A stretch of DNA of 64,000 bases from Motilimonas sp. E26 (GTDB lineage Bacteria; Pseudomonadota; Gammaproteobacteria; Enterobacterales; CBDFNC01): the NCBI RefSeq assembly GCF_021278025.1, contig NZ_JAIBHJ010000004.1, positions 1 through 64,000 on the forward strand, given 5' to 3'. Numbering within the stretch: position 1 is the stretch's first letter; each line of letters starts with the position of its first letter. Below the pieces are notes generated by a model. It ran no database searches and was not told the DNA's origin. It worked only from the letters and a program-made list of their open reading frames with translations. The position numbers and the translations under genes are program-made. Of the stretch, positions 1-64,000 are shown piece after piece.

Positions 1-261
1 CACCACAAAAGCGCTGCCTTGTATAAATACCCAACAATTCGCTGCAAAAATAATCACGAAAGATCAACAGACCCTAGCTACCAAAGCGAGATCCCGCCGC
101 AGATATGACAGAGCTCATGCCATGGAATGTTGAAATCACTGGGGCAGATTAGCGCTTAACCAGCTAATTGAGCGCTTACACTTATTCAATTGCTTAAGCT
201 CTTTGGTTAGGCCCTTCTCTAGATTTTTGTAGAAGGTGATTTCTTCTCGTTTCGTGGCTTG
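1..261. other. Unassigned edge region, probably degraded mobile DNA
   Basis: No open frame of convincing length exists here. On the minus strand an open stretch of roughly 35 codons (about 150-261) ends in a stop, and another minus-strand frame is interrupted. The region abuts IS3-type remnants and looks like more transposon debris, but I could not assign it to a family. A short near-palindrome, agcgct...agcgct, lies around 150-177. Confidence 0.3.
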
Positions 262-723
262 TTTGTTCTGGTCTAATCCCATCGGACACTTAATTTTGAG
301 ACAATAACGTCAATAGATTAAGGAAGTGATATGAGCCTGAAAAAATCACATAAAAGCTATCCTCAAGATTTTAAGGATGAAGCCGTTCTGATGGTGACAG
401 AGCAAGGTTACAGTGTTGCGGAAGCGGCTAACTTACTTGGGGTTGGCACCAGTCTACTTTACAAGTGGAAAGAAAAGTTTGAAGCACAGCGCCAAGGCAT
501 TACTTTAGAAGAATCGGAGCAGGATGAATTGAAGCGGTTCCGTAAAGAAAACAAAGAATTACGCATGGAAAAAGAAATATTAAAAAGGCCAGCGCCTTCT
601 TTGCAAAAGAAATGAAGTAAAATTTAGTTTCATTAAAATGTATTAGTTCAATTAAAAAACAGTCTGGCCAGTTCCCTATCGCCTTAATCTGCCTTGTGAT
701 GGGGGTGAGTAAGTCCGGTTATT
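262..723 (+). repeat. Direct repeat copy A (left part of an IS3-family element)
   Basis: These 462 bases recur almost identically at 3691-4153. The shared block starts at tttgttctgg and ends at aagtccggttatt. It carries the element's left flank, all of orfA and the first codons of orfB. By eye the copies differ at only a handful of positions, plus one missing A in an A-run near 580. The shared start at both copies probably marks the insertion-sequence end. Confidence 0.85.
331..615 (+). pseudogene. IS3-family transposase orfA, copy A, frameshifted at its end
   Basis: This is the 94-residue DNA-binding subunit of an IS3/IS911-type transposase. A helix-turn-helix spans about residues 10-50 (motifs SVAEAANLLGVGTSLLYKWK) and a leucine-zipper-like coiled coil follows (residues 60-88, RKENKELRMEKEILK). 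Compared with the copy at 3760-4050 it has lost one A from an A6 run. Its last residues therefore read RPAPSLQKK instead of KKASAFFAKEMK. The loss and the ruined orfB downstream mean the element is inactive. The start is the ATG that follows the aaggaag ribosome-binding sequence. Confidence 0.85.
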
Positions 724-1005
724 ATGACTGGCTTAAACGCCCTGCAACAATCATCAGCTTGGATACGTTGAAGTTATATCGTCGTATCCGACGCCTTTTT
801 GAAAAGAGCTGTGGCAGCAGGGGAACCGTGAAATGGTAAAGAGACTGCGCAAAGAAGGCTGCGCAAAGAAGGCTGTCAAGTTGGTCGCTATCTTGTTCGT
901 AAAATTATGCGTCGCTCACGCCTTAAAGTCATACAGCGACTGGCTTACAAGGTCACAACAAAGCGTAAGCACTCCGATTCAGTGGCTGACAATCTACTGA
1001 ATCCT
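640..1005 (+). pseudogene. IS3-family transposase orfB remnant
   Basis: This is the N-terminal third of an IS3 orfB integrase, readable only across several frames. One frame gives GVSKSGYYDWLKRP and then RRIRRLFEKSCGSRGTVK before a stop. After a one-base slip comes KRLRKEG, and in another frame LVRKIMRRSRLKVIQ and ADNLLN. The breaks include a 14-base tandem duplication at 845-872. The DDE catalytic core that should follow ADNLLN is absent, because the sequence switches directly to an IS110-like remnant. Confidence 0.8.
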
Positions 1006-1235
1006 ATTCTATATGTTTGCATCGTTGATTTCCAAGGTGAAACTGTCCCCCAGCAAAAAATACCTGCCAATAAAGGATGCTTTACTTAAACCTTATCATT
1101 GGCAATATCGTTGTTGGTATTGAAAGCATGCGCTGTTAGTATTGGATCTTCGATTAATGAAATGAGAATTAATTTCATCTTAGGCCGCGCCACGCACTCT
1201 GTATGAAAGCAACTCATGTCGGTAAAACCAAGGTG
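1006..1235 (+). pseudogene. IS110-family transposase N-terminal remnant
   Basis: Frames here give LYVCIVDFQGETVPQQKIPAN, then NIVVGIESM and, after further breaks, NEMRINFILG. This is the pattern of the RuvC-like N-terminal DEDD domain of IS110 transposases, where the D of CIVD and the E of GIESM are the expected acidic residues. It is joined directly to the IS3 remnant upstream and decays before reaching the C-terminal domain. I call it from motif memory, with no alignment. Confidence 0.6.
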
Positions 1236-1267
1236 CAACTGACGCTAGATATATGTCAAGACCGCGA

Positions 1268-1300
1268 ACCTTTCACAGCTAACCCCTTGCTGTGAAAGGT
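1268..1300. repeat. Perfect 12-bp inverted repeat
   Basis: The arms acctttcacagc and gctgtgaaaggt are perfect complements around a 9-base loop. There is no long T-run after it, so it is not a textbook terminator. It could be an element end or an old hairpin left among the transposon debris. The following 365 bases up to the glycosyltransferase start hold no gene I can recognise. Confidence 0.7.
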
Positions 1301-1664
1301 AATAAATCTTCAAGCATATTTAGTTAGAACAAAAATGTGAATTATTCATAAAAAGCTCTTATAATGCTGCGATAATATAAGGCGGCTAGTAGTGGGACAG
1401 CAAGTGCCCCATTATCCATACTGCAGAGTTTGCAATTGACCATAAGAGAGTGCCTTTGTTTAGCGACAATTTTAATGGGCTGGCTATAAACTTGGTGATA
1501 ACTGAACTTTGATAAGGGAAGGAATGGCCGTTCCCTTACAAAGGAAAGCTCACCTTAATTAGCTTCGCTCTCTATTGAGGTATCTATTGTAGACTCTGTG
1601 CCGCGAAAATATTAAGCATTCGATATGCTCTGTAGAAGAATTCTTATTCAGTTTAGAGGTTTAT

Positions 1665-2735
1665 GTGGAAAAAATAAATTTGGTTGTAGGAACAGGGATT
1701 AACGAATCAGGAGGTATTGCAACAGTACTGAATGTCTTTAATGATGCAGGCTTCTTTAAGAAAGAAAACGTAAGGCTAATTCAAACCCATACAAATTCTA
1801 AGCGTTTTTTTGGAATTAATAAATGTGCTTTATTCCTGCCGGCGCTACTGAAAATTATATATTACTCTATTTTTTTTAACGTTGGCCTAGTTCATGTTCA
1901 CATGTCATCTAGAGGGAGTTTTACACGTAAGTCAATTGTTATTTCACTTGCAAAAGCTTTGAATAATAAAGTTGTTTTGCATTTACATGGCTCTGAATTT
2001 CAAATGTTTTTTGAAAATGAGTGCTCAGAACCTAAGAAACAAAAAATTCGAGATACTTTTTCTTCTTGTGATCGAGTTGTTGTTTTATCAAAGAGCTGGA
2101 AAAAATGGGTTGATACTATTGTAAAGGATAAAAGTAAAGTTGTTACAATTTATAACTCAGTACCTTCTTTGGAGCTTTCTCGAGATAAAGTAATCCCTGG
2201 AACGGTATTGTTTCTAGGGAGGTTAGGTAAAAGAAAAGGAGTTTATGAGTTAATTAAAGCAAGTGTAGGCTTAAGAAAAAGGTTTCCTCATTACAAGTTA
2301 ATCTTAGGAGGGGATGGCGATGTTGAGCTGTTTAAAAAATATGCAGAAGAGCTTGGTGTTACAGATTGTATCCAATTTGTAGGTTGGGTTGCCGGGCGTA
2401 AGAAGTTGGAATTAATTGAAACTTCTCAGATATTTACCTTACCTAGTTTTAATGAAGGCTTTCCTATGGGGGTTATTGAGGCGATGTCCGCAGGCTTAGC
2501 GATTGTAGCATCAACCGCAGGAGGGATACCTGATGCGATTACGAATGAAGAAGATGGGCTCTTAATTGAAGCTGGTGATGCGGCGGCACTTGAAGATTCT
2601 ATCGCTAAATTACTAGCTGATGAAGATTTATCTCAGAAGCTAGGAAATAGAGCTAAGTGTAAGTTTAATAATCACTTCTCTTTAGATGTTATTCTTCCGC
2701 AGTTTTCTGAAATTTATTCAGAACTAAGCGGATGA
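1665..2735 (+). CDS. Glycosyltransferase family 4 protein, stranded among IS remnants
   Basis: This is a 356-residue cytoplasmic GT-B glycosyltransferase. The N-terminal half (residues 1-170) has the acceptor-domain look of family 4, including a VHVHMSSRGSFTRKS stretch. The C-terminal GT1 domain starts near TVLFLGRLGKRKGVYELI and carries the donor-nucleotide motif EGFPMGVIEAMSAGLAIVAS near residues 265-285. Family 4 enzymes usually build lipopolysaccharide or capsule chains; the sugar is not predictable. The start is a GTG after an agagg ribosome-binding site, because the overlapping ATG two bases upstream stops after three codons. The gene is clearly richer in A and T than the housekeeping genes further along. 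It has no partner genes, which suggests a transferred fragment of a polysaccharide locus. Confidence 0.9.
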   Translation: MEKINLVVGTGINESGGIATVLNVFNDAGFFKKENVRLIQTHTNSKRFFGINKCALFLPALLKIIYYSIFFNVGLVHVHMSSRGSFTRKSIVISLAKALNNKVVLHLHGSEFQMFFENECSEPKKQKIRDTFSSCDRVVVLSKSWKKWVDTIVKDKSKVVTIYNSVPSLELSRDKVIPGTVLFLGRLGKRKGVYELIKASVGLRKRFPHYKLILGGDGDVELFKKYAEELGVTDCIQFVGWVAGRKKLELIETSQIFTLPSFNEGFPMGVIEAMSAGLAIVASTAGGIPDAITNEEDGLLIEAGDAAALEDSIAKLLADEDLSQKLGNRAKCKFNNHFSLDVILPQFSEIYSELSG

Positions 2736-2810
2736 AGTTTTCCTTGGTCTTCCTGTGGTGTTGACTCATCTGTACTAGCTCGGACAAGAGCTGATGCATT
2801 GGCTTGGAAA

Positions 2811-2878
2811 GTGAGAGTTACCCGTTTTGATAAAAGTGTCGAATCTTTGAATCAAAACCCCAAAAAGAGGTAACTCAC
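2811..2878. repeat. Nested imperfect inverted repeats after the glycosyltransferase
   Basis: The outer arms gtgagagttacc (2811) and ggtaactcac (2869-2878) match except for a two-base insertion. The inner arms gttttgat (2824) and atcaaaac (2851) match perfectly. This could be an insertion-sequence end or a transcription-stop structure. The stretch from 2736 to the next remnant holds no gene I recognise. Confidence 0.45.
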
Positions 2879-2883
2879 ATTCC

Positions 2884-3055
<172 letters not shown>

Positions 3056-3197
3056 CATTCCACAGCTAGTTCCAGATTTAATATAGTGTGAACGCACGAA
3101 CATTTCTGCGCAATTTTGCCAAGCTCCTATTGACCGCGAATCCCTACTTTGATCTATTACTACTATTTAACGGTCGCTCATTATATCTGCCCCTCAG

Positions 3198-3560
3198 CCT
3201 GTCATTAAACGCCTCGATCACCTCGGCTTAATTGCTGCTTTTTGTTACGAAATCGGGTTACCTCGCTTTATTGGCTGAGCCATTCTCAAACTCTCGGGCC
3301 ATCATGTCTCTCATGGTGATGCTGGGCTGGCAATGGTGCTTAAAAAGCCTTTGCCGAGGTCACCAAGCACCATATTCAATGCCTGAAGGCCGCACAAAAC
3401 AGCCGTTACTTTATTGCTGATGCCGCGCTTTACACGCAAGGCAGTATCAGTCTCTTGATGAACAAAAGCAAAAATTCATTACGCGCGTCCCGATGACCAT
3501 TAAGTCTGCCAAAGAGGCGCTATTAGCACTCGACTCAACGCAATTAGAGCCGATTGGCTA
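3198..3560 (+). pseudogene. IS1634-family transposase remnant (internally deleted)
   Basis: An N-terminal piece reads PVIKRLDHLGLIAAFCYEIG and, in a shifted frame after a stop, VSHGDAGLAMVLK. This is the DUF4277-like start of IS1634 transposases. It is followed directly by a middle piece, RYFIADAALYTQGSISLL, then KFITRVPMTIKSAKEALL and a stop. Several frameshifts and a large internal deletion make it non-functional. The assignment is from recognised motifs only. Confidence 0.65.
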
Positions 3561-3690
3561 GGGGCTAAATCGATACTTCAGAAGTATAAATGTGCGTTAA
3601 GCGCTTCGCAATGGGCAAGCCTGATTGGTTAACTCTTGCCGAGTTGCAACGAAAAAACAACCTAGCGCCTCATAACGGTAAAATGTGTGC

Positions 3691-4153
3691 TTTGTTCTGG
3701 TCTAATCCCATCGGACACTTAATTTTGAGACAATAACGTCAATAGATTGAGGAAGTGATATGAGCCTGAAAAAATCACATAAAAGCTATCCTCAAGATTT
3801 TAAGGATGAAGCCGTTCTGATGTTGACAGAGCAAGGTTACAGTGTTGCGGAAGCGGCCAAGTCACTTGGGGTTGGCACCAGTCTACTTTACAAGTGGAAA
3901 GAAAAGTTTGAAGCAGAGCGCCAAGGCATTACTTTAGAAGAATCGGAGCGGGATGAATTGAAGCGATTGCGTAAAGAAAACAAAGAATTACGCATGGAAA
4001 AAGAAATATTAAAAAAGGCCAGCGCCTTCTTTGCAAAAGAAATGAAGTAAAATTTAGTTTCATTAAAATGTATTAGTTCAATTAAAAAACAGTCTGGCCA
4101 GTTCCCTATCGCCTTAATCTGCCTTGTGATGGGGGTGAGTAAGTCCGGTTATT
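3691..4153 (+). repeat. Direct repeat copy B (left part of an IS3-family element)
   Basis: This is the second copy of the 462-base block at 262-723, in the same orientation and one A longer. It stops abruptly after aagtccggttatt, about 35 codons into orfB. The next bases are unrelated AT-rich sequence leading to the chemoreceptor terminator. The two copies bracket the glycosyltransferase and the other remnants, like the arms of a decayed composite transposon. Confidence 0.85.
3760..4050 (+). CDS. IS3-family transposase orfA, copy B (intact orfA, truncated element)
   Basis: This is a 96-residue orfA with an unbroken helix-turn-helix (residues 10-50, SVAEAAKSLGVGTSLLYKWK) and a leucine-zipper coiled coil, ending KKASAFFAKEMK as expected for the family. 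An A6G run sits where IS3 elements often carry a frameshift site. The -1 frame closes after about ten codons, however, and orfB is cut off at 4153, so the protein cannot make a working transposase. The start is the ATG after gaggaag. Without orfB it could at most bind element ends. Confidence 0.8.
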   Translation: MSLKKSHKSYPQDFKDEAVLMLTEQGYSVAEAAKSLGVGTSLLYKWKEKFEAERQGITLEESERDELKRLRKENKELRMEKEILKKASAFFAKEMK

Positions 4154-4280
4154 TGCTTAAGAATTATGACTGAATATTTTAAGCAAGGAAATTATGGTTT
4201 AATATTTCAGTTTTTAACTGGTTGAATTATTAGAGTTTAAACTGCTTATTAATAATCTTAAAAAGCAATAAACTAAAATG

Positions 4281-4306
4281 AAAACGGTGGCGTTGGCCAC
4301 CGTTTT
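4281..4306. terminator. Rho-independent terminator for the chemoreceptor gene
   Basis: The stem aaaacggtggc / gccaccgtttt around gttg is A-rich on one side and T-rich on the other, so it can act in both directions. It lies 18 bases after the stop of the minus-strand chemoreceptor gene. Confidence 0.8.
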
Positions 4307-4324
4307 TTCATCGCTGATTGCAAA

Positions 4325-6253
4325 TCAATCAACTTTAAACTGCGACATGGTCTGTTTTAACTTAGCTGATAAGCTAGAAAGTTGCTCGCTTACTTCATTG
4401 GCTTGTTCAACAGAAAGCAGTGACGAAGCGCAGGCATCTTGCATTCGTTCAGTACTTTGGTTTACTTCATGAGTGACGTCAACTTGCTGTTTTGATAATT
4501 GCGCGATATTTTCAATCATTTCATATAATTCAGCAATCGAGTGGAAAATGGCATCTTGCAGAGCATCTGCTTGATTAAGCTCATTAATACCTTCATTGGC
4601 GTGTTCAAAGGTACTTTCCATTTCATTCACTAAAGTGCGCGCTTCTGTTTGTAGTGCTTCAATACTTTGTTGAATTTCTAAGGTTGAGCTTTGTGTACGA
4701 CTGGCAAGGGTGCGCACTTCATCAGCAACCACGGCAAAGCCTCGTCCGGTTTCACCTGCTCGCGCAGCTTCAATGGCAGCATTAAGGGCTAATAGGTTTG
4801 TTTGTTCGGCAATGCCTTGGATCACATCGAGTACACTGCCAATTTTTAAACTTAGTTGCTCAAATTGGCCGACTCTTTGGTTGGTTTGACTTACCCGCTC
4901 AACTAGTTGCTCAATTAATCGTTTTACGTGTTGTGATGTTGCATTGTTTTGTTCACTGTCTGTTTTTACTTGATCAATGCTCGACATCACCTTTTGTACT
5001 TCGGCTTCTTCTTGATTGATATTTTGCATGACTTGAACCATGGCACTTGCTACCACATCAACTTCCTGTTGTTGTTTAGTCAGGGCTTGATAAACCCCTG
5101 CTGATTTTTGTTGCATAGTCTGGCTTTGTGATGCCGTTTGATCGGCTGCTAGGTTGGCTTCAATTATCAATTTACGGGTTTTCTCTAGGAAAGCATTAAC
5201 ACTATGGGCCATAGCACCGATTTCATCTTTAGAATGAATGGAAATTTTCTGTGTTAAGTCACCACCGCCGCGAGCTAGGTTTTGTAGAGCACTGGTCAGC
5301 ATGGTTATTTTCGACAAAATACGGTTGCTGATAATAAAGGTGAGGGCAACTAATAATGCGACAGCTGAACACAGTAAAATAACCCAAAGATCGCTAATTA
5401 AGCTAACAACGTTCTCTTGTACAGCCTGGTTGATATTATTGGCCGTTTGCTGGTTTCCTTCGCGGACTTTATCCAATGATGAGTTTAAGGTTTGTTGTGT
5501 TAATTTGGCTTCGTTGTTTAAAACTTGTTCTACTTCATTTGCACTGGTATCAATTAAGCTAGAGAATTGTTGGCCTAAGGTTTCATTCAATTGTGCTTGT
5601 TCTGATGTATCTACGGCGATGATGAACTTGCCAATAACTGAGCCTTTAGGGTTAATATCCGCTTCAGCAATATAAACCTGTTTTGACAACTTTGCGCCAC
5701 TGATCAGTTTATCCATTTTCCTTCTGCCCGTGCCTTGTTCTATTAACGCTGTCACTTTGGCTGAGCTACGGTCAATATGCCGAGTTAGGTACTTTCCTTG
5801 TGCGTCAAAATAGATGGCAAATAACACTTTAGGATTTTGATGAGCCGCGATAACTAACTCTGTTAGTTTGGGAATATCTTTATCCCAAATATATGGAGGA
5901 GAGACGGAAGCGAGTAAAGTCGCTTGCGCTTGAATACTTTGTTTGGCGTGGTTAGCGACCAAATCACTAATATTTTTTTGTGCCTCATTTAAGCCATGAT
6001 TTAAGCTAGTGTCGAGTGCTCTTTGGCTTTTTTGGGTGCTACTGAGCATTGCGTTTGCGATGGCTTGTTGAGCTAAGTCTATAGTTTGCTGCGTACTTTG
6101 ATTGCTGCTTTTAAATTCGAGCGCCAAATTATCCACTAGGCTGTTAATGCTACTTTTAGTCACGCTTAGAGTAAGGAGCGTCTGTAGGGCGACCAAAATA
6201 AATACTGCTAGCATAACTTGCAGTAATAGAGGGCTTTTAAATCTCGCGAGCAT
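4325..6253 (-). CDS. Methyl-accepting chemotaxis protein
   Basis: This is a 642-residue transmembrane chemoreceptor. Membrane helices lie at about residues 9-31 and 289-309. The periplasmic part between them (32-288) has a long helical start and a compact Cache/PAS-like core (around 118-216). A HAMP domain follows (about 310-362), then the cytoplasmic signalling hairpin with the conserved tip [26 protein letters not shown] (two adjoining stretches near 480-505). The tip docks CheA and CheW. There is no NWETF-type tail, so the methylation enzymes probably bind elsewhere. The ligand is unknown. The gene stands alone, facing its own terminator, away from the flagellar cluster. Confidence 0.95.
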
Positions 6254-6401
6254 ACTATGACCCTATTCGGTAAAGGTATAAGATCTAAGTCTAGCAAGCT
6301 ATTTTAGCGAAATGTATCAGAATTGTTAATTTATGCTGTGTTGCGCAATGATTGCCTCGTAAGGTAGCTTCAGCCATAATGCGCCGATTCAAGGAGGCGG
6401 T

Positions 6402-6911
6402 ATGTCAGAAGACGATGAGAAGTGGATGCGGCATGCATTATTACTGGCCGACAAAGCGCAGGCAGTCGGTGAAATTCCAGTTGGTGCAGTATTAGTTAAA
6501 GATAATCAAGTGATTGGTGAAGGCTGGAATCAGTCTATTTCGCTCAACGATCCATGTGCCCATGCTGAAATTATCGCGTTGCGCCAAGCCGGTGCAAATA
6601 TCAATAACTATCGCTTATTAGATACAACTTTATACGTTACCTTAGAGCCTTGCCCTATGTGTGCAGGGGCGATGGTACACGGGCGTGTGGGTCGCCTTGT
6701 TTATGGCGCTGCTGATGCTAAAACAGGCTCGGCAGGTAGCGCTTTTAATTTGGTTGCTAGTGACAAGTTAAACCATAATTTGGACGTTTGCGCTGGCGTA
6801 TTAAGCGAACAGTGCAGTGAAAAAATAAGCGCGTTTTTTCGCCAACGCCGCGCTGAGCATAAAGCGCTAAAATTAGCGCAAAAAGCGGCGTTAGCTAAAG
6901 GAGAAAATTAA
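6402..6911 (+). CDS. tadA: tRNA-specific adenosine-34 deaminase TadA
   Basis: This 169-residue zinc deaminase converts adenosine 34 of tRNA-Arg(ACG) to inosine. The zinc site is complete: the HAE motif in CAHAEIIAL (His54, catalytic Glu56) and the PCPMCAGAM motif (Cys84, Cys87). The length and the N-terminal WMRHALLLADKA match the family. The ATG follows a strong aaggaggcgg ribosome-binding site. The stop overlaps the stop of the convergent mltF by a few bases. The tadA-mltF-purL arrangement is common in Alteromonadales as far as I recall. Confidence 0.97.
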   Translation: MSEDDEKWMRHALLLADKAQAVGEIPVGAVLVKDNQVIGEGWNQSISLNDPCAHAEIIALRQAGANINNYRLLDTTLYVTLEPCPMCAGAMVHGRVGRLVYGAADAKTGSAGSAFNLVASDKLNHNLDVCAGVLSEQCSEKISAFFRQRRAEHKALKLAQKAALAKGEN

Positions 6912-8425
6912 GGCGTTACTATTTCGGTGTTGATTGCAGCACTGGCTTGTTCTAACGTAACCGCTGAGCTCGTTTGCTCAAGTGTCGCTGTTGCTGAAGA
7001 GGCATCTTCACTCAAGGTTGGCGGTTGTTCCTGTAATGCTGCTTGCTCTGCCAGTAATGCTTCTTTGGCTTGCTCACGAATTAGCCAAACCAAGCTCTCC
7101 TGGTATTGGCGAATGTTATTAACATAATGGCGCGCTTCACCACCACGTGCATAGCCGTATCGCGTGCGTTGATGCCATTGTTTACGTTGTAATAAAGGCA
7201 ATACATCTTTTACGTCTGCCCAGTTGTCTTGATCTTTACCGATCGATTTAGTTAGTCGCCTCGCATCCATTAAATGACCAAAGCCAAGATTATAAGCCGC
7301 CAGTGCAAACCAAATTTTTTCATCTTTATGCACGCTATCTGGTATTAAGCCTAATAAATAGGTGAGATATTTTGCCCCACCTTCAATACTTTGCTCGGGA
7401 TCAAGACGGTTGGTTATGCCCACAAAATCGGCGGTGTCGTTGGTTAGCATCATCATGCCTCGAACACCCGTTGGGCTTCGAGCATTGGGTTTCCAGTGAC
7501 TTTCTTGGTAGCTAATAGCAGCCAACAAAATCCAATCAAATTGCTCCGTTTGATATTTTTCAAATAGCTCGCGATAGCGAGGTAAGGTTGTTTTTGCACG
7601 CTGTAAAAAGCTGCGGGCATCCACAAAATCAAATTTTTCAATATGACCAAAATAACGCTCAATTAATTTGGCAACATGGCCTGATTGATGGTTACTACCA
7701 ATAAACTCAATCAGAGCGGAATACAAACTATCGTCAATACTTTTCTTTAACATCCAAGCAACGGGAAGCTGTTTTTCTAGGGTAAAGGCTTCAGCTAAAC
7801 TGGGGTAATATCGCTGTGCTCGCGCGAGCACTTTATCATCTACCATGGCATAAGTTGCTTCGCCGTCTGCCACCATGCGCAGTATTACCATTGGATCTTC
7901 ATCGTCAGTCGCAATCCAATCTAAGGTGGGGTATTGAATTTTGCGTTGTTTGAGCAGTTCCTCTGGGCCGGAGTCTTTCAATACTAAAATAGGGTCATCC
8001 ACTTCAGAAAAGTCTTTCGGTTTATTGCTGCCCTGACGATAAACTAAGGTACGCGAGACATTATAAAATGGCGGAGCACTGCGATATTTTTCGGCGCGCT
8101 CTGGTGTTAAGGTTAACCCTGCGGCAATAAAATCGATGTTGCCGTTATCTAACTCATTAAATAATTCAGTCAATGAATAGGCGGGGGACATATCAAGGCG
8201 CACCCCTAAGTGGTTGGCAAAATCATTGGCTAACTCGTAATCCATACCTGATAACGTATCACCAACATAAACATAACTGACAGGGGTGTTTAAGGTGCCC
8301 ACGCGCAGCACGCCGCGTTGTTGTATTTGTTGCAATTGACTAAAGTCTTGCAAAGGCTCACAGCCACTCATGAATAGACTCAGGGCTAGCAACAATAAAC
8401 ATGTAATAGAAGAGTTGTTTTTCAA
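6908..8425 (-). CDS. mltF: Membrane-bound lytic murein transglycosylase F
   Basis: This is a 505-residue lipoprotein that cleaves peptidoglycan with formation of 1,6-anhydromuramic ends. The signal peptide ends in a lipobox (LFMSGC, Cys at residue 22). A solute-binding-protein-like regulatory domain follows (about 35-265; LRVGTLNTPVSYVY and AAGLTLTPERAEKYR). The SLT catalytic domain comes next (about 290-450; ISYQESHWKPNARSPTGVRG, where the Glu of QESHW is the expected catalytic residue, and YNLGFGH). The C-terminal tail is rich in Ala, Glu and Thr and of low complexity. It is likely attached to the outer membrane. It converges on tadA with overlapping stops. Confidence 0.96.
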   Translation of the reverse strand: MKNNSSITCLLLLALSLFMSGCEPLQDFSQLQQIQQRGVLRVGTLNTPVSYVYVGDTLSGMDYELANDFANHLGVRLDMSPAYSLTELFNELDNGNIDFIAAGLTLTPERAEKYRSAPPFYNVSRTLVYRQGSNKPKDFSEVDDPILVLKDSGPEELLKQRKIQYPTLDWIATDDEDPMVILRMVADGEATYAMVDDKVLARAQRYYPSLAEAFTLEKQLPVAWMLKKSIDDSLYSALIEFIGSNHQSGHVAKLIERYFGHIEKFDFVDARSFLQRAKTTLPRYRELFEKYQTEQFDWILLAAISYQESHWKPNARSPTGVRGMMMLTNDTADFVGITNRLDPEQSIEGGAKYLTYLLGLIPDSVHKDEKIWFALAAYNLGFGHLMDARRLTKSIGKDQDNWADVKDVLPLLQRKQWHQRTRYGYARGGEARHYVNNIRQYQESLVWLIREQAKEALLAEQAALQEQPPTLSEDASSATATLEQTSSAVTLEQASAAINTEIVTP

Positions 8426-8556
8426 ACGTTAGAACTGCCTTAATAACCAAAATCAAACTATTTATACCAGCTATAACTATCTGAGTCATTAGAATCAAAA
8501 TAAAGCTGCGAAGTGAGTAGCTTATGCCACTGTTATTTGATTTTTGTTTTATCTTA

Positions 8557-8657
8557 TGTGGGTGGTGAGGTCATCTCAACAGCTTCTTATCTCATCTGTT
8601 GTATAGCCTTGTCTTCTCCTTTTCTCTATAATACGCGCGATTCAAACCCCACCCACA
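8557..8657 (+). promoter_or_regulatory. purL leader: -10-like box and spaced inverted repeat
   Basis: The leader contains a TATAAT in ctctataatacgcg near 8630. A 9-base inverted repeat, tgtgggtgg at 8557-8565 and ccacccaca at 8649-8657, spans it. The second arm lies just before the purL start codon. I see no convincing -35 at the right distance and no PurR operator of the acgcaaacgtttncgt type. Any regulatory role is a guess. Confidence 0.3.
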
Positions 8658-8672
8658 CAATAAGAGTGAGAG

Positions 8673-11600
8673 ATGTTGATGGAAATTTTGCGAGGTGCAC
8701 CTGCACTGTCAGCTTTCAGAGTGAGCCAGTTACTGAAAAACTGCGTTGATTCACAACTGCCTGTAACCAATATTTACGCTGAATTCATGCACTTTGCCGA
8801 CGTATCGGCATCATTAACTGAAGCTGAGTTATCGGTTTTAGCAAAATTATTAACTTACGGACCGAGTATTCAAGAGCACGAGCCAATTGGCCAGCTTGTC
8901 TTAATTACCCCTCGCCCGGGTACCATTTCTCCTTGGTCATCGAAAGCGACCGATATTGCAAAAAACTGTGGTTTAAGCAAAGTGAAGCGTTTAGAGCGCG
9001 GCATTGCTTATTACATAGAAGGTGAGGTTTCACCTGAGCAACTTAGCCAAGTTGCTGACTTATTGCACGACCGTATGATGGAAACCGTATTCAACGAACT
9101 TGCTCAAGCAGACAAGCTGTTTGTACAAGCGCAGCCAGGTGAAATGTCGAGTGTTGATATTTTAGCGGGTGGCCGTCAAGCGCTTGAAACGGCAAACGTT
9201 GAACTAGGCTTAGCGTTAGCGGAAGACGAAATTGATTACTTGGTTGAAAACTTCACTAAGTTAAACCGTAATCCAAATGACATTGAATTAATGATGTTTG
9301 CGCAAGCTAACTCTGAGCATTGTCGCCACAAAATTTTTAATGCCGATTGGACAATCGATGGTATCGAGCAGCCAAAGTCGCTGTTCAAAATGATCAAAAA
9401 TACCTACGAAAACTACAGCGAAAACGTATTGTCAGCCTATAAAGACAATGCCGCGGTAATGGTGGGGTCTAAGGCAGGTCGCTTCTTCCCAGATGTAGAC
9501 AGCCGTGAATATAACTACCACCAAGAAAACATTCACATTTTAATGAAGGTTGAAACCCATAACCATCCAACGGCTATTTCGCCTTGGCCGGGCGCAGCTA
9601 CGGGCAGCGGCGGTGAAATTCGTGATGAAGGCGCAACGGGTATTGGCTCTAAGCCAAAAGCAGGCTTAGTCGGTTTTAGTGTATCTAACTTACGCATTCC
9701 AGGTTTTGAACAGCCTTGGGAAACTGACTTTGGCAAGCCTGGTCGTATTGTTTCCGCGTTGGATATTATGCTAGAAGGCCCATTGGGCGGCGCGGCATTT
9801 AACAACGAATTTGGTCGTCCAAATATTTTAGGTTACTTCCGTACTTATGAAGAGCAAGTAAACAGCCACAATGGCCTTGAAGTACGTGGTTACCATAAGC
9901 CAATTATGTTAGCGGGTGGTTTAGGTAACATTCGTGAAGAGCATGTTGAGAAAAAAGACATTCCAGTTGGCGCTAAGCTAGTGGTGCTGGGCGGTCCTGC
10001 GATGAATATCGGTCTTGGTGGCGGCGCGGCATCGTCAATGGACTCGGGGCAATCGGCAGAAGATTTAGATTTTGCGTCAGTACAGCGTGAAAACCCAGAA
10101 ATGGAGCGTCGCTGTCAGGAAGTGATCGATCGCTGTTGGCAAATGGGTGACGATAACCCCATCCAATTTATTCACGATGTGGGCGCGGGCGGTTTATCCA
10201 ATGCAATGCCTGAGCTGGTTAATGACGGCGGCCGTGGTGGTAACTTTAATCTGCGCGCTATCCCGAACGATGAGCTAAGCATGGCGCCACATGCGATTTG
10301 GTGTAACGAGTCGCAAGAGCGTTATGTAATGGCGATCAAGCCTGAAAACATGGCAGTATTCGAAGCTATTTGTAAGCGTGAGCGCGCGCCGTTTGCGGTA
10401 TTAGGTGAAGCAACCGAAGAGCTGCACTTAACCCTAAACGATGATCACTTTAACAACAAACCAATCGATTTACCGATGGATGTGTTGTTAGGTAAAGCGC
10501 CGAAAATGCACCGCGATGTGAAAAGTGCGAAAGCGCAAGGTAAGGAATTAGATACTTCCGGTATTACAGTAAAAGATGCGGCGCATCGTTTACTGCGTTT
10601 GCCTTCTATTGCTGAGAAAACCTTCCTTATTACTATTGGTGACCGCACGGTAACGGGTCTAGTGGCACGTGACCAAATGGTTGGCCCTTGGCAAATTCCG
10701 GTAGCTAACTGCGCCGTGACGGCAAGTAGCTACGATACATATACCGGTGAAGCGATGTCATTAGGTGAGCGTACGCCAGTTGCGTTACTTAACTTTGGCG
10801 CCTCTGCGCGTTTAGCGGTGGCAGAAGCCATCACTAACATCGCAGCAACCAATATTGGTGAGCTAAACCGTCTTAAGCTATCTGCTAACTGGATGGCGGC
10901 AGCGGGTCACCCGGGTGAAGATGCCGGCCTTTATGAAGCGGTGAAAGCGGTCGGTGAAGAGTTGTGTCCTGAGCTAGATATTACTATTCCAGTAGGCAAA
11001 GACTCGATGTCGATGAAGACTAAGTGGGAGCAAGACGGAGAGGCGAAAGAAGTGACCTCACCATTGTCACTTGTGATCACAGCGTTTGCTCGCGTTGAAG
11101 ATATTCGCGATACGGTCACTCCTGAATTGCGCACTGATAAAGGTGACAGCGAGCTGATCCTTATCGACTTAGGCAACGGCAAAAACCGTCTTGGCGCCTC
11201 TTCACTAGCACAGGTGTACAAACAGCTTGGTAACGACGTACCAGATGTTGATAGCCCTGCATTGCTAAAAGGTTTCTTCGATGCTATCCAATCTTTGGTA
11301 ATCGATAAGAAACTATTGGCTTACCACGACCGCAGTGACGGTGGTTTATTCACCACTATTGCGGAGATGGCATTTGCCGGTCATGTCGGTGTTGACGTAG
11401 CACTTGATGCCCTTGGCACGGATGATTTAGCGGTACTGTACAGTGAAGAGTTAGGTGCTGTGATTCAAGTTCGCAGCAGCGACAAAGAAGCCGTATTAAC
11501 GACGCTGGCAGGCCATGGCTTGGCGGCAAATAGCCATGTAATTGGTACGCTTAATAGCGACGATACGGTGCGCTTTACCCGTAATGGTGAATCGGTACTG

Positions 11601-12566
11601 ACTGAGTCTCGTAATGAACTTCGTATGGTGTGGGCTGAAACCACTTACCAAATGCAAGCCATGCGTGACAACCCTGAGTGCGCTAAGCAAGAGCTTGACG
11701 CCAAAGCAGACGTCAAGGACCCAGGTTTATCGGCTAAGTTAAGTTTTGATATCAATGAAGATATCGCTGCGCCTTACATTGTTAAGGGCGTTGCGCCGCA
11801 AATGGCGATATTGCGTGAGCAAGGCGTTAACTCACATCAAGAGATGGCGGCAGCATTTGATCGCGCTGGTTTCTCTGCGGTAGATGTACACATGAGTGAC
11901 ATTTTAGCGGGTAACGTCAATCTTGAGCAGTTTGCTGGCTTAGTGGCATGTGGCGGCTTCTCATACGGTGATGTACTCGGTGCCGGTGAAGGTTGGGCTA
12001 AATCTATCCTATTTAATGACCGCGCTCGTGACCAGTTCCAAAGTTTCTTTAACCGTAATGATAGCTTTGCACTCGGTGTGTGTAACGGTTGTCAAATGCT
12101 ATCAAACCTAAAAGAGTTGATCCCAGGGTCAGAGTTATGGCCACGTTTTGTGCGTAATAATTCTGAGCGTTTTGAAGCTCGCTTTAGTTTGGTTGAAGTG
12201 CAAGAGTCCGCGTCTATCTTCTTAGGCGGTATGGCTGGCTCACGGATGCCAATCGCTGTTTCTCACGGTGAAGGTCGTGTTGAAGTAGCCAGTGCTGACG
12301 CATTAACCGCCATAGAGCAATCTGGCACGGTAGCACTGCGTTTTGTTGACAACTATGGTCAACCGACACAAGCCTACCCCGCTAACCCGAATGGTTCGCC
12401 AAACGGCATTACAGGTTTAACCACGCAAGATGGTCGTGTCACGATCATGATGCCTCACCCAGAGCGTGTGTTTAGAACGGTAGCCAACTCTTGGCATCCT
12501 GATGAGTGGAGCGAAGACAGCCCATGGATGCGTATGTTTAGAAATGCGCGTGCTAATATAGGTTAA
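8673..12566 (+). CDS. purL: Phosphoribosylformylglycinamidine synthase PurL (large type)
   Basis: This 1297-residue enzyme makes formylglycinamidine ribonucleotide from FGAR, glutamine and ATP, the fourth step of purine synthesis. In order it has an N-terminal PurS-like region, a linker, two AIR-synthetase-like halves (motifs [22 protein letters not shown] and VGKDSMSM) and a C-terminal glutamine amidotransferase. The nucleophile Cys is in [10 protein letters not shown] and the His-Glu pair is in [10 protein letters not shown]. The length is the usual one for the fused gammaproteobacterial type. The N-terminus ([15 protein letters not shown]) matches the family. The second ATG, two codons in, is an alternative start. 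It is a single-gene unit with its own terminator. Confidence 0.98.
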
Positions 12567-12585
12567 ATCTAGTACTTAAGTATTA

Positions 12586-12617
12586 AGGCTGAAACAGTGA
12601 TGTTTCGGCCTTTTTTT
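12586..12617 (+). terminator. Rho-independent terminator of purL
   Basis: A ten-pair stem (aggctgaaac / gtttcggcct, with one G-T pair) around agtgat is followed by a run of seven Ts, 20 bases after the purL stop. Confidence 0.9.
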
Positions 12618-12888
12618 GTGCCTGTAACTAATCAATAAATATAAACGAGCTCAAGAGTTTGATGCTGATCTCACTTTAATTAAACTAGATATATATTTTA
12701 GAACTGCTGGGAAGCTTATCTTTCATAATAATGTTCTCATTTGAGTCCTTGCTCTCAGCTCAATATCAGTTGTACTAATAATTATTCTACTAAAACTGAG
12801 TTTTAATGTTCTTTGTCTGATTGGTTTGTTTTGGGCAGCAAACTAATCGGCGAGCGTTTTGTTCACTTGAACATAATAGGTGGTTTGC
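12618..12888. other. Intergenic region with no recognised gene
   Basis: This AT-rich spacer between the purL terminator and the GGDEF/EAL gene presumably carries that gene's promoter. I see no reading frame, RNA gene or clear repeat. It ends with the aggtgg ribosome-binding site used by the next gene. Confidence 0.5.
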
Positions 12889-15234
12889 TTGAGTTTAAAA
12901 ACGGTTCTTTATTTTGGTGATAATGCCTTATCGGCAAAAAAACTTGTAGAACAAATCCTAACTCAGGAGTTGTTTAGTTTTTCTGATGTGAATAACAGTA
13001 ACGATTTTGAAGAAAAGTTGCAGCAAGCTTGGCAACTGATTCTGATTGATAAGCCTGTTACACCAAAGCAACAAGACATGCTATCAAAATGCCAAACTCA
13101 GCAGCAAACACAGCTGGTTCATCTGCAATTAGACTTAATTCAGAGAGAGCTCACTGGTGATTTAATGGCGCAAAACCGCATACTAAAAAAACAATTAGAC
13201 GATGTTCACTCTTTATTAAAAGCCACTGTAAACACTATCCCAGATCTTATCTTTTATAAAGATCCTACTAGCCGTTTTATGGGCTGTAATCAGGCTTTTG
13301 AAGTGTTTGCTGGTCAGCCTGAATATGCCATTTTAGGTCATACAGATGATGACTTTTTTGAACCCAATCAGGCGTTAATGTGTCAAGAGCAAGATAAATA
13401 CGTGGTTGAATCGGGTGAAATTCTTACATCAGAAGAAACTCTGACTTATCACAACGGTGAGAAGCACTTAATTGATATGTACAAGGTCCCTTATTTTGAT
13501 AAACAAGGAGAAGTACTAGGGTTAATTGGTGTTGGTCGAGATATTACCGAAAAGCGCAAAGCTGAGAAAAAGTTAAAACGCGCAGCCATTGTGTTTGAAA
13601 ATACTCAAGAAGGGATTCTAATTACTGATAAAAAGGGCACTATTTTATCGGTTAATCCGGCTTTCAGTTTGATTACTGGTTACAGTGAAGAAGAAGCGCT
13701 AGGTAATACGCCAGCATTACTTAAGTCGGGTAAACATGATGATGCGTTTTACCAGTCATTTTGGCATCAACTAGACAGTGTGGGTAATTGGCATGGTGAA
13801 ATTATTAATCGACGTAAGAATGGTGAAGATTATCATCAATGGCTGAATATTAGCTCAATCAAAGATAAGAATAACGCAGTCACTAACTATGTTGCTACTT
13901 TCTCTGATTTAAGTGAGTTGAAACAATCAGAAGAAAAGCTGCAATATATTAAATATCATGACAGTTTAACAGGTCTTGGTAACCGCCTGTTCTTTGTTCA
14001 TCGCCTCGAAGACAGTGTGCAACGGGCACGGCGTAATGGCCATGGTTTTGCCATTATGCATATTGATCTTGACCGCTTTAGTCGAGTGAATAAGAACTTG
14101 GGTCATAATTTTGGTGACCGTGTATTGAAAGAAGTGGCCAAAAGGTTAACGGAGATATTTTCTGAAAAAGATGTGATCGCCCGTTTCGGTAGTGATGAGT
14201 ATGCGATCATGATAGATGAAATGGTTCATGAACAAGATGCTGCTCATGCCGCGAAGAAATTGGCTAGAGAGTTATCTTGTGGCTTAATTGTTGACGAACA
14301 AGCCGTATATTTAAATGTCAATATTGGTATTAGCCTCTATCCCGATGATGGGGAAACCGCCGATTCGTTACTCAGTAATGCCGAAGCCGCGTTGATCAGG
14401 GTTAAACAAGATCGAAGTAACTATTACGAGTTTTATACTGAAGAATTGACTTTGGCCGCGCAGCGACAATTTACCTTAGAAAATGAGTTGCGATTTGCCT
14501 TAAGACGCAATGAGTTTGAACTTTATTACCAACCTCAACTTGATTTGAAAAAAAATAAAGTGGTCGCTGTAGAAGGGTTAATTCGTTGGAATCATCCGAC
14601 TAGCGGCATTATAGAGCCATTGTCATTTTTGTCTGTGGCTAAAGAAAGTGAGTTAATGGCAAACATCGACTTATGGGTGATCCAACAAGCATGCTTACAA
14701 GCGGCGGAGTGGGAAGAACAAGGCATACACTTTGGTCGGGTTGCTGTGAATTTATCCCTTTGTGTATTAATGCAAGCCGATTTGATGAGTAATGTGTTGA
14801 GTTACTTAAAAGACACAGGCTGCGCCGCTCACTTGTTGGAATTTGAGGTGCAGGAAGACGTATTATCAGATGATTCGGCCGTGGTGCGGGCTAATTTGAT
14901 TAATATGAGTAAGCTTGGTGTGCGTTTAGCGATTGATGACTTTGGAACTGGCCGTTCATCCCTTAATAATATGAAGAGAGTTCATGTGGATAAAATCAAA
15001 ATAGCGCAAGATTTTATTCGTCATGCTCATGTCGACCCGATAGAAAAGGCTATCATTAAATCAATTGTTTCGTTGGGAGATAATCTCGGTATTGATGTTG
15101 TAGCCGAAGGCACTGAAACCGATATGCAAGTAGAGTACGTGTCTGACTTGGGTTGTCATTTAGTGCAAGGCTTTCATGTTTCAAAACCAATGCGCAAAGC
15201 AAAAGCTGCATTTTTCTTGCGTTGTCGTCGTTAA
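12889..15234 (+). CDS. PAS-PAS-GGDEF-EAL protein with degenerate catalytic motifs
   Basis: This is a cytoplasmic multidomain protein of about 781 residues. It has a receiver-like N-terminal stretch lacking clear phospho-acceptor motifs (1-90), a coiled linker, two PAS domains (about 105-225 and 230-350), a GGDEF domain (355-515) and an EAL domain (530-780). The cyclase signature reads GSDEY instead of GGDEF. The phosphodiesterase signature reads EGL instead of EAL, and the usual KID is KIA, losing an acidic residue. DDFGTG, EVQE, VAEGTET and the final QGF are kept. It may therefore bind rather than turn over cyclic-di-GMP. I chose the TTG start because aggtgg lies five bases upstream; a GTG at 12880 has no ribosome-binding site. 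Confidence 0.9.
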   Translation: MSLKTVLYFGDNALSAKKLVEQILTQELFSFSDVNNSNDFEEKLQQAWQLILIDKPVTPKQQDMLSKCQTQQQTQLVHLQLDLIQRELTGDLMAQNRILKKQLDDVHSLLKATVNTIPDLIFYKDPTSRFMGCNQAFEVFAGQPEYAILGHTDDDFFEPNQALMCQEQDKYVVESGEILTSEETLTYHNGEKHLIDMYKVPYFDKQGEVLGLIGVGRDITEKRKAEKKLKRAAIVFENTQEGILITDKKGTILSVNPAFSLITGYSEEEALGNTPALLKSGKHDDAFYQSFWHQLDSVGNWHGEIINRRKNGEDYHQWLNISSIKDKNNAVTNYVATFSDLSELKQSEEKLQYIKYHDSLTGLGNRLFFVHRLEDSVQRARRNGHGFAIMHIDLDRFSRVNKNLGHNFGDRVLKEVAKRLTEIFSEKDVIARFGSDEYAIMIDEMVHEQDAAHAAKKLARELSCGLIVDEQAVYLNVNIGISLYPDDGETADSLLSNAEAALIRVKQDRSNYYEFYTEELTLAAQRQFTLENELRFALRRNEFELYYQPQLDLKKNKVVAVEGLIRWNHPTSGIIEPLSFLSVAKESELMANIDLWVIQQACLQAAEWEEQGIHFGRVAVNLSLCVLMQADLMSNVLSYLKDTGCAAHLLEFEVQEDVLSDDSAVVRANLINMSKLGVRLAIDDFGTGRSSLNNMKRVHVDKIKIAQDFIRHAHVDPIEKAIIKSIVSLGDNLGIDVVAEGTETDMQVEYVSDLGCHLVQGFHVSKPMRKAKAAFFLRCRR

Positions 15235-15299
15235 GGCTTACTTGACGGCGCGCTCTGAAGGTATGATTATGTAATCTAAATTATGCCTTTAGGGTTATC

Positions 15300-16772
15300 A
15301 TGTTAAGTGAATGGATTAATTACGTTTGGCGTGACGTGCTAGCTTGGAGCTTAGTGTTACTCCATACCTTGATCATCATTTCTGTTTCCTTACGCGTCAT
15401 CATGAAACGCCGAGAAATTGGTATTTCATTATCTTGGCTAGCAATTATTTATGCATTACCTTTTGCCGGTGTTGGCTTTTATTTCCTGTTTGGTGAATTA
15501 AACCTAGGAAAAAAACGTGCGCAGCGCGCGACACACATGTTTTCACCTTTTAAATTAGCCATTGAAACTTTTCGCGAAAACCAGTCTGCCCGTGCCCTTG
15601 AGGTGAGCGATACAGCCAAGCCCATGCATGATTTAATTGAAGGCTTGTTGGGAATGCCCAGTATTGCGGGCAATCATTTAACGCTACTGGATACAACAGA
15701 TACTATTTTGCTTGAGCTGATTGAACAGGTTAATCAGGCCGAGCACAGCTGTATGATGGAATTTTATATCTGGCATTTAGGTGGTTTTTCTGACCAGCTT
15801 GCAGATGCATTAGGTAATGCAGCCAAACGTGGGGTAGATTGTAAACTGTTATTAGATTCTGTTGGTAGCCGTGCTTTTTTTGATTCTGAACTCCCTGATG
15901 AGTTGCGCGCTGCAGGGGTACAGTTAGTTGAGGTGTTAAAAAGCGGCCCATTGAGAATGTTTTTTCAGCGACAAGATTTGCGCATGCATCGTAAATTGGT
16001 CTGTATTGATGAGCGGATCGCTTATACCGGCAGTATGAATATTGTTGATCCCCGTTTTTTTAAACAAGATGCAGGCTTAGGTGAATGGATTGATGTGATG
16101 GTTCGGGTACAAGGGCCAGCCGTTGCTTTGATTACATCTTTATTGCAGTGGGATTGGGAGATGGAAACGGGCGAACGGCTGTTAACTCCCTTTGGCACGC
16201 AAGACACATTACATGGTGGTTGCGGCGACCGCGTGCAGTTGATCCCTTCAGGTCCATTCCCCGGCGGTGACTGTATTCATCAATTACTGCTGACCTGTGT
16301 TTATCAAGCCAAGCACAGTTTGGTACTAACAACGCCTTATTTTGTTCCCGATGATAGTTTGCATAAGGCCTTACAGGCCGCGGCCCATCGCGGTGTACAG
16401 GTTAAAATTATTTTACCGGCACTGAATGATTCATTAATGGTGAAATATGCCGCTAGTGCATTTTATGACGAGCTATTAGCTGCGGGCGTTGAAATATACA
16501 AGTTTCATGGTGGCCTATTACATACAAAAAGCATTGTGGTTGATGAAGTGGTAGCACTGGTGGGAACGGTGAACCTTGATCGACGCAGTTTTTGGCTAAA
16601 TTTTGAAGTGACTATGCTAGTGGATGATGCTGAGTTTGCTGGGCGGGTTTTGAACCTGCAATTACAGTATATGCTCGCGTCAGAAAAATTAACGCTTAAT
16701 CAGTGGCGGCAGCGGTCGCGTATTAGGCGTTTTTGGGAGAATGTTTTTTATTTATTTAGCCCTATTTTGTAA
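15300..16772 (+). CDS. cls: Cardiolipin synthase (phospholipase D family)
   Basis: This 490-residue inner-membrane enzyme condenses two phosphatidylglycerols into cardiolipin and glycerol. Two N-terminal membrane helices (about 11-33 and 42-65) precede two phospholipase D domains. Both HKD motifs are intact: HRKLVCIDERIAYTGSMN (His230) and HTKSIVVDEVVALVGTVN (His408). The length and the helix pair fit the ClsA type. It starts with an ATG after a weak agggtt site. The gene is transcribed alone, 65 bases after the GGDEF/EAL gene. Confidence 0.95.
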   Translation: MLSEWINYVWRDVLAWSLVLLHTLIIISVSLRVIMKRREIGISLSWLAIIYALPFAGVGFYFLFGELNLGKKRAQRATHMFSPFKLAIETFRENQSARALEVSDTAKPMHDLIEGLLGMPSIAGNHLTLLDTTDTILLELIEQVNQAEHSCMMEFYIWHLGGFSDQLADALGNAAKRGVDCKLLLDSVGSRAFFDSELPDELRAAGVQLVEVLKSGPLRMFFQRQDLRMHRKLVCIDERIAYTGSMNIVDPRFFKQDAGLGEWIDVMVRVQGPAVALITSLLQWDWEMETGERLLTPFGTQDTLHGGCGDRVQLIPSGPFPGGDCIHQLLLTCVYQAKHSLVLTTPYFVPDDSLHKALQAAAHRGVQVKIILPALNDSLMVKYAASAFYDELLAAGVEIYKFHGGLLHTKSIVVDEVVALVGTVNLDRRSFWLNFEVTMLVDDAEFAGRVLNLQLQYMLASEKLTLNQWRQRSRIRRFWENVFYLFSPIL

Positions 16773-17132
16773 ATAATCCCAGCTCGACATAACCAAAACA
16801 GCATGCTTGCTCTCACCAAAACGTGGTGAATATGTTCCTTTGCACTTTCATTCCTGAAATCGAAATATCGAGATAAAAGTGTTCCATTCATTATATTGGT
16901 TGGTTTAAACAGAGCAAAAGTGAAAGAAAGTAATGTCAGTTGCGTTACTTTTTAAACTGAAGTTTATTGTTAATTTTTCTTGGATTAATTCCGATTAAAG
17001 AGCATTTTTTAGCCGTGAAGAGATAATTTTTTCGATCCGCTAGGCGCTTTCACCGTGGGATTGTGATTTGTCACTGTTTTTTCTTCGTTGCTAGGCTATA
17101 GTAAGCGGCTTTATTCTCATCTGAAATTCGCT
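16773..17132. other. Intergenic region upstream of cobT
   Basis: This AT-rich stretch has no recognisable gene. I searched it for the conserved boxes of a cobalamin riboswitch, because cobalamin genes follow, and did not find them. A small palindrome gtgatttgtcac lies near 17062. The cobT promoter must be here, but I could not place it. Confidence 0.5.
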
Positions 17133-18164
17133 ATGTTTACAATCCCTGCGTTAAATCAACAGCTTGATACTGAAATTCAACATTGCCTCGATAACAAAAC
17201 TAAACCCCTTGGTAGTTTAGGTAAACTTGAATCCCTTGCTTTGCAAATTTGTCGTATTCAGCAGACATTAAAGCCTAATTTATCGCAGCCACAAATGTTG
17301 GTTTTTGCTGCCGATCATGGTGTCGTTGCGGAAGGGATAAGCTTGTTTCCTCAAGGGGTAACACAGCAAATGGTGCTTAATTTTATTCAAGGTGGTGCGG
17401 CAATTAATTGTTTTTGTCGTCAACACGGCATTGAATTTCGCGTGGTTAATGCGGGAGTAAATGGTGAGTTGCCAGAAGATAGTGTGTTAATTAATGCGTC
17501 GATTGCCAAGGGGACACAAAACTTTGTTACTCAGGCGGCTATGACTATGGCGCAATGCGAACAAGCGTTAACTAAGGGGGCTGAATTAGTTGACGATCGC
17601 CATAAACGTGGTGCGAATGTTATTGGTTTTGGCGAAATGGGGATAGGTAACACCACGTCGGCCGCTGCGTTAATGGCTGTGACGTTAGGATTGAGCGCAA
17701 CTGAATGTGCTGGTCGTGGCACAGGCTTAGAAAAAACGGCGGTAGAGCATAAGGCTAAAGTTATTCAAAAAGCCCTTAAAAGAATTAAAGGTAACAAGCT
17801 TTCACCACAACAAATTTTGGCTGAATTTGGCGGCTTTGAAATTGTTATGATGTGTGGCGCTATGCTCAAAGCGGCAGAGCTAAGAATGTTGGTGCTTGTA
17901 GATGGCTTTATTGCCACCAGTGCTGCTTTAATGGCGAGTAAAATGGATGGGAATTTTATTGACTACGCCGTTTTTTGCCATAAATCAAAAGAGCAGGGCC
18001 ATAAAAAAATGCTTAAGGCTATGGGGGTTGAGGCTCTACTTGATCTTGATATGCGATTAGGTGAAGGCTCTGGTGTTGCTGTGGCTTATCCATTATTAGT
18101 ATCGGCCATATCTTTTGTCAACGAAATGGCTTCCTTTGATTCAGCAGGTGTCGACCATGCCTGA
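17133..18164 (+). CDS. cobT: Nicotinate-nucleotide--dimethylbenzimidazole phosphoribosyltransferase
   Basis: This 343-residue cytoplasmic enzyme makes alpha-ribazole 5-phosphate, the lower-ligand nucleotide of cobalamin. The N-terminal KTKPLGSLGKLESLALQ and the glycine-rich GFGEMGIGNTTSAAAL are family signatures. The catalytic glutamate is in the C-terminal RLGEGSGVAVAYPL. I chose the ATG at 17133 (MFTIPALNQQL), which fits the family's usual N-terminus. A TTG 15 codons upstream is possible, but it too lacks a good ribosome-binding site. It overlaps cobS by eight bases. The three genes cobT-cobS-cobC form one unit for nucleotide-loop assembly. Confidence 0.95.
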   Translation: MFTIPALNQQLDTEIQHCLDNKTKPLGSLGKLESLALQICRIQQTLKPNLSQPQMLVFAADHGVVAEGISLFPQGVTQQMVLNFIQGGAAINCFCRQHGIEFRVVNAGVNGELPEDSVLINASIAKGTQNFVTQAAMTMAQCEQALTKGAELVDDRHKRGANVIGFGEMGIGNTTSAAALMAVTLGLSATECAGRGTGLEKTAVEHKAKVIQKALKRIKGNKLSPQQILAEFGGFEIVMMCGAMLKAAELRMLVLVDGFIATSAALMASKMDGNFIDYAVFCHKSKEQGHKKMLKAMGVEALLDLDMRLGEGSGVAVAYPLLVSAISFVNEMASFDSAGVDHA

Positions 18165-18948
18165 TGTCTCTGCGCCTAAGCCCTTTTTTTTAGTTGGGCA
18201 ATGGCGTCGATTTATTCATGCGTTGACATTTTATACCCGAATACCTTGGCCAAAAGGTATGACATTTAACGGGCAAGATCTGGTTAAAGGGAATGTATAT
18301 TTTCCGTTAGTAGGTTGGTTGGTTGCGGCCGTTGCTTGTTTAGTCTACTGGTTAGCGAGTTTAGTGCTGAGTGAGTCCATTGCGGTAATTTGCTCGATGG
18401 TGGCGACTATCTGGTTAACAGGCGCATTTCACGAAGATGGCTTTGCAGACACTTGTGATGGCTTTGGTGGTGGTTACGGCAAACAAGCCATTATGACCAT
18501 CATGAAGGACTCTCGGGTGGGTACTTATGCCAGTGTTGGCTTATGTTTGCTGCTATTACTGAAGCATCAGGCGCTGTTGAGTGTGCCTGATATCTTACTT
18601 AGCGTTTGGGTGGGTCACAGTGTGAGTCGTTTCGTACCGCTACTATTAATGGCATCGCTTCCTTATGTACGGGAACAATCTGACAGTAAAATAGGCCAAA
18701 CACAGTTAGGGTTGTCAATTGGGGAGTTATTCGTGGCTGCTGTGCTGGCTGCTCTTCCGTTGTATTGGCTAGCAGGAGAGGTCATTATGGTTACCATCGC
18801 ATTGTTGGTGGTCACTTTTTTTGCATTACGTTACTGGTTTAACAGAGTCTTAGGGGGGATTACTGGAGATTGTTTAGGTGCCAGCCAGCAAATAACTGAA
18901 GTGCTGGTGTACTTGGTATTGGGAGCATCAGTATGGAATGTTATCTAA
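18157..18948 (+). CDS. cobS: Adenosylcobinamide-GDP ribazoletransferase (cobalamin synthase)
   Basis: This 263-residue inner-membrane enzyme joins adenosylcobinamide-GDP to alpha-ribazole. Several membrane helices are visible (for example LVGWLVAAVACLVYWLASLV and LLVVTFFALRYWF). The family motif HEDGFADTCDGFGGG, with its metal-binding acidic residues, lies near residues 90-105. The start ATG overlaps the end of cobT and is preceded by caggtg. Its 3' end overlaps the next gene by 16 bases, a sign of translational coupling. Confidence 0.95.
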   Translation: MPDVSAPKPFFLVGQWRRFIHALTFYTRIPWPKGMTFNGQDLVKGNVYFPLVGWLVAAVACLVYWLASLVLSESIAVICSMVATIWLTGAFHEDGFADTCDGFGGGYGKQAIMTIMKDSRVGTYASVGLCLLLLLKHQALLSVPDILLSVWVGHSVSRFVPLLLMASLPYVREQSDSKIGQTQLGLSIGELFVAAVLAALPLYWLAGEVIMVTIALLVVTFFALRYWFNRVLGGITGDCLGASQQITEVLVYLVLGASVWNVI

Positions 18949-19529
18949 TACGTCACACGCAGCCCGATGTAGCCGTGGGCACTTGCTATGGGCGTTTAGA
19001 TTTACCCCTTAGTGCTGATTTTGCTGAGCAAGCAAAACCACTTGAAGCGCTCGTTAGAAATATGTCGCCAAATCAAGTTTATTCAAGTCCGGCACAACGT
19101 TGCTTATTACTTGCGCAAAAGTTGACGACAACGCCGTTAATTGAGCCCAGTTGGTCAGAGTTTGACTTTGGTGATTGGGAGGGTCGTTTATGGTGTGATA
19201 TCGAGAAAGGTGATATCGAACAATGGAATGACAACCTTGTTCACCACCGTTTACCCAATGGCGAGAGCTTAGAGGTGTTTCATCAACGCGTAGTAAAAGC
19301 TTGGTTCGCGCTTTGTAATAGCAAGGATAATGTCGATAGTAAGATAGTGATCGTTACTCACGCTGGCGTGATCCGCTCCATTGTTGCTTCGTTACTGGGG
19401 ATCCCCCTTGAAAATAGCGTACAACTTGGTCTGGCTTATGGCTCTGTCACTAAGGTTATTTGCCAAGGCAAATATTGCAGGCTTGACTACCTTAATCGCT
19501 TGCCTGACAAAAAGCTGGATTGCACCTAA
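18933..19529 (+). CDS. cobC: Alpha-ribazole phosphatase-like histidine phosphatase
   Basis: This 198-residue cytoplasmic histidine phosphatase has the N-terminal phospho-histidine motif (LIRHTQPDVAVGTCYGRLDLP), an acid residue region (SEFDFGDWEGRLW) and the second His in VTHAGVIRSI. Members next to cobT and cobS remove phosphate from alpha-ribazole 5-phosphate or adenosylcobalamin phosphate. The coupling to cobS supports that job. The assignment to cobC, and not to a general phosphoglycerate mutase-like protein, rests on this context. Confidence 0.88.
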   Translation: MECYLIRHTQPDVAVGTCYGRLDLPLSADFAEQAKPLEALVRNMSPNQVYSSPAQRCLLLAQKLTTTPLIEPSWSEFDFGDWEGRLWCDIEKGDIEQWNDNLVHHRLPNGESLEVFHQRVVKAWFALCNSKDNVDSKIVIVTHAGVIRSIVASLLGIPLENSVQLGLAYGSVTKVICQGKYCRLDYLNRLPDKKLDCT

Positions 19530-19549
19530 GTCAGGGCAATCCAATGAAA

Positions 19550-19705
19550 TCATGCTTTATGGGCTTCAACTGGCGGCTTCGCATTTTTTATTTTGATTAA
19601 AAAATACACCGCATAAAAGGTGCATAGGCCAACTGTGGTGCCAATAACAGCCATAGATGCAAGTCCGATAGGGTTGCCAAAAAGTAGGTCCATCCAAAGT
19701 TCCAT
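19550..19705 (-). CDS. DUF3149 single-pass membrane micro-protein
   Basis: This is a 51-residue protein that starts MELWMDLLFGNPIGLASM and continues with one membrane helix (about residues 16-38), ending in a short basic then acidic tail (KIKNAKPPVEAHKA). The MELW-DLLFGNPIGL start is the signature of DUF3149 as I remember it. The function is unknown. The ATG is preceded by gagg at a normal distance. The gene lies just after cobC on the opposite strand, with the two stops about 20 bases apart. Confidence 0.85.
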   Translation of the reverse strand: MELWMDLLFGNPIGLASMAVIGTTVGLCTFYAVYFLIKIKNAKPPVEAHKA

Positions 19706-19837
19706 CACTGTATCCTCATATATAGCTAGTGACGAAAGTGTAAAAACATCTCGTTTTAAATGTGATGATCCTGATCAAGCAAGGATGTTATAGCAACGTT
19801 AATCGAGTCAAGGCGAAAGGAATCTTCGCACAATTTG

Positions 19838-20734
19838 TTAATCAACAACACTGGCTGGCTCAATCTCTTGCGCAATGCTTGTGACTTGATAGCCGCTCTG
19901 CTCGAGTAGTTCAATCAGGTTGGATTCACCAGTAAGGTGTAATGTACCAACGACAATGAATGCGTCACTTTCTTTGGGGAGTGCAGTTAATTGCTCGAAC
20001 CAGTCTTGATTTCTCTCTAACATCATTGTTTGAAAAGCATTGAGATCTTTTTCTGGCTGGTCATTTGCAATGAGTAAGGTTGTTAATTTCGACAAGTTAC
20101 CTTGAGACCAAGCCTCTAATAACTTGGGAGCGAGTTGGTCGATTTCTGCTAACTCTTTCATACTTTGCTCAACAAATTCTTCACTCTCTTGCGCTAGCTG
20201 CGACATATTCCAGATTTGTTTTTGCATGTTTTCAAGTTGAACGATAGGTTTTTTGACTTTATTAGCGCTTTGAATGAAATGTTGATCAATACCCATTGCG
20301 GCTAAATAGCCAATTTGCTCTAACTTTAAATGCATGGCTGAAATAATAACAAACCAAGGTTGTAATGCTTTTACTTCAGGACGATTTAATCCCAGCGGCT
20401 TTAGCATAGCCTTTAAAGTGCGATATTGTTCAATAGGCATAACGTCAGCTAGCCTTTGCGGATTAGGTAAGTGGGTTAAGCGTTGTACTTCCTCTAAATC
20501 CGATTTTGTTACTCTGCTCATATCGACTTCTACGATAAGTTGTGAAGCATTATTGAATGCTTGTTCTATATGAGCGGGAAGAGGATAAAGCTCTTCACTG
20601 CCGACATGAATGGAGCCTAAAATGTGCAGTGTTGCATGATCTTGTTTGGTCAATTGCCAGAACGCAGGGGTGCTATTAGCAAAGCAAAATTGAGATACGA
20701 GGGTTGCAACAAAAAATAATACCATCCGTTTCAC
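19838..20734 (-). CDS. TraB/GumN family protein
   Basis: This is a 298-residue exported protein with a signal peptide (residues 1-19, cleavage after FCFA). The TraB/GumN signatures are LHILGSIHVGSEELYPLP near the start, LIVEVDMSRV, and the C-terminal FIVVGTLHLTGESNLIELLEQ. The family carries paired GxxH and E motifs thought to bind metal, and some eukaryotic relatives are proteases. The bacterial role is not settled. It lies before a short-chain dehydrogenase on the same strand with a 28-base gap, so the two may be co-transcribed. Confidence 0.9.
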   Translation of the reverse strand: MKRMVLFFVATLVSQFCFANSTPAFWQLTKQDHATLHILGSIHVGSEELYPLPAHIEQAFNNASQLIVEVDMSRVTKSDLEEVQRLTHLPNPQRLADVMPIEQYRTLKAMLKPLGLNRPEVKALQPWFVIISAMHLKLEQIGYLAAMGIDQHFIQSANKVKKPIVQLENMQKQIWNMSQLAQESEEFVEQSMKELAEIDQLAPKLLEAWSQGNLSKLTTLLIANDQPEKDLNAFQTMMLERNQDWFEQLTALPKESDAFIVVGTLHLTGESNLIELLEQSGYQVTSIAQEIEPASVVD

Positions 20735-20762
20735 ATTAGTTTCCTTTAAAAGAGTGTGCTAA

Positions 20763-21590
20763 TTAATCGCTTTTATTTAACAGGTAATCGAGCCAACGTG
20801 TTGGTAATACTCTTCGCAACAGAGCAAAAACATAGGTTGGCAAGGTAACATAATACCGCGCTTTGGGTTTAGGTGCTTGAATCGCGTGCTTGAGCGCGCG
20901 AAATACGGCTATGGGCTCTAGGGTAAATGCACTATTGCTTTCTGATGCGCTAAGGCGAGCAATTGTATTTTCATAAGCTTGCTGGTGATGGCTATTCGCA
21001 ATATTAATGTGTTGGTGAAATGCTCGTAGTGCATTATGTCTAAATTGGCTTTTGATGGGGCCGGGCTCTATTAAACATACATGGATGCCTGAGCCAGCTA
21101 ACTCTAACCGCAAGGTATCGGTTAATCCCTCTAAAGCAAATTTACTGGCGTTGTAGGCTCCGCGGTATTTCATCGCGACTAATCCTAATACCGAACTATT
21201 TTGTATAATTCGGCCATGACCTTGGCGGCGCATCACAGGGATAATAAGTTTGGTTAATTCATGCCAGCCAAATAAGTTGGTCTCAAATTGCTCCCTTAGG
21301 GCTTGTGTTGGTAAGTCTTCCACGGCGCCAGGTTGGCCAAAAGCTGCATTGTTGAATAAGATATCCAGTTTGCCATTAGTAGCAGTTAGAATTTCATCTA
21401 CTGCAAGCTGTATAGATTGAGGATCAGACATTTCCATATAAATAGCTTGGCAGCCTATTGCGCGTAAATGGGCCAAGTCTGATTTTTTTCGCGCTGTGGC
21501 AAAAACCTGAAAGCCAGCTTGTTGTAGCTGGGCTGCACAATAAAGACCGATTCCGCTAGAGCACCCGCTAATTAAAACTGTCGAATTCAT
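20763..21590 (-). CDS. Short-chain dehydrogenase/reductase
   Basis: This is a 275-residue classical SDR oxidoreductase. The NAD(P)-binding glycine motif SGCSSGIGLYCA, the NNA motif (FNNAAFGQPG), the catalytic Ser (NSSVLGL) and the YNASK motif are all present. The basic residue in ATARKKSDL favours NADP. The substrate is unknown. The C-terminus, with YVTLPTYVFALLRRVLP, could be membrane-associated. I chose the ATG giving MNSTVLISG; an upstream frame extension adds 11 residues with no family support. The gene lies upstream of the TraB-like gene on the same strand. Confidence 0.9.
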   Translation of the reverse strand: MNSTVLISGCSSGIGLYCAAQLQQAGFQVFATARKKSDLAHLRAIGCQAIYMEMSDPQSIQLAVDEILTATNGKLDILFNNAAFGQPGAVEDLPTQALREQFETNLFGWHELTKLIIPVMRRQGHGRIIQNSSVLGLVAMKYRGAYNASKFALEGLTDTLRLELAGSGIHVCLIEPGPIKSQFRHNALRAFHQHINIANSHHQQAYENTIARLSASESNSAFTLEPIAVFRALKHAIQAPKPKARYYVTLPTYVFALLRRVLPTRWLDYLLNKSD

Positions 21591-22175
21591 TATTTTCTCT
21601 ACTGATAGACATGAAATGTACAATAACCAAGGCTTAACTTAAGCAAAAAGGCGAGCTAACTCAAATACTCAAACATAATTTGTGTTGAAAAGTTGAACGC
21701 TCGGTTAAGGGCGTTATAATCCTTTTACTTACAAAATACTCAAATTTTGTATTTATATTCAGCCTTGGCTAAGGCTTGACTTAGTCCTATGATAAATAAA
21801 CATGAATTAGCAGTGCTGGACATTTTGCTAACAAATGTTTAGATATTCATTGTTAGCTAAGCAGTATTTAAACCCCTTTGGTAACATTCAAAATCACGTA
21901 ACCCATTGTTTTATAATGGTTTGAAAAAGGTTCAATATATTTTTGTGATCAAACTCTGTTTTCTGTTCTTTGTTTGGTAAATTATATTGATAATTTGTAA
22001 TGCGAAGGTAGTATGAAATTCCATAAGGCGGTGAGCAAATGATTTGCTATACCACCAAATAAGAATTTGTAACTAATTTGGTTACATTTAATGAAGAAAT
22101 AAAGTTCCAGCTGTATAGGATTTATACACACAGGAACTGACTTAAAACGCTGAGTCTATATTCAAGGAGCGACAA
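21591..22175. other. Long divergent leader between the SDR gene and the porin
   Basis: These 585 bases contain a good sigma-70 type promoter (21693-21720) but no reading frame. An 8-base inverted repeat, gctaacaa (21827) and ttgttagc (21850), and a tttgtgatcaaa box near 21944 that resembles half a CRP site lie within it. The porin ATG is preceded by caaggag. A long 5' leader is usual for regulated porins. Confidence 0.5.
21693..21720 (+). promoter_or_regulatory. Sigma-70 type promoter pointing to the porin
   Basis: TTGAAC and TATAAT are separated by 16 bases, which is close to consensus. It lies about 455 bases before the porin start, so the transcript would carry a leader of roughly 450 bases or produce a separate small RNA. 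Confidence 0.6.
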
Positions 22176-23198
22176 ATGTTTAAGAAAACTCTAGTAGCAG
22201 CTGCTTTAGCAACTGCATCGATGGGCGCAAATGCAGCAATTCAACTAGCTGGCGACGCAGTACAATTTTACGGTCAAGCTGCTGGTTTTGTTACAATTGC
22301 ATCACCTGATGCAAAAGGTGCAGACGAGACTATCACTGCAACGATCGAATCTCGTATTGGTTTCCGTGGTGTAGTTGAGTTTGAAGATTTCGGTCCAAAC
22401 TTCCTATGGCAAATCGAAGGTGGTAACGCAAACCACGGCGGCTTTGATTCTGCTACACCTTGGACACACAATGACAACGGTCAGCTAGGTGCTCGTGATA
22501 CTTACCTAGGTCTAGGCTTTGATGGCGTTGGTTCTATCAAATACGGTCGTCAGTTAGTTGCTGCTTACAATTACGTTGACTGGCCACACTCAAACCCTGG
22601 TCTAGGTAACGTGTTCGACTGGAACAACGATATTAACGGTGGTTATCAAGATCGTGCAGATAACGTAATCCGTTTTGATTCTGAAACCTTTAACGGTTTT
22701 AACTTCCAAGCAACTGTAAGTGGCATGGAATCGACTACTGATGCAATCGTTGCAAGTATTGCTGCATCTTACCAAGCTGGCCCTGTAAATATTCACGGCG
22801 GTTACTACAACCAAGCTGAATACAAAGATTCTGCTGGTGTTAAGAAAGGCGATACAAATTACGCAATTCTAGGTGCATCTGCTGGTTTTGATTCATTAAC
22901 GTTTACTGCTGCTGTTAAGCTTATGAACAATGAATTAGCAGACCAAGAGCAAATTGCATACTCTGCTACTGCTCAGTACGTTAACAACTCTTTTGTTTAC
23001 AAACTAGGTTACGCTGCAACTACCGATGCAGAGCAAAATGGCAACAAGATGAAAGATACTGGCGATACAGCTATCACAGCTCGTCTAGGTTACTTGTTAC
23101 CAAGCACTTACTTGTTCATGGATCTACGTAACTACAAAATGAACGCAGCAGATGGTTTTGATAACAACCTATTAATCGGTGCAGAATACTACTTCTAA
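22176..23198 (+). CDS. Gram-negative outer-membrane porin
   Basis: This 340-residue protein has a signal peptide (MFKKTLVAAALATASMGANA, cleavage after ANA) and a barrel that begins IQLAGDAVQFYGQAAGFV. The porin hallmark SRIGFRGVVEFEDFGPNFLWQIE is present and the chain ends in aromatic Phe (GAEYYF), the Bam recognition signal. The strand pattern suggests a 16-strand trimeric general diffusion porin. The codon choice (ggt, gct, gca, cta) and the strong caaggagcg ribosome-binding site suggest high expression. It is a single gene with its own terminator. Confidence 0.93.
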   Translation: MFKKTLVAAALATASMGANAAIQLAGDAVQFYGQAAGFVTIASPDAKGADETITATIESRIGFRGVVEFEDFGPNFLWQIEGGNANHGGFDSATPWTHNDNGQLGARDTYLGLGFDGVGSIKYGRQLVAAYNYVDWPHSNPGLGNVFDWNNDINGGYQDRADNVIRFDSETFNGFNFQATVSGMESTTDAIVASIAASYQAGPVNIHGGYYNQAEYKDSAGVKKGDTNYAILGASAGFDSLTFTAAVKLMNNELADQEQIAYSATAQYVNNSFVYKLGYAATTDAEQNGNKMKDTGDTAITARLGYLLPSTYLFMDLRNYKMNAADGFDNNLLIGAEYYF

Positions 23199-23236
23199 TA
23201 CGAAGTGAAACTACTGCCTTATTAATTTATGTAAAT

Positions 23237-23263
23237 GAGCACCTTCTGGGTGCTCTTTTTTTT
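23237..23263 (+). terminator. Rho-independent terminator of the porin
   Basis: The stem gagcacc / ggtgctc around ttctg is followed by eight Ts. It ends only about ten bases before the next start codon. Confidence 0.9.
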
Positions 23264-23273
23264 GAAGGAAATT

Positions 23274-24029
23274 ATGATGAGAATTTGGTTAAAAATGGTA
23301 ACAGTGGGGTTGCTGACTGTTTCATTTAGTAGTTTAGCTAAAGTTGAGGTGAATCTGAAAGATGATGTGAATGTATTAGTTATAAATGGCGAAGAGGTTG
23401 GCTTTCGTTTAAAAAAATTATCCACTTTGCAACTAGATAATGGCTTTAATCAAATTGTGGTTCGGGTCGCTAAACTGGTTACTAGGTATGGCGAGTATGA
23501 GAAATTTAATTCTGATCCAGTAGTCATAAGCTTTAACGCTGCCGATCAAAAATTGGATGTAGGTGTTGAAGATAGCATTAATACTGTCGAGCAAGCTGAA
23601 GCATTTAATCAGAATTCAGCTTTCATTATTCAGTCTGCAAAAGGTATTGATTATAAACAAGATAAGTTACCGTTATTAGGCGGTATTTCACGAGACTATG
23701 CTAAAGAGCTTAACGCATATAATCGTAAGAATGATATTACTGTAGCTGGTGCAGCGCAGACGGCTCTTAATAACAATACTGTTCAGAGTAATACGCAGTC
23801 AGCACCAGTTAGGGTTAACTCTACCGCTGTTGAAATGGTCCGCTATTGGTATAATGAAGCTGGTAAGAATGAGCAGAAGGCATTTGAAGATTGGGCATTT
23901 AGTAACCGAGTTGAAGTGAAGCAACCATTGATCTCTGATTCTAAGCCGTTAGAAATGTTAGCCTATTGGTATGCAAAGGCTGATAAAGCAGATAAATCTA
24001 GTATTCTTAGTTGGTTACTAAATAAATAG
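23274..24029 (+). CDS. DUF2057 / UPF0319 (YccT-like) exported protein
   Basis: This is a 251-residue protein with a signal peptide (cleavage near SSLAK). The VEVNLKDDVNVLVINGEEV and QLDNGFNQIVVRV stretches match the DUF2057 family. The function is unknown. The C-terminus holds two copies of a short repeat, AVEMVRYWYNEAGKNEQKAFEDW and PLEMLAYWYAKADKADKSSILSW, about 30 residues apart. The gene starts almost inside the porin terminator, with a gaagga ribosome-binding site. It may be expressed by read-through from the porin or from an overlooked promoter. Two adjacent ATGs are possible starts. Confidence 0.85.
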   Translation: MMRIWLKMVTVGLLTVSFSSLAKVEVNLKDDVNVLVINGEEVGFRLKKLSTLQLDNGFNQIVVRVAKLVTRYGEYEKFNSDPVVISFNAADQKLDVGVEDSINTVEQAEAFNQNSAFIIQSAKGIDYKQDKLPLLGGISRDYAKELNAYNRKNDITVAGAAQTALNNNTVQSNTQSAPVRVNSTAVEMVRYWYNEAGKNEQKAFEDWAFSNRVEVKQPLISDSKPLEMLAYWYAKADKADKSSILSWLLNK

Positions 24030-24075
24030 GCTTATTTTAGACTATCGCTTTTTACGCGCCAAATTAGCATTAGTG

Positions 24076-24117
24076 AGTTAGCTCGTGATGGGCTAACTAG
24101 ACTAATCGCATTAGTCT
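24076..24117. repeat. Two adjacent hairpins after the DUF2057 gene
   Basis: The first is agttagc (24076) with gctaact (24092). The second is a perfect agactaat-cgc-attagtct (24099-24117). There is no T-run, so they are not classical terminators, but they could protect or end the transcript between two converging genes. Confidence 0.5.
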
Positions 24118-24274
24118 GGCCTGAACTGTCAGTCGAGAAATGATGTTTCAGTATCTGCTTAGATTTGGGCTAAATTTCAACCTCTCCAAGTCGCTTTCTT
24201 CAAGCTCATGTTTTCCAAACCGGAACGGATGTGTTAGGCATCTATCTCAACTAAATAAGCTTGATTGTAAGTTA

Positions 24275-24727
24275 TTAATAGTAAGTAATCTTTTTCACTT
24301 TTTGTGGCATGCTTTGCATTTCGTTTATGTAATAAAGCTGCTCAGTATCTAATTCTAATTCGGTGGCATACATTTCACCCATTGGGTAGCTTTGCACCAC
24401 TCGTGCTCCTTTGATCAAGCCATCTACTTGGGCCTTTACCTTATCTGAGCCGATAATGTATGTGTTTAAGGTATTTTGACTGCTGATTTGTAGCCCATAA
24501 ACTTGTTCCGCTAGCTCTCTATAAGCATCGAGTTTAGATGCGCGGATAGCATTGAGCATTTTTTGCTGCTTAGTTACGCCAGGTTGTAAATCAATTGGAG
24601 CATAGCCCACTGCAATCAGAACAGGGAATTTTTCTGGTTTGACGGTTTCATACTCGATGTGCGTATTTGCAATTTGCGAACAACCACTAAGGAGTAATAC
24701 TGCAGCAATGAGAGGCGCTTTGAACAT
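24275..24727 (-). CDS. flgP: Flagellar outer-membrane lipoprotein FlgP (LPP20 family)
   Basis: This is a 150-residue lipoprotein with a lipobox LLLSGC (Cys16). The LPP20-like core includes KMLNAIRASKLDAYRELAEQVYGLQ and LIKGARVVQSYPMGEMYATEL. In Vibrio, FlgP forms part of the basal disk of the polar flagellum and is needed for motility. It lies 14 bases downstream of flgO on the same strand, so the pair is one unit. The divergent flgT completes the usual flgO-flgP-flgT trio. Confidence 0.92.
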   Translation of the reverse strand: MFKAPLIAAVLLLSGCSQIANTHIEYETVKPEKFPVLIAVGYAPIDLQPGVTKQQKMLNAIRASKLDAYRELAEQVYGLQISSQNTLNTYIIGSDKVKAQVDGLIKGARVVQSYPMGEMYATELELDTEQLYYINEMQSMPQKVKKITYY

Positions 24728-24741
24728 AGCGATGACTCCTA

Positions 24742-25566
24742 TTATTTTACAAATTCGACGGTACGACCGTTCACCCCTGAAGGGACGCTGGATCTTTGAA
24801 TATAGGCATCGTTCTTACCTGCATTTAAGCTGTTTTTAGCACCTATTAATAAGCGATTCGGAATGAAAGCACGTCCTGTAGACTCTACCAGTAAAGTTTG
24901 CATATTAATGGTTCTAACGTTCACTACTACACCTTCATCATTACGTGACATGGTGCCAGTGAAAATACGATAAACCGGAATTTTACTACGCAACTGGTCC
25001 CACTCTCGGCTAAATACGAAGTCACCTTCAGGAGTTACTTTTATTTTCCCTGTCGTTTTAAAGTCAATGACAGGCACTTCACGAATATGCAGTTCATGAA
25101 TAAACGCCTCAGAAATTGCCTGCCCGAGCCAATTCGTATTTTGTAAGTCATCAATATTAGATAAAGAAGTGACCGCAATAGGCGTTTTACTCGCGTTAGG
25201 ATCCCTATTTAGGGCTAGTTGATCGGCTAAAGCACGTATGATGTAGTCAAGCTCGCGCGCGCGGTCGCCCGGCAACATATCAGGTCGCTTCGGCTGAACT
25301 TGGCGCCAACTTCGGTATCCCGGAGAGACGTAGCTGCCATAGTATTGCGATTTTGTTTCATTATCAGCATGGCTCGTGGGTAATGTACTTGAACGGACAT
25401 AAATCGTATTGACTGAGGTTTGTGAATCGGCAGTATATTGCCGACTGTTAGTGGTAATATTTTCCGATGCATTCGGATCGATAATGACAATATCGTTTTT
25501 AGGTTGGGTTGCACAGCCAGACATTGTTATGGCGACACAACAGAGACACCAAGCTTGTTTGTTCAT
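24742..25566 (-). CDS. flgO: Flagellar outer-membrane protein FlgO
   Basis: This is a 274-residue lipoprotein; the lipobox is AITMSGC (Cys18). The FlgO domain covers the second half (MLPGDRARELDYIIRALADQL, then FIHELHIREVPVIDFKTTGK and YRIFTGTMSRNDEGVVVNVR). FlgO is an outer-membrane motility protein that works with FlgP. The first 90 residues are low-complexity linker. A sigma-28 type promoter lies 35 bases upstream of the start. Confidence 0.9.
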   Translation of the reverse strand: MNKQAWCLCCVAITMSGCATQPKNDIVIIDPNASENITTNSRQYTADSQTSVNTIYVRSSTLPTSHADNETKSQYYGSYVSPGYRSWRQVQPKRPDMLPGDRARELDYIIRALADQLALNRDPNASKTPIAVTSLSNIDDLQNTNWLGQAISEAFIHELHIREVPVIDFKTTGKIKVTPEGDFVFSREWDQLRSKIPVYRIFTGTMSRNDEGVVVNVRTINMQTLLVESTGRAFIPNRLLIGAKNSLNAGKNDAYIQRSSVPSGVNGRTVEFVK

Positions 25567-25600
25567 TTCATTCCCTCTATCGATCTATCTATAAATAGCT

Positions 25601-25627
25601 ATATCGACTTACATGCTCAATTCTTTA
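25601..25627 (-). promoter_or_regulatory. Candidate sigma-28 promoter of flgO-flgP
   Basis: On the minus strand TAAAGAAT, an 11-base spacer and GTCGATAT resemble the flagellar sigma-28 consensus TAAAGTTT-N11-GCCGATAA. The -35 is good and the -10 has two mismatches. The distance to the flgO start is about 35 bases. Confidence 0.55.
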
Positions 25628-25814
25628 GCTAAATAAAGCTTTAACACTTTAGTGACTACTAACGATGAACATTATGACTTTTGGCTAAATAATTAAAATT
25701 TAGGTAAATGTGACTAGTAAGCCCAATGTCTTGCTAACACCTCGGTTAGAAATAAAGCAATAAATGTACCAAGTGCCACAACTGATGTGCTGTTAACAAT
25801 CTGCAGTAGATTGT

Positions 25815-25833
25815 TTTGGCCTAAATATTGCTT
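25815..25833 (+). promoter_or_regulatory. Candidate sigma-54 promoter of flgT
   Basis: TTTTGGCCTAAATATTGCTT has GG and GC separated by exactly ten bases, as required for the -24/-12 elements (consensus TTGGCAC-N5-TTGC). It lies about 140 bases upstream of flgT, in the divergent region with flgO. Confidence 0.6.
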
Positions 25834-25971
25834 GCTTATTGCTTTAAGTCTAAATGTCACTTGAAATAGTATTGGCTCTATATTGTTCTCGTACTTGGGC
25901 GTTTATTCAATTTGGGCTGTGGTCAATGGTCTTTTATCGACTCGTTTATTTTGTATCAGTGAGGCTGTGTT

Positions 25972-27135
25972 ATGGCTAAGTTTATCTGCATTTTTTGGTT
26001 CATTATGGTTACCAGCTCGGCACAAGCGGCATGGTTTGAAGCCCAAGGGCAAGCGCCTATTCTCAATGACGATATAGCTCAAGCTCGGGAAAGTGGTGTG
26101 AAAGACGCTGTCAGACAAGCGCTATTGTATGCAGGCGCTTCTATCAAAAGCTTACAGCAACTTGATAATGGCATTTTAGCTAAGGAGCAGTTACAGCTGG
26201 CCGGAGAAGGTGAAATTAGAGGCTTGAAAGTAACGAGTGAACGTATTGAAAATGGTTTTATTTATGTTTCCGTTCAAGTAGATGTTTTAGCGAGTGATCA
26301 ACCTCGCTGTCAGCAACAGCAATATGCCAAATCTTTGGCATTGGTTCGTTTTAAGCTTAGAAATAGAGAGCAAGCAATAAATGGGGGAATATTTCATATT
26401 GATAGTGAATTTACAAGCAAGCTTAATAATCTGTTAAGCCTCAATCATAGTGCCTTTGATGTGCGCCAATTCATTAATCAAAATGTTAATTTTAATCCTA
26501 ATTTACTTGATGCTAGGCACCATGCGGTACGTGATCAAGTCATTGCTATCGCCAGTCGGGCTGATAGTCAGTTTGTGCTGCTGGGGAGTATCGATGATGT
26601 TTCCGTTGAGCGAGACAAGAAGCAACCATACGACTTCTTCTTTAAAGAGGCACCAAGAAATTTTTACTTAAGTACTTATTTATTTGATGGTCTATCTGGC
26701 GAGTTACTTGACGTTAAACACTATCGTCAGCGCGCAATGTGGACCTATAAAGAGCAAGATATTGTTGATTTATCTTCAAAAAAATTCTGGGATGCTCCCT
26801 ATGGTCAGCGTTTATTAGCCGTAATGGATGATGTGTTGATTAATACAACCGCTGCGTTGGAGTGTGTTGATACGATGGCAAAAGTTATTGCCGTTCATGA
26901 TGATAAGGTACAGATTAATCTTGGCAGTAAAAATGGTTTGAAAATTGGTCAAGCTATTCAGTTGTCACATAATGGCAGTTATACGGATCAATTTGGCATT
27001 CCACGCTTTCGTCAAGAGAGTAGTGCAATTCATACTAAGGTTATAGAGTTGTATCGGGATTCTGCAGTTTTGCAGGCGTTGGATTCACTGCCAGCGAGTA
27101 ACATCCAACTCAATGATTTTGCGAATATTAAATAA
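25972..27135 (+). CDS. flgT: Flagellar assembly protein FlgT (H-ring component)
   Basis: This is a 387-residue periplasmic protein with a signal peptide (cleavage after AQA, near residue 20). The N-terminal domain, WFEAQGQAPILNDDIAQARESG, precedes the middle and C-terminal domains (for example DKVQINLGSKNGLKIGQAIQL in the SH3-like end). FlgT builds the H ring around the LP ring of sodium-driven polar flagella in Vibrio and is needed for stator assembly. It has its own upstream region, with a candidate sigma-54 site, opposite flgO. Confidence 0.92.
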   Translation: MAKFICIFWFIMVTSSAQAAWFEAQGQAPILNDDIAQARESGVKDAVRQALLYAGASIKSLQQLDNGILAKEQLQLAGEGEIRGLKVTSERIENGFIYVSVQVDVLASDQPRCQQQQYAKSLALVRFKLRNREQAINGGIFHIDSEFTSKLNNLLSLNHSAFDVRQFINQNVNFNPNLLDARHHAVRDQVIAIASRADSQFVLLGSIDDVSVERDKKQPYDFFFKEAPRNFYLSTYLFDGLSGELLDVKHYRQRAMWTYKEQDIVDLSSKKFWDAPYGQRLLAVMDDVLINTTAALECVDTMAKVIAVHDDKVQINLGSKNGLKIGQAIQLSHNGSYTDQFGIPRFRQESSAIHTKVIELYRDSAVLQALDSLPASNIQLNDFANIK

Positions 27136-27201
27136 GCTTCAAGAGCGGCGTATTGAAATAAAAAGTATATTTAATAAAAGGGTTGAGTATAATTATGCCA
27201 T

Positions 27202-27278
27202 GCTTCCTTAGCTCAGTAGGATAGAGCGACCCCCTCCTAAGGGGTAGGCCACAGGTTCGACTCCTGTAGGAAGCGCCA
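27202..27278 (+). tRNA. tRNA-Arg (anticodon CCT)
   Basis: A full cloverleaf can be drawn. The acceptor stem is gcttcct / aggaagc, the D stem gctc / gagc, the anticodon stem acccc / ggggt with loop ctcctaa (anticodon cct, reading AGG), and the T stem acagg / cctgt with loop ttcgact. The CCA end is encoded. It lies between flgT and the converging flgN, inside the flagellar cluster. Confidence 0.97.
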
Positions 27279-27314
27279 TATTTGTCTGAACTAATACAGC
27301 TAATACAAAGCAGG

Positions 27315-27761
27315 TTACGCTTTTATGCCTTTACCGAGTAAACTTCCTCCTCTTGCTTGCCCTTTAGCATCGTATGTTAATGAATTAGCTGCTTTGGCCT
27401 GGTTGAGCACGCCGGCTAGATGCTGAGTAGTGCGCAAGCTCATTTCAATTAACTCACCATTAACGCTGTTTTGCTGCTGGCATGTAATAAATTGCTGCTT
27501 TATTTCATTCAATATTTGCTGCACGTCTTGAGCTGACTGATCTGTTAAAGCACTTGCTTCGGGGTGCTGTTGTATATTGAGATCCTGTTGCTCTATTTGT
27601 GCGAGTAAAGATTGTTTATCTTGTACCAACTGGTTAAGCGTATCTGAGTCGCGCTTTATTAGTGCTTGATACTCATCATCTATCACTTTTGCTAATAAGC
27701 TAGTGTTGTCAAGTTGCTGTTTTAGCAAAGCTAAAATTGAATCTGAGATTGAGTTAGGCAT
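27315..27761 (-). CDS. flgN: Flagellar export chaperone FlgN
   Basis: This is a 148-residue, almost wholly helical cytoplasmic protein (DSILALLKQQLDNTSLLAKVIDDE, then LIKRDSDTLNQLVQDKQSLLAQI). FlgN chaperones the hook-filament junction proteins FlgK and FlgL to the export gate. The size, the coiled-coil character and the position directly after flgM define it. Its ATG overlaps the flgM stop by one base. Confidence 0.88.
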   Translation of the reverse strand: MPNSISDSILALLKQQLDNTSLLAKVIDDEYQALIKRDSDTLNQLVQDKQSLLAQIEQQDLNIQQHPEASALTDQSAQDVQQILNEIKQQFITCQQQNSVNGELIEMSLRTTQHLAGVLNQAKAANSLTYDAKGQARGGSLLGKGIKA

Positions 27762-28081
27762 TAGACACCAAATGATTGACCGAATTTAGCTTCAAATTCT
27801 GTCATATTTTTAGCCAACTTGTCTGCATCAATTTTGTATTCACCGTTGAGTATCGCTTTTTTGAGGGTCTCAACACGCTCACGGTTAACCGCTGGCTCTG
27901 ACGACTGCTTTTTTAAGCTGTTCAATGCTTGTGCCTGTGGCGTTAAAGAAACAGAATCTTTACTTGCAGCCGGTTTACTTGGCGCTTGCTCATTCGCACG
28001 AGTCAATTGCTCTTGCTTTTGTTGTTTTTGTTCTACATTAAGGTTGGACCTGTTACCAACGTTGTGCATATTAATAGCCAT
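27761..28081 (-). CDS. flgM: Anti-sigma-28 factor FlgM
   Basis: This is a 106-residue negative regulator that binds FliA until it is exported through the finished hook. The N-terminal half is disordered and rich in Gln, Glu and Lys. The C-terminal sigma-binding helices are in RVETLKKAILNGEYKIDADKLAKNM. It is the second gene of flgA-flgM-flgN and has its own sigma-28 promoter just downstream of flgA, giving the familiar autoregulatory loop. Confidence 0.92.
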   Translation of the reverse strand: MAINMHNVGNRSNLNVEQKQQKQEQLTRANEQAPSKPAASKDSVSLTPQAQALNSLKKQSSEPAVNRERVETLKKAILNGEYKIDADKLAKNMTEFEAKFGQSFGV

Positions 28082-28121
28082 AATAACAACCTATCTAGAT
28101 GTAATAATACCGGTATTAGAT

Positions 28122-28148
28122 TTATCGGCAGCGATAGCACTAACTTTA
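28122..28148 (-). promoter_or_regulatory. Sigma-28 (FliA) promoter of flgM
   Basis: On the minus strand TAAAGTTA, 11 bases and GCCGATAA match the sigma-28 consensus almost perfectly. The -10 element is 40 bases before the flgM start and just after the flgA stop. Confidence 0.88.
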
Positions 28149-28155
28149 GCAGAAA

Positions 28156-28833
28156 TTATAATTTTACTTCCATTTCGCTTATGCCGGTCACTTTTCCTAC
28201 CACAACCTTATTCGTCTGGGCGTTTCTAACACGAATGGTATCACCGAGTGAGGCACTATTTATAGCAATACCATTGGTTTTTATCTCAAGGCCACTCACT
28301 CTTGCTTTAATCACTACATTATCCCCTTTACAAATAAAACAAACATCACGCATTTTAATTGCGCGACCTTTCGGGATCCTGCGTTTTGCTTTTACGCCAT
28401 ATAACTTGAGTGGATCGGCAACTACATTGCCTCTCAGTGTATAAAGCTCAACAAATGAGATTGTAATGTTTTGGTCTGAAAGAATGGCACCAGGTGCCAG
28501 TAACCGTTTAGCGACTACTACAGGAGTCGTTATTTTGACACGAACTTGGACATAAGTGTGCCAAGGGGCGGTATCGCAGGTAATTTTGACCACGGTGTTT
28601 TTTCTAACTTGGCCATTTACTATGACGACATCTAGCGGTGCTTCACATTGTGTCAGCGATAATCGATCATCCAATGGCGTTGCTTGGATGTCTACTTTGC
28701 CATTGGCGGGTGACTGAATTTGTGCTGCAACTTCATCTTCTGCCATCTTTTCTATCAATATATGGTAATTAGGGCTAGCAAAAGCCTGATAAATACCTAA
28801 ACTGCATAATAAAATAAAAATCCGATTCAGCAT
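28156..28833 (-). CDS. flgA: Flagellar P-ring chaperone FlgA
   Basis: This is a 225-residue periplasmic protein with a signal peptide (cleavage after AFA). The C-terminal SAF and FlgA domains are clear (VVVAKRLLAPGAILSDQNI, RRIPKGRAIKMRDV and GDTIRVRNAQTNKVVVGKV). FlgA helps FlgI polymerise into the P ring. An N-terminal extension of about 80 residues precedes the SAF domain, as in other gammaproteobacterial FlgA. It is divergent from cheV and first in flgA-flgM-flgN. Confidence 0.93.
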   Translation of the reverse strand: MLNRIFILLCSLGIYQAFASPNYHILIEKMAEDEVAAQIQSPANGKVDIQATPLDDRLSLTQCEAPLDVVIVNGQVRKNTVVKITCDTAPWHTYVQVRVKITTPVVVAKRLLAPGAILSDQNITISFVELYTLRGNVVADPLKLYGVKAKRRIPKGRAIKMRDVCFICKGDNVVIKARVSGLEIKTNGIAINSASLGDTIRVRNAQTNKVVVGKVTGISEMEVKL

Positions 28834-28974
28834 TTTGCTCCTAGCATTGATATAAGGTTTGGTGTCAAAAAATCAGTATATTAGGTTTAATTTCTCAACC
28901 TAGTGCGAAAATAGGGTTTAAACTTAACTCATGCAATTTGCTCATTGCAACTAAACACAATTAAGCATGAGCGT

Positions 28975-28992
28975 TTGGATACACATTTGCAA
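28975..28992 (+). promoter_or_regulatory. Candidate sigma-54 promoter of cheV
   Basis: TTTGGATACACATTTGCA has GG-N10-GC spacing and a perfect TTTGC -12 box. It is about 85 bases before the cheV start. An 8-base inverted repeat, cttgcaat and attgcaag (28994-29018), follows it immediately. Confidence 0.65.
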
Positions 28993-29075
28993 ACTTGCAA
29001 TAGCGATGCCATTGCAAGGTAGGTGTATCGAGCAGAACGAATGCAGAAGCGATTGAATTATAAACGGAGACAGTT

Positions 29076-29993
29076 ATGGCAGGATTACTTGATTCGGTAA
29101 ACCAGCGTACCCAGCTTGTAGGACAAAACCGATTAGAACTATTACTATTTAAACTGGTGGGGCGCCAACGTTACGGTATCAACGTATTTAAGGTAAAAGA
29201 AGTACTGCAATGCCCGCCATTGACTTCCATGCCAAAACTACACCCAGTTGTTCGGGGTGTCGCTCACATTCGTGGTAAAACGATCTCAGTGATCGATCTT
29301 AGTTTGGCAACAGGTGGCCGACCAATTGAAGACTTGTCTAAGTGCTTTATTATCATTTCTGAATATAACCGTTCAGTGCAAGGTTTCTTGGTTAATTCTG
29401 TTGAACGTATTATTAATATGAATTGGGAGGCAATTATGCCGCCACCGCAGGGCGCAGGGCGCTTTAGTTACCTGACTGCGGTTACAGAGGTTGACAATGA
29501 GTTAGTAGAAATTATTGACGTAGAGAAAATTTTGGACCAAATTTCTCCAGTTAATACGGATGTCAGTGAGTCACTTAAAACACCAGATACCAGTGAAAAA
29601 ATTCATGGTCGGAAAATCTTAGTTGCAGATGATTCTAGTGTGGCACGTAATCAAGTGAAAAAAGCGGTGACATCGTTAGGTGTAGAATGCTTACTGGCTA
29701 AAGATGGGCGTGAAGCTTTGGTCATGCTGAAAGAGATGGCGAAAGATGGGCCTATTACCGATCAAATAGCATTAGTTATTTCTGATATAGAAATGCCAGA
29801 AATGGATGGCTATACCCTTACGGCTGAAATTAGAGCTACACCAGCACTAAAGGGACTGCATATTATCTTGCATACTTCTTTAAGCGGCGTTTTCAATCAA
29901 GCTATGGTTAATAAAGTTGGTGCAAATAATTTTATTGCCAAGTTTAATCCTGATGAACTAGCGACTGCGGTGAAAGAAGCGGTGAACAGTTAA
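29076..29993 (+). CDS. cheV: Chemotaxis coupling protein CheV
   Basis: This is a 305-residue cytoplasmic protein with an N-terminal CheW domain (about 15-165; LLLFKLVGRQRYGINVFKVKEV and HIRGKTISVIDL) and a C-terminal receiver domain (about 180-303; ILVADDSSVARNQVKKA). The phospho-acceptor Asp is in VISDIEMPEMDGY. CheV couples receptors to CheA and is itself phosphorylated in adaptation. It lies directly upstream of cheR and flgB, the usual order in Vibrio and Shewanella. Confidence 0.96.
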   Translation: MAGLLDSVNQRTQLVGQNRLELLLFKLVGRQRYGINVFKVKEVLQCPPLTSMPKLHPVVRGVAHIRGKTISVIDLSLATGGRPIEDLSKCFIIISEYNRSVQGFLVNSVERIINMNWEAIMPPPQGAGRFSYLTAVTEVDNELVEIIDVEKILDQISPVNTDVSESLKTPDTSEKIHGRKILVADDSSVARNQVKKAVTSLGVECLLAKDGREALVMLKEMAKDGPITDQIALVISDIEMPEMDGYTLTAEIRATPALKGLHIILHTSLSGVFNQAMVNKVGANNFIAKFNPDELATAVKEAVNS

Positions 29994-30012
29994 ATATTAA
30001 AAGGGCATTAAT

Positions 30013-30867
30013 TTGACTGCAAAAATGTTGTCTGATGAAGTATATAAACAATTTTCTGACTTTTTAGAAGTACAGTGTGGGATTGTTTTAGGGGCAAATA
30101 AACAATATTTGGTGAAGAGTAGGCTATCGCCGTTATTAAGCCAATATAAGGTCGATTCATTACCTGAGTTAATTCAGCGTTCAATGAGTTTTCGTGAACG
30201 AGACTTGCGAGCCTCTGTTATTGATGCCATGACAACAAATGAAACGCTGTGGTTTCGTGATACTTACCCATTCCAATTGTTAGTTGATAAGCTTTACCCA
30301 GACTTAAGTGCGAATAAAAGACCACTTAAAATATGGTCTGCCGCATCATCTTCAGGCCAAGAGCCGTATTCCATTGCGATGTCGACACTTGAATACCAAA
30401 TGAAAAAGCCTGGCGCAATGCCGCAAGGCGTACAGATATTGGGCACGGATATATCGAGTGCGATGCTGGAGCATTGTAAAAAAGGTGAGTACGACTCTTT
30501 AGCCTTAGCTAGAGGTTTATCGCCGGAACGCAAACGACAGTTTTTTGAGGCGGTTAATGACGGCTCTGGTCGCATGAGGGTGTCAGAAAGAGTCAAAAAA
30601 TTGGCTTCTTTTCGTTCGTTTAACTTACTTGATAGTTACACTCTGCTTGGTAAATTTGACATTATTTTTTGTCGTAACGTGTTGATTTATTTTTCACCTG
30701 AAGTTAAATCGAAAATCCTTAATCAATTTGCTGGCGCCCTTAATCCTGGCGGCTATTTAATGCTGGGGGCGTCTGAATCATTAACCGGTTTAACCGACAG
30801 GTTTGAAATGCAACGTTGTAATCCCGGTATTGTATATAAGCTGAAGGCTCCCGAGCCTAGGCGCTAA
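30013..30867 (+). CDS. cheR: Chemotaxis protein methyltransferase CheR
   Basis: This 284-residue SAM-dependent enzyme methylates receptor glutamates. An N-terminal helical domain (TNETLWFRDTYPFQLL at its end) precedes the methyltransferase fold with SAM motif KIWSAASSSGQEPYSIAM and the NxxxYF-type motif in FCRNVLIYFSPEVK. It lies 19 bases after cheV, in one unit with it. The first codon is TTG (ttgactgcaaaaatg), preceded by a weak aaaggg; the ATG at codon 4 is an alternative start. Confidence 0.95.
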   Translation: MTAKMLSDEVYKQFSDFLEVQCGIVLGANKQYLVKSRLSPLLSQYKVDSLPELIQRSMSFRERDLRASVIDAMTTNETLWFRDTYPFQLLVDKLYPDLSANKRPLKIWSAASSSGQEPYSIAMSTLEYQMKKPGAMPQGVQILGTDISSAMLEHCKKGEYDSLALARGLSPERKRQFFEAVNDGSGRMRVSERVKKLASFRSFNLLDSYTLLGKFDIIFCRNVLIYFSPEVKSKILNQFAGALNPGGYLMLGASESLTGLTDRFEMQRCNPGIVYKLKAPEPRR

Positions 30868-30879
30868 CTCGACCAATAA

Positions 30880-30905
30880 AAAGCGGCAAGTTGCCGCTTT
30901 TTTTA
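30880..30905 (+). terminator. Rho-independent terminator of cheV-cheR
   Basis: The stem aaagcggc / gccgcttt with loop aagtt is followed by a T-run, directly after the cheR stop. Confidence 0.85.
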
Positions 30906-31002
30906 TGGCAAACTTTTTCCCTCTGCTAGACCTTGTTGTCCTTCCATACCGCTAATGACTGCTGTTTATCAGTTAAAAGTTAATAAAAACCTATATTAAA
31001 AC

Positions 31003-31020
31003 TTGGCACATGAATTGCTT
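31003..31020 (+). promoter_or_regulatory. Sigma-54 promoter of the flgBCDE operon
   Basis: TTGGCACATGAATTGCTT matches the -24/-12 consensus TTGGCAC-N5-TTGC exactly. It is 30 bases upstream of flgB. Confidence 0.9.
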
Positions 31021-31049
31021 TGTATATCCCTAGTTAGGCAGGAGGATAT

Positions 31050-31445
31050 ATGGCCATTAATTTTGAAAAAGCATTAGGCATACATCAGTATACGTTAGGC
31101 ATTAGATCTAAGCGCTCTGAAATGCTGGCAAGTAACATTGCCAATGCCGATACACCTAATTATAAGGCAAGAGATATTAGCTTCTCTGATGCCCTTGCTG
31201 CCGCGAAATCAGGGAGTCAGTTTTCACTTGAGAAAACGAATACTAGGCACTTCACTATGCAATCAGATTTACAGCCGGGTATTAAATTCAGACAGCCGAA
31301 TCAGCCTGACACAGGCGACGGTAACACCGTAGATGTTCAGGTTGAGCGAAATCAATTTATGCAAAACTCAATGGAGTATCAAGCGAGTCTGAGTTTTCTA
31401 AACAGTAAGATCGCCTCTCTCAGAAAAGCCATTAAAGGACAATAA
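31050..31445 (+). CDS. flgB: Flagellar rod protein FlgB
   Basis: This is a 131-residue proximal rod subunit exported by the flagellar type III system. The N-terminal rod signature ([24 protein letters not shown]) and the C-terminal helix ([17 protein letters not shown]) fit the family. It is first in flgBCDE, with a strong aggagga ribosome-binding site. Confidence 0.95.
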
Positions 31446-31447
31446 TT

Positions 31448-31870
31448 ATGAGCTTATTTAGAGTGTTAGATGTTTCTGCTTCGGGGATGAGCGCTCAATC
31501 TGTACGGTTGAACACCACCGCGAGTAACTTGGCGAACGCCAATAGTGTCAGTAGCAGTGTCGATAAAACCTACCGTGCTCGTAGTCCTGTTTTTGCTGCT
31601 GAATTAAGCAAGGCTCAAGGTCAGCAAAGTGCGAATGTGAAAGTAAAGGTGCTTGGTATTGTTGAAAGTGATGCGCCATTAACACGTGAATACCTACCTA
31701 ATCATCCAATGGCAGACGACAACGGCTTTATCTACCGATCCAATGTGAATGTGGTGGAGGAGATGGCCAATATGATGAGTGCTTCTCGCTCATATCAGAC
31801 TAATGTACAGATAGCTGATGCGGCAAAACAAATGCTATCAAAAACACTTCAACTTGGTAAAAGCCAGTAA
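31448..31870 (+). CDS. flgC: Flagellar rod protein FlgC
   Basis: This is a 140-residue proximal rod subunit. The N-terminal motif SASGMSAQSVRLNTTASNLANA and the C-terminal NVNVVEEMANMMSASRSYQ are typical. It starts two bases after flgB, so translation is probably coupled. Confidence 0.95.
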   Translation: MSLFRVLDVSASGMSAQSVRLNTTASNLANANSVSSSVDKTYRARSPVFAAELSKAQGQQSANVKVKVLGIVESDAPLTREYLPNHPMADDNGFIYRSNVNVVEEMANMMSASRSYQTNVQIADAAKQMLSKTLQLGKSQ

Positions 31871-31882
31871 AGGAGGCATTAA

Positions 31883-32680
31883 ATGAGTAGCGTAAATAAT
31901 GTCTCGACCAGCAACTTATATTGGGAAGAGAAAAGCATTACCGATAAGGCCGCTGAAGCGAATAAAAAAGAGCTTGATCAAGAAGACTTTTTTTCGCTCT
32001 TATCACAGCAACTTGCTTATCAAGACCCTTTTAAGCCGGTTGATAATGCGCAAATGGTGGCACAAATGGCGTCGTTTACCACAGCAGAAGGTATTGCTGA
32101 TATGGGGAAGCAGTTTGAGAGCATGAACTCAATTATGAGTTCAACTCAAGCGCTACAGGCTTCCGGTTTAGTTGGACGAAATGTACTCGTTCCCACTGAT
32201 GAAGGACACCTCGCCAAAAATAAAGCATTAGAAGGTGTCGCCATTTCTGGTCAGCCAATGAAGAACTTGACCGTGCGCATTGAAGATGAAAAAGGTAATT
32301 TAGTTAGAGTTATTAAAATGGATGATCAACCTGCTGGCAATGTGCGCTATAGCTGGGATGGCAAGAATGAAGCCGGCGAATTAATGCCGCCTGGCAACTA
32401 TAAAGTGAAAGCAAATGCCCGAGTAAATGGTGAGAGTACGGATTTACCTACTGCTAATTATGCACACGTTGAAAGTGTCAGCTTGGCTGGTGGAACTAAC
32501 GGTGTGGTATTAAATTTGCAGGGGATAGGAAGTGTGATGTTGTCTGATGTTCTTGAGGTATCTCAGACGGCGGGTAACTTACCAGTGACGCCTCCCACTG
32601 TACCCTCGGAGGCTGATGATAATGCTGGGGAGAGTGTAGAGCAGGTAGCAGCAAGACTTAAAGAGCAATTGGGTGCTTAA
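31883..32680 (+). CDS. flgD: Flagellar hook-capping protein FlgD
   Basis: This is a 265-residue scaffold that caps the growing hook. The N-terminal part (QEDFFSLLSQQLAYQDPFKPVDNA) is the conserved FlgD region. An Ig-like and tudor-like domain follows (RIEDEKGNLVRVIKMDDQPAG, RYSWDGKNEAGELMPPGNY). The last 45 residues form an acidic, proline-rich tail that probably varies between species. Confidence 0.95.
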   Translation: MSSVNNVSTSNLYWEEKSITDKAAEANKKELDQEDFFSLLSQQLAYQDPFKPVDNAQMVAQMASFTTAEGIADMGKQFESMNSIMSSTQALQASGLVGRNVLVPTDEGHLAKNKALEGVAISGQPMKNLTVRIEDEKGNLVRVIKMDDQPAGNVRYSWDGKNEAGELMPPGNYKVKANARVNGESTDLPTANYAHVESVSLAGGTNGVVLNLQGIGSVMLSDVLEVSQTAGNLPVTPPTVPSEADDNAGESVEQVAARLKEQLGA

Positions 32681-32726
32681 TAATGATAACTCAATTGCCA
32701 TCAAAGAATGATAAAGGAGAGTAGTT

Positions 32727-34058
32727 ATGTCTTTTAATATTGCACTTAGCGGCATTAATGCAGCGCAAAAAGACCTTGATGTTACCGCTAATAACATAGC
32801 TAACGTCAACACATTTGGTTTCAAAGAATCACGAGCAGAGTTTGCCGATGTTTACGCTACATCGATTTTTTCGAATGGTAAAACGGCTACGGGTAATGGG
32901 GTTAAAACAGCTCAAGTTGCTCAGCAGTTCCATCAAGGTAGTTTACTCACAACCCAAAACTCTCTCGATATGGCAATTGGTGGGGAAGGCTTCTTTGTAA
33001 CAGCAGAAGATCCGACAACATTAACCCGCAATTTCACTCGTGCTGGCGCATTTAATTTAAACTCAGAAAACTATGTTGTTAACGCTAGTGGTCAGTTTTT
33101 ACAAGCTTACCCTGTTGATTCAAACGGTAACCCATCTTCTGTGAGTATGGCGGCAACGCGGCCATTGCAAATCAGTACAAGTGTTGGTTCGCCCACCCAA
33201 ACCGATCAGGTTGATATGACGTTTAATTTACCATCGGGTGGTACAGAGCATGATATTGGCGACTTTGACCCAGGTAATCCTGATACCTACACGTCATCAA
33301 CTTCTGTTACAACTTATGATTCTTTAGGCGAACCTCATGTCGCCCAAACTTATTTCATCAAACGTACGCCAGATCCTGTCGGCCCGCCAGTAATCGCTGA
33401 AAACTCTTGGGATGTGGTCACTTATGTTGATAAAAAGCCCGTTGATATTGCTGGCGGTACGGCTAATGTTGCTAATGCGAGTAACCCGAATACAACTATA
33501 CCAACATCGGCCCGTATGGTATTTGGAACCGATGGTGAATTAGATCCAGGAACACCAGTGTCCCCATTACCTATTACTACGGTTGCTTTGGGGTCAACTA
33601 ATGGCGCAGATCCCACTCAGACCGTGACATTTAATTTTAATAATCCAACACAATTTGGTGCTGCTTTTGAAGTGTCTGCGTTGTCACAAAATGGCTCAAC
33701 AGTCGGTAAATTGACAGGGATAGACATCGCAACTGATGGCTTAGTGAAGGCGACGTTTAGTAATGGCTCTACCGTATATATGGGTAAAGTTGCGATTGCA
33801 AAATTTAATAACACTCAAGGGTTAGCGCAGATTGGCGACACGTCATGGCAAGCGACGCAAAACTCAGGTGAGCCTATTGCCGGTGAGGGTAACTCGGGTA
33901 CCTTTGGTAAAATCAATTCATCGAACTTAGAGCAATCTAACGTTAATTTATCGACTGAGTTAGTGGATTTGATCAGCGCACAGCGAAACTTCCAAGCTAA
34001 CTCACGGGCGTTGGAAGTGAACAGTACCTTGCAGCAAACTATTCTACAGATCAGGTAA
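32727..34058 (+). CDS. flgE: Flagellar hook protein FlgE
   Basis: This is the 443-residue hook subunit. The conserved ends are the N-terminal ALSGINAAQKDLDVTANNIAN and the C-terminal NVNLSTELVDLISAQRNFQAN. The middle (about 130-370) is a variable surface domain rich in Ser, Thr and Asn. It is the last gene of flgBCDE and is followed by a strong terminator. Confidence 0.96.
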   Translation: MSFNIALSGINAAQKDLDVTANNIANVNTFGFKESRAEFADVYATSIFSNGKTATGNGVKTAQVAQQFHQGSLLTTQNSLDMAIGGEGFFVTAEDPTTLTRNFTRAGAFNLNSENYVVNASGQFLQAYPVDSNGNPSSVSMAATRPLQISTSVGSPTQTDQVDMTFNLPSGGTEHDIGDFDPGNPDTYTSSTSVTTYDSLGEPHVAQTYFIKRTPDPVGPPVIAENSWDVVTYVDKKPVDIAGGTANVANASNPNTTIPTSARMVFGTDGELDPGTPVSPLPITTVALGSTNGADPTQTVTFNFNNPTQFGAAFEVSALSQNGSTVGKLTGIDIATDGLVKATFSNGSTVYMGKVAIAKFNNTQGLAQIGDTSWQATQNSGEPIAGEGNSGTFGKINSSNLEQSNVNLSTELVDLISAQRNFQANSRALEVNSTLQQTILQIR

Positions 34059-34079
34059 CCAGGATTCCTCTCCTTGATT

Positions 34080-34103
34080 AGGCCACGAAAGTGGCCTTTT
34101 TTT
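34080..34103 (+). terminator. Rho-independent terminator after flgE
   Basis: The perfect stem aggccac / gtggcct around a GAAA tetraloop is followed by seven Ts. Confidence 0.92.
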
Positions 34104-34127
34104 ATCCCATTTTGCTTATTTATTATT

Positions 34128-34146
34128 TTTGGCATTGTGTTTGCAT
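34128..34146 (+). promoter_or_regulatory. Sigma-54 promoter of the flgFGHIJ operon
   Basis: TTTTGGCATTGTGTTTGCAT has the GG-N10-GC spacing with good -24 and -12 boxes. It is about 50 bases before flgF and just after the flgE terminator. Confidence 0.85.
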
Positions 34147-34193
34147 TAACCTAGTTAAGGCATTAGTGCCAGAGAATTGACTAAGGTAAGCAG

Positions 34194-34940
34194 ATGGACA
34201 ATTTATTGTATATCGCCATGTCAGGCGCCAAAGAAAACATGAACGGGATTGCCGTACGCGGCAACAACCTTGCAAATGTGAATACCACTGCGTTTAAATC
34301 AGACTTGGAGCAAGCGCGCTCGATGCAAGCCTTTGGTCCTGGTTTACCAACGCGAGTATTTTCTTTAACAGAAGTGACCTCACAAAACTTTGAGCCTGGC
34401 CCACTGCAAACAACAGGTAATAACTTGGACTTAGCAATCGATGGCCAAGGTTGGATTGCAGTGCAAAACCCTGCGGGTGAAGAAATGTACACCCGTAACG
34501 GAAAGCTGACTATTGATGTCACTGGTGAACTAAAAGACATGAAAGGTAATTCGGTGCTTGGCATTAATGGTACGCCGATTATATTCCCGCTGCCGTTAGA
34601 AAAGATTGAAATTAGTCGTGATGGTATGGTGGAAATTCGCCCTGAAGGCGCACCGCCAAATGCGATGGAAGAATTGGGTATGATTAAAACGGTCAACCCA
34701 GATGTTAAAGATCTAATGCGTGGTGAAGATGGTTTTTTTCGCCGCGCAGATGGCCAACCTGAGCCTGCGGCATTGGGGGTTGAAGTGGTACAAGGTGCGC
34801 TAGAGGGCTCCAATGTTAACGCCGCCAGCGAAATGACCAGTTTAATGAACTTACAGCGTCAATTTGAGATGCAAATCAAAATGATGAAAACAGCAGAAGA
34901 TATTGACCGCGCGTCAGACAGCTTACTGCGCATTATCTAA
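34194..34940 (+). CDS. flgF: Flagellar proximal rod protein FlgF
   Basis: This is a 248-residue rod subunit. The N-terminal MSGAKENMNGIAVRGNNLANV and the C-terminal EGSNVNAASEMTSLMNLQRQF belong to the FlgE/F/G family. The length, intermediate between FlgC and FlgE, and the position before flgG identify it. Confidence 0.95.
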   Translation: MDNLLYIAMSGAKENMNGIAVRGNNLANVNTTAFKSDLEQARSMQAFGPGLPTRVFSLTEVTSQNFEPGPLQTTGNNLDLAIDGQGWIAVQNPAGEEMYTRNGKLTIDVTGELKDMKGNSVLGINGTPIIFPLPLEKIEISRDGMVEIRPEGAPPNAMEELGMIKTVNPDVKDLMRGEDGFFRRADGQPEPAALGVEVVQGALEGSNVNAASEMTSLMNLQRQFEMQIKMMKTAEDIDRASDSLLRII

Positions 34941-34961
34941 TAATTTTTACTAGGAGGCTTT

Positions 34962-35750
34962 ATGCATCCCGCTCTATGGATAAGTAAAACAGGGTTAGAT
35001 TCGCAGCAAGTTAATGTTGCGACCATTTCTAATAACTTGGCAAATGCCAGTACCGTGGGCTTCAAAAAGAGCCGCGCCATATTTGAAGATTTGTTATATC
35101 AAACCATCAATCAACCAGGTGGTCGTTCGTCGCAAGACACTAAATTACCCTCTGGCTTAATGGTCGGCTCTGGTTCAAAAGTAGTGGCAACCCAAAAAAA
35201 CTTTGAGCAAGGCAATATTTTAACCACTGACAACTCTCTCGATATGATGATCGATGGCCGTGGTTTTTTTGAAATATTAATGCCCGATGGCACCACTTCT
35301 TACACTCGCAATGGTCAATTTATGCTCAATGATGAAGGGACAATTGTGACACCAGGAGCAGGCTATCCGTTGCAGCCTGAGATTCAAGTGCCGCAAGATG
35401 CGCAATCCATTACCGTGTCACAAGATGGTGAAGTGTCGGTGCAAGTACCGGGGCAAGCAGAGCCACAAGTCGTTGGTCAGTTAAATCTGTCGGACTTTGT
35501 TAACCCCTCTGGTCTTGAACCCATAGGTCAAAACTTGTACTTAGAAACGGGTTCAAGTGGTGCGCCACTACAAGGTATTCCGGGTAATGATGGTATTGGC
35601 TCTGTTGTGCAAGGTGCACTGGAAACATCAAACGTCAATGTCACCGAAGAGCTGGTTAACCTAATTGAAAGTCAGCGAGTTTATGAAATGAACTCGAAGG
35701 TGATTAAATCCGTTGACGAAATGTTGTCATTTGTTAGTCAGCAGTTGTAA
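34962..35750 (+). CDS. flgG: Flagellar distal rod protein FlgG
   Basis: This is a 262-residue distal rod subunit. The signature N-terminus (LWISKTGLDSQQVNVATISNN) and the YQTINQPGGRSSQ segment specific to FlgG are present, with the C-terminal LETSNVNVTEELVNLIESQR. It overlaps no neighbour. flgH starts 11 bases after it, with an aaggagag ribosome-binding site. Confidence 0.96.
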   Translation: MHPALWISKTGLDSQQVNVATISNNLANASTVGFKKSRAIFEDLLYQTINQPGGRSSQDTKLPSGLMVGSGSKVVATQKNFEQGNILTTDNSLDMMIDGRGFFEILMPDGTTSYTRNGQFMLNDEGTIVTPGAGYPLQPEIQVPQDAQSITVSQDGEVSVQVPGQAEPQVVGQLNLSDFVNPSGLEPIGQNLYLETGSSGAPLQGIPGNDGIGSVVQGALETSNVNVTEELVNLIESQRVYEMNSKVIKSVDEMLSFVSQQL

Positions 35751-35760
35751 GGAGAGAGTC

Positions 35761-36450
35761 ATGAATCTATCAACCATAAAGCAAATCACAGTATCTTTAT
35801 TTGTCTTATCTTTGGCAGCTTGTACCTCTTTGCCTAATGATCCGGTTAAAAATGATCCTGAATTTGCGCCGGTTATCCCAGAAGATCCCGAAACACAAGT
35901 GGTGCAAACGGGATCCTTATTTCAAGAAAAATACGCGAACAATTTATACTCTGATATCAAGGCGCACCGTGTCGGCGATATCATTACGGTTAATTTAGAA
36001 GAGTCAACTTCAGCGAAAAAGAAAGCTAAATCTGGTTTAGATAAAAGCAATAGTTTTAACCTTGACCAGGTTACGATCCCAGGTGGTGTAGCTAAAATTG
36101 GCGGTAATCCGATTGAACTTGGACTGGGGCAAACCAGCGCCTTTAGCGGGCAAGGACAAGCTGACCAAAGTAACAGCTTGAACGGTAATATCTCGGTTAA
36201 TGTGGTGAAAGTGCTTAGCAACGGCAACCTTGTGGTACGAGGTGAGAAGTGGATCATGCTCAATAACGGTGATGAATTTGTGCGCCTAACGGGGATTGTA
36301 CGAGCGGAAGATGTCTCCAGTGATAATACGGTTTCATCAATGCGTATAGCTAATGCACGCATTCAATATGGCGGTACTGGTGATTTTGCCAACACTCAGC
36401 GTCAGGGGTGGTTAACCAAATTCTTCAACGGCCCATACTGGCCACTATAG
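35761..36450 (+). CDS. flgH: Flagellar L-ring lipoprotein FlgH
   Basis: This 229-residue outer-membrane lipoprotein forms the L ring. The signal peptide ends in lipobox SLAAC (Cys21 from the chosen start). Conserved segments are GDIITVNLEESTSAKKKA and GNLVVRGEKWIMLNNGDE. I chose the ATG at 35761 because it gives a proper lipoprotein signal; a longer frame from 35713 overlaps flgG. Confidence 0.95.
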   Translation: MNLSTIKQITVSLFVLSLAACTSLPNDPVKNDPEFAPVIPEDPETQVVQTGSLFQEKYANNLYSDIKAHRVGDIITVNLEESTSAKKKAKSGLDKSNSFNLDQVTIPGGVAKIGGNPIELGLGQTSAFSGQGQADQSNSLNGNISVNVVKVLSNGNLVVRGEKWIMLNNGDEFVRLTGIVRAEDVSSDNTVSSMRIANARIQYGGTGDFANTQRQGWLTKFFNGPYWPL

Positions 36451-36470
36451 ATTAAGTGAAGGAATAGATT

Positions 36471-37568
36471 ATGAAACGCTTACTCGCAATATTTACCTTC
36501 AGTGCACTATTGTTTAGCTTCAATAGCCAAGCGGTGAGGATAAAAGATGTTTCCTCTGTTGAAGGGGTTCGCTCTAACCAATTGGTAGGTTACGGTTTAG
36601 TGGTTGGCTTACCTGGCACAGGTGAAAAAAGCAGTGCGTTTTCAGAGCAGTCTTTTGCCACTATGCTACGTAACTTTGGTATTAATGTACCTCAGGGCGT
36701 AAAACTTAAAATAAAAAATGTTGCCCCTGTGGCGATCACTGCTGAACTACCCGCTTTCACTAAACCTGGTCAAAAAATTGACGTAACTGTGTCTGCTATA
36801 GGTGAAGCAAAAAGCTTACGTGGCGGTGAATTATTACAAACTTTTCTAAAAGGGGTGGATGGTAACGTTTATGCCCTTGCACAAGGTAGTTTAGTGGTAG
36901 GTGGTTTAGGCGCCGAAGGGGCTGATGGCTCAAAAGTCGTTATCAATACGCCAACCGTTGGTCGTATTTCTAATGGTGCGATTGTTGAACGTGAGATCGC
37001 TTCTCCCTTTGGCAATGGTGATTACCTCACTTTCAACTTAAATAGACCTGATTTTAGCACCGCTAAACGTATGGCGGATACCATCAATCAGCTAGTTGGC
37101 CCAAATACTGCAAAGCCAATGGATGCGACGTCGGTCCGTGTTTATGCGCCAAGAGATATCTCGCAACGTGTGTCTTATCTTGCAACGTTAGAGAATTTAG
37201 ACTTTGAGCCTGCGTCAGAAAGTGCCAAAGTAATAGTGAACTCACGCACTGGTACCATTGTTATTGGTAAAGATGTTCGTTTATTGCCAACAGCCATTAC
37301 TCACGGTGGTATCACGGTGACTATCGCAGAAGCGCAGACTGCGTCACAGCCTAATGCATTAGCGGGTGGTGAAACAGTTGTGACAGATAACAGTACAATT
37401 AATGTCACTCAAGAAGACAGTCGTATGTTTAAGTTTGATACTGGCGTGAGTTTAGACCAGTTGGTTCGTGCGGTGAACCAAGTCGGTTTAGCACCGGGTG
37501 ACTTAATGGCAATTTTAGAAGCCTTAAAGCAAGCCGGCGCGCTGCAAGGTGAGTTAATTATTATCTAG
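36471..37568 (+). CDS. flgI: Flagellar P-ring protein FlgI
   Basis: This 365-residue periplasmic protein forms the P ring around the rod in the peptidoglycan. The signal peptide (cleavage after SQA) is followed by [20 protein letters not shown], the family signature. The C-terminus [20 protein letters not shown] is also conserved. FlgA, encoded at 28156, is its chaperone. Confidence 0.97.
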
Positions 37569-37576
37569 GCGGTAAC

Positions 37577-38626
37577 ATGGATAAACTAGGCGCAAGCAAT
37601 ATACAACCCAGCACGTATTACGATGTGCAAAGCTTAAACTCATTGCGTGAAGCCGCGCAAAAAGATGAGAAGGGTGCACTATCAGAAGTGGCCAAGCAAT
37701 TTGAAGCTATGTTCACTGGGATGTTAATTAAAAGCATGCGCCAAGCAAACGAAGCGTTTGAAACCGACAGTCCATTTAATAATCGTCACACTAAGTTTTA
37801 TCAGCAAATGCAAGATCAGCAGCTATCCCTGGAATTAAGCCAGTCGGGTACCATGGGCTTAGCTGAGGTGTTAACACGACAACTTGATCCCAGTTATGGC
37901 CACACCAAGCGCGAAGAGGGTGAGCCACTCAATATGCCAGGGCGCCAAACTTTTGCCACCGTGATGAAAGATAGCACCCCTGACGCTTTCAGTGTGCCAG
38001 CGCGACGCAGTGTTTCTAATCATGGCCCATTGCCGTTATCACCGTCTTCCATTTTACCTTCTTCTCATGATGTAAAAGCGCTCGCAGCTTCAAGTCGCGC
38101 ACTAGAGCAGGCGTTATCAGAGGCGGATTTACTAAAAATTGAAGCGAGTAAGGCGGCTAAATTTGATGGCCCAGAATCTTTTGTGCAGTCGTTATTACCT
38201 TTTGCCAAAAAAGCGGCGCAGGCACTTGGCGTGAGCCCAACTATTTTGGTGGCACAGGCGGCTCTTGAAACGGGGTGGGGTAAAAAGGTTATTCAAACCA
38301 TGAATAATGATTCTAGCTTTAACTTGTTTAACATTAAGGCGGACCGTCGCTGGGAAGGCAAACACACGAATAAAGACACGTTAGAATACTACGATGGGGT
38401 AGCAGTGAAAGAGCGCGCTAAGTTTCGCGTTTATCAAGATTTTGAACAAAGCTTTAGCGATTATGTGCAGTTTTTACAGCAAAACCCACGCTACCAACAT
38501 GCTCTTAAAACCACTGATGATCCCGAGCGTTTTATGCGTCAGCTACAAAAAGCCGGCTATGCCACCGATCCTCGCTACGCCGATAAAGTGATGAGCGTGC
38601 TAAAACGCGTCGAATCACACATTTAA
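37577..38626 (+). CDS. flgJ: Peptidoglycan hydrolase and rod cap FlgJ
   Basis: This is a 349-residue dual-function protein. The N-terminal rod-cap domain (about 25-110; VAKQFEAMFTGMLIKSMRQA) is joined by a variable linker to a C-terminal glucosaminidase domain (about 200-349; AQAALETGWGKKVI with catalytic Glu, and YATDPRYADKVMSV). It clears a hole in the peptidoglycan for the rod. It is the last gene of flgFGHIJ. Confidence 0.96.
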   Translation: MDKLGASNIQPSTYYDVQSLNSLREAAQKDEKGALSEVAKQFEAMFTGMLIKSMRQANEAFETDSPFNNRHTKFYQQMQDQQLSLELSQSGTMGLAEVLTRQLDPSYGHTKREEGEPLNMPGRQTFATVMKDSTPDAFSVPARRSVSNHGPLPLSPSSILPSSHDVKALAASSRALEQALSEADLLKIEASKAAKFDGPESFVQSLLPFAKKAAQALGVSPTILVAQAALETGWGKKVIQTMNNDSSFNLFNIKADRRWEGKHTNKDTLEYYDGVAVKERAKFRVYQDFEQSFSDYVQFLQQNPRYQHALKTTDDPERFMRQLQKAGYATDPRYADKVMSVLKRVESHI

Positions 38627-38639
38627 TACAGCGTATTAT

Positions 38640-38661
38640 GCGGCAAAAGGTTGCCGCCGTT
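38640..38661 (+). terminator. Hairpin after flgJ, weak terminator
   Basis: The stem gcggcaa / ttgccgc around aagg is followed by cgttt, so the T-run is short. It probably separates the flgF and flgK units only partly. Confidence 0.55.
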
Positions 38662-38692
38662 TCCTAGTCTACTATATTACTCGCTATATATA

Positions 38693-38711
38693 ATTGGCAT
38701 AATTAATGCAT
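38693..38711 (+). promoter_or_regulatory. Candidate sigma-54 promoter of flgKL
   Basis: AATTGGCATAATTAATGCAT has GG-N10-GC spacing. The -24 box is good and the -12 is ATGC instead of TTGC. It is about 65 bases before flgK. Confidence 0.6.
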
Positions 38712-38775
38712 TGCTAGAACAAGTGATTGTTTTCCGTCGGTGTCCGTTTCGGGCATGGAAGAAACTGAGGTTGTT

Positions 38776-40773
38776 ATGGCAGATCTATTACAAATTGGCA
38801 CATCAGGCATTAATGCGTTTCAGCGCATGTTGGCGACCACAGGTAATAATATTTCAAATATTAATACTGAGGGTTATACCCGCCAGCGCAATATAGCCGT
38901 TTCCGATCAGTTTAATGCCGGGGTGTCAGGTATTGTTGATCGTCGTGTGTTAGACCAATTTGCTCAAAGTGAAATGCGCCGCGACACCAGTATAAATGCC
39001 TATGCTCAAGCGTTAAGTTTTGAGCTACAGCGTACCGACGCTATGATGAGCGATAAGGCGAATAACTTAGGCACCGCCTTTGATTCGACCTACCAATCTG
39101 TTCATACCGCCAATGACGATCCCACTTCCCTTGATACACGCCAGCTGATGTTAGGCGAGCTTAAATCGTTGATCAGCACTTATAACATGCTAGCTAAGAA
39201 TTACAGCGAGCAAGAGAAAACGGTTAATAAAGAAATTGGTACAGAAGTTTCTGAAATTAACGCCTTAATTAAAAACGTCGGTGAACTCAATAAAGAAGTA
39301 ATGCAAGCCAATAACTTGCCCGGTGGTGCATCGGGCGCGTTACTCGATCATCGTGATGAGGCTATACGCTTGCTTGCTGAAAAAGTCGATATCAATGTTA
39401 TTGACGGTAAAAGTGGTGCAGTGCAGGTAATGTTGCGTAACGGTGATCCGTTAGTGACGGGAATTGAATATTCACAATTTCAGGTTGTTAACGGTAACCC
39501 CGATGGCCGAAAAAGTGATTTAGAGTATTCTATTGCGGGCGTTAGTGCTGGCATTAACGGCACCAAAGCAGGTGGTAAATTGGCCGCTTTGTTTGATTTT
39601 CGCGATCAAGAAATAGGCAAAGTTAGGAATAGTATGGGGCAGTTGGCCATTGCTATCACGGATGCATTTAATACTCAAAACCGCTTAGGGATGGATTTAG
39701 ATGGCAATATTGGTGGCGATATTTTTCAGCTACCTACCACAACTTCGCATAATTACGCCAGTAATTCTGATACCTCAAAAGGGATTACTAGTAGTTTTTT
39801 ACCCGGCTTAGGCAGTGCCGTTACGGCTGCTGACTACGAAGTGCGGATGACTGGTGCCAATAGTTTTGAAGTTTATGCGCTAGAGAATGGACAACGCAGC
39901 CTTATCCCCGCTGGGGATATAGTAGGGGCATTGCCAGGCAGTATTGAAATTCCAAGCCACGGTCTTAAATTCGATTTTGATCCGCCGCCATATGTGGCAG
40001 GAGACAAATTTTTAGTACAGCCTACCCGTGATGCTGCCGACTTAATTGATATCAGCATGGTGCGCCCTGAAGAGCTAGCGTTGGCGTCACCTATTCGAGT
40101 GGATGCGAGTGCTAGCAATACCAGTAAAGCCCATATTGAATTAGAAGGGGTAACGGCAACCGATACCTATGCTTTTAACGCAACGACGGGGCTAACTGCT
40201 GCTGCGCCGCAGCAGGTATTGATAAATACCTCTGGCGGTAACATCGTTTATGAAATCTATGACGGCAATAGCCCCGCAAATTTACTGGGTAGTGTGACGA
40301 GTCCTCCTGGCACTGGAGAGAACCTGTTAGCGAACGCTGTGCCAGCTATTACGGATCCCGGCTATGAGATTAGCCTAACGGGGAACCCGCTTCATGGCGA
40401 GACATTCTCAATTGGATTTAACGACAACGGCTTTGCTGATAATAGTAACGGCCTAAAAATGGCAGATTTACAAAACCAAAGCCTAATGCGTAAAAATGTC
40501 GTCGCATCAGGCGACAATTTAATGACGCTACATGAAGGGTTTTCCCGTATGCAATCAAGTATTGGTGAGCGTACCGGTAATGCCATTGTTGCCGCTCAAG
40601 CCTCGGTGGCCAAACTTGATCAAAGCACTAATTGGCATGAAAGCGTGTCGGGTGTAAATCTTGATGAAGAGGCTTCTAATTTATTGAAATTCCAGCAGTC
40701 TTATAGCGCTGCAGCGCAAATTGTCAGTGCTGCTAGGGCCACCTTTGATACCTTATTGAATGCGGCGAGGTAA
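38776..40773 (+). CDS. flgK: Flagellar hook-filament junction protein FlgK (HAP1)
   Basis: This 665-residue junction protein is exported with FlgN. The N-terminal signature LLQIGTSGINAFQRMLATTGNNISN and the C-terminal GVNLDEEASNLLKFQQSYSAAAQI are typical. The central part is variable. I chose the ATG at 38776, which follows actgagg and gives the family's MADLL start; a GTG 12 codons upstream lacks support. Confidence 0.95.
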   Translation: MADLLQIGTSGINAFQRMLATTGNNISNINTEGYTRQRNIAVSDQFNAGVSGIVDRRVLDQFAQSEMRRDTSINAYAQALSFELQRTDAMMSDKANNLGTAFDSTYQSVHTANDDPTSLDTRQLMLGELKSLISTYNMLAKNYSEQEKTVNKEIGTEVSEINALIKNVGELNKEVMQANNLPGGASGALLDHRDEAIRLLAEKVDINVIDGKSGAVQVMLRNGDPLVTGIEYSQFQVVNGNPDGRKSDLEYSIAGVSAGINGTKAGGKLAALFDFRDQEIGKVRNSMGQLAIAITDAFNTQNRLGMDLDGNIGGDIFQLPTTTSHNYASNSDTSKGITSSFLPGLGSAVTAADYEVRMTGANSFEVYALENGQRSLIPAGDIVGALPGSIEIPSHGLKFDFDPPPYVAGDKFLVQPTRDAADLIDISMVRPEELALASPIRVDASASNTSKAHIELEGVTATDTYAFNATTGLTAAAPQQVLINTSGGNIVYEIYDGNSPANLLGSVTSPPGTGENLLANAVPAITDPGYEISLTGNPLHGETFSIGFNDNGFADNSNGLKMADLQNQSLMRKNVVASGDNLMTLHEGFSRMQSSIGERTGNAIVAAQASVAKLDQSTNWHESVSGVNLDEEASNLLKFQQSYSAAAQIVSAARATFDTLLNAAR

Positions 40774-40778
40774 TATTC

Positions 40779-42002
40779 ATGCGTATCTCAACCAACCAGA
40801 TTTTTCATGCTAGCACTGCCAATATGGCCAGTAGCACCAGCAATATAGTCAAGACCCAACATCAACTTACTAGTGGTGAGCGCTACCAATTGGCGTCTGA
40901 AGACCCGACTGGTTTTGCCAAAACCAACCGTTTATCGGAAGTGATTGAAGCCAATAAGCAATACATTAAAAACTCGACACTGGTTACGGGGGGCCTAAGT
41001 GTCGAAGAGTCGACACTAGATAAAATTCAAATTGCGATTGATAGGGCGCGCACATTAGCGATCACAGTGAATAACGGTACTTTATCGAGCAAAGAGCGCG
41101 CTTCGATTGCAACGGAGGTTGAGGGGTTACAAAGCGAAATTTATGATTTGATGAATGCGCGCAACGCCAGTGGTGATTTTATTTTCTCCGGCAGCCAGTC
41201 GAATATGCAGGCTTTTGCTAAAAATCCTGCAACAGGGCGCTATGTATTTCAAGGAGATGGCGTCACTAATCAAATCCAAATTTCACCGAGTGTATTTGTA
41301 CAACAAGGTGACTCTGGCCTAGATATTTTTGAAAAAGTGCCTGCACGCTATACCGCAACTGGTGTTCCTTCAGCGGGAACCATTAAGGTGGAAATTACTG
41401 CGCAAGAGCAATTTGATAATTATCACAAAGCAAGCTATGACTTTGCTAATCCGGCGAATAGTCAGCTGAATGTCGTCACGACCCCAGGTGCTCCAGATAC
41501 CTTCGTTATTCTTGACGCTAGTAATAACCCATTGACTCCACCCATAAGCGGCAACTTTGTGCCAGGACAAGCCATTGAGTTTGCCGGTATGGCAATAACT
41601 TTAGACGGCGTTGCAGGCACGACTGCGCAGATCGACCTCGATCCTCCTAGTAATGAAAACGTCTTGAATCATTTAGAAGATTTTAAAAATGCATTGAAAG
41701 ATCCAACTGTTGATCAAGCTGATTTGCAGCCTATTTTAAAAGACGTAACGGTTGGTTTAAAGAATTCAGCTGATTCAATTTTAGGTGTTATAGGGGAGAT
41801 AGGTTCTCGCATCAACACCATGAAACGTGTCGAAGCATCTAACAGCTCATTTGATATTTTAAACCAAGAAGCAAGGGCGCGCTTATCAGAAACTGATTAC
41901 GCAGAAGCCTCAGCTAAACTCGCGCAACAAGAGATGGCAATGCAAGTTGCGTATTCCACTTTTAATAAAGTCACTAGTTTGTCGTTATTCGATTACGTTT
42001 GA
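40779..42002 (+). CDS. flgL: Flagellar hook-filament junction protein FlgL (HAP3)
   Basis: This is a 407-residue junction protein between FlgK and the filament. The flagellin-like N-terminus (MRISTNQIFHASTANMA) and C-terminus (LSETDYAEASAKLAQQEMAMQ) flank a central variable domain. It is five bases after flgK. Confidence 0.95.
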   Translation: MRISTNQIFHASTANMASSTSNIVKTQHQLTSGERYQLASEDPTGFAKTNRLSEVIEANKQYIKNSTLVTGGLSVEESTLDKIQIAIDRARTLAITVNNGTLSSKERASIATEVEGLQSEIYDLMNARNASGDFIFSGSQSNMQAFAKNPATGRYVFQGDGVTNQIQISPSVFVQQGDSGLDIFEKVPARYTATGVPSAGTIKVEITAQEQFDNYHKASYDFANPANSQLNVVTTPGAPDTFVILDASNNPLTPPISGNFVPGQAIEFAGMAITLDGVAGTTAQIDLDPPSNENVLNHLEDFKNALKDPTVDQADLQPILKDVTVGLKNSADSILGVIGEIGSRINTMKRVEASNSSFDILNQEARARLSETDYAEASAKLAQQEMAMQVAYSTFNKVTSLSLFDYV

Positions 42003-42010
42003 TTGTTAAA

Positions 42011-42028
42011 AGTGGCATACATGTTGCA
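42011..42028 (+). promoter_or_regulatory. Sigma-54 promoter of the first flagellin
   Basis: AGTGGCATACATGTTGCA has GG-N10-GC spacing and a clean TTGCA -12 box. It is about 36 bases before the start codon. Confidence 0.85.
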
Positions 42029-42063
42029 TTTTTATCAGTGTTGTAAATCATGGAGATAAAAAA

Positions 42064-42882
42064 ATGGCACTATATGTAAATACCAACGTTGCGTCTCTAA
42101 ACTCGCAACGAAACTTAACTAAAGCGAGTAATGAATTAGGTACTTCTTTTACTCGTTTATCTTCTGGCCTTAGGATTAACAGTGCAAAAGATGACGCAGC
42201 TGGCTTACAAATAGGCACACGTCTTCAAACGCAGGTTAACGGTTTAAATCAAGGCGCTCGAAATGCAAATGATGGTATTTCCCTCGCCCAGACTGCTGAA
42301 GGTGCATTGGATGAAACGACTAATATGCTACAGCGTATGCGTGTATTAGCTTTGCAGTCAGCCAATGGCTCTAATACAACTTCAGACCGTGCGGCTTTGA
42401 ATAAAGAGTATACTGAGCTGCAAAATGAAATAAACCGTGTCGCGTCAACAACCACTTTTGGTGGTGTGACATTACTTGATGGTACGTATACTGCCGCTTT
42501 CCAGGTTGGTCCAGATGCAAACCAAACCATTACCGTGCGTGTTAGTGTCTCGATGGATGCGACTACTTTGGGGGTTACGGCCGGTATTTCGACTGCAGCT
42601 AATGCACAAACGGCAATTGCCGATTTAAGTTCAGCGCTGGCGAATGTGAACGATCAGCGAGCTGATTTGGGTGCTAAGCAAAACCGTTTTTCATCTACTA
42701 TCCGCAACTTAACAAATATCGCAGAAAATGTATCGGCGTCAAAGTCGCGTATTATGGATGCCGATTTTGCTGAGGAATCAGCAGCGATGGCTAGAAATAC
42801 GGTGATGCAGCAAGCTGCAAGCACTATGTTGTCACAAGCTAATCAACAACCACAAATTGCATTATCACTTCTAAATGGGTGA
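42064..42882 (+). CDS. Flagellin (first copy, sigma-54 type promoter)
   Basis: This is a 272-residue filament subunit made only of the conserved D0 and D1 regions (N-terminal [19 protein letters not shown] and [20 protein letters not shown]-terminal [20 protein letters not shown]). A very short centre ([20 protein letters not shown]) replaces the D2/D3 domains. The central Ser and Thr are likely glycosylation sites, given the Maf genes downstream. It differs from the next flagellin at a modest number of positions. It has its own terminator. Confidence 0.96.
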
Positions 42883-42894
42883 GGAGTGATCCTC

Positions 42895-42916
42895 AGCCCC
42901 ATTTTTTGGGGCTTTT
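42895..42916 (+). terminator. Rho-independent terminator of the first flagellin
   Basis: The stem agcccca / tggggct around a T5 loop is followed by Ts. It separates the two flagellin genes. Confidence 0.88.
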
Positions 42917-43045
42917 CCCTTTTTATCCCTTCTATATTATCTTCTATTATTTTCATTAATCACTTGCTTTTCCCTTTTATGTACTTTTTAGGTTTCTGTT
43001 TATTAAGGTAAAATTAAAAAACACAAAAAATATTAAAAAAAGATT

Positions 43046-43071
43046 CAAGGATTATTTCCTTACGCCGATAC
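43046..43071 (+). promoter_or_regulatory. Candidate sigma-28 promoter of the second flagellin
   Basis: GCCGATAC at 43064 is a strong -10 element of the FliA type. The -35 region, caaggatt at about the right distance, matches the consensus at five of eight positions. It lies about 105 bases before the start codon. No sigma-54 site is visible here. Confidence 0.7.
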
Positions 43072-43176
43072 AGTTTATGAGCACAGAAAGTAAGGTGCAA
43101 ACAAACACAAAGGGCTGTGGCAACATCAAGTTTAAGCAGCAGACCCTGGATATTAAAGCTTAATAGGAGAAATACC

Positions 43177-43992
43177 ATGGCTCTTTATGTAAACACCAAC
43201 GTTCAATCAATGAACTCACAACGTAACTTAACCAATTCAACAGATGCATTATCTCAATCATTTCAACGTCTGTCTTCAGGCCTGCGTATTAACAGTGCTA
43301 AAGATGACGCAGCTGGGATGCAAATAGGTTCACGTTTACAAGCGCAAGTGAATGGTTTAAACCAAGGCGCACGTAATGCTAATGACGGTATCTCTTTAGC
43401 ACAAACAGCTGAGGGCGCCTTAGATGAAACGACAAATATGCTACAACGCATGCGTGTATTGGCGCTGCAATCAGCGAATGGTTCGAATACCACTGCTGAC
43501 CGTGCAGCCCTAAACAAAGAATACACTGAGTTACAAAGCGAAATAACTCGTGTTGCGTCAACCACAACCTTCGGTGGTGTAACATTATTAGATGGTAGCT
43601 ACAGCGCAGCATTCCAAGTGGGTGCGGACCAAAGTCAAACCATTGATGTACGAGTGTCTGTGTCTATGGATGCTGCTGCTCTTGGTGTAGATTCAGGTAT
43701 TTCAACTGCAGCATTAGCACAGACTGCGATTGCTGACCTCGATTCTGCATTAGCAGCAGTTAATGATAAGCGGGCAGATTTGGGTGCAAAACAAAACCGT
43801 TTTTCATCAACTATACGCAACTTAACTAACATTGCTGAGAACGTATCAGCGTCTAAATCTCGTATTATGGATGCTGATTTTGCGCAAGAATCGGCTTCAA
43901 TGGCACGGAACACTGTTATGCAGCAAGCTGCAAGCTCTATGCTCGCCCAGGCTAACCAACAGCCACAAATTGCCCTATCATTAATAGGTTAA
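43177..43992 (+). CDS. Flagellin (second copy, sigma-28 type promoter)
   Basis: This is a 271-residue filament subunit, a tandem paralogue of the first flagellin with the same D0-D1-only architecture ([58 protein letters not shown]). The ATG follows taggaga. The upstream frame extension to 43117 crosses the promoter and leader and is not real. Codon choice again suggests strong expression. A hairpin follows the gene. Confidence 0.96.
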
Positions 43993-44014
43993 TCAGGGCA
44001 ACTAGGTAACAGAT

Positions 44015-44040
44015 AAAGCACCTATGCCTATAGGTGCTTT
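44015..44040 (+). terminator. Hairpin terminator after the second flagellin
   Basis: The stem aaagcaccta / taggtgcttt has loop tgccta. The T-run is short, so some read-through into flaG is likely. Confidence 0.7.
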
Positions 44041-44058
44041 AATTCGTAGGGGGTTAAT

Positions 44059-44493
44059 ATGAAAACAAGTGAGCCCAATGTAGCTTCCTTTGTGATTGAT
44101 TCTTATGCTAAACAAAGTTTACAGTCGAGTAACAAGCAAAACAGTCATGACCAAGTCGCATTAGCATCTGAAGCAAGCAATAAATATCAAAGTAATGCTG
44201 ATGTCGAGAGCAAAGAAATACCTAGAAATGCTAAGATAGACGCTTCGGATAATAAAAAAGTTGAAGAAGCCGTCTCTTTAGTACAACGATTCCTAGATAG
44301 CAGCAAGCGAGGAGTTAACTTTTCCATTGACGATTCAACCGATAAAACAGTGATTACCGTTACAGACAAGCAGACCAAGGAATTAGTCAGACAACTTCCA
44401 AGTGAAGAAATGCTAAGGATTGCAGAAAAAATTAAAGAGCTCGAGCAGGAGTTAACCAATAAAGTTGGTATACTTATTGATAGTAAGGCTTAA
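44059..44493 (+). CDS. flaG: FlaG family protein
   Basis: This is a 144-residue cytoplasmic protein. The first 70 residues are polar and low-complexity. The FlaG domain covers about 75-140 (VNFSIDDSTDKTVITVTD, LVRQLPSEEMLRIAEKIKEL). FlaG affects filament length in several genera by an unclear mechanism. It sits between the flagellins and fliD, as in Vibrio, Pseudomonas and Shewanella. Confidence 0.92.
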   Translation: MKTSEPNVASFVIDSYAKQSLQSSNKQNSHDQVALASEASNKYQSNADVESKEIPRNAKIDASDNKKVEEAVSLVQRFLDSSKRGVNFSIDDSTDKTVITVTDKQTKELVRQLPSEEMLRIAEKIKELEQELTNKVGILIDSKA

Positions 44494-44524
44494 TGCGTTT
44501 TGTGATCAAGTTTGGAGGCCATAA

Positions 44525-45907
44525 ATGGCGACACTAACGGGTATTGGATCTGGATTGGATCTTGAAAGCATCATATCTACCTTTGTTAAAGCAGAGCAAA
44601 GTACTCGAGTCGCTTCTATTAATGAGCGTGAATTAGATGCGACGGAAGAATTATCTGGAGTAGGTACTCTTAAATCATCCCTATCTCAATTCCAAGATGT
44701 ACTCAAAAAGTTATCAAATCCTGACACTTTCTTTCAGAATAAGTCTTCATATTCTTATCTCGGTAGTACAGATAATAATAGTAATATAATAAAGGCAACC
44801 ACCGATGGCGTAGTAACTGGAGGCACCTTTGAAGTTGAGGTTCTGAAACTCGCTCAAGGCTCTCGGCTTGACTCTACGCCGGGGGCTTTTTCTGCTGCAA
44901 CGGATACCGTTGGTAGTGGGGTACTAACATTTGGTGCAGGTAGTAATACCTTTGATATCTCAGTTGACGCGACCGATACACTGGAAGATATTCAAAAGAA
45001 AATTAACGACTCAAGTGATAACTTCGGCGTTAAAGCAAATATAATTAACTCTGATGCAGGCCCTGTATTGACTTATACCTCTGAAGTAACAGGCCAGGCA
45101 AATCAATTATCAGTGACTAATAATAATGCCAGCTTAGCGGCTATATCAACAGGTATGGTATCGGCAAAAAACGCAACGGATGCAGAGATCAAAATTGATG
45201 GTCAGACGGTGACATCATCAACCAATACATTCTCAAATGCGATCAGTGGTATTGCATTGGAAGTCAGTAATTTGACGCAAGCAGGGGAAAAACTCACTTT
45301 GGATATAGGGGTTGACACCGACGGTGTTGAAGCCTTAATCAATGATTTCGTTGACGGCTATAATGCATTACAGAAAACACTTAATGCTTTATCTGACCCC
45401 ACGAATGGGCCGCTTGCATTCGACTCAAGTATTCGCAGTTATGAATCACAGCTCCGATCAATTGTTGGCTCTCCTGTGACAGGCACATCCGGTGCCTTAT
45501 CAATGCTTTACGATGCAGGTATCACGATGAATGCTGACGGTGAACTAGAAGTGTCAAGCATCATGAAAAATGGGCAGCAAAGTGGTAGTCAGCGTTTGGA
45601 TAGCGCTATTTCTAATAACCTTGCTGATCTTGGCGCATTATTTGCAGGTGACGATGGTGTGGCAAAACAATTAAGTACGTTTACGGCGTCTTACTTGGAA
45701 AACGGTGGTGTCGTACAAGAGCGTGAGGCAGCCCTCAAGGATTCTCTCACTCGTGTTGCTGACGATAGGGAAAAACTGGGTCGTTATATGGAATCTTATG
45801 AGGCTACTCTGAGACAGAAATATACCGCATTGGATGTAACGATTGCTCAATATAATGCGACTAGCTCTTACATAGAAAGTGTATTGAAACCCATAGAGAA
45901 AAAATAG
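44525..45907 (+). CDS. fliD: Flagellar filament cap protein FliD (HAP2)
   Basis: This 460-residue cap protein helps flagellin fold at the filament tip. The N-terminal LTGIGSGLDLESIISTFVKAE is the family signature. The C-terminal part ends in a coiled coil (LGRYMESYEATLRQKYTALD, MxxQxNATSSYI-like). It lies 31 bases after flaG and is followed by fliS. Confidence 0.96.
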   Translation: MATLTGIGSGLDLESIISTFVKAEQSTRVASINERELDATEELSGVGTLKSSLSQFQDVLKKLSNPDTFFQNKSSYSYLGSTDNNSNIIKATTDGVVTGGTFEVEVLKLAQGSRLDSTPGAFSAATDTVGSGVLTFGAGSNTFDISVDATDTLEDIQKKINDSSDNFGVKANIINSDAGPVLTYTSEVTGQANQLSVTNNNASLAAISTGMVSAKNATDAEIKIDGQTVTSSTNTFSNAISGIALEVSNLTQAGEKLTLDIGVDTDGVEALINDFVDGYNALQKTLNALSDPTNGPLAFDSSIRSYESQLRSIVGSPVTGTSGALSMLYDAGITMNADGELEVSSIMKNGQQSGSQRLDSAISNNLADLGALFAGDDGVAKQLSTFTASYLENGGVVQEREAALKDSLTRVADDREKLGRYMESYEATLRQKYTALDVTIAQYNATSSYIESVLKPIEKK

Positions 45908-45926
45908 AGGTAGGGAGTAAACCAAC

Positions 45927-46352
45927 ATGCGGGCTAATATAAAAGCGTATCAGAATACAAATCATCAATCATCATTGCTTGCCGCTGATCCACATCGAGT
46001 CATTCTGATGTTGATGCAAGGGTTGGTTGACACTCTTGCTGTTGCTAAAGGCTGTATTATTCGAAAGGATTTTGAAGGAAAATCAAAATCATTAAACAAA
46101 GCGATTGGTATTATTGCAGGCCTACAAGATGGCATTGATATGAAACAAAGCCCTGAAATAGGTGAAAACTTCTATCAGTTATATGATTACATGATAAGAA
46201 GGTTAGGCGAGGCTTCTGCTGATCAATCTGGCCAGCAAATTGATGAAGTTGTCTCTTTAATCTCACCAATTAAAGAGGCATGGGAAGGTATCTCAGAAGC
46301 GGATAAAGCAAAAGCAGAGCAAATGCGAGCGGCCCAGAATTCAACAGCATGA
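45927..46352 (+). CDS. fliS: Flagellin export chaperone FliS
   Basis: This is a 141-residue helical protein that binds the C-terminus of flagellin before export. Signatures include AYQNTNHQSSLLAADPHRVILMLMQG (in parts) and LYDYMIRRLGEAS. Its stop overlaps the next start in an ATGA, indicating coupled translation. Confidence 0.95.
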   Translation: MRANIKAYQNTNHQSSLLAADPHRVILMLMQGLVDTLAVAKGCIIRKDFEGKSKSLNKAIGIIAGLQDGIDMKQSPEIGENFYQLYDYMIRRLGEASADQSGQQIDEVVSLISPIKEAWEGISEADKAKAEQMRAAQNSTA

Positions 46353-46666
46353 TGCGAACAGAGCTTACTAAAAAAATTGAATATTTGACCTGCCGCGCTA
46401 GTGAATTAATTGCAGGAGAGAGTATAGAGGAATTAAATCAAGTTTTGTTGCAACGTCAAAACTTGATTGAACAACTGTGGAATAGCGCTAACCAATCTGC
46501 TACAACATCAGAAATTAAAGACTTTTTACTTTCTATTCAAGCTCGTGATGCTAATCAGTTAAACCAACTTAGTCTGCTAAAGCAAGCACTCAAACAGCAA
46601 GAGCAGGCTCGCAAGTTAGCTAACGCTAAGGTGTCAAAATACATAGCGATAAATAAATTTAGGTGA
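46349..46666 (+). CDS. fliT: FliT-like flagellar chaperone
   Basis: This is a 105-residue helical protein (for example IEELNQVLLQRQNLIEQLW). The position directly after fliS and the size fit FliT, the chaperone of FliD, but sequence conservation in that family is poor, so this rests mainly on context. Its start overlaps the fliS stop. Confidence 0.75.
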   Translation: MMRTELTKKIEYLTCRASELIAGESIEELNQVLLQRQNLIEQLWNSANQSATTSEIKDFLLSIQARDANQLNQLSLLKQALKQQEQARKLANAKVSKYIAINKFR

Positions 46667-46673
46667 CCCAACC

Positions 46674-48761
46674 ATGTCCGACATTCCCAGTGCTCCCCCC
46701 TCATTTGCTACACCTTCGATAGAAGAGACAATTGCTCGTGTCCCCTATATAGCAAAAGATTATCAAAGTGTTTTTGCAAACAATATTAAAGCCTTTCAAG
46801 ATTATATTCCCGCAATAGCAGAAGCTTTCGCTCATTACCAACCTGAAAAATTCGAATTAGTAGCGACCGATTTCAGTGTTGATTTAGTAACTAAAGGTAC
46901 AGATGAGCTAGTATTTGGTGGTGATGCTTTTCGTACTAGTTTAATGGACTTTGAATATTTTAAGCGCTCTCCACAAACGACTAATTTCTCTGTTAAGCGC
47001 GGTAAGCATGAAAATATAGCGAACTTTATACATCTTGATTTTCTTGAAAAATTTATCGCATTAGAAAAAAAGTATGAAACGAGTATAAGTAAAGAGGCTT
47101 TTTTCCCAGAAGCATTAGGCATGCTCATTTGTTTTGGCCTAGGGACGGGGTTTTACTTAGAAAATCTGATTTCGACACATGAAGTTAATCGGATATATAT
47201 TTATGAGCCTAATCATGACTTTTTTTATGCTTCATTACACCTAATTGATTGGCATTACATTTTAACTACGCTAGATGAAAAAGGTGGCTCACTTCATCTG
47301 AGCTTAGGGGGGGATGAGGAGGTTTTTTTTGCTGATTTAGGTTCAGACTTATTTAGAAAAGGTCGTTATGACATATCTAAAGCATTTGTGTATGAGCATT
47401 ATTTAGATGAGAAAATATCGAATGCAGTGAAGTTGTTTAAGTTAAAGTCGTATGAGTTAGTATATGGCTTTGGTTTTTTTGATGATGCTTTGATGGCCGT
47501 TGCTCATCACTATCATAACTTGAGAACTAGCCCTGCAATTGCTGTTAAAGAACCACTTACATGTAATGCAACGGTACCTGTATTCATCTGCGGCAATGGC
47601 CCTTCCTTAGACAAGAACATGGCGTTGATTAAAAACCATGCTGATAGAGCCATTATTGTCAGTTGCGGCACAACAATTGATAGCTTGTTAAGAAATGGTA
47701 TTTTGCCTGATTTTCATGTTGAACAAGAGCGAACCCGCCCAGTGCATGACCGCTTACTTTCTGTTGACAAATCACTGTTAAAAAAAATTCCTTTTTTATC
47801 AATCAATACAGTGAGCCCAGAGGTGTTTGGTTTATTTGAGAGGAGAATGGTAGGTCTTAAGGCTGATGAGCCATCAACTTTGCTTACACGCTCTTTAAGC
47901 CATTTAGGTACTTCCATTAAGCGTGTTGCTTACTGTAATCCAACAGTGGCTAATTGTGCGTTAACGCTTGTTGAGGCGTTAGGCTTTAGAGAGTTTTATT
48001 TTATAGGTACTGATCTTGGCTTTCCTTTTGGTCAACACCACAGTAAAGATAGTATTTACTACAAAGAAGATGGCGAAGATAAAGCCTTATTTGATTTAAA
48101 GGATCAGAACCACCTTGAACTACCTGGTAATTTTGGTGGCAGTGTTCGTACTAGTAGTGCTTTTGGCTATTCAGCTCAATCATTAACTGCATTCATTACA
48201 AGATCCCCTCATATTAACTGTTTTAACTTGAGTGATGGTGTGTTCGTAGAAGGTGCTCAGCCATTAGAGCCTCACTTACTCGAATTAGGTACCTCAGCAA
48301 TTGATAAAAAAGAGATTGTTGATCGCTGCTTTGACTATTACCACAGAGATTGTATTGATTTAGCAATAGAATTTGAACAAGGCCTAAGTCAATTAAATTT
48401 TGACGAATTTATAGATGGTTTGATTGAAATAACATATGAGCCACAGGTAACACGTTTTGATGCGCTAACTAATTTATATAGGCAATATATTTACCTTGAA
48501 TCAGGTGGTGAGCAAGAAAGTTTATACTTCAGGGATATGATTCGCGGCAGTATCTTGTATACCCACACCATTCTCAGCCGAATATTGCAAAGTATTGAAG
48601 ACCCAGAAATAGCTGTGAAAGTGAATTTGGAAGGCTTAGAAATATTGAGAGATTACTTAGAAGCAATAAAAACAAAATATCATCAGAAGTTACTCCATGC
48701 TGATACCACAGAAATGCTTTCAGAATGGCGTGATAAAACCATTTTTAAGGTGGATGAATGA
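46674..48761 (+). CDS. Maf-type motility accessory factor (flagellin glycosyltransferase)
   Basis: This is a 695-residue cytoplasmic protein of the Maf / MptE-like (DUF115) family. The N-terminal Rossmann-like domain includes GLGTGFYLENLISTHEVNRI. The central MptE-like domain (about 300-470) has CGNGPSLDKN, DFHVEQERTRPVHD and FYFIGTDLGFPFGQHHSKDS. The C-terminal third is helical. Maf proteins transfer nonulosonic acids such as pseudaminic acid to Ser and Thr of flagellin in Campylobacter, Aeromonas and other genera. The start lies eight bases after fliT, so it appears to be part of the flagellin-cap operon. The sugar donor is likely the product of the genes at 59944-64000. Confidence 0.92.
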   Translation: MSDIPSAPPSFATPSIEETIARVPYIAKDYQSVFANNIKAFQDYIPAIAEAFAHYQPEKFELVATDFSVDLVTKGTDELVFGGDAFRTSLMDFEYFKRSPQTTNFSVKRGKHENIANFIHLDFLEKFIALEKKYETSISKEAFFPEALGMLICFGLGTGFYLENLISTHEVNRIYIYEPNHDFFYASLHLIDWHYILTTLDEKGGSLHLSLGGDEEVFFADLGSDLFRKGRYDISKAFVYEHYLDEKISNAVKLFKLKSYELVYGFGFFDDALMAVAHHYHNLRTSPAIAVKEPLTCNATVPVFICGNGPSLDKNMALIKNHADRAIIVSCGTTIDSLLRNGILPDFHVEQERTRPVHDRLLSVDKSLLKKIPFLSINTVSPEVFGLFERRMVGLKADEPSTLLTRSLSHLGTSIKRVAYCNPTVANCALTLVEALGFREFYFIGTDLGFPFGQHHSKDSIYYKEDGEDKALFDLKDQNHLELPGNFGGSVRTSSAFGYSAQSLTAFITRSPHINCFNLSDGVFVEGAQPLEPHLLELGTSAIDKKEIVDRCFDYYHRDCIDLAIEFEQGLSQLNFDEFIDGLIEITYEPQVTRFDALTNLYRQYIYLESGGEQESLYFRDMIRGSILYTHTILSRILQSIEDPEIAVKVNLEGLEILRDYLEAIKTKYHQKLLHADTTEMLSEWRDKTIFKVDE

Positions 48762-50074
48762 GTTGTAAGAGAGCGGTCGTCGTAGGTGCTGGAGTTGTTG
48801 GCCTTGTTTCGGCATTTATCCTACGCAAACAGGGCTTTGACGTTACCATTATTGATAGTGAGGCTGAGCCTGGGGGATTGCTAAGAAGCATAAAAACAGA
48901 TTTTGGTGCGTTTGATTATGGCACTCATGTTGCCTCTTCTTCGGGTATTGATGAGCTTGACGACTTTATGTTTAATCATGCCAATGGAGAGCTAAAACAG
49001 TTTGACACGGGCCATTCTGCTAGTTTTTATGATGGACGCTTAAGCTCTATCAGTCCCTTTGTTAATTTGTCAGAGCGGGAAGATGCAATGGTGCTTTCTT
49101 ACTCATTACTGGAGCAACAAGGGAAAAATACATCACCTAAAAATTTGGAAACTTTATATCGTAATCATTACGGAGATTTAATTTTTGAAAAGGTTATACG
49201 ACCCATTGTATTGAAATATTTTGGCTGTCCAGCTCATCAATTAAGCCCTGCATGTTTTTCCTTTTTCGATTTAAATAGAGTATTGGCTTTTAATCCATCT
49301 ATTTCAGAACAGTTAAAGCAGCTTGATGATTATAATTGTCGCATTGGTTATCATCATGCGTCTTCAGGTGCTGCAAAATACTACCCTAAACAAGGAGGCA
49401 TTGGCCGTTGGTATCTATTGTTATTAGATAAACTAAAGTCTCAGGGGGTGAAAGTATTGACTGGCTGCCAATGTAAAAACTTCGAACAAGATAGAGACAA
49501 CTCGATCAAAAGTATCAGCACATCACAAGGCATGCTTGATACAGATCTTCTCGTTTGGTCTGTTCCGAGTGCATTTTTAGCTCGTTATTTAAACAGTACA
49601 TCAGCGCCAGAAAGACCGGTGTTTAGAAATACGGCATTATTTCACTTTGCATTTGATAAACCGTTACTAACAGATGCTTACTATATTAATGTACATGAAC
49701 CTGAATTCTTAAGTGGTCGAGTCACAGTGTACCAGAATTTAACGGATGATAATGATGTATACCGAGTAACGGTTGAAGCCTTAAATGAAGAAGGTTATGA
49801 CTTTCAAGCTAGCATTGATCATGTAATTAAAGAACTAAATACCATGGGTATAATAGATCATCGTCATCACTGTTTGTATCAAAATTGCGTTGAAATAAAA
49901 AATGGTTTTCCTGTTTTAAGCGCAAAGGGCCACGCTAATCAGATTGCTTATAATGAGCACCTAACCGCTTCTTACCCAAATTTAGTGTTAGTAGGCCGAG
50001 GCAGTGGTAAAGGCTTTTTTATGGCGGACCTATTAATCCAAGCGGCTGAATTAATCAAAGGACGATTAGTATAA
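48758..50074 (+). CDS. FAD/NAD(P)-binding oxidoreductase (UDP-galactopyranose mutase/amine-oxidase-like)
   Basis: This is a 438-residue flavoprotein. The dinucleotide-binding GAGVVGLVSAFILRKQGFDV motif is at the start, with DSEAEPGGLLRSIK following, as in UDP-galactopyranose mutase and protoporphyrinogen oxidase relatives. The C-terminal FAD-contact region is LVLVGRGSGKGFFMADLLIQ. The substrate is unknown. It overlaps the maf stop by four bases and is followed immediately by a methyltransferase, so it probably tailors the flagellar sugar or its lipid or nucleotide carrier. Confidence 0.8.
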   Translation: MSCKRAVVVGAGVVGLVSAFILRKQGFDVTIIDSEAEPGGLLRSIKTDFGAFDYGTHVASSSGIDELDDFMFNHANGELKQFDTGHSASFYDGRLSSISPFVNLSEREDAMVLSYSLLEQQGKNTSPKNLETLYRNHYGDLIFEKVIRPIVLKYFGCPAHQLSPACFSFFDLNRVLAFNPSISEQLKQLDDYNCRIGYHHASSGAAKYYPKQGGIGRWYLLLLDKLKSQGVKVLTGCQCKNFEQDRDNSIKSISTSQGMLDTDLLVWSVPSAFLARYLNSTSAPERPVFRNTALFHFAFDKPLLTDAYYINVHEPEFLSGRVTVYQNLTDDNDVYRVTVEALNEEGYDFQASIDHVIKELNTMGIIDHRHHCLYQNCVEIKNGFPVLSAKGHANQIAYNEHLTASYPNLVLVGRGSGKGFFMADLLIQAAELIKGRLV

Positions 50075-50794
50075 ATGACGACTTATTACCATGCTTATGG
50101 GGCAAGAGCCTCATCTATTAATAATCACACGCAAATTGCAGGCCGGTATGGAGTGCAGGAACTTGCCGAAAAGCGTATTGTGCCTGATATCCTCCATAAA
50201 TTGGATTTGCAAGCCACCGATAATCTATTAGAAATTGGTTGCGGAACAGGTAATTTATTGATCCCGATGTCCTTTATATGTCGCAGTGTCACCGGTATCG
50301 ACCACCCGAGTTGTTTAGATAAGTTAACAAAGCGATATCAACATAGCGGTCAGTCATTAGTTGCTGGTAACTTTCTTGATGTTGATCTGATAACCTTGCC
50401 AAAGTTCGAAAAAATCTTAGTTTACAGTGTACTACATTGTCTTGCAGATGAAGGCGAGGTGTTTGATTTTATAGATAAAGCGCTAAAGTTACTTAAGCCC
50501 GGCGGGCGTTTGCTATTAGGAGATATACCCAACAAAGATAGAAAGAACCGTTTTTTGAGCTCTCAGGCTGGCGCGGACTTTTTAACTGATTGGAATGAAC
50601 AAGTGAAACAAAGTGGTATCGATGAGCCCGCGTTTGAAGCGGTAACTTCCAGTGTCGGTTTTGATGATCAATTAGTACTACAGATATTGGCACATGTACG
50701 CCGACAAAACTGTGAAAGCTATGTTTGCTCTCAGCCTTGTGATTTGCCATTTGGCAATACAAGGGAAGATATAATTGTACAACTTGGTGCGTAA
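50075..50794 (+). CDS. SAM-dependent methyltransferase
   Basis: This is a 239-residue class I methyltransferase with a clear motif I (LLEIGCGTGNLLIPM), the acidic residue of motif II (VTGIDHPS) and motif post-II (LLKPGGRLLLGDI). The acceptor is unknown. It starts directly after the oxidoreductase stop and overlaps the next gene by one base, within the Maf operon. A role in methylating the flagellar glycan is a reasonable inference. Confidence 0.85.
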   Translation: MTTYYHAYGARASSINNHTQIAGRYGVQELAEKRIVPDILHKLDLQATDNLLEIGCGTGNLLIPMSFICRSVTGIDHPSCLDKLTKRYQHSGQSLVAGNFLDVDLITLPKFEKILVYSVLHCLADEGEVFDFIDKALKLLKPGGRLLLGDIPNKDRKNRFLSSQAGADFLTDWNEQVKQSGIDEPAFEAVTSSVGFDDQLVLQILAHVRRQNCESYVCSQPCDLPFGNTREDIIVQLGA

Positions 50795-51711
50795 TGATTG
50801 ATCTTTGGCGCGAACACCCCAATGTGCTCCCTTGTGGAGAAAGTGTTGCTAATGAAAATATTTTTGCTAGTGGAAGGCAGGCTATTCAGCAATCGATGCT
50901 CGACTTAAATTTGACGCGTGTAAGTCGAATAGCATTTCCTGAGTTTAGCTCTGCTTGCGTTATTTCTTGTCTTGGGCGTATCGCCACTCCAATACCAATG
51001 GCGGAAGTTGTTCGCTATGATATGAAGGTTGATGCAATACTTATTTATGAGCAATGGGGGTGGCCTCTACCAGCGTCAGTCATAGAGTCGGTGAAGCAGT
51101 ATAGTGATTATATTATTGTTGATGCGGTTGATTCGCCTGATGCCCTCATTCGCTACTCAAATGTCACTGATGGTTATACTTGTATTAGTTTATATAAATG
51201 CCTTGGATTAGCTCTTGGAGGATTATTGAGTTATCAGGGAAAGTTACAAGTTGTTAAGAATGGCCGCACGGCTCCTTGTCCTCTTACTTTGGATAATGTC
51301 TTAAACGTAGACATAGCAAAATCTTACTACAATAACATCGATTTAATTCAACCTGATATCCAAGGTGACTTAATACAGGCATTGGCGATGGAATCAAAAG
51401 CTAGGCAAAAGAATTTGTCCCGTTTAGCTGAAATAGGTTTATTTCAACAATGGCCCTTGTGGATGCATAAGGTTGTTGAATATCGCTCAGGTGCACCGGG
51501 AATAGCACCTTTATTCCACTCTGAGACGGCAGAGTTTCGGATGAAAAAGCAGTTGAAGTTAGCCCAACTGGGTATCAAGACCGCACTTTATAATTTTAAT
51601 TTTTCCGGTTCCCCAATCGCAGTTGATTACAGGCCATGTTTAGCTTTCCCGTTGCACAGTGAGCTTGTTTGGTCAGACAGATTAAAGGACATCTTACAAA
51701 GTGGTGAATAA
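50794..51711 (+). CDS. DegT-like PLP-fold protein, N-terminally short
   Basis: This 305-residue protein is not confidently recognised. Parts resemble DegT/DnrJ/EryC1 sugar aminotransferases. YIIVDAVDSPD could be the aspartate that contacts the pyridoxal nitrogen (Asp110). ISLYKCLGLALGGLLS resembles the loop with the catalytic lysine (Lys135). At 305 residues it is shorter than the usual 370-400, and the conserved N-terminal glycine-rich part is not obvious. It may be a divergent or inactive relative. It is the last gene of the plus-strand Maf operon and converges on the minus-strand genes, overlapping the next by 18 bases. Confidence 0.6.
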   Translation: MIDLWREHPNVLPCGESVANENIFASGRQAIQQSMLDLNLTRVSRIAFPEFSSACVISCLGRIATPIPMAEVVRYDMKVDAILIYEQWGWPLPASVIESVKQYSDYIIVDAVDSPDALIRYSNVTDGYTCISLYKCLGLALGGLLSYQGKLQVVKNGRTAPCPLTLDNVLNVDIAKSYYNNIDLIQPDIQGDLIQALAMESKARQKNLSRLAEIGLFQQWPLWMHKVVEYRSGAPGIAPLFHSETAEFRMKKQLKLAQLGIKTALYNFNFSGSPIAVDYRPCLAFPLHSELVWSDRLKDILQSGE

Positions 51712-51957
51712 TTTTGTTATCTCATACTCTATAATATCGGCTACAAACAATATATCGCGGCGCTGTTGAGCTGCGAATAGCACTTTTAATATGTTGTTTA
51801 GTTGCTCCGTTTGCTGCTGTGTTAGGGTTCGTTGCTCTTTTTCTATTGTGTCAATCAACACCACTAAGTGCTGGTTTCCTGCCGCTTCTTTTCCTTGCCT
51901 AAAAAGCTGTGCGACAGCCTTTAACTGTGATCGCAGATCAGTATCGTCTATGTCCAT
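51694..51957 (-). CDS. Small helical protein of unknown function
   Basis: This is an 87-residue, probably all-helical protein (EKEQRTLTQQQTEQLNNILK, DILFVADIIEYEITKLF). I do not recognise the family. It overlaps the end of the upstream Maf-like gene by ten bases and converges on the PLP-like gene, so it is likely translated together with that Maf-like protein. An accessory role for the Maf-like protein is only a guess. Confidence 0.6.
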   Translation of the reverse strand: MDIDDTDLRSQLKAVAQLFRQGKEAAGNQHLVVLIDTIEKEQRTLTQQQTEQLNNILKVLFAAQQRRDILFVADIIEYEITKLFTTL

Positions 51958-53222
51958 AATTGGGCTCCATTTATTTCGGCTCCATTGGGGCTTACGCTAT
52001 AAAATTTCACGTTCGGGTGTAGCGCAATGTAGTCCTCTAAATCACGTAAATATCCTCGTAAATTGGGTAGGGTGCAAATATATTCCTGTTTCCAATTCTT
52101 TACTAAGTGGACGCCCATATCATCAATACTTGGAATTGTAAAATTTGTTGGCCAAAACGCGTGCGTTGTATCGTAGGGGTAGCCAAAATCTGCACCCACC
52201 AAAATGATTTTGTCAGCTCCCATTTTTACTGCAAGATCCACAGCTGGATGCAGCACGCTTCCGGCACTGAATAGTCTCATTTTTGGATAAATGAGGTTTA
52301 TTGGGTCGAATAGAGCTCCAACTGAATAGCTGCAATAACGAGGGCCTAGCCACCTCTTCAATAAGCTGGATGCCATTCGTGGAAAGTAAGCTAATGAGGT
52401 GTTGCGATAGACCTCTAAATCAAGCTGTTCAAAGCAAATATCAGGTTTGGGATCAATCGTCACAACGATATCAGGAATAATATTTTGGCTATCTAAGGGC
52501 CTTAATGCTGCATCTACTGCAATTAATAACGTATTTTCAGGGCGTTGCGCTAATAGAGCGTAATGATCAGCCAAGGTCGGCCCAGCAGCGGCAATATACA
52601 CTTCTTTTTTATACTTGTAAGTTGAAACGAGCTCACGTGCATCATGGTCTGATTTGATCAATTCAAGGTTATGATTTATCTGCTCTTTGGCGACTTGGTT
52701 GTGTTGGTGATGCGAATCGATAAACTCAGTATCTAACTCAAGGCATACCTTATCTCTTAATCTCATCGCACTGTCCTCTGCTAGAACTAATTCTGCAGGA
52801 CTAGCGAGAAAGGGGTATTTCACTTGGTTGCAAGTACGAGCGAGCACGAGATCTACTTTAGGGTTGCTTAACCATTGGTGTTGGCCAAATTTAAGCAAGG
52901 TCAATTTAAAAACTGACAAATTTAAGATCACCACTGTTATTTTTAATAAATCTTCACGAGTGAGAAGTTGATTTATGGCATGGCCTAGAGCAGTACCATA
53001 TACTGTCACCTCCTGAGCTGATGCTCTAATTAGGCTGCACTGTACACTCGCCTCAGCGGTTTGATTGTAGCAACTGGTTAATTGGATTCCGTTGATAACA
53101 AAGGTAGCCTGTGGCTCATTCACAACTTCAGGGTTTATTGCTGGTGATTGCAGTAGCTTTCGATAGGTTTCAGGCCATCGTTTCGCTATCAGAGTAAGAA
53201 AGCTATTTTCTTGATTAATCAT
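51948..53222 (-). CDS. Second Maf/DUF115-type protein (short form)
   Basis: This is a 424-residue protein with an MptE-like (DUF115) core: YIAAAGPTLADHYALLAQRP, DIVVTIDPKPDICFEQLD, ILVGADFGYPYDTTHAFWP. It lacks the C-terminal helical third of the 695-residue Maf at 46674. Its transferase role is inferred from the family. It might act on a second flagellin site or a second sugar, or be a regulatory partner. It lies four bases after the upstream acyltransferase-like gene and overlaps the small gene downstream. Confidence 0.85.
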   Translation of the reverse strand: MINQENSFLTLIAKRWPETYRKLLQSPAINPEVVNEPQATFVINGIQLTSCYNQTAEASVQCSLIRASAQEVTVYGTALGHAINQLLTREDLLKITVVILNLSVFKLTLLKFGQHQWLSNPKVDLVLARTCNQVKYPFLASPAELVLAEDSAMRLRDKVCLELDTEFIDSHHQHNQVAKEQINHNLELIKSDHDARELVSTYKYKKEVYIAAAGPTLADHYALLAQRPENTLLIAVDAALRPLDSQNIIPDIVVTIDPKPDICFEQLDLEVYRNTSLAYFPRMASSLLKRWLGPRYCSYSVGALFDPINLIYPKMRLFSAGSVLHPAVDLAVKMGADKIILVGADFGYPYDTTHAFWPTNFTIPSIDDMGVHLVKNWKQEYICTLPNLRGYLRDLEDYIALHPNVKFYSVSPNGAEINGAQLWT

Positions 53223-53226
53223 CTGG

Positions 53227-54291
53227 TTAAGTCACCTTTTGAATATCGAGTATCAATGTTTGTTTTAATCGCATTTCTGAGGCAAAGCTTGCTTTAAATT
53301 GACCAATATCTTGCTCTTTCTCGGATGGTTGAAACCATTCTCCTTGGTAGCATCTTGCCCCAATATGATAGGTTTTTATTGCACAGCTGCGCATATGCTC
53401 TATAGCTAACCACTGTACGCCATGCGCAATAGGAAACTGAAATAAACTTCGGTCATAGGCGGCGATGGCATAAGCGCTTAGTTCTGTACTTGTTAAAAAT
53501 TGAGCTGCGCCAATAAGTTTGCCTTTATCATAGACAAAAATAGCGAACGATAATCCTTGCTCAGTGAGTCGTCGCTGCGTTTCCCAATTGACACTCGAAC
53601 GGGTGATGCGGCCAGCGACTTGCTGGTGTAAATACGAAAATGCATCTCGTTGCGCTGTGCTCATGTATGTTATCAGCTCAAAATCCCACAATGATAAAGC
53701 CTGCTTGATGGTTGACTTACAGCCCTTCGACAGCTGTTTTCTGTAGAGTGAGGTTGATAATGTTAAATCGACAAAGCATTCATGGCTGGCCTGGAGTTGA
53801 GCCCCTTGCATCATCCACGCCTTAGTCCATAGCTCATGATGATTCCAGCCTTCAATTGTACAGGTTGTCAATTTTTTGACACTTAAATCATCAGCGAGCA
53901 AATACAAGCTTTTTAAACAGCACTGTATGATGCTTTTCTGCGATTTTTCCGCTAGCACCGATTTAAACATGGGGGGTAATACTGGGCTGGAGTTACTTAA
54001 AATATGATATTCATCTACTACCGAATGAATATTGAGCGGCCAAATCGCAGCAGGTTTACCATCTTGGAAAACCATTATTGGTAATCGTAGCGTTTCGCAA
54101 CTGGAAAACGAGTTATAGGACTGGGCATAGTCACCGAGTTGCCACTGGTATTCTGGGGCTAGAACCTTAATTTCATGACAAAAATGCTGCCAGCTTTCGT
54201 TATTCGCCAGACTAATGGTAAGTGCGGGGTAATCTCTACAGGCTTGCTCTAATTTAGCTAACGCCCACGATATTGTGATCTGTTGCAACAA
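53227..54291 (-). CDS. FemAB-like GNAT acyltransferase
   Basis: This is a 354-residue protein whose second half (about 185-345) resembles the GNAT/FemAB-type domain (SKGCKSTIKQALSLWDFELI, GKLIGAAQFLTS, IKTYHIGARCYQGEWFQPSEKEQ). Relatives use aminoacyl- or acyl-CoA donors. The N-terminal half is a divergent FemAB-like half. It heads the minus-strand unit with the short Maf-like gene. The combination suggests it acylates an amino group on the flagellar sugar or carrier. The substrate is unknown. Confidence 0.7.
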   Translation of the reverse strand: MLQQITISWALAKLEQACRDYPALTISLANNESWQHFCHEIKVLAPEYQWQLGDYAQSYNSFSSCETLRLPIMVFQDGKPAAIWPLNIHSVVDEYHILSNSSPVLPPMFKSVLAEKSQKSIIQCCLKSLYLLADDLSVKKLTTCTIEGWNHHELWTKAWMMQGAQLQASHECFVDLTLSTSLYRKQLSKGCKSTIKQALSLWDFELITYMSTAQRDAFSYLHQQVAGRITRSSVNWETQRRLTEQGLSFAIFVYDKGKLIGAAQFLTSTELSAYAIAAYDRSLFQFPIAHGVQWLAIEHMRSCAIKTYHIGARCYQGEWFQPSEKEQDIGQFKASFASEMRLKQTLILDIQKVT

Positions 54292-54327
54292 TACTACCTA
54301 CTTGAATTGAAAAAGTGTTTGTAACTT

Positions 54328-54344
54328 AGCAAGATTTATTCCCG
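54328..54344 (-). promoter_or_regulatory. Weak sigma-54-like site for the minus-strand Maf-like unit
   Basis: On the minus strand CGGGAATAAATCTTGCT has GG-N10-GC spacing and a good -12 box, but the -24 box lacks the usual CAC. It is about 37 bases upstream of the gene start. Confidence 0.35.
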
Positions 54345-54457
54345 TGTCTTTTATGTTTGTCCCTTTCACGGCATCTATAACCATTTTAATGTGGGAATGA
54401 ATTTTTACAGCGACCTATGTTGTAATGTTATAAGATAAAATACTTATTATCTTCACT

Positions 54458-54476
54458 TTGGGCCTACTTTTTGCTT
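54458..54476 (+). promoter_or_regulatory. Candidate sigma-54 promoter of the acyl-decoration module
   Basis: TTTGGGCCTACTTTTTGCTT has GG-N10-GC spacing and a good TTTGC -12 box. The base before GG is G instead of T. It is about 55 bases before the first gene of the six-gene module, as at the flagellar sigma-54 promoters in this window. Confidence 0.55.
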
Positions 54477-54530
54477 TGTTGAACGAACCTTGCTTGCCAC
54501 CGTTATTTATATGCTGAGAGAGATTGCTAG

Positions 54531-55433
54531 ATGAACAATGCCCCTTTATCCCAACTGTTGACTGAGATTGGCCGTATAAATCCATTACAAACTCAATTTT
54601 TAGATCGCAGTTTGAGTGTTCTTAGTGCTCAAGAGCGCACGACATTTCTTCAATATCTCAATTACTGCCTCGCTCAAGATATTACGGTGGAGCACTTGGC
54701 TAAATCATATGATTTAATTGTGAAGGATACTTTTCGTGAGCAAGTGTATTTCCGTCGACATGGCCAATACCGACATCAAAGTTACCAAGAAGTGGCTAAT
54801 TCAGTGTATCATCACCCTGAGTATATGAATCAATATATGCATGGCTTGGCGTTGTCGACGTTTCTTTGGCCTAATCATTTGGCCATGTATCGCTTTTTTA
54901 TTGAAACTTTACCTAAGCAACGAACCGGGCGTTATCTTGAGGTCGGTCCTGGTCACGGTTTTTACTTTATGAAAGCGATGCAATGTAGCCAATATAACTT
55001 CTATCAAGGAGTCGATATTAGTGCCACTAGCGTTGAGATGACTCAGCGGATTCTCAGTTGTCCCCATTTTAATTGCTCAGCGGATTACCTTATTACCGAG
55101 GCCGATTTTTTTGCGTGGGACTCGACGCAAACATTTGATTGCTTAGTGATGGCAGAAGTACTCGAGCATGTTGAGCAGCCTGGCGCATTTTTGCAACAGC
55201 TATATACGCTGGCTAATGAAGGCGCGCATGTTTTTATTACCACTTGTATTAATACGCCAGCGATAGATCATATTTATTTATACCCCGATATGCAGAGCTT
55301 ACGTCAACAAATTAATGAAAGTGGTTTTTCAATTAAAAATGAACTTGTAATTCCTTATTTAGGTAAAACACTCGAGGAAACCGTTGTTGATAAACTACCG
55401 ATTAACACTGCGATGGTATTGGAAAAAAGATGA
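54531..55433 (+). CDS. SAM-dependent methyltransferase (module gene 1)
   Basis: This is a 300-residue protein with a C-terminal class I methyltransferase fold (about 135-260; YLEVGPGHGFYFMKAM as motif I, FDCLVMAEVLEHVEQPGAFLQQL as the post-motif region). An acyl-carrier or ligand-binding helical region occupies the first 120 residues. The likely role is O-methylation of an acyl group on the carrier protein or on the sugar, by analogy with the methyltransferase in the corresponding Campylobacter region. It overlaps the next gene by four bases. Confidence 0.85.
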   Translation: MNNAPLSQLLTEIGRINPLQTQFLDRSLSVLSAQERTTFLQYLNYCLAQDITVEHLAKSYDLIVKDTFREQVYFRRHGQYRHQSYQEVANSVYHHPEYMNQYMHGLALSTFLWPNHLAMYRFFIETLPKQRTGRYLEVGPGHGFYFMKAMQCSQYNFYQGVDISATSVEMTQRILSCPHFNCSADYLITEADFFAWDSTQTFDCLVMAEVLEHVEQPGAFLQQLYTLANEGAHVFITTCINTPAIDHIYLYPDMQSLRQQINESGFSIKNELVIPYLGKTLEETVVDKLPINTAMVLEKR

Positions 55434-55843
55434 GCGACTGGCAACTTAGATTTCACCATTTTGGTTTAGCCGTTCATGACCCAAAAGCAGCGCGTATCTA
55501 TCTCAAAGGCTTGGGCTATCAGCTTGGTGAGGCGCTTTATGATCCGCTGCAAAAAGTAAATTTACAAATGGCTGAACATGCTAACCAGCCGCGAGTGGAG
55601 CTCGTTTGGCCTGCAGGCGAGTCGGGCCCCTTAGACAATATTTTGCAGGGACAGCAAGGGATTATTTATCATACGTGTTACACGGCAAAGGATGTTGAAA
55701 AAAGTATCGTTTCCATGCAGCAGCAAGGTTTACGTATTGTTCCCGTTTCAGCGCCAAAACCGGCGATATTATTCGCGGGTAAATATGTCTCTTTTTATAT
55801 CGTGCGAGGTGTGGGTTTGATCGAGGTGTTACATGATGATTGA
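55430..55843 (+). CDS. VOC (glyoxalase-fold) family protein (module gene 2)
   Basis: This is a 137-residue vicinal-oxygen-chelate fold protein. It resembles methylmalonyl-CoA epimerase and glyoxalase: FHHFGLAVHDPKAARIYLKGLGY at the start, and metal-ligand-like residues in HTCYTAKDVEKSI and YIVRGVGLIEVLH. In this context an epimerase or isomerase on a carrier-bound acyl group is plausible. It is coupled by overlapping ends to both neighbours. Confidence 0.8.
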   Translation: MSDWQLRFHHFGLAVHDPKAARIYLKGLGYQLGEALYDPLQKVNLQMAEHANQPRVELVWPAGESGPLDNILQGQQGIIYHTCYTAKDVEKSIVSMQQQGLRIVPVSAPKPAILFAGKYVSFYIVRGVGLIEVLHDD

Positions 55844-57629
55844 GCCAGCACTGACATTTACACAGATGCAATCTCGGTTGGCAAGTATAGATAAAGCGGC
55901 ATTAAAACCACTTAGAATCTCGATATTAAGAAATATTACATTAGAATCTATCGCGATACCTCTGCAGTACTATGCCGCTCAGTCTGGTTATGATGCCCAA
56001 TTAACATGGGGTGGATTTGATACTTTATTGCAAGACGCATCAAATCCTGAACTTGTTAACGACAAAACCGATCTTATTTTGATCTACCCGCATCTTTTCA
56101 TGACATTACCTGCTATAAATGAAAAATTTTGCCAGTTAACGCCATTGCAAAGACAGCAAGAAGCGGACTTTTTCTTAGCAACCGCTCTCCAAGTATTAAC
56201 TCAACTAGCGACCACGTCGCCAACAGCGAGTATTATTTGGCATGACTTTGAATTACCAATCAATCCGAGCTACGGGCAAGCCGATACCTATTTACCCCAT
56301 GGGCAAAGCACATTTATTCATCATTTAAATATTCAGCTTCATAAACTGCTTGAAACCTTTAATTCCGCTAAATACCTATCAAGTGAACGAGTAATGCGAA
56401 GCGTTGGCACAGAGCATTTTTATGACTGGCGTTATTGGTTTGCGGCTAAAGCGCCGTACAGCAAAGAAACTTTAATTGAACTGGCAAAACAGGCCATGGG
56501 GCTGTTTCACATTCAACATCAAGCCGCAAAAAAATGCTTGGTACTTGATTGTGATAATACATTGTGGGGAGGTGTTATCGGTGAAGATGGGCTTTCAGGG
56601 ATCCAACTTTCACCACATTATCCCGGTAATACGTTTTATGCCTTTCAGGCTGCGATTGTTGAGCTATATCATCGTGGTGTGCTGATCGCGCTTTGTTCAA
56701 AAAATAATGAAGAAGATGTGTGGCAGGTTTTTGATCAACATTTACATATGTTGTTGAAAAAAGAACACATCGCCGCCGCGAAAATTAATTGGCAAGATAA
56801 GTCGACTAATTTAGCTGAAATCGCTGATGAGCTAAATATTGGTATCGATAGCTTGGTATTTCTCGATGACAGTCAATTTGAAGTTGAACAGGTTTGTCAT
56901 CAATTGCCAATGTTGACCGCCGTATGGCTAGATCCTAAATCAAGAGCTACTTATGCAAATAAATTAAATGCATCGACTTGGTTTGATACGTGGCGACAAA
57001 CCGATGAAGATAAATTACGTGGACAGATGTTGCAAACGCAAAAAAAACGTCAAGCGTTTAAACAACAGCATTCGTTGTCGGATTACCTTCAGGGATTAAA
57101 TATGTGTTTAACGGTGAAAGAGGCAAGCGAAGCGGATATTCCGCGTGTGGCACAACAAACACAAAAAACCAACCAATTTAATTTGACTACACTGCGTTAC
57201 AGTGAAGGACAGATCAGGCAATTTATCGAGAGGGAAGAAGGCTTTATCCTTACTGCCTCACTTAATGATAGGTTTGGTGAGATGGGGCTTGTTGGCTCTG
57301 TTTTGATTCGCTATATCAGCGATACCAAGGCTGAAATAGACACCTTGCTACTGTCTTGTCGTGCCTTGGGCCGTCAAGTTGAATATGCTTTCTTAAGCGA
57401 AGTGATTAAAATTTGTCGCGCTAAGGGAATAAAAAACATAACGGCACGACGCATTCAGACCGATAAAAATGCGCAGACAGCTGATTTTTATGTGAAATCT
57501 GGATTTGTATTAACATCAAGCGTCGAGGATCCCACGACCCAAGAATACGAATGCCCAGAATTTAATCCGCTCATCGCACCTTCTTTTATTTGTATTATTA
57601 ATGAGGATGAACCATGCAACAAAAACTAG
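55833..57629 (+). CDS. FkbH-like HAD protein (glyceroyl-carrier loading; module gene 3)
   Basis: This is a 598-residue FkbH-type protein. The N-terminal region (1-225) is SGNH-like. The HAD-IIIC domain follows with CLVLDCDNTLWGGVIGEDG (catalytic Asp239 and Asp241) and LVFLDDSQFEVEQV. A GNAT-like domain covers about 430-590 (ALGRQVEYAFLSEVI). In polyketide pathways FkbH-type enzymes take 1,3-bisphosphoglycerate and load a glyceroyl group onto an acyl carrier protein. The next gene encodes such a carrier and overlaps the end of this gene. This is the best clue to a glyceroyl-derived decoration. Confidence 0.9.
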   Translation: MMIEPALTFTQMQSRLASIDKAALKPLRISILRNITLESIAIPLQYYAAQSGYDAQLTWGGFDTLLQDASNPELVNDKTDLILIYPHLFMTLPAINEKFCQLTPLQRQQEADFFLATALQVLTQLATTSPTASIIWHDFELPINPSYGQADTYLPHGQSTFIHHLNIQLHKLLETFNSAKYLSSERVMRSVGTEHFYDWRYWFAAKAPYSKETLIELAKQAMGLFHIQHQAAKKCLVLDCDNTLWGGVIGEDGLSGIQLSPHYPGNTFYAFQAAIVELYHRGVLIALCSKNNEEDVWQVFDQHLHMLLKKEHIAAAKINWQDKSTNLAEIADELNIGIDSLVFLDDSQFEVEQVCHQLPMLTAVWLDPKSRATYANKLNASTWFDTWRQTDEDKLRGQMLQTQKKRQAFKQQHSLSDYLQGLNMCLTVKEASEADIPRVAQQTQKTNQFNLTTLRYSEGQIRQFIEREEGFILTASLNDRFGEMGLVGSVLIRYISDTKAEIDTLLLSCRALGRQVEYAFLSEVIKICRAKGIKNITARRIQTDKNAQTADFYVKSGFVLTSSVEDPTTQEYECPEFNPLIAPSFICIINEDEPCNKN

Positions 57630-57829
57630 TCGATATTCTGAGCCAAACACTAAACGTGTCACCTGAACTGATTACGCTAGCGTCAGATTCAACGAACATT
57701 GAGAGCTGGGATTCTCTTGCGCACATGAACTTGATATTTGCCATTGAAGACAGTTTTGACATCCGCTTTACCGATGAGCAATTAACTAATTCGATGAGTG
57801 TTAAGCAGTTACTCGAGATTATTAGCTAG
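57614..57829 (+). CDS. Acyl carrier protein (module gene 4)
   Basis: This is a 71-residue stand-alone acyl carrier protein. The attachment site for 4-phosphopantetheine is Ser34 in SWDSLAHMNLIFAIEDSF. The acidic helical character fits. It overlaps the FkbH-like gene by 16 bases and is followed one base later by the AAC(3)-like gene. It is a specialised carrier, not the fatty-acid ACP. Confidence 0.93.
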   Translation: MQQKLVDILSQTLNVSPELITLASDSTNIESWDSLAHMNLIFAIEDSFDIRFTDEQLTNSMSVKQLLEIIS

Positions 57830-57830
57830 G

Positions 57831-58652
57831 ATGGGTAGTTACGTTGACGGAAAGCGTTATCACTATACTCAAGATGACATTGTTACGGCCTTAAGAGAGG
57901 CTGGAGTTGTCGAAGGGGATTTAGTGTTTAGCCATATTGCTTTGTTGCCTTTGGGGTTGTTAAAAGAAATGCAAGAGGGGCAGTCACTGGTTAATGTGTT
58001 TGTTGAAGCAATAAAAACAGTGTTAGGGCCTAAAGGGAGCTTTATTACGCCAACCTTTAGTTATAGTTTTTGTCATTCAGCTCCGTTTGATAATCGCTCT
58101 ACACCTTCTGCTGTTGGCGCCTTTAGCGAGGTGTTTCGCGGCTTACCGGGCGTTTCTCGCTCTAATGACCCCCTTTTTTCTGTTGCTGGTTTTGGTCCAC
58201 ATGCTTTATCGTTATTTAGCAATTTGCCTAATACCAGTTTTGGCAAAGATAGTTTTTTTGAACGCCTACTGTCAACGCCTTGTAAAATTTGTAATATCGG
58301 ACTCGATTTACGCTACTTAACCTCTATCCACTCCCTTGAAAAAAAACTGAATGTGCCTTATCGCTTTGATAAAGCCTTTACTGGTGAGCTCAATGGTCAC
58401 AGCTCAACTTGGCAATATTATGTTCGTTTATTGTGCGAAAATAGTGAGGCGGATTGTTTACCATTACAACACCTTGGTGAGCATGCTGGCTTAGTTAAGC
58501 AAGTCGCTCTGGGTCGAGGGTCGTTATTTGCGGTTGAGCTTCAGCCGTATATAGAGCTCGCTCTAAGGCAACTAAAGTTGAATCCTTGGTTTTTAGCTAA
58601 AGGCCCTGAATTAACAGAACAGCAATTAGCAGAAATTAAGGAGCAATCGTGA
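57831..58652 (+). CDS. AAC(3)-like acyltransferase (module gene 5)
   Basis: This is a 273-residue protein of the aminoglycoside 3-N-acetyltransferase fold (GVVEGDLVFSHIALLPLG, GPKGSFITPTFSYSFCHS, RSNDPLFSVAGFGPHA, with the conserved His-Asp-like catalytic pocket). The setting argues for transfer of an acyl group from the neighbouring carrier protein to an amino sugar rather than antibiotic resistance. I chose the ATG one base after the carrier-protein stop; an upstream frame would overlap that gene. Confidence 0.85.
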   Translation: MGSYVDGKRYHYTQDDIVTALREAGVVEGDLVFSHIALLPLGLLKEMQEGQSLVNVFVEAIKTVLGPKGSFITPTFSYSFCHSAPFDNRSTPSAVGAFSEVFRGLPGVSRSNDPLFSVAGFGPHALSLFSNLPNTSFGKDSFFERLLSTPCKICNIGLDLRYLTSIHSLEKKLNVPYRFDKAFTGELNGHSSTWQYYVRLLCENSEADCLPLQHLGEHAGLVKQVALGRGSLFAVELQPYIELALRQLKLNPWFLAKGPELTEQQLAEIKEQS

Positions 58653-59947
58653 GTGAGGAATTAATAACGAAGGGCGCTGAAATGCACCGGCTGGCGTCTC
58701 AGCTTTACCCCATTTGTCGAAGTTTAACAGGCAATGGTGTGAGACAAACACTGGCTATTTTACAGCAGCAAGGTCTGGATATTTCAGTTCATGAAGTTGC
58801 TTCAGGTACGCCCGCGTTTGACTGGTACATCCCAGAGGAGTGGAATGTCGATGAAGCTTATATAGAGGATAGTAAAGGCAATAGAATAGTTGATTTCACT
58901 ACTCATAACCTTCATTTGTTGGGGTATTCTGAGCCTGTGAACAGGACTATCTCGCTTGCTGAGTTGCAACCCCATCTATATTCACTGCCTGAACAGCCCG
59001 ATGCCATTCCTTATGTGACTTCCTATTATCACAGGCGCTGGGGGTTTTGTTTAACGCATAGGCAGCGTGAAACGCTAGATGAGGGGCAATATCGTGTTGT
59101 GATTAAAAGCCAGCTAAAGCCGGGCAGCATGACCTATGGTGAGCTTATTATTCCGGGTGAGAGCCCAGATGAAATTCTTATTTCTACCTATGTTTGCCAT
59201 CCTTCAATGGCGAATAATGAGTTATCTGGACCGGTAGTGACCACTTTTTTGGCAAAATGGTTAAACCAGTTACCTTCGCGGCGTTACACTTATCGCATCG
59301 TTTTTCTGCCAGAAACCATCGGCTCGATTTATTACATATCTCAGCATTTAGCATCGTTGAAAAAAAATGTTAAGGCTGGTTTTGTGGTGACGTGTATTGG
59401 CGATGAACGTACTTATTCTTACTTACCATCAAGACAGGAAAATACCTTAGCTGATCGCGTAGCTAAACACGTATTAAAGCATTTAGACAGTGAAGTAGAT
59501 TATTATAGCTATTTAGACCGAGGTAGCGATGAGCGGCAATATTGTTCACCAGGTGTTGACTTGCCTGTTTGCTCGGTAATGCGTTCAAAATATGGCACTT
59601 ATCCTGAGTATCATACATCCCTTGATGATTTGAACTTAGTGACGTCTGATGGTCTACTTGGTGGTTTTAACGTGTTGAAATCTTGTCTTTTGTTACTTGA
59701 GCATAACACCAGGTATCAAGCCAGTGTTTGTTGTGAGCCACAGCTAGGTAGGCGCGGACTATATCCTACTATTAGTAGCAAAGATTCAGCTAATCATGTT
59801 CAAGATATGATGAATTTACTGGCCTATGCTGATGGCTCACTTGATTTAATTGGTATCGGCGACAAAATAAATGCGTATGCTGGTAATTTACTGCCCATTG
59901 TTGAAAAACTTGTTTATGAAGGCCTCTTATTAAAAGAGTCTAGTTAA
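58649..59947 (+). CDS. DUF4910 (M28-like aminopeptidase-fold) protein (module gene 6)
   Basis: This is a 432-residue cytoplasmic protein with an M28-peptidase-like zinc fold. Visible are ISTYVCHPSMANNELSG (metal site 1), FLPETIGSIYYI (catalytic Glu), GDERTYSYLPS, and YHTSLDDLNLV (C-terminal His ligand). DUF2172/DUF4910 proteins recur in polysaccharide and flagellin-glycan loci. A Campylobacter homologue (Cj1295 in my memory) was linked to the di-O-methylglyceric modification. A de-acylase or acyl-transfer role is inferred. It overlaps the AAC(3)-like gene and converges on pseI. Confidence 0.88.
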   Translation: MSEELITKGAEMHRLASQLYPICRSLTGNGVRQTLAILQQQGLDISVHEVASGTPAFDWYIPEEWNVDEAYIEDSKGNRIVDFTTHNLHLLGYSEPVNRTISLAELQPHLYSLPEQPDAIPYVTSYYHRRWGFCLTHRQRETLDEGQYRVVIKSQLKPGSMTYGELIIPGESPDEILISTYVCHPSMANNELSGPVVTTFLAKWLNQLPSRRYTYRIVFLPETIGSIYYISQHLASLKKNVKAGFVVTCIGDERTYSYLPSRQENTLADRVAKHVLKHLDSEVDYYSYLDRGSDERQYCSPGVDLPVCSVMRSKYGTYPEYHTSLDDLNLVTSDGLLGGFNVLKSCLLLLEHNTRYQASVCCEPQLGRRGLYPTISSKDSANHVQDMMNLLAYADGSLDLIGIGDKINAYAGNLLPIVEKLVYEGLLLKESS

Positions 59948-61011
59948 CGTGACGATAAGGATTTTGTGATCTTATCCCAACTTATCGCCTGACCTTTTTC
60001 GAGAGATACTTGTGCCTTTAGGCCTAATACCTCGGGGTAATGCTTAGGGGCTAAGCCATAGCCGGGCCGAATTCGCTTGATGTTATCTACCGTTAATACT
60101 TCGCCTGCTTTAATGTCTTTCACCGCATATATTGAACGGCGAAACGGTAAGTTACCTAATTCAGCAGGCTTTCTCTCATAATTTACTGTGCCTGTGGCAG
60201 AATGCACTTCTTTGATTAATTGGCACAACTCGGCCAGCTCGGTAGGCTCGAGTGAAAATGCGGCATCTGGGCCACCATCACTGCGTTTAAGGGTAAAGTG
60301 CTTTTCAATCACCGCAGCCCCCAGTGCTGTAGCGGCTACAGCAGCACTATGGCTTAAACTATGATCGCTCAACCCCGAATGGCAATTAAAGCGATGATGC
60401 AAATCTGTCAGTGTAACTACGTTTGACTGAGCAACAGGGGTAGGATAGCCACTAATACAATGCAATAGACAAAAATCTTGATGCCCCATTTTAGTTAAAA
60501 ATTGATGGAGTTCGGTGATTTCATCTAGATCAGCAAGGCCTGTCGAAATGATCATCGGCTTTCCAGTTTTTGCTACATACTCAATAAGAGGAAAGTCTAG
60601 CGCTTCAAAAGACGCGATTTTATACGCTGGTGCGCCTAGCCTTTCAAGCAAATCAACGGCTGTTTCATCAAATGGGGAGCTAAATAAAGTGATCCCAACC
60701 TCACGGGCTTTTTTAAATAGTGCTTGATGCCATTCCCAAGGGGTATGCGCTTGCTGGTAGAGCTCATAGAGGGAATAACCATCCCATAAGCCACCCTTAA
60801 TTTTAAATTCGGCTTGATTGGCATCTATGGTCATTGTATCAGCGGTATAAGTTTGGATTTTCACGGCATCGGCACCGACCTGTTTAGCCAGTTCAATTAG
60901 CCGAAACGCGTTGTTAATGTCGCCATTATGATTAGCTGAAATTTCTGCAATCATATAAGGCAATAAACCATTGGCGATAGCTCGGCCATTAATTTTCATA
61001 GGGCTAGGCAT
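59944..61011 (-). CDS. pseI: Pseudaminic acid synthase
   Basis: This 355-residue enzyme condenses a 2,4-diacetamido-trideoxy hexose with phosphoenolpyruvate to make pseudaminic acid. The NeuB domain (about 15-280; YMIAEISANHNGDINNAF, DAVKIQTYTADTMT, GLWDGYSLYELYQQAHTPWEW) matches the PseI subtype better than sialic acid synthase NeuB. A C-terminal SAF domain (about 290-350; RRSIYAVKDIKAGEVLT) completes it. Its start overlaps the stop of the PseG-PseH gene. The gene converges on DUF4910. Confidence 0.93.
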   Translation of the reverse strand: MPSPMKINGRAIANGLLPYMIAEISANHNGDINNAFRLIELAKQVGADAVKIQTYTADTMTIDANQAEFKIKGGLWDGYSLYELYQQAHTPWEWHQALFKKAREVGITLFSSPFDETAVDLLERLGAPAYKIASFEALDFPLIEYVAKTGKPMIISTGLADLDEITELHQFLTKMGHQDFCLLHCISGYPTPVAQSNVVTLTDLHHRFNCHSGLSDHSLSHSAAVAATALGAAVIEKHFTLKRSDGGPDAAFSLEPTELAELCQLIKEVHSATGTVNYERKPAELGNLPFRRSIYAVKDIKAGEVLTVDNIKRIRPGYGLAPKHYPEVLGLKAQVSLEKGQAISWDKITKSLSSR

Positions 61012-62491
61012 TTAGCTTGTCTCCGGAATAGCGGTATTGGTCTGATGAAATAGGGTAAAAACCAGCCTGCAAAAATAGTTTTATCGAGGCTTTATTCATA
61101 GGGGATATCTCGGCGGTCATTACTACGGGATGTTTGCACTGCAACTCTGTGAGCGCTCGGCTAGCAATGCCTATGCCGTGAAAAGCCTGCGCAATCAAAA
61201 TAGAGACTTCCCAGTCTTCGACTTGCGGTGTTAATCGGATCAATCCACAAGGCAAACCATTCCATTGGATAATGTAGTTATGATCATCGTTGTGCATCAT
61301 TTTTTGAAACCAGCGATGATGCTCTGGCCATGTTGGGGGCGTTGGCGTACGAGCAAATTGACGAATATTCGGCGCTTGCTGCCATTGAAAAATTTGGGCT
61401 TCATCGCTAGCAAGAAAAGTTCGCAATTTTACCTCTAATGGGCTGCTCTTAAACAATGTGGTGACTAGGCGTTGGCAGCCTTGACCGCTGATCATATTAA
61501 AACCAGCCTGACTCATGGCCTTTGCTATGTCAGGTTGGCTCGTCAGCGTTAATTGTTGAGCTAACTGCTGTGGTGAGATATCAGCGTCAACCAGTTGGCA
61601 TAAACCTGCCTTATGCATCGACTGACTGATAAATACTTGATTATCAGCGCTCACAAAAGACAAACAGGGCAGTCCCAGACAGGCGCGCTCCCAGCTACTG
61701 GTTCCGCATGCACCGATTGCGAAGTCGGCATTCAGCATTAAGCTTGCCATATTGGTGGCATCTTTAATTAATATGATGTTGCGATTATGTTGCTGCGCAA
61801 TGGCCAATTCTACATGATTTAAATAGGGCGCAGACTTTGAGAGAACAATCGTAACTTTGGGATAGATCTCTGTAGATAAATAGGCCAAACCGTCGATCAC
61901 TAATTGTGTGAGGTTTAGTGGATCGGTTGCGCCAATGGAAACGAGCAGCTCACGATGAGCAAAGTGTCGCCTTTTAGCCTCTGCTGCAGCACGCTGTTCA
62001 ATGAAGGCTGCATTTAGTAAAGTGTAATCAACGCCGAGCGCCAGTTTACACTCAGCTGGTAGGTGTTTGTAATCCGTATCTTGACGGCCTAGGCTTTGAT
62101 CTAATAAGAGATCGGCATAAGGTGCTGGGCGGCAAAGGTCGTCGATAACCATCAATTTTGTGTGTGCTAGGCCACCACCTTGCTTAATCGTGTGTTGCCA
62201 CTCAGAGTTGAGGTGATAGTGATCCACTATGAGCCAGCTGGGTGTTAGCGTTGTGAGGATCTCAAGAGTGGCTTGAGCATCTCCCGTTTCATCTGAGTTA
62301 GATTGAGCGGTTAGGTAATACAATCGATAGCCTTGAGACTCAATTTTGTCGGGTTGAAATCCAGACATTTCTCTACAGATGAAAATGCACTCAACACCGC
62401 ACTGAGCAAGGCTGTTTGCCAAAGTTAAACAACGCATTAAATGGCCAAAACCCAGTTGGCTACTGGCATCGACTCGAAACACAACTTTCAT
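61004..62491 (-). CDS. PseG-PseH fusion: UDP-sugar hydrolase and N-acetyltransferase
   Basis: This is a 495-residue two-domain protein. Residues 1-347 are PseG, which removes UDP from UDP-2,4-diacetamido-2,4,6-trideoxy-L-altrose (RVDASSQLGFGHLMRCLTLA with catalytic His17, and IGACGTSSWERACLGLP). Residues about 352-490 are a GNAT domain that looks like PseH (GIGIASRALTEL, MNKASIKLFLQAGFY). In Campylobacter and Helicobacter these are separate genes. The fusion puts two non-consecutive pathway steps in one chain. It overlaps the aminotransferase stop by one base (TAATG). Confidence 0.9.
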   Translation of the reverse strand: MKVVFRVDASSQLGFGHLMRCLTLANSLAQCGVECIFICREMSGFQPDKIESQGYRLYYLTAQSNSDETGDAQATLEILTTLTPSWLIVDHYHLNSEWQHTIKQGGGLAHTKLMVIDDLCRPAPYADLLLDQSLGRQDTDYKHLPAECKLALGVDYTLLNAAFIEQRAAAEAKRRHFAHRELLVSIGATDPLNLTQLVIDGLAYLSTEIYPKVTIVLSKSAPYLNHVELAIAQQHNRNIILIKDATNMASLMLNADFAIGACGTSSWERACLGLPCLSFVSADNQVFISQSMHKAGLCQLVDADISPQQLAQQLTLTSQPDIAKAMSQAGFNMISGQGCQRLVTTLFKSSPLEVKLRTFLASDEAQIFQWQQAPNIRQFARTPTPPTWPEHHRWFQKMMHNDDHNYIIQWNGLPCGLIRLTPQVEDWEVSILIAQAFHGIGIASRALTELQCKHPVVMTAEISPMNKASIKLFLQAGFYPISSDQYRYSGDKLNA

Positions 62492-63765
62492 TAACGCACC
62501 TTAAAGACAGGCTCTATAACCGCCCCTTTCAATATTGTTCTAAGCGTGCCTTGTTGCCAGTGATGTTCGATAAAAGGCACTATTTCCTGGTATGCACTGA
62601 TTAATCGCGTGATATCGTGGTGTTGATGAGCGTAGCTAATATTGTGCGTGCCGAGAGTGAGCATACCGCGCTGATACATTTCTTGCAAAAAGACGCTTTT
62701 AATTAATTGTTCGCTATCATGGCTGAGGCTTAAAATGCTCCAGCTTGGATGCCCGACTAGCTTAAAGAGTTCACTTTTAGCAAGCAGCGACGCGAGGCCC
62801 TGTTGCAGGCTTGTTCCCAACTGATTGATGTGCTCTGGCACTTGGCAACGGATCATCTTCTCGATACTGGCTTTTGCTGCAGCCAGAGATAACGCTTCAC
62901 CACCGAATGTACCGGAGAAGAAAATATCTTCCATTAACATCATAATTTCTTTTTTACCAACAATCGCTGAAAGTGGGTAACCATTAGCCATGCCTTTTCC
63001 AAAGGTGGCTAGATCGGGCGTCACGCCGAACAAATGTTGCGCACCTTTTAAATCAAAACGAAAGCCAGTGATGATTTCATCGAAAATCAGTAAGCATTGA
63101 TGTTGCTCACATAGTGCCTTAACGCCCGCTAAATAACCCGGCTCAGGTTCAACTACATTCATTGGCTCCATGATCACGGCTGCAAATTCATGCTGGCTTA
63201 ATAGTGTGTTAAGTGCACTAAGATCGTTAAACGGAAAAGGATGAGTAAGGGCTTGAGTTGATTTTGGTACGCCTAAATTTCGACTGGTAGCCCCTATATA
63301 CCAATCTTGCCAGCCATGATAACCACATACGGCAATATGTTCTTTATTGGTAAAAGCACGTGCTAAGCGAATGGCGGCGGCGGTGACATCGCTGCCATTT
63401 TTACCGAATCGAACCATTTCAGCACAAGGGATCAAGTCGACGAGTAACTGAGCAACTTCGAATTCAAGTCTATGGGGCAGGGAGAAGCTAACCCCTTTAC
63501 TAATTTGTGCAATCACGGCACGGTCGACGTCGGGATCTTGATAACCTAAGCTGACACATAATAAACCGTTGATAAAATCAGTATATTGATTGTTATCGAT
63601 ATCCCATACTTGGCAGCCTTCGCCTCGCTCTAAAAATAATGGCGCTACGCCATAAGGTAAGCTCAATCGGCTTTTACTAAATGTCTGAGATGCAAGAGGG
63701 ATTAACGTCTTAGCTTGTTGATAAAAGTCACTGCTGGTTTGATATCTCGGATCTATTTGTGACAT
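62491..63765 (-). CDS. Class III aminotransferase (glutamate-1-semialdehyde aminomutase-like)
   Basis: This is a 424-residue pyridoxal-phosphate enzyme. The fold-type I class III motifs are LLIFDEIITGFRFD and the Schiff-base lysine in DLATFGKGMANGYPL (Lys257). The N-terminal GVAPLFLERGEGCQVWDIDN is also typical. It is not a haem-biosynthesis HemL in this setting; its neighbours are nonulosonate genes. It may aminate a nucleotide sugar or a sugar side chain. The usual PseC is a DegT-type (class V-like) enzyme, so this one likely does something additional. It overlaps the next gene by 13 bases. Confidence 0.85.
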   Translation of the reverse strand: MSQIDPRYQTSSDFYQQAKTLIPLASQTFSKSRLSLPYGVAPLFLERGEGCQVWDIDNNQYTDFINGLLCVSLGYQDPDVDRAVIAQISKGVSFSLPHRLEFEVAQLLVDLIPCAEMVRFGKNGSDVTAAAIRLARAFTNKEHIAVCGYHGWQDWYIGATSRNLGVPKSTQALTHPFPFNDLSALNTLLSQHEFAAVIMEPMNVVEPEPGYLAGVKALCEQHQCLLIFDEIITGFRFDLKGAQHLFGVTPDLATFGKGMANGYPLSAIVGKKEIMMLMEDIFFSGTFGGEALSLAAAKASIEKMIRCQVPEHINQLGTSLQQGLASLLAKSELFKLVGHPSWSILSLSHDSEQLIKSVFLQEMYQRGMLTLGTHNISYAHQHHDITRLISAYQEIVPFIEHHWQQGTLRTILKGAVIEPVFKVR

Positions 63766-64000
63766 ACAGAAATCGCCTCATTGCGTTGATAGTGAGCGTT
63801 AATACCGCTTTGTTTAGGGTGTGCGTTTAACCAATCAATTATTTCTTGGTAAGTAAAATCTTTACCTTGTTCTGACATGCTTTGGTATATCTGCGACACT
63901 AACTCAAAATCATCTTGATTATCGACCGTTACTCGGAAATGGGATGTATCAGGTGAGGTGGTCAGGTTTGCTTGCACAAATGCATCCGGCGACTTCGCCA
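63753..64000 (-). CDS. SpsF-like cytidylyltransferase, C-terminal end (cut by window)
   Basis: About 82 codons remain. The frame is open through the window edge, beginning AKSPDAFVQANLTTSPDTSH, and a GTG at 63977 is only an internal codon. HFRVTVDNQDDFELVSQIYQSM and the closing IDWLNAHPKQSGINAHY are the C-terminal signature of SpsF/CMP-KDO-synthetase-like cytidylyltransferases, which activate nonulosonic acids as CMP-sugars. The catalytic N-terminus lies outside the window. It is the first gene seen of the unit with the aminotransferase, PseG-PseH and PseI. Confidence 0.8.
   Translation of the reverse strand, partial: AKSPDAFVQANLTTSPDTSHFRVTVDNQDDFELVSQIYQSMSEQGKDFTYQEIIDWLNAHPKQSGINAHYQRNEAISVCHK

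Follow-up and report, generated by a model that had tools for sequence, protein, structure and literature searches.

A putative sugar-tailoring gene cassette behind a fliS-fliT-maf junction in a probable flagellin glycosylation island of Motilimonas sp. E26

The 64,000-nucleotide stretch of Motilimonas sp. E26 analyzed here (the window) contains, between fliT and flagellar regulator genes, what is best read as an island for flagellin glycosylation, of which the genes described here form the left end. Three genes behind maf1, encoding an FAD-dependent oxidoreductase, a methyltransferase and a PLP protein, are only part of a larger recurrent cassette that also includes a convergent femAB gene. 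A role of this cassette in sugar tailoring is well supported. It may add amino, aminoacyl and methyl groups to a pseudaminic-type sugar that Maf then transfers to flagellin, a proposal to which we give somewhat less than an even chance. A common gene junction led to a recurrent, uncharacterized cassette tied to nonulosonic-acid clusters, whose few genes are open to experiment in a marine genus from the environment.

The fliS-fliT-maf1 junction

The features discussed are:

44525..45907, plus strand: fliD (filament cap), named by position
45927..46352, plus strand: fliS, flagellin chaperone (PF02561, 3.5e-32)
46349..46666, plus strand: fliT-like small ORF, named by position; no family match above cut-off
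46674..48761, plus strand: maf1, Maf flagellin glycosyltransferase, long form (PF20157, PF01973)
48758..50074, plus strand: FAD-dependent oxidoreductase, amine-oxidase/UDP-galactopyranose-mutase-like (PF13450, PF01593)
50075..50794, plus strand: class I SAM methyltransferase, family mt1 (PF08242/PF08241)
50794..51711, plus strand: short DegT-fold PLP protein, related to TIGR04422 (weak profile match, fold model)
51694..51957, minus strand: small protein beside maf2, candidate GlfM-type partner by position only
51948..53222, minus strand: maf2, short Maf-type transferase (PF01973, 4.3e-35)
53227..54291, minus strand: FemAB-like transferase, related to TIGR04421 (156.8 bits)
54531..59947, plus strand: mt2-voc-fkbH-aac3-duf4910 block (Pfam/NCBIfam; same order in G003)
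59944..63765, minus strand: pseI (neuB), pseG-GNAT fusion and class III aminotransferase, core sugar pathway

The genes from fliS onward are tightly packed. The fliS and fliT-like ends overlap by 4 bases, and maf1 begins at the eighth base after the latter (a 7-base gap), exactly as an earlier note on this DNA had placed it. That note had also described an oxidoreductase, a methyltransferase and a PLP-like gene with overlapping or adjoining ends behind Maf, and we find two overlaps (4 bases at maf1/FAD, 1 base at methyltransferase/PLP) and one butt joint (0 bases at FAD/methyltransferase), all on the plus strand. The order maf1-FAD-methyltransferase-PLP was found again in Motilimonas pumila at 61, 43, 52 and 45% identity, respectively, and is therefore more than chance. 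Maf1 matched Maf_flag10_N (PF20157, 2.5e-50) and MptE-like (PF01973, 6.3e-30). The fliD product showed 71-73% identity to the same-place ORFs of the genomes G002 and G003 and 54% to that of G001. The fliT-like ORF matched nothing above the Pfam/NCBIfam cut-offs; it shared 31% identity with its counterpart in G002, aligned over just 50 amino acids with that of G001 (E 0.008) and gave no match to the ORF at this place in G003.

From fliT to the PLP gene the spacing is what a single transcription unit would show, and co-transcription of these genes would be consistent with it. The earlier note had named a strong promoter or terminator between fliT and maf as a refuting finding; pattern scans of the plus strand from 46000 to 46700 picked up nothing that resembles a terminator or a sigma-70, sigma-54 or sigma-28 site, a result that does not count as evidence of co-transcription. 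Sigma-54-like sites occurred at chance level (51 versus 44 expected) and sigma-28-like sites above it (36 versus 23). RNA folding revealed no clear structure at the fliT-maf gap (z 0.25) or the end of the PLP gene (-1.33 and -0.71), and Rfam gave no match at the gathering threshold between 40000 and 64000.

The fliS-fliT-maf junction is common to all four members of the genus, maf1 occupying the same place in each. Across the order, fliS and maf are adjacent in at least 29 of 63 Maf-bearing genomes, a lower bound because 13 of the 63 have no FliS among the matches listed; one of these, G001, is nevertheless adjacent by locus comparison. Where FliS was among the matches listed (50 Maf genomes), 29 were adjacent and 21 were not, though these counts may overlook second FliS copies. 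As this adjacency is common, we rejected a special coupling of chaperone and Maf. Moreover, fliT-maf1 is kept without the FAD, methyltransferase and PLP genes in two of the four genus members, and the trio is therefore an exchangeable insert and not part of the chaperone unit. Of the suggested coupling of chaperone production to glycosylation, only the unit-like gene packing persists; the junction is ordinary and the trio exchangeable. For comparison, maf1 of Aeromonas caviae was complemented with ~170 bp of upstream sequence and has a predicted promoter of its own (PMC3426422).

The tailoring genes and their recurrence

The oxidoreductase matched NAD_binding_8 (PF13450, 7.3e-13) and Amino_oxidase (PF01593, 1.4e-4) and, in PDB sequence searches, carotene desaturase, protoporphyrinogen oxidase and UGM; its GxGxxG glycines are conserved in all six aligned relatives. 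The methyltransferase, mt1, matched Methyltransf_11/12/25 and is 48-52% identical to copies in three other clusters. Its best NCBIfam match, NodS (an N-methyltransferase of nodulation), is weak at 34.8 bits (cut-off 300). The FAD and methyltransferase families matched the same 6 of 25 genomes, a test that is partly circular as five of the six were known beforehand from their loci, G159 being the exception. In an independent sample of 12 hand-picked, previously unexamined Maf-bearing genomes, one (G159) had both and 11 had neither. G159 carries, in one cluster, an FAD gene, an MT1-like gene (weak, 61.8 bits) and a short PseC-like DegT gene that the profile of the window PLP family missed. Neither methyltransferase nor PLP matches were found in viral contigs. 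Plasmids gave no FemAB match and one methyltransferase match, from Azospirillum (36%), whose gene lies next to one for a NeuB-like protein and one for a GNAT with no BLAST match to FemAB.

The PLP protein scored 19 bits against TIGR04422, below the cut-off of 75, and had no Pfam match above cut-off, and all six aligned relatives matched TIGR04422 at E 0.01. Its fold model aligned with DesV (Z 14.1, rmsd 3.5, 235 aligned) and resembles DegT-type sugar aminotransferases, KdnA among them, in a mediocre prediction (pLDDT 71, residues 134-147 below 50, best Foldseek rows at TM <=0.5). Asp110 and Lys135 are conserved in 6/6 relatives and have a putative role in PLP binding based on the alignment, the model being of low confidence around the lysine. 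A one-sequence search found the family in 2 of 394 genomes of the order and understates it, since G009 and G356 were missed; a two-row profile found 2 of 369 genomes of the class and gained G009, and the G356 gene was found only through reading of its locus. PDB sequence searches with both cassette-family profiles gave no match at E 1.

The femAB gene lies convergent to the maf1-FAD-methyltransferase-PLP run, behind maf2, which is present in 4/4 genus members, and its small neighbor, an 87-aa ORF conserved in G001, G002, G003 and G356. With 156.8 bits against TIGR04421 (FemAB_IMCC1989; cut-off 250), the protein is related to this family but not a member. Methyltransferase, PLP and FemAB genes share one nonulosonic-acid cluster in six cases (G000, G003, G009, G356 and the MAG clusters L018 and L019). 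Four genomes, representing two families of the order, have flagellin, fliS and Maf genes no more than ~10 kb from the cassette; in L018 and L019 no FAD gene was seen with it and no flagellin gene in the stretch examined. The FemAB family was found in 10 of 388 genomes of the order and, in the stretches read, lies at most 10 kb from nonulosonic-acid genes in all ten and within ~10 kb of flagellin genes in eight. Neither mt1 nor plp is near FemAB in G143, G169 and G674; a different ORF, methyltransferase-like as judged by eye, accompanies it in G199, G094 and G017, and no plp was seen at its locus in G352. The four genes therefore need not occur together.

The wider locus is that of a Maf-dependent island, with a Maf gene directly after the fliS/fliT-like ORFs and nonulosonic-acid genes. 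PseI (476 bits) and PseG (273) in the window, and PseC (545) and PseB (549) in locus L014, all score above the NCBIfam cut-offs; the PseH-like part and a PseF-like gene fall below theirs. The class III aminotransferase is followed by SpsF-like, AKR, pseC and pseB genes, mostly or wholly beyond the window, and the mt2-voc-fkbH-aac3-duf4910 block probably gives the island a second set of acyl-tailoring genes. The Pfam/NCBIfam matches of the trio are to families other than PseB/C/H/G/I/F, and the Pse enzymes are encoded at 59944-63765 and beyond, which bears out the earlier statement that the trio lies outside the textbook pseudaminic pathway. That these three genes may make a distinct sugar variant stands in part: as their relatives sit in nonulosonic-acid clusters, the likeliest product is a modified sugar, but the trio is only part of the cassette, which includes femAB too.

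Proposed function and competing explanations

In the proposed pathway, the FAD enzyme would perhaps supply a keto group, on which the DegT-fold PLP enzyme would place an amine. The FemAB-like enzyme would acylate an amine, with an aminoacyl-tRNA as donor of the amino acid, the methyltransferase would cap the product, and Maf1 would transfer the resulting pseudaminic-type nonulosonic acid to flagellin in the cytoplasm. We favor this explanation because the island contains a Pse core (PseB, C, G and I above cut-off), because methyltransferase, PLP and FemAB genes co-occur in the six nonulosonic-acid clusters and the FemAB family lies near such genes, and because amino-acid substituents on flagellin glycans exist; Campylobacter jejuni carries N-acetylglutamine on Pse (PMC3068675).

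The aminoacyl step is suggested by the FemAB-like model, whose predicted double-GNAT fold is closest to FemX/FemA, and by a Phe332-Lys333 pair invariant in 13/13 family members. The model (pLDDT 91) aligned with FemX 6snr at Z 23.2 (rmsd 4.1, 308 aligned) and with 1lrz at Z 21.7 (rmsd 4.2, 298 aligned). The best 11 VIA-align rows (Z 20.6-23.2) were FemX, FemA and tRNA-dependent streptothrisamine enzymes, followed at ~17-18 by lysyl/alanyl-phosphatidylglycerol synthases and one protein without assigned function; the first CoA-type tandem GNAT appeared at Z 16.8. Foldseek E-values did not separate tRNA- from CoA-type enzymes, the tandem GNAT MAB_4324 ranking third (4.8e-12), albeit with a lower TM (0.46 versus 0.65). 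Against use of aminoacyl-tRNA, GNAT-fold proteins can also employ acyl-CoA, 7 of the 13 members matched Acetyltransf_6, and none matched PF02388 (Fem) at E 0.01. In its favor, one of the 13 also matched arginine-tRNA-protein transferase models. In FemX, Phe304 and Lys305 are essential (PMC4964394), and in DhpH-C Lys329 is essential and Phe328 contributory (PMC12945691); the window pair lies 2-3 residues off the offset expected from FemX F304-K305, judged by aligned ranges only. We put forward only tentatively that this cassette serves to aminoacylate nonulosonic acids in a tRNA-dependent way, with FemX-like transfer to a flagellin-sugar amine that the FAD and PLP enzymes presumably make or unmask, and with methylation by the methyltransferase. 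If true, several bacterial lineages would couple charged tRNAs directly to glycosylation of the flagellum, and use of aminoacyl-tRNA by the FemAB-like enzyme could account for amino acids on bacterial sialic-acid-like sugars. Among the matches listed in our literature searches, no tRNA-dependent enzyme was assigned to such a sugar, and the word 'pseudaminic' is absent from the available portion of a Motilimonas genomics paper (PMC13182010).

A possible, though to us rather doubtful, alternative has no amino-acid step: the trio would yield a distinct nonulosonic acid with an amino or O/N-methyl group, and FemAB would add an ordinary CoA-derived acyl group. The FAD enzyme would oxidize a sugar hydroxyl, the PLP enzyme would transaminate the ketone (e.g., at C8), and the methyltransferase would methylate the new amine or a hydroxyl. 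The likeness of the PLP model to sugar aminotransferases including KdnA and the weak NodS match of mt1 fit this scheme, as does the G159 cluster, in which FAD, MT1-like and short DegT genes occur with no FemAB match in the 18 kb read. The Flexibacter maritimus O-antigen is reported to contain an 8-amino nonulosonic acid (PMC3210612); the Shewanella japonica sugar is 4-epilegionaminic acid and not an 8-amino sugar. The scheme is at odds with VIA-align, which places tRNA-dependent above CoA-dependent enzymes, and with the presence of FemAB beside methyltransferase and PLP genes in all six clusters, and the class III aminotransferase of the island could already perform such an amination.

Absence of the insert from two of four genus members, and the lack of a flagellin gene in the L018 and L019 stretches, would also suit ordinary island cargo, e.g., for an O-antigen or capsule sugar, joined to the operon by location only and leaving the flagellin glycan unaffected. 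Given that four genomes from two families keep the cassette within ~10 kb of flagellin, fliS and Maf, inside a Pse island, we hold this to be improbable. Least probable is that the methyltransferase targets flagellin lysines and its neighbors serve other steps: S. oneidensis flagellins do carry methylated lysines in addition to glycan (PMC3765264), but mt1 accompanies nonulosonic-acid genes in L018 and L019, where the stretch examined showed no flagellin gene, and it has no good match to any protein-methyltransferase family.

Comparison with known systems

Aeromonas polar flagellin islands of some groups encode an alpha/keto reductase, a class III aminotransferase, a methyltransferase, a PLP-dependent transferase and a GNAT; the FAD-methyltransferase-PLP-FemAB cassette is not described in the accessible part of that report (PMC7874193), and, in contrast to those islands, Motilimonas maf1 reads in the same direction as the three tailoring genes behind it. 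Shewanella oneidensis sfmABCDE offers a parallel to the proposal, with a nonulosonic acid on flagellin, a further methylated group and two Mafs. Its modification operon contains a methyltransferase and an ATP-grasp enzyme of amide-forming type, whereas the excerpted description on which this comparison relies (PMC3765264) mentions neither FemAB nor an FAD enzyme or a PLP protein.

A FemAB-like gene in a flagellin-glycan cluster has already been reported: C. difficile type B CDR20291_0242-0247 includes a FemAB-superfamily protein, a likeness by description and not by sequence. Its glycan carries taurinyl-Ala-Gly on the Fuc3N amine and a methylated sugar, but is GlcNAc-Rha-Rha-Fuc3N made by GT1-GT3, with no nonulosonic acid, and the FemAB gene is not among the mutants described in the available text (PMC5207245, PMC5207246). 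The FemX-type aminoacyl-tRNA-dependent transferases Orf11 (PMC12945691) and Sba18/Sbb17 (PDB) have the double-GNAT fold predicted by the model and a Phe-Lys pair, to which Phe332-Lys333 may correspond, and Orf11 acts on the amino sugar streptothrisamine (PMC12945691); the Motilimonas protein differs in its lack of a PF02388 match. Maf-1/Maf-2 and GlfM flagellin sialylation (Unay et al. 2024, cited in PMC13317340) also involves two Mafs at one locus, the second with a small co-encoded neighbor, which the 87-aa ORF beside maf2 resembles by position.

The gene run behind fliS

An earlier note had placed a Maf glycosyltransferase operon directly behind fliD-fliS-fliT, and its extent (46349-51711) agrees with our gene calls, in which all genes lie on the forward strand:

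45927-46352, +, fliS
46349-46666, +, fliT-like ORF, named by its place
46674-48761, +, maf1 (PF20157 and PF01973)
48758-50074, +, FAD-dependent oxidoreductase, fadox
50075-50794, +, class I SAM methyltransferase, mt1
50794-51711, +, short PLP-like protein with a predicted DegT-like fold, plp

The close packing described behind fliT was likewise borne out, with a gap of 7 bases before maf1, followed by a 4-base overlap (fadox), a butt joint (mt1) and a 1-base overlap (plp). Read by eye, maf1, fadox and mt1 are each preceded by an AGG-type ribosome-binding sequence; none is obvious upstream of plp, which fits translational coupling. The family search with the 'FliT' ORF gave no match above any family cut-off. 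With GC contents of 37.1% and 38.6%, respectively, maf1 and fadox are both AT-richer than the window mean (42.1%).

The order fliD-fliS-(fliT place)-maf1 is kept in 4/4 genus members. Among 197 genomes of the order, PF20157 was matched in 63 and FliS in 146. Maf lies <1 kb downstream of FliS on the same strand in 29 of 50 Maf-bearing genomes and does not adjoin it so in 21, among the FliS matches listed; as 13 of the 63 Maf-bearing genomes have no FliS among these matches, adjacency amounts to at least 29/63. The fliS-fliT-maf junction is ordinary. In Aeromonas caviae, flagellin is glycosylated before the chaperone binds, and the chaperone prefers glycosylated flagellin (excerpt of PMC4065374). 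Since Maf and chaperone are already known to be functionally coupled at the protein level, the earlier idea of a putative operon coupling chaperone production to glycosylation is reasonable, but not new.

The island insert and its FemAB cassette

The genes fadox, mt1 and plp are an insert. The run maf1-fadox-mt1-plp is present in the source genome and in Motilimonas pumila; in the other two genus members (G001 and G002) neuB and further sugar genes come after maf1, and relatives of the PLP, FAD and mt1 proteins were found nowhere in either genome at the thresholds used. The far island edge is the same regulator-like ORF in 4/4 genus members (FlrA-like by eye). Within the genus, the island stretch from maf1 to the flagellar regulator genes is swapped, two genomes carrying a neuB-pseG type and two the FAD-MT-PLP type.

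In the island core, PseB, PseC, PseG and PseI score above their NCBIfam cut-offs and the PseH-like part of a PseG fusion below (26.8 bits vs 93.1). At the expected place of PseF stands a nucleotidyltransferase, which we take to be SpsF-like. In addition to the pathway genes, the island encodes a class III aminotransferase and also an aldo-keto reductase, both of which some group I islands of Aeromonas have too (excerpt of PMC7874193).

The cassette is larger than the three flagged genes and includes the following convergent gene, behind maf2:

51948-53222, -, short Maf-type transferase, maf2
53227-54291, -, FemAB-like transferase, femAB

Searches with TIGR04421 (FemAB) matched 3/369 class genomes at 1e-8 and 10/388 order genomes at 1e-10. 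In the surroundings read, 10/10 order loci have nonulosonic-acid genes <10 kb from femAB, and 8/10 have flagellin genes no more than about 10 kb away; the 19 kb read around femAB in G143 and in G169 showed no flagellin gene.

Arrangement of cassette genes by genome
Source genome, M. pumila (G003): fadox-mt1-plp; femAB convergent behind maf2
G009, G356: mt1-plp-femAB; fadox convergent
G352: fadox-mt1; femAB convergent; no plp seen
G199, G094, G017: after maf1, a different methyltransferase-like ORF (by eye) and femAB
G143, G169: femAB alone
G674 (class search): femAB behind pse genes; neither mt1 nor plp

The cassette of G009 and G356 likewise adjoins maf1-fliT place-fliS-fliD, from the other side. 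The PLP protein search led to two distant MAG clusters, L018 and L019; in each, femAB-mt1-plp stand in this order next to genes of nonulosonic-acid synthesis. L018 (PBQF01000058.1) lies on a contig labelled as a Parcubacteria MAG; besides femAB-mt1-plp it has neuB and ORFs that look radical-SAM-like by eye. The bin may be mislabelled, or the cluster may have been transferred.

The FAD and MT families match the same 6 of 25 genomes (source genome, M. pumila, G009, G356, G352 and G159). Five of these were known beforehand, and the independent part comprises 12 genomes not examined earlier: G159 has both families, the other 11 neither. Its locus reads neuB-fadox-pseG-MT-short DegT, near maf1, and a FemAB match was not found in the 18 kb read there. 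Downstream of a second FAD oxidoreductase gene, G009 carries a small ORF, a gene for a short DegT protein and one that, by eye, we presume to be WbqC-like (L024:11555-12919 and 13388-15078), hinting at another variant of FAD-PLP pairing. Given the G159 and G009 loci beside the cassette genomes, a FAD enzyme often occurs together with a short PLP enzyme of DegT type; exceptions are G352 (FAD, no plp) and L018/L019 (plp, no FAD seen).

Fold models and a proposed route

The FemAB-like protein was modelled from a 13-row alignment (pLDDT 91.4, pTM 0.86).

Best VIA-align matches of the FemAB-like model
FemX 6snr: Z 23.2, rmsd 4.1, 308 aligned
FemA 1lrz: Z 21.7, rmsd 4.2, 298 aligned
Sba18 9wqy with streptothrisamine: Z 21.4, rmsd 3.0, 278 aligned
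FemX 1xe4: Z 21.2, rmsd 3.8, 294 aligned

The next block (Z 16.8-18.1) consists of aminoacyl-phosphatidylglycerol synthases and one protein of unknown function, and the highest CoA-type tandem GNAT reaches Z 16.8. Foldseek ranked FemX 1ne9 first (E 3.4e-12, TM 0.65) and a tandem GNAT third (E 4.8e-12, TM 0.46), so its E-values alone fail to separate FemX-type from CoA-type enzymes. Phe332-Lys333 is invariant in the family (13/13). Excerpted reports describe F304 and K305 as essential in FemX (PMC4964394), and Lys329 as essential with a contribution of Phe328 in DhpH-C (PMC12945691). By calculation from the aligned ranges (26-354 vs 1-328) rather than by superposition, position 333 falls at about 307-308 of 1xe4, 2-3 residues off 305. 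The PLP model (pLDDT 71, poor around Lys135) is similar in fold to sugar aminotransferases of the DegT type (DesV, Z 14.1, rmsd 3.5, 235 aligned; Foldseek TM <=0.5), and its relatives keep Asp110 and Lys135 (6/6), the latter in the poorly modelled region.

From homology, synteny, fold and conserved residues only, we propose that the core pathway would yield a CMP-Pse-type sugar, on which the FAD and PLP enzymes would install or uncover an amine. This amine would then be acylated by the FemAB-like enzyme with an amino acid from charged tRNA, mt1 would methylate the acylated product, and Maf1 and Maf2 would transfer the finished sugar onto flagellin. Excerpted precedents include an N-acetylglutamine derivative of Pse in Campylobacter jejuni (PMC3068675) and, in Clostridioides difficile type B flagellin, a Fuc3N amine acylated by glycine (PMC5207245), with a FemAB-superfamily protein in the cluster (PMC5207246). 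It is already known that flagellin glycosylation genes form islands, that maf can follow fliS, that nonulosonic acids can be methylated and that flagellin glycans can bear amino acids. Among the literature matches listed, with most subscription journals outside the search, we found neither an assigned function for the FAD-MT-PLP-FemAB cassette nor a study in which a nonulosonic acid is acylated in a tRNA-dependent step; TIGR04421, TIGR04422 and IMCC1989 are absent from the best 8 of 120 matches.

Further features of the window

Two further features lie in this region:

51694-51957, -, small ORF of 87 aa overlapping maf2, kept beside maf2 in G001, G002, M. pumila and G356
54531-59947, +, five genes: methyltransferase, VOC/glyoxalase, FkbH, AAC(3)-type acetyltransferase, DUF4910

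By its place, the small ORF may encode a candidate GlfM partner as reported for Maf-2. The five-gene block has the same order in M. pumila, and VOC-FkbH also occurs in L019. We assume that its DUF4910 gene is a likely relative of Cj1295 and that FkbH could supply a glyceryl group. Cj1295 of C. jejuni is aminopeptidase-like and required for dimethylglyceroyl-Pse (excerpt of PMC3068675).

A further gene set has relatives beside the FemAB gene in 7 further order loci, and may make an 8-amino or otherwise altered nonulosonic acid. For the second flagellin ORF (43117-43992, +), the gene call takes a GTG at 43117 as the start; judged against the first flagellin, the likely start is 43177 (271 aa). 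A pattern scan gave exact consensus matches of sigma-28 type at 28122-28148 (-) and of sigma-54 type at 31004-31019 (+), the latter just upstream of a forward ORF at 31050.
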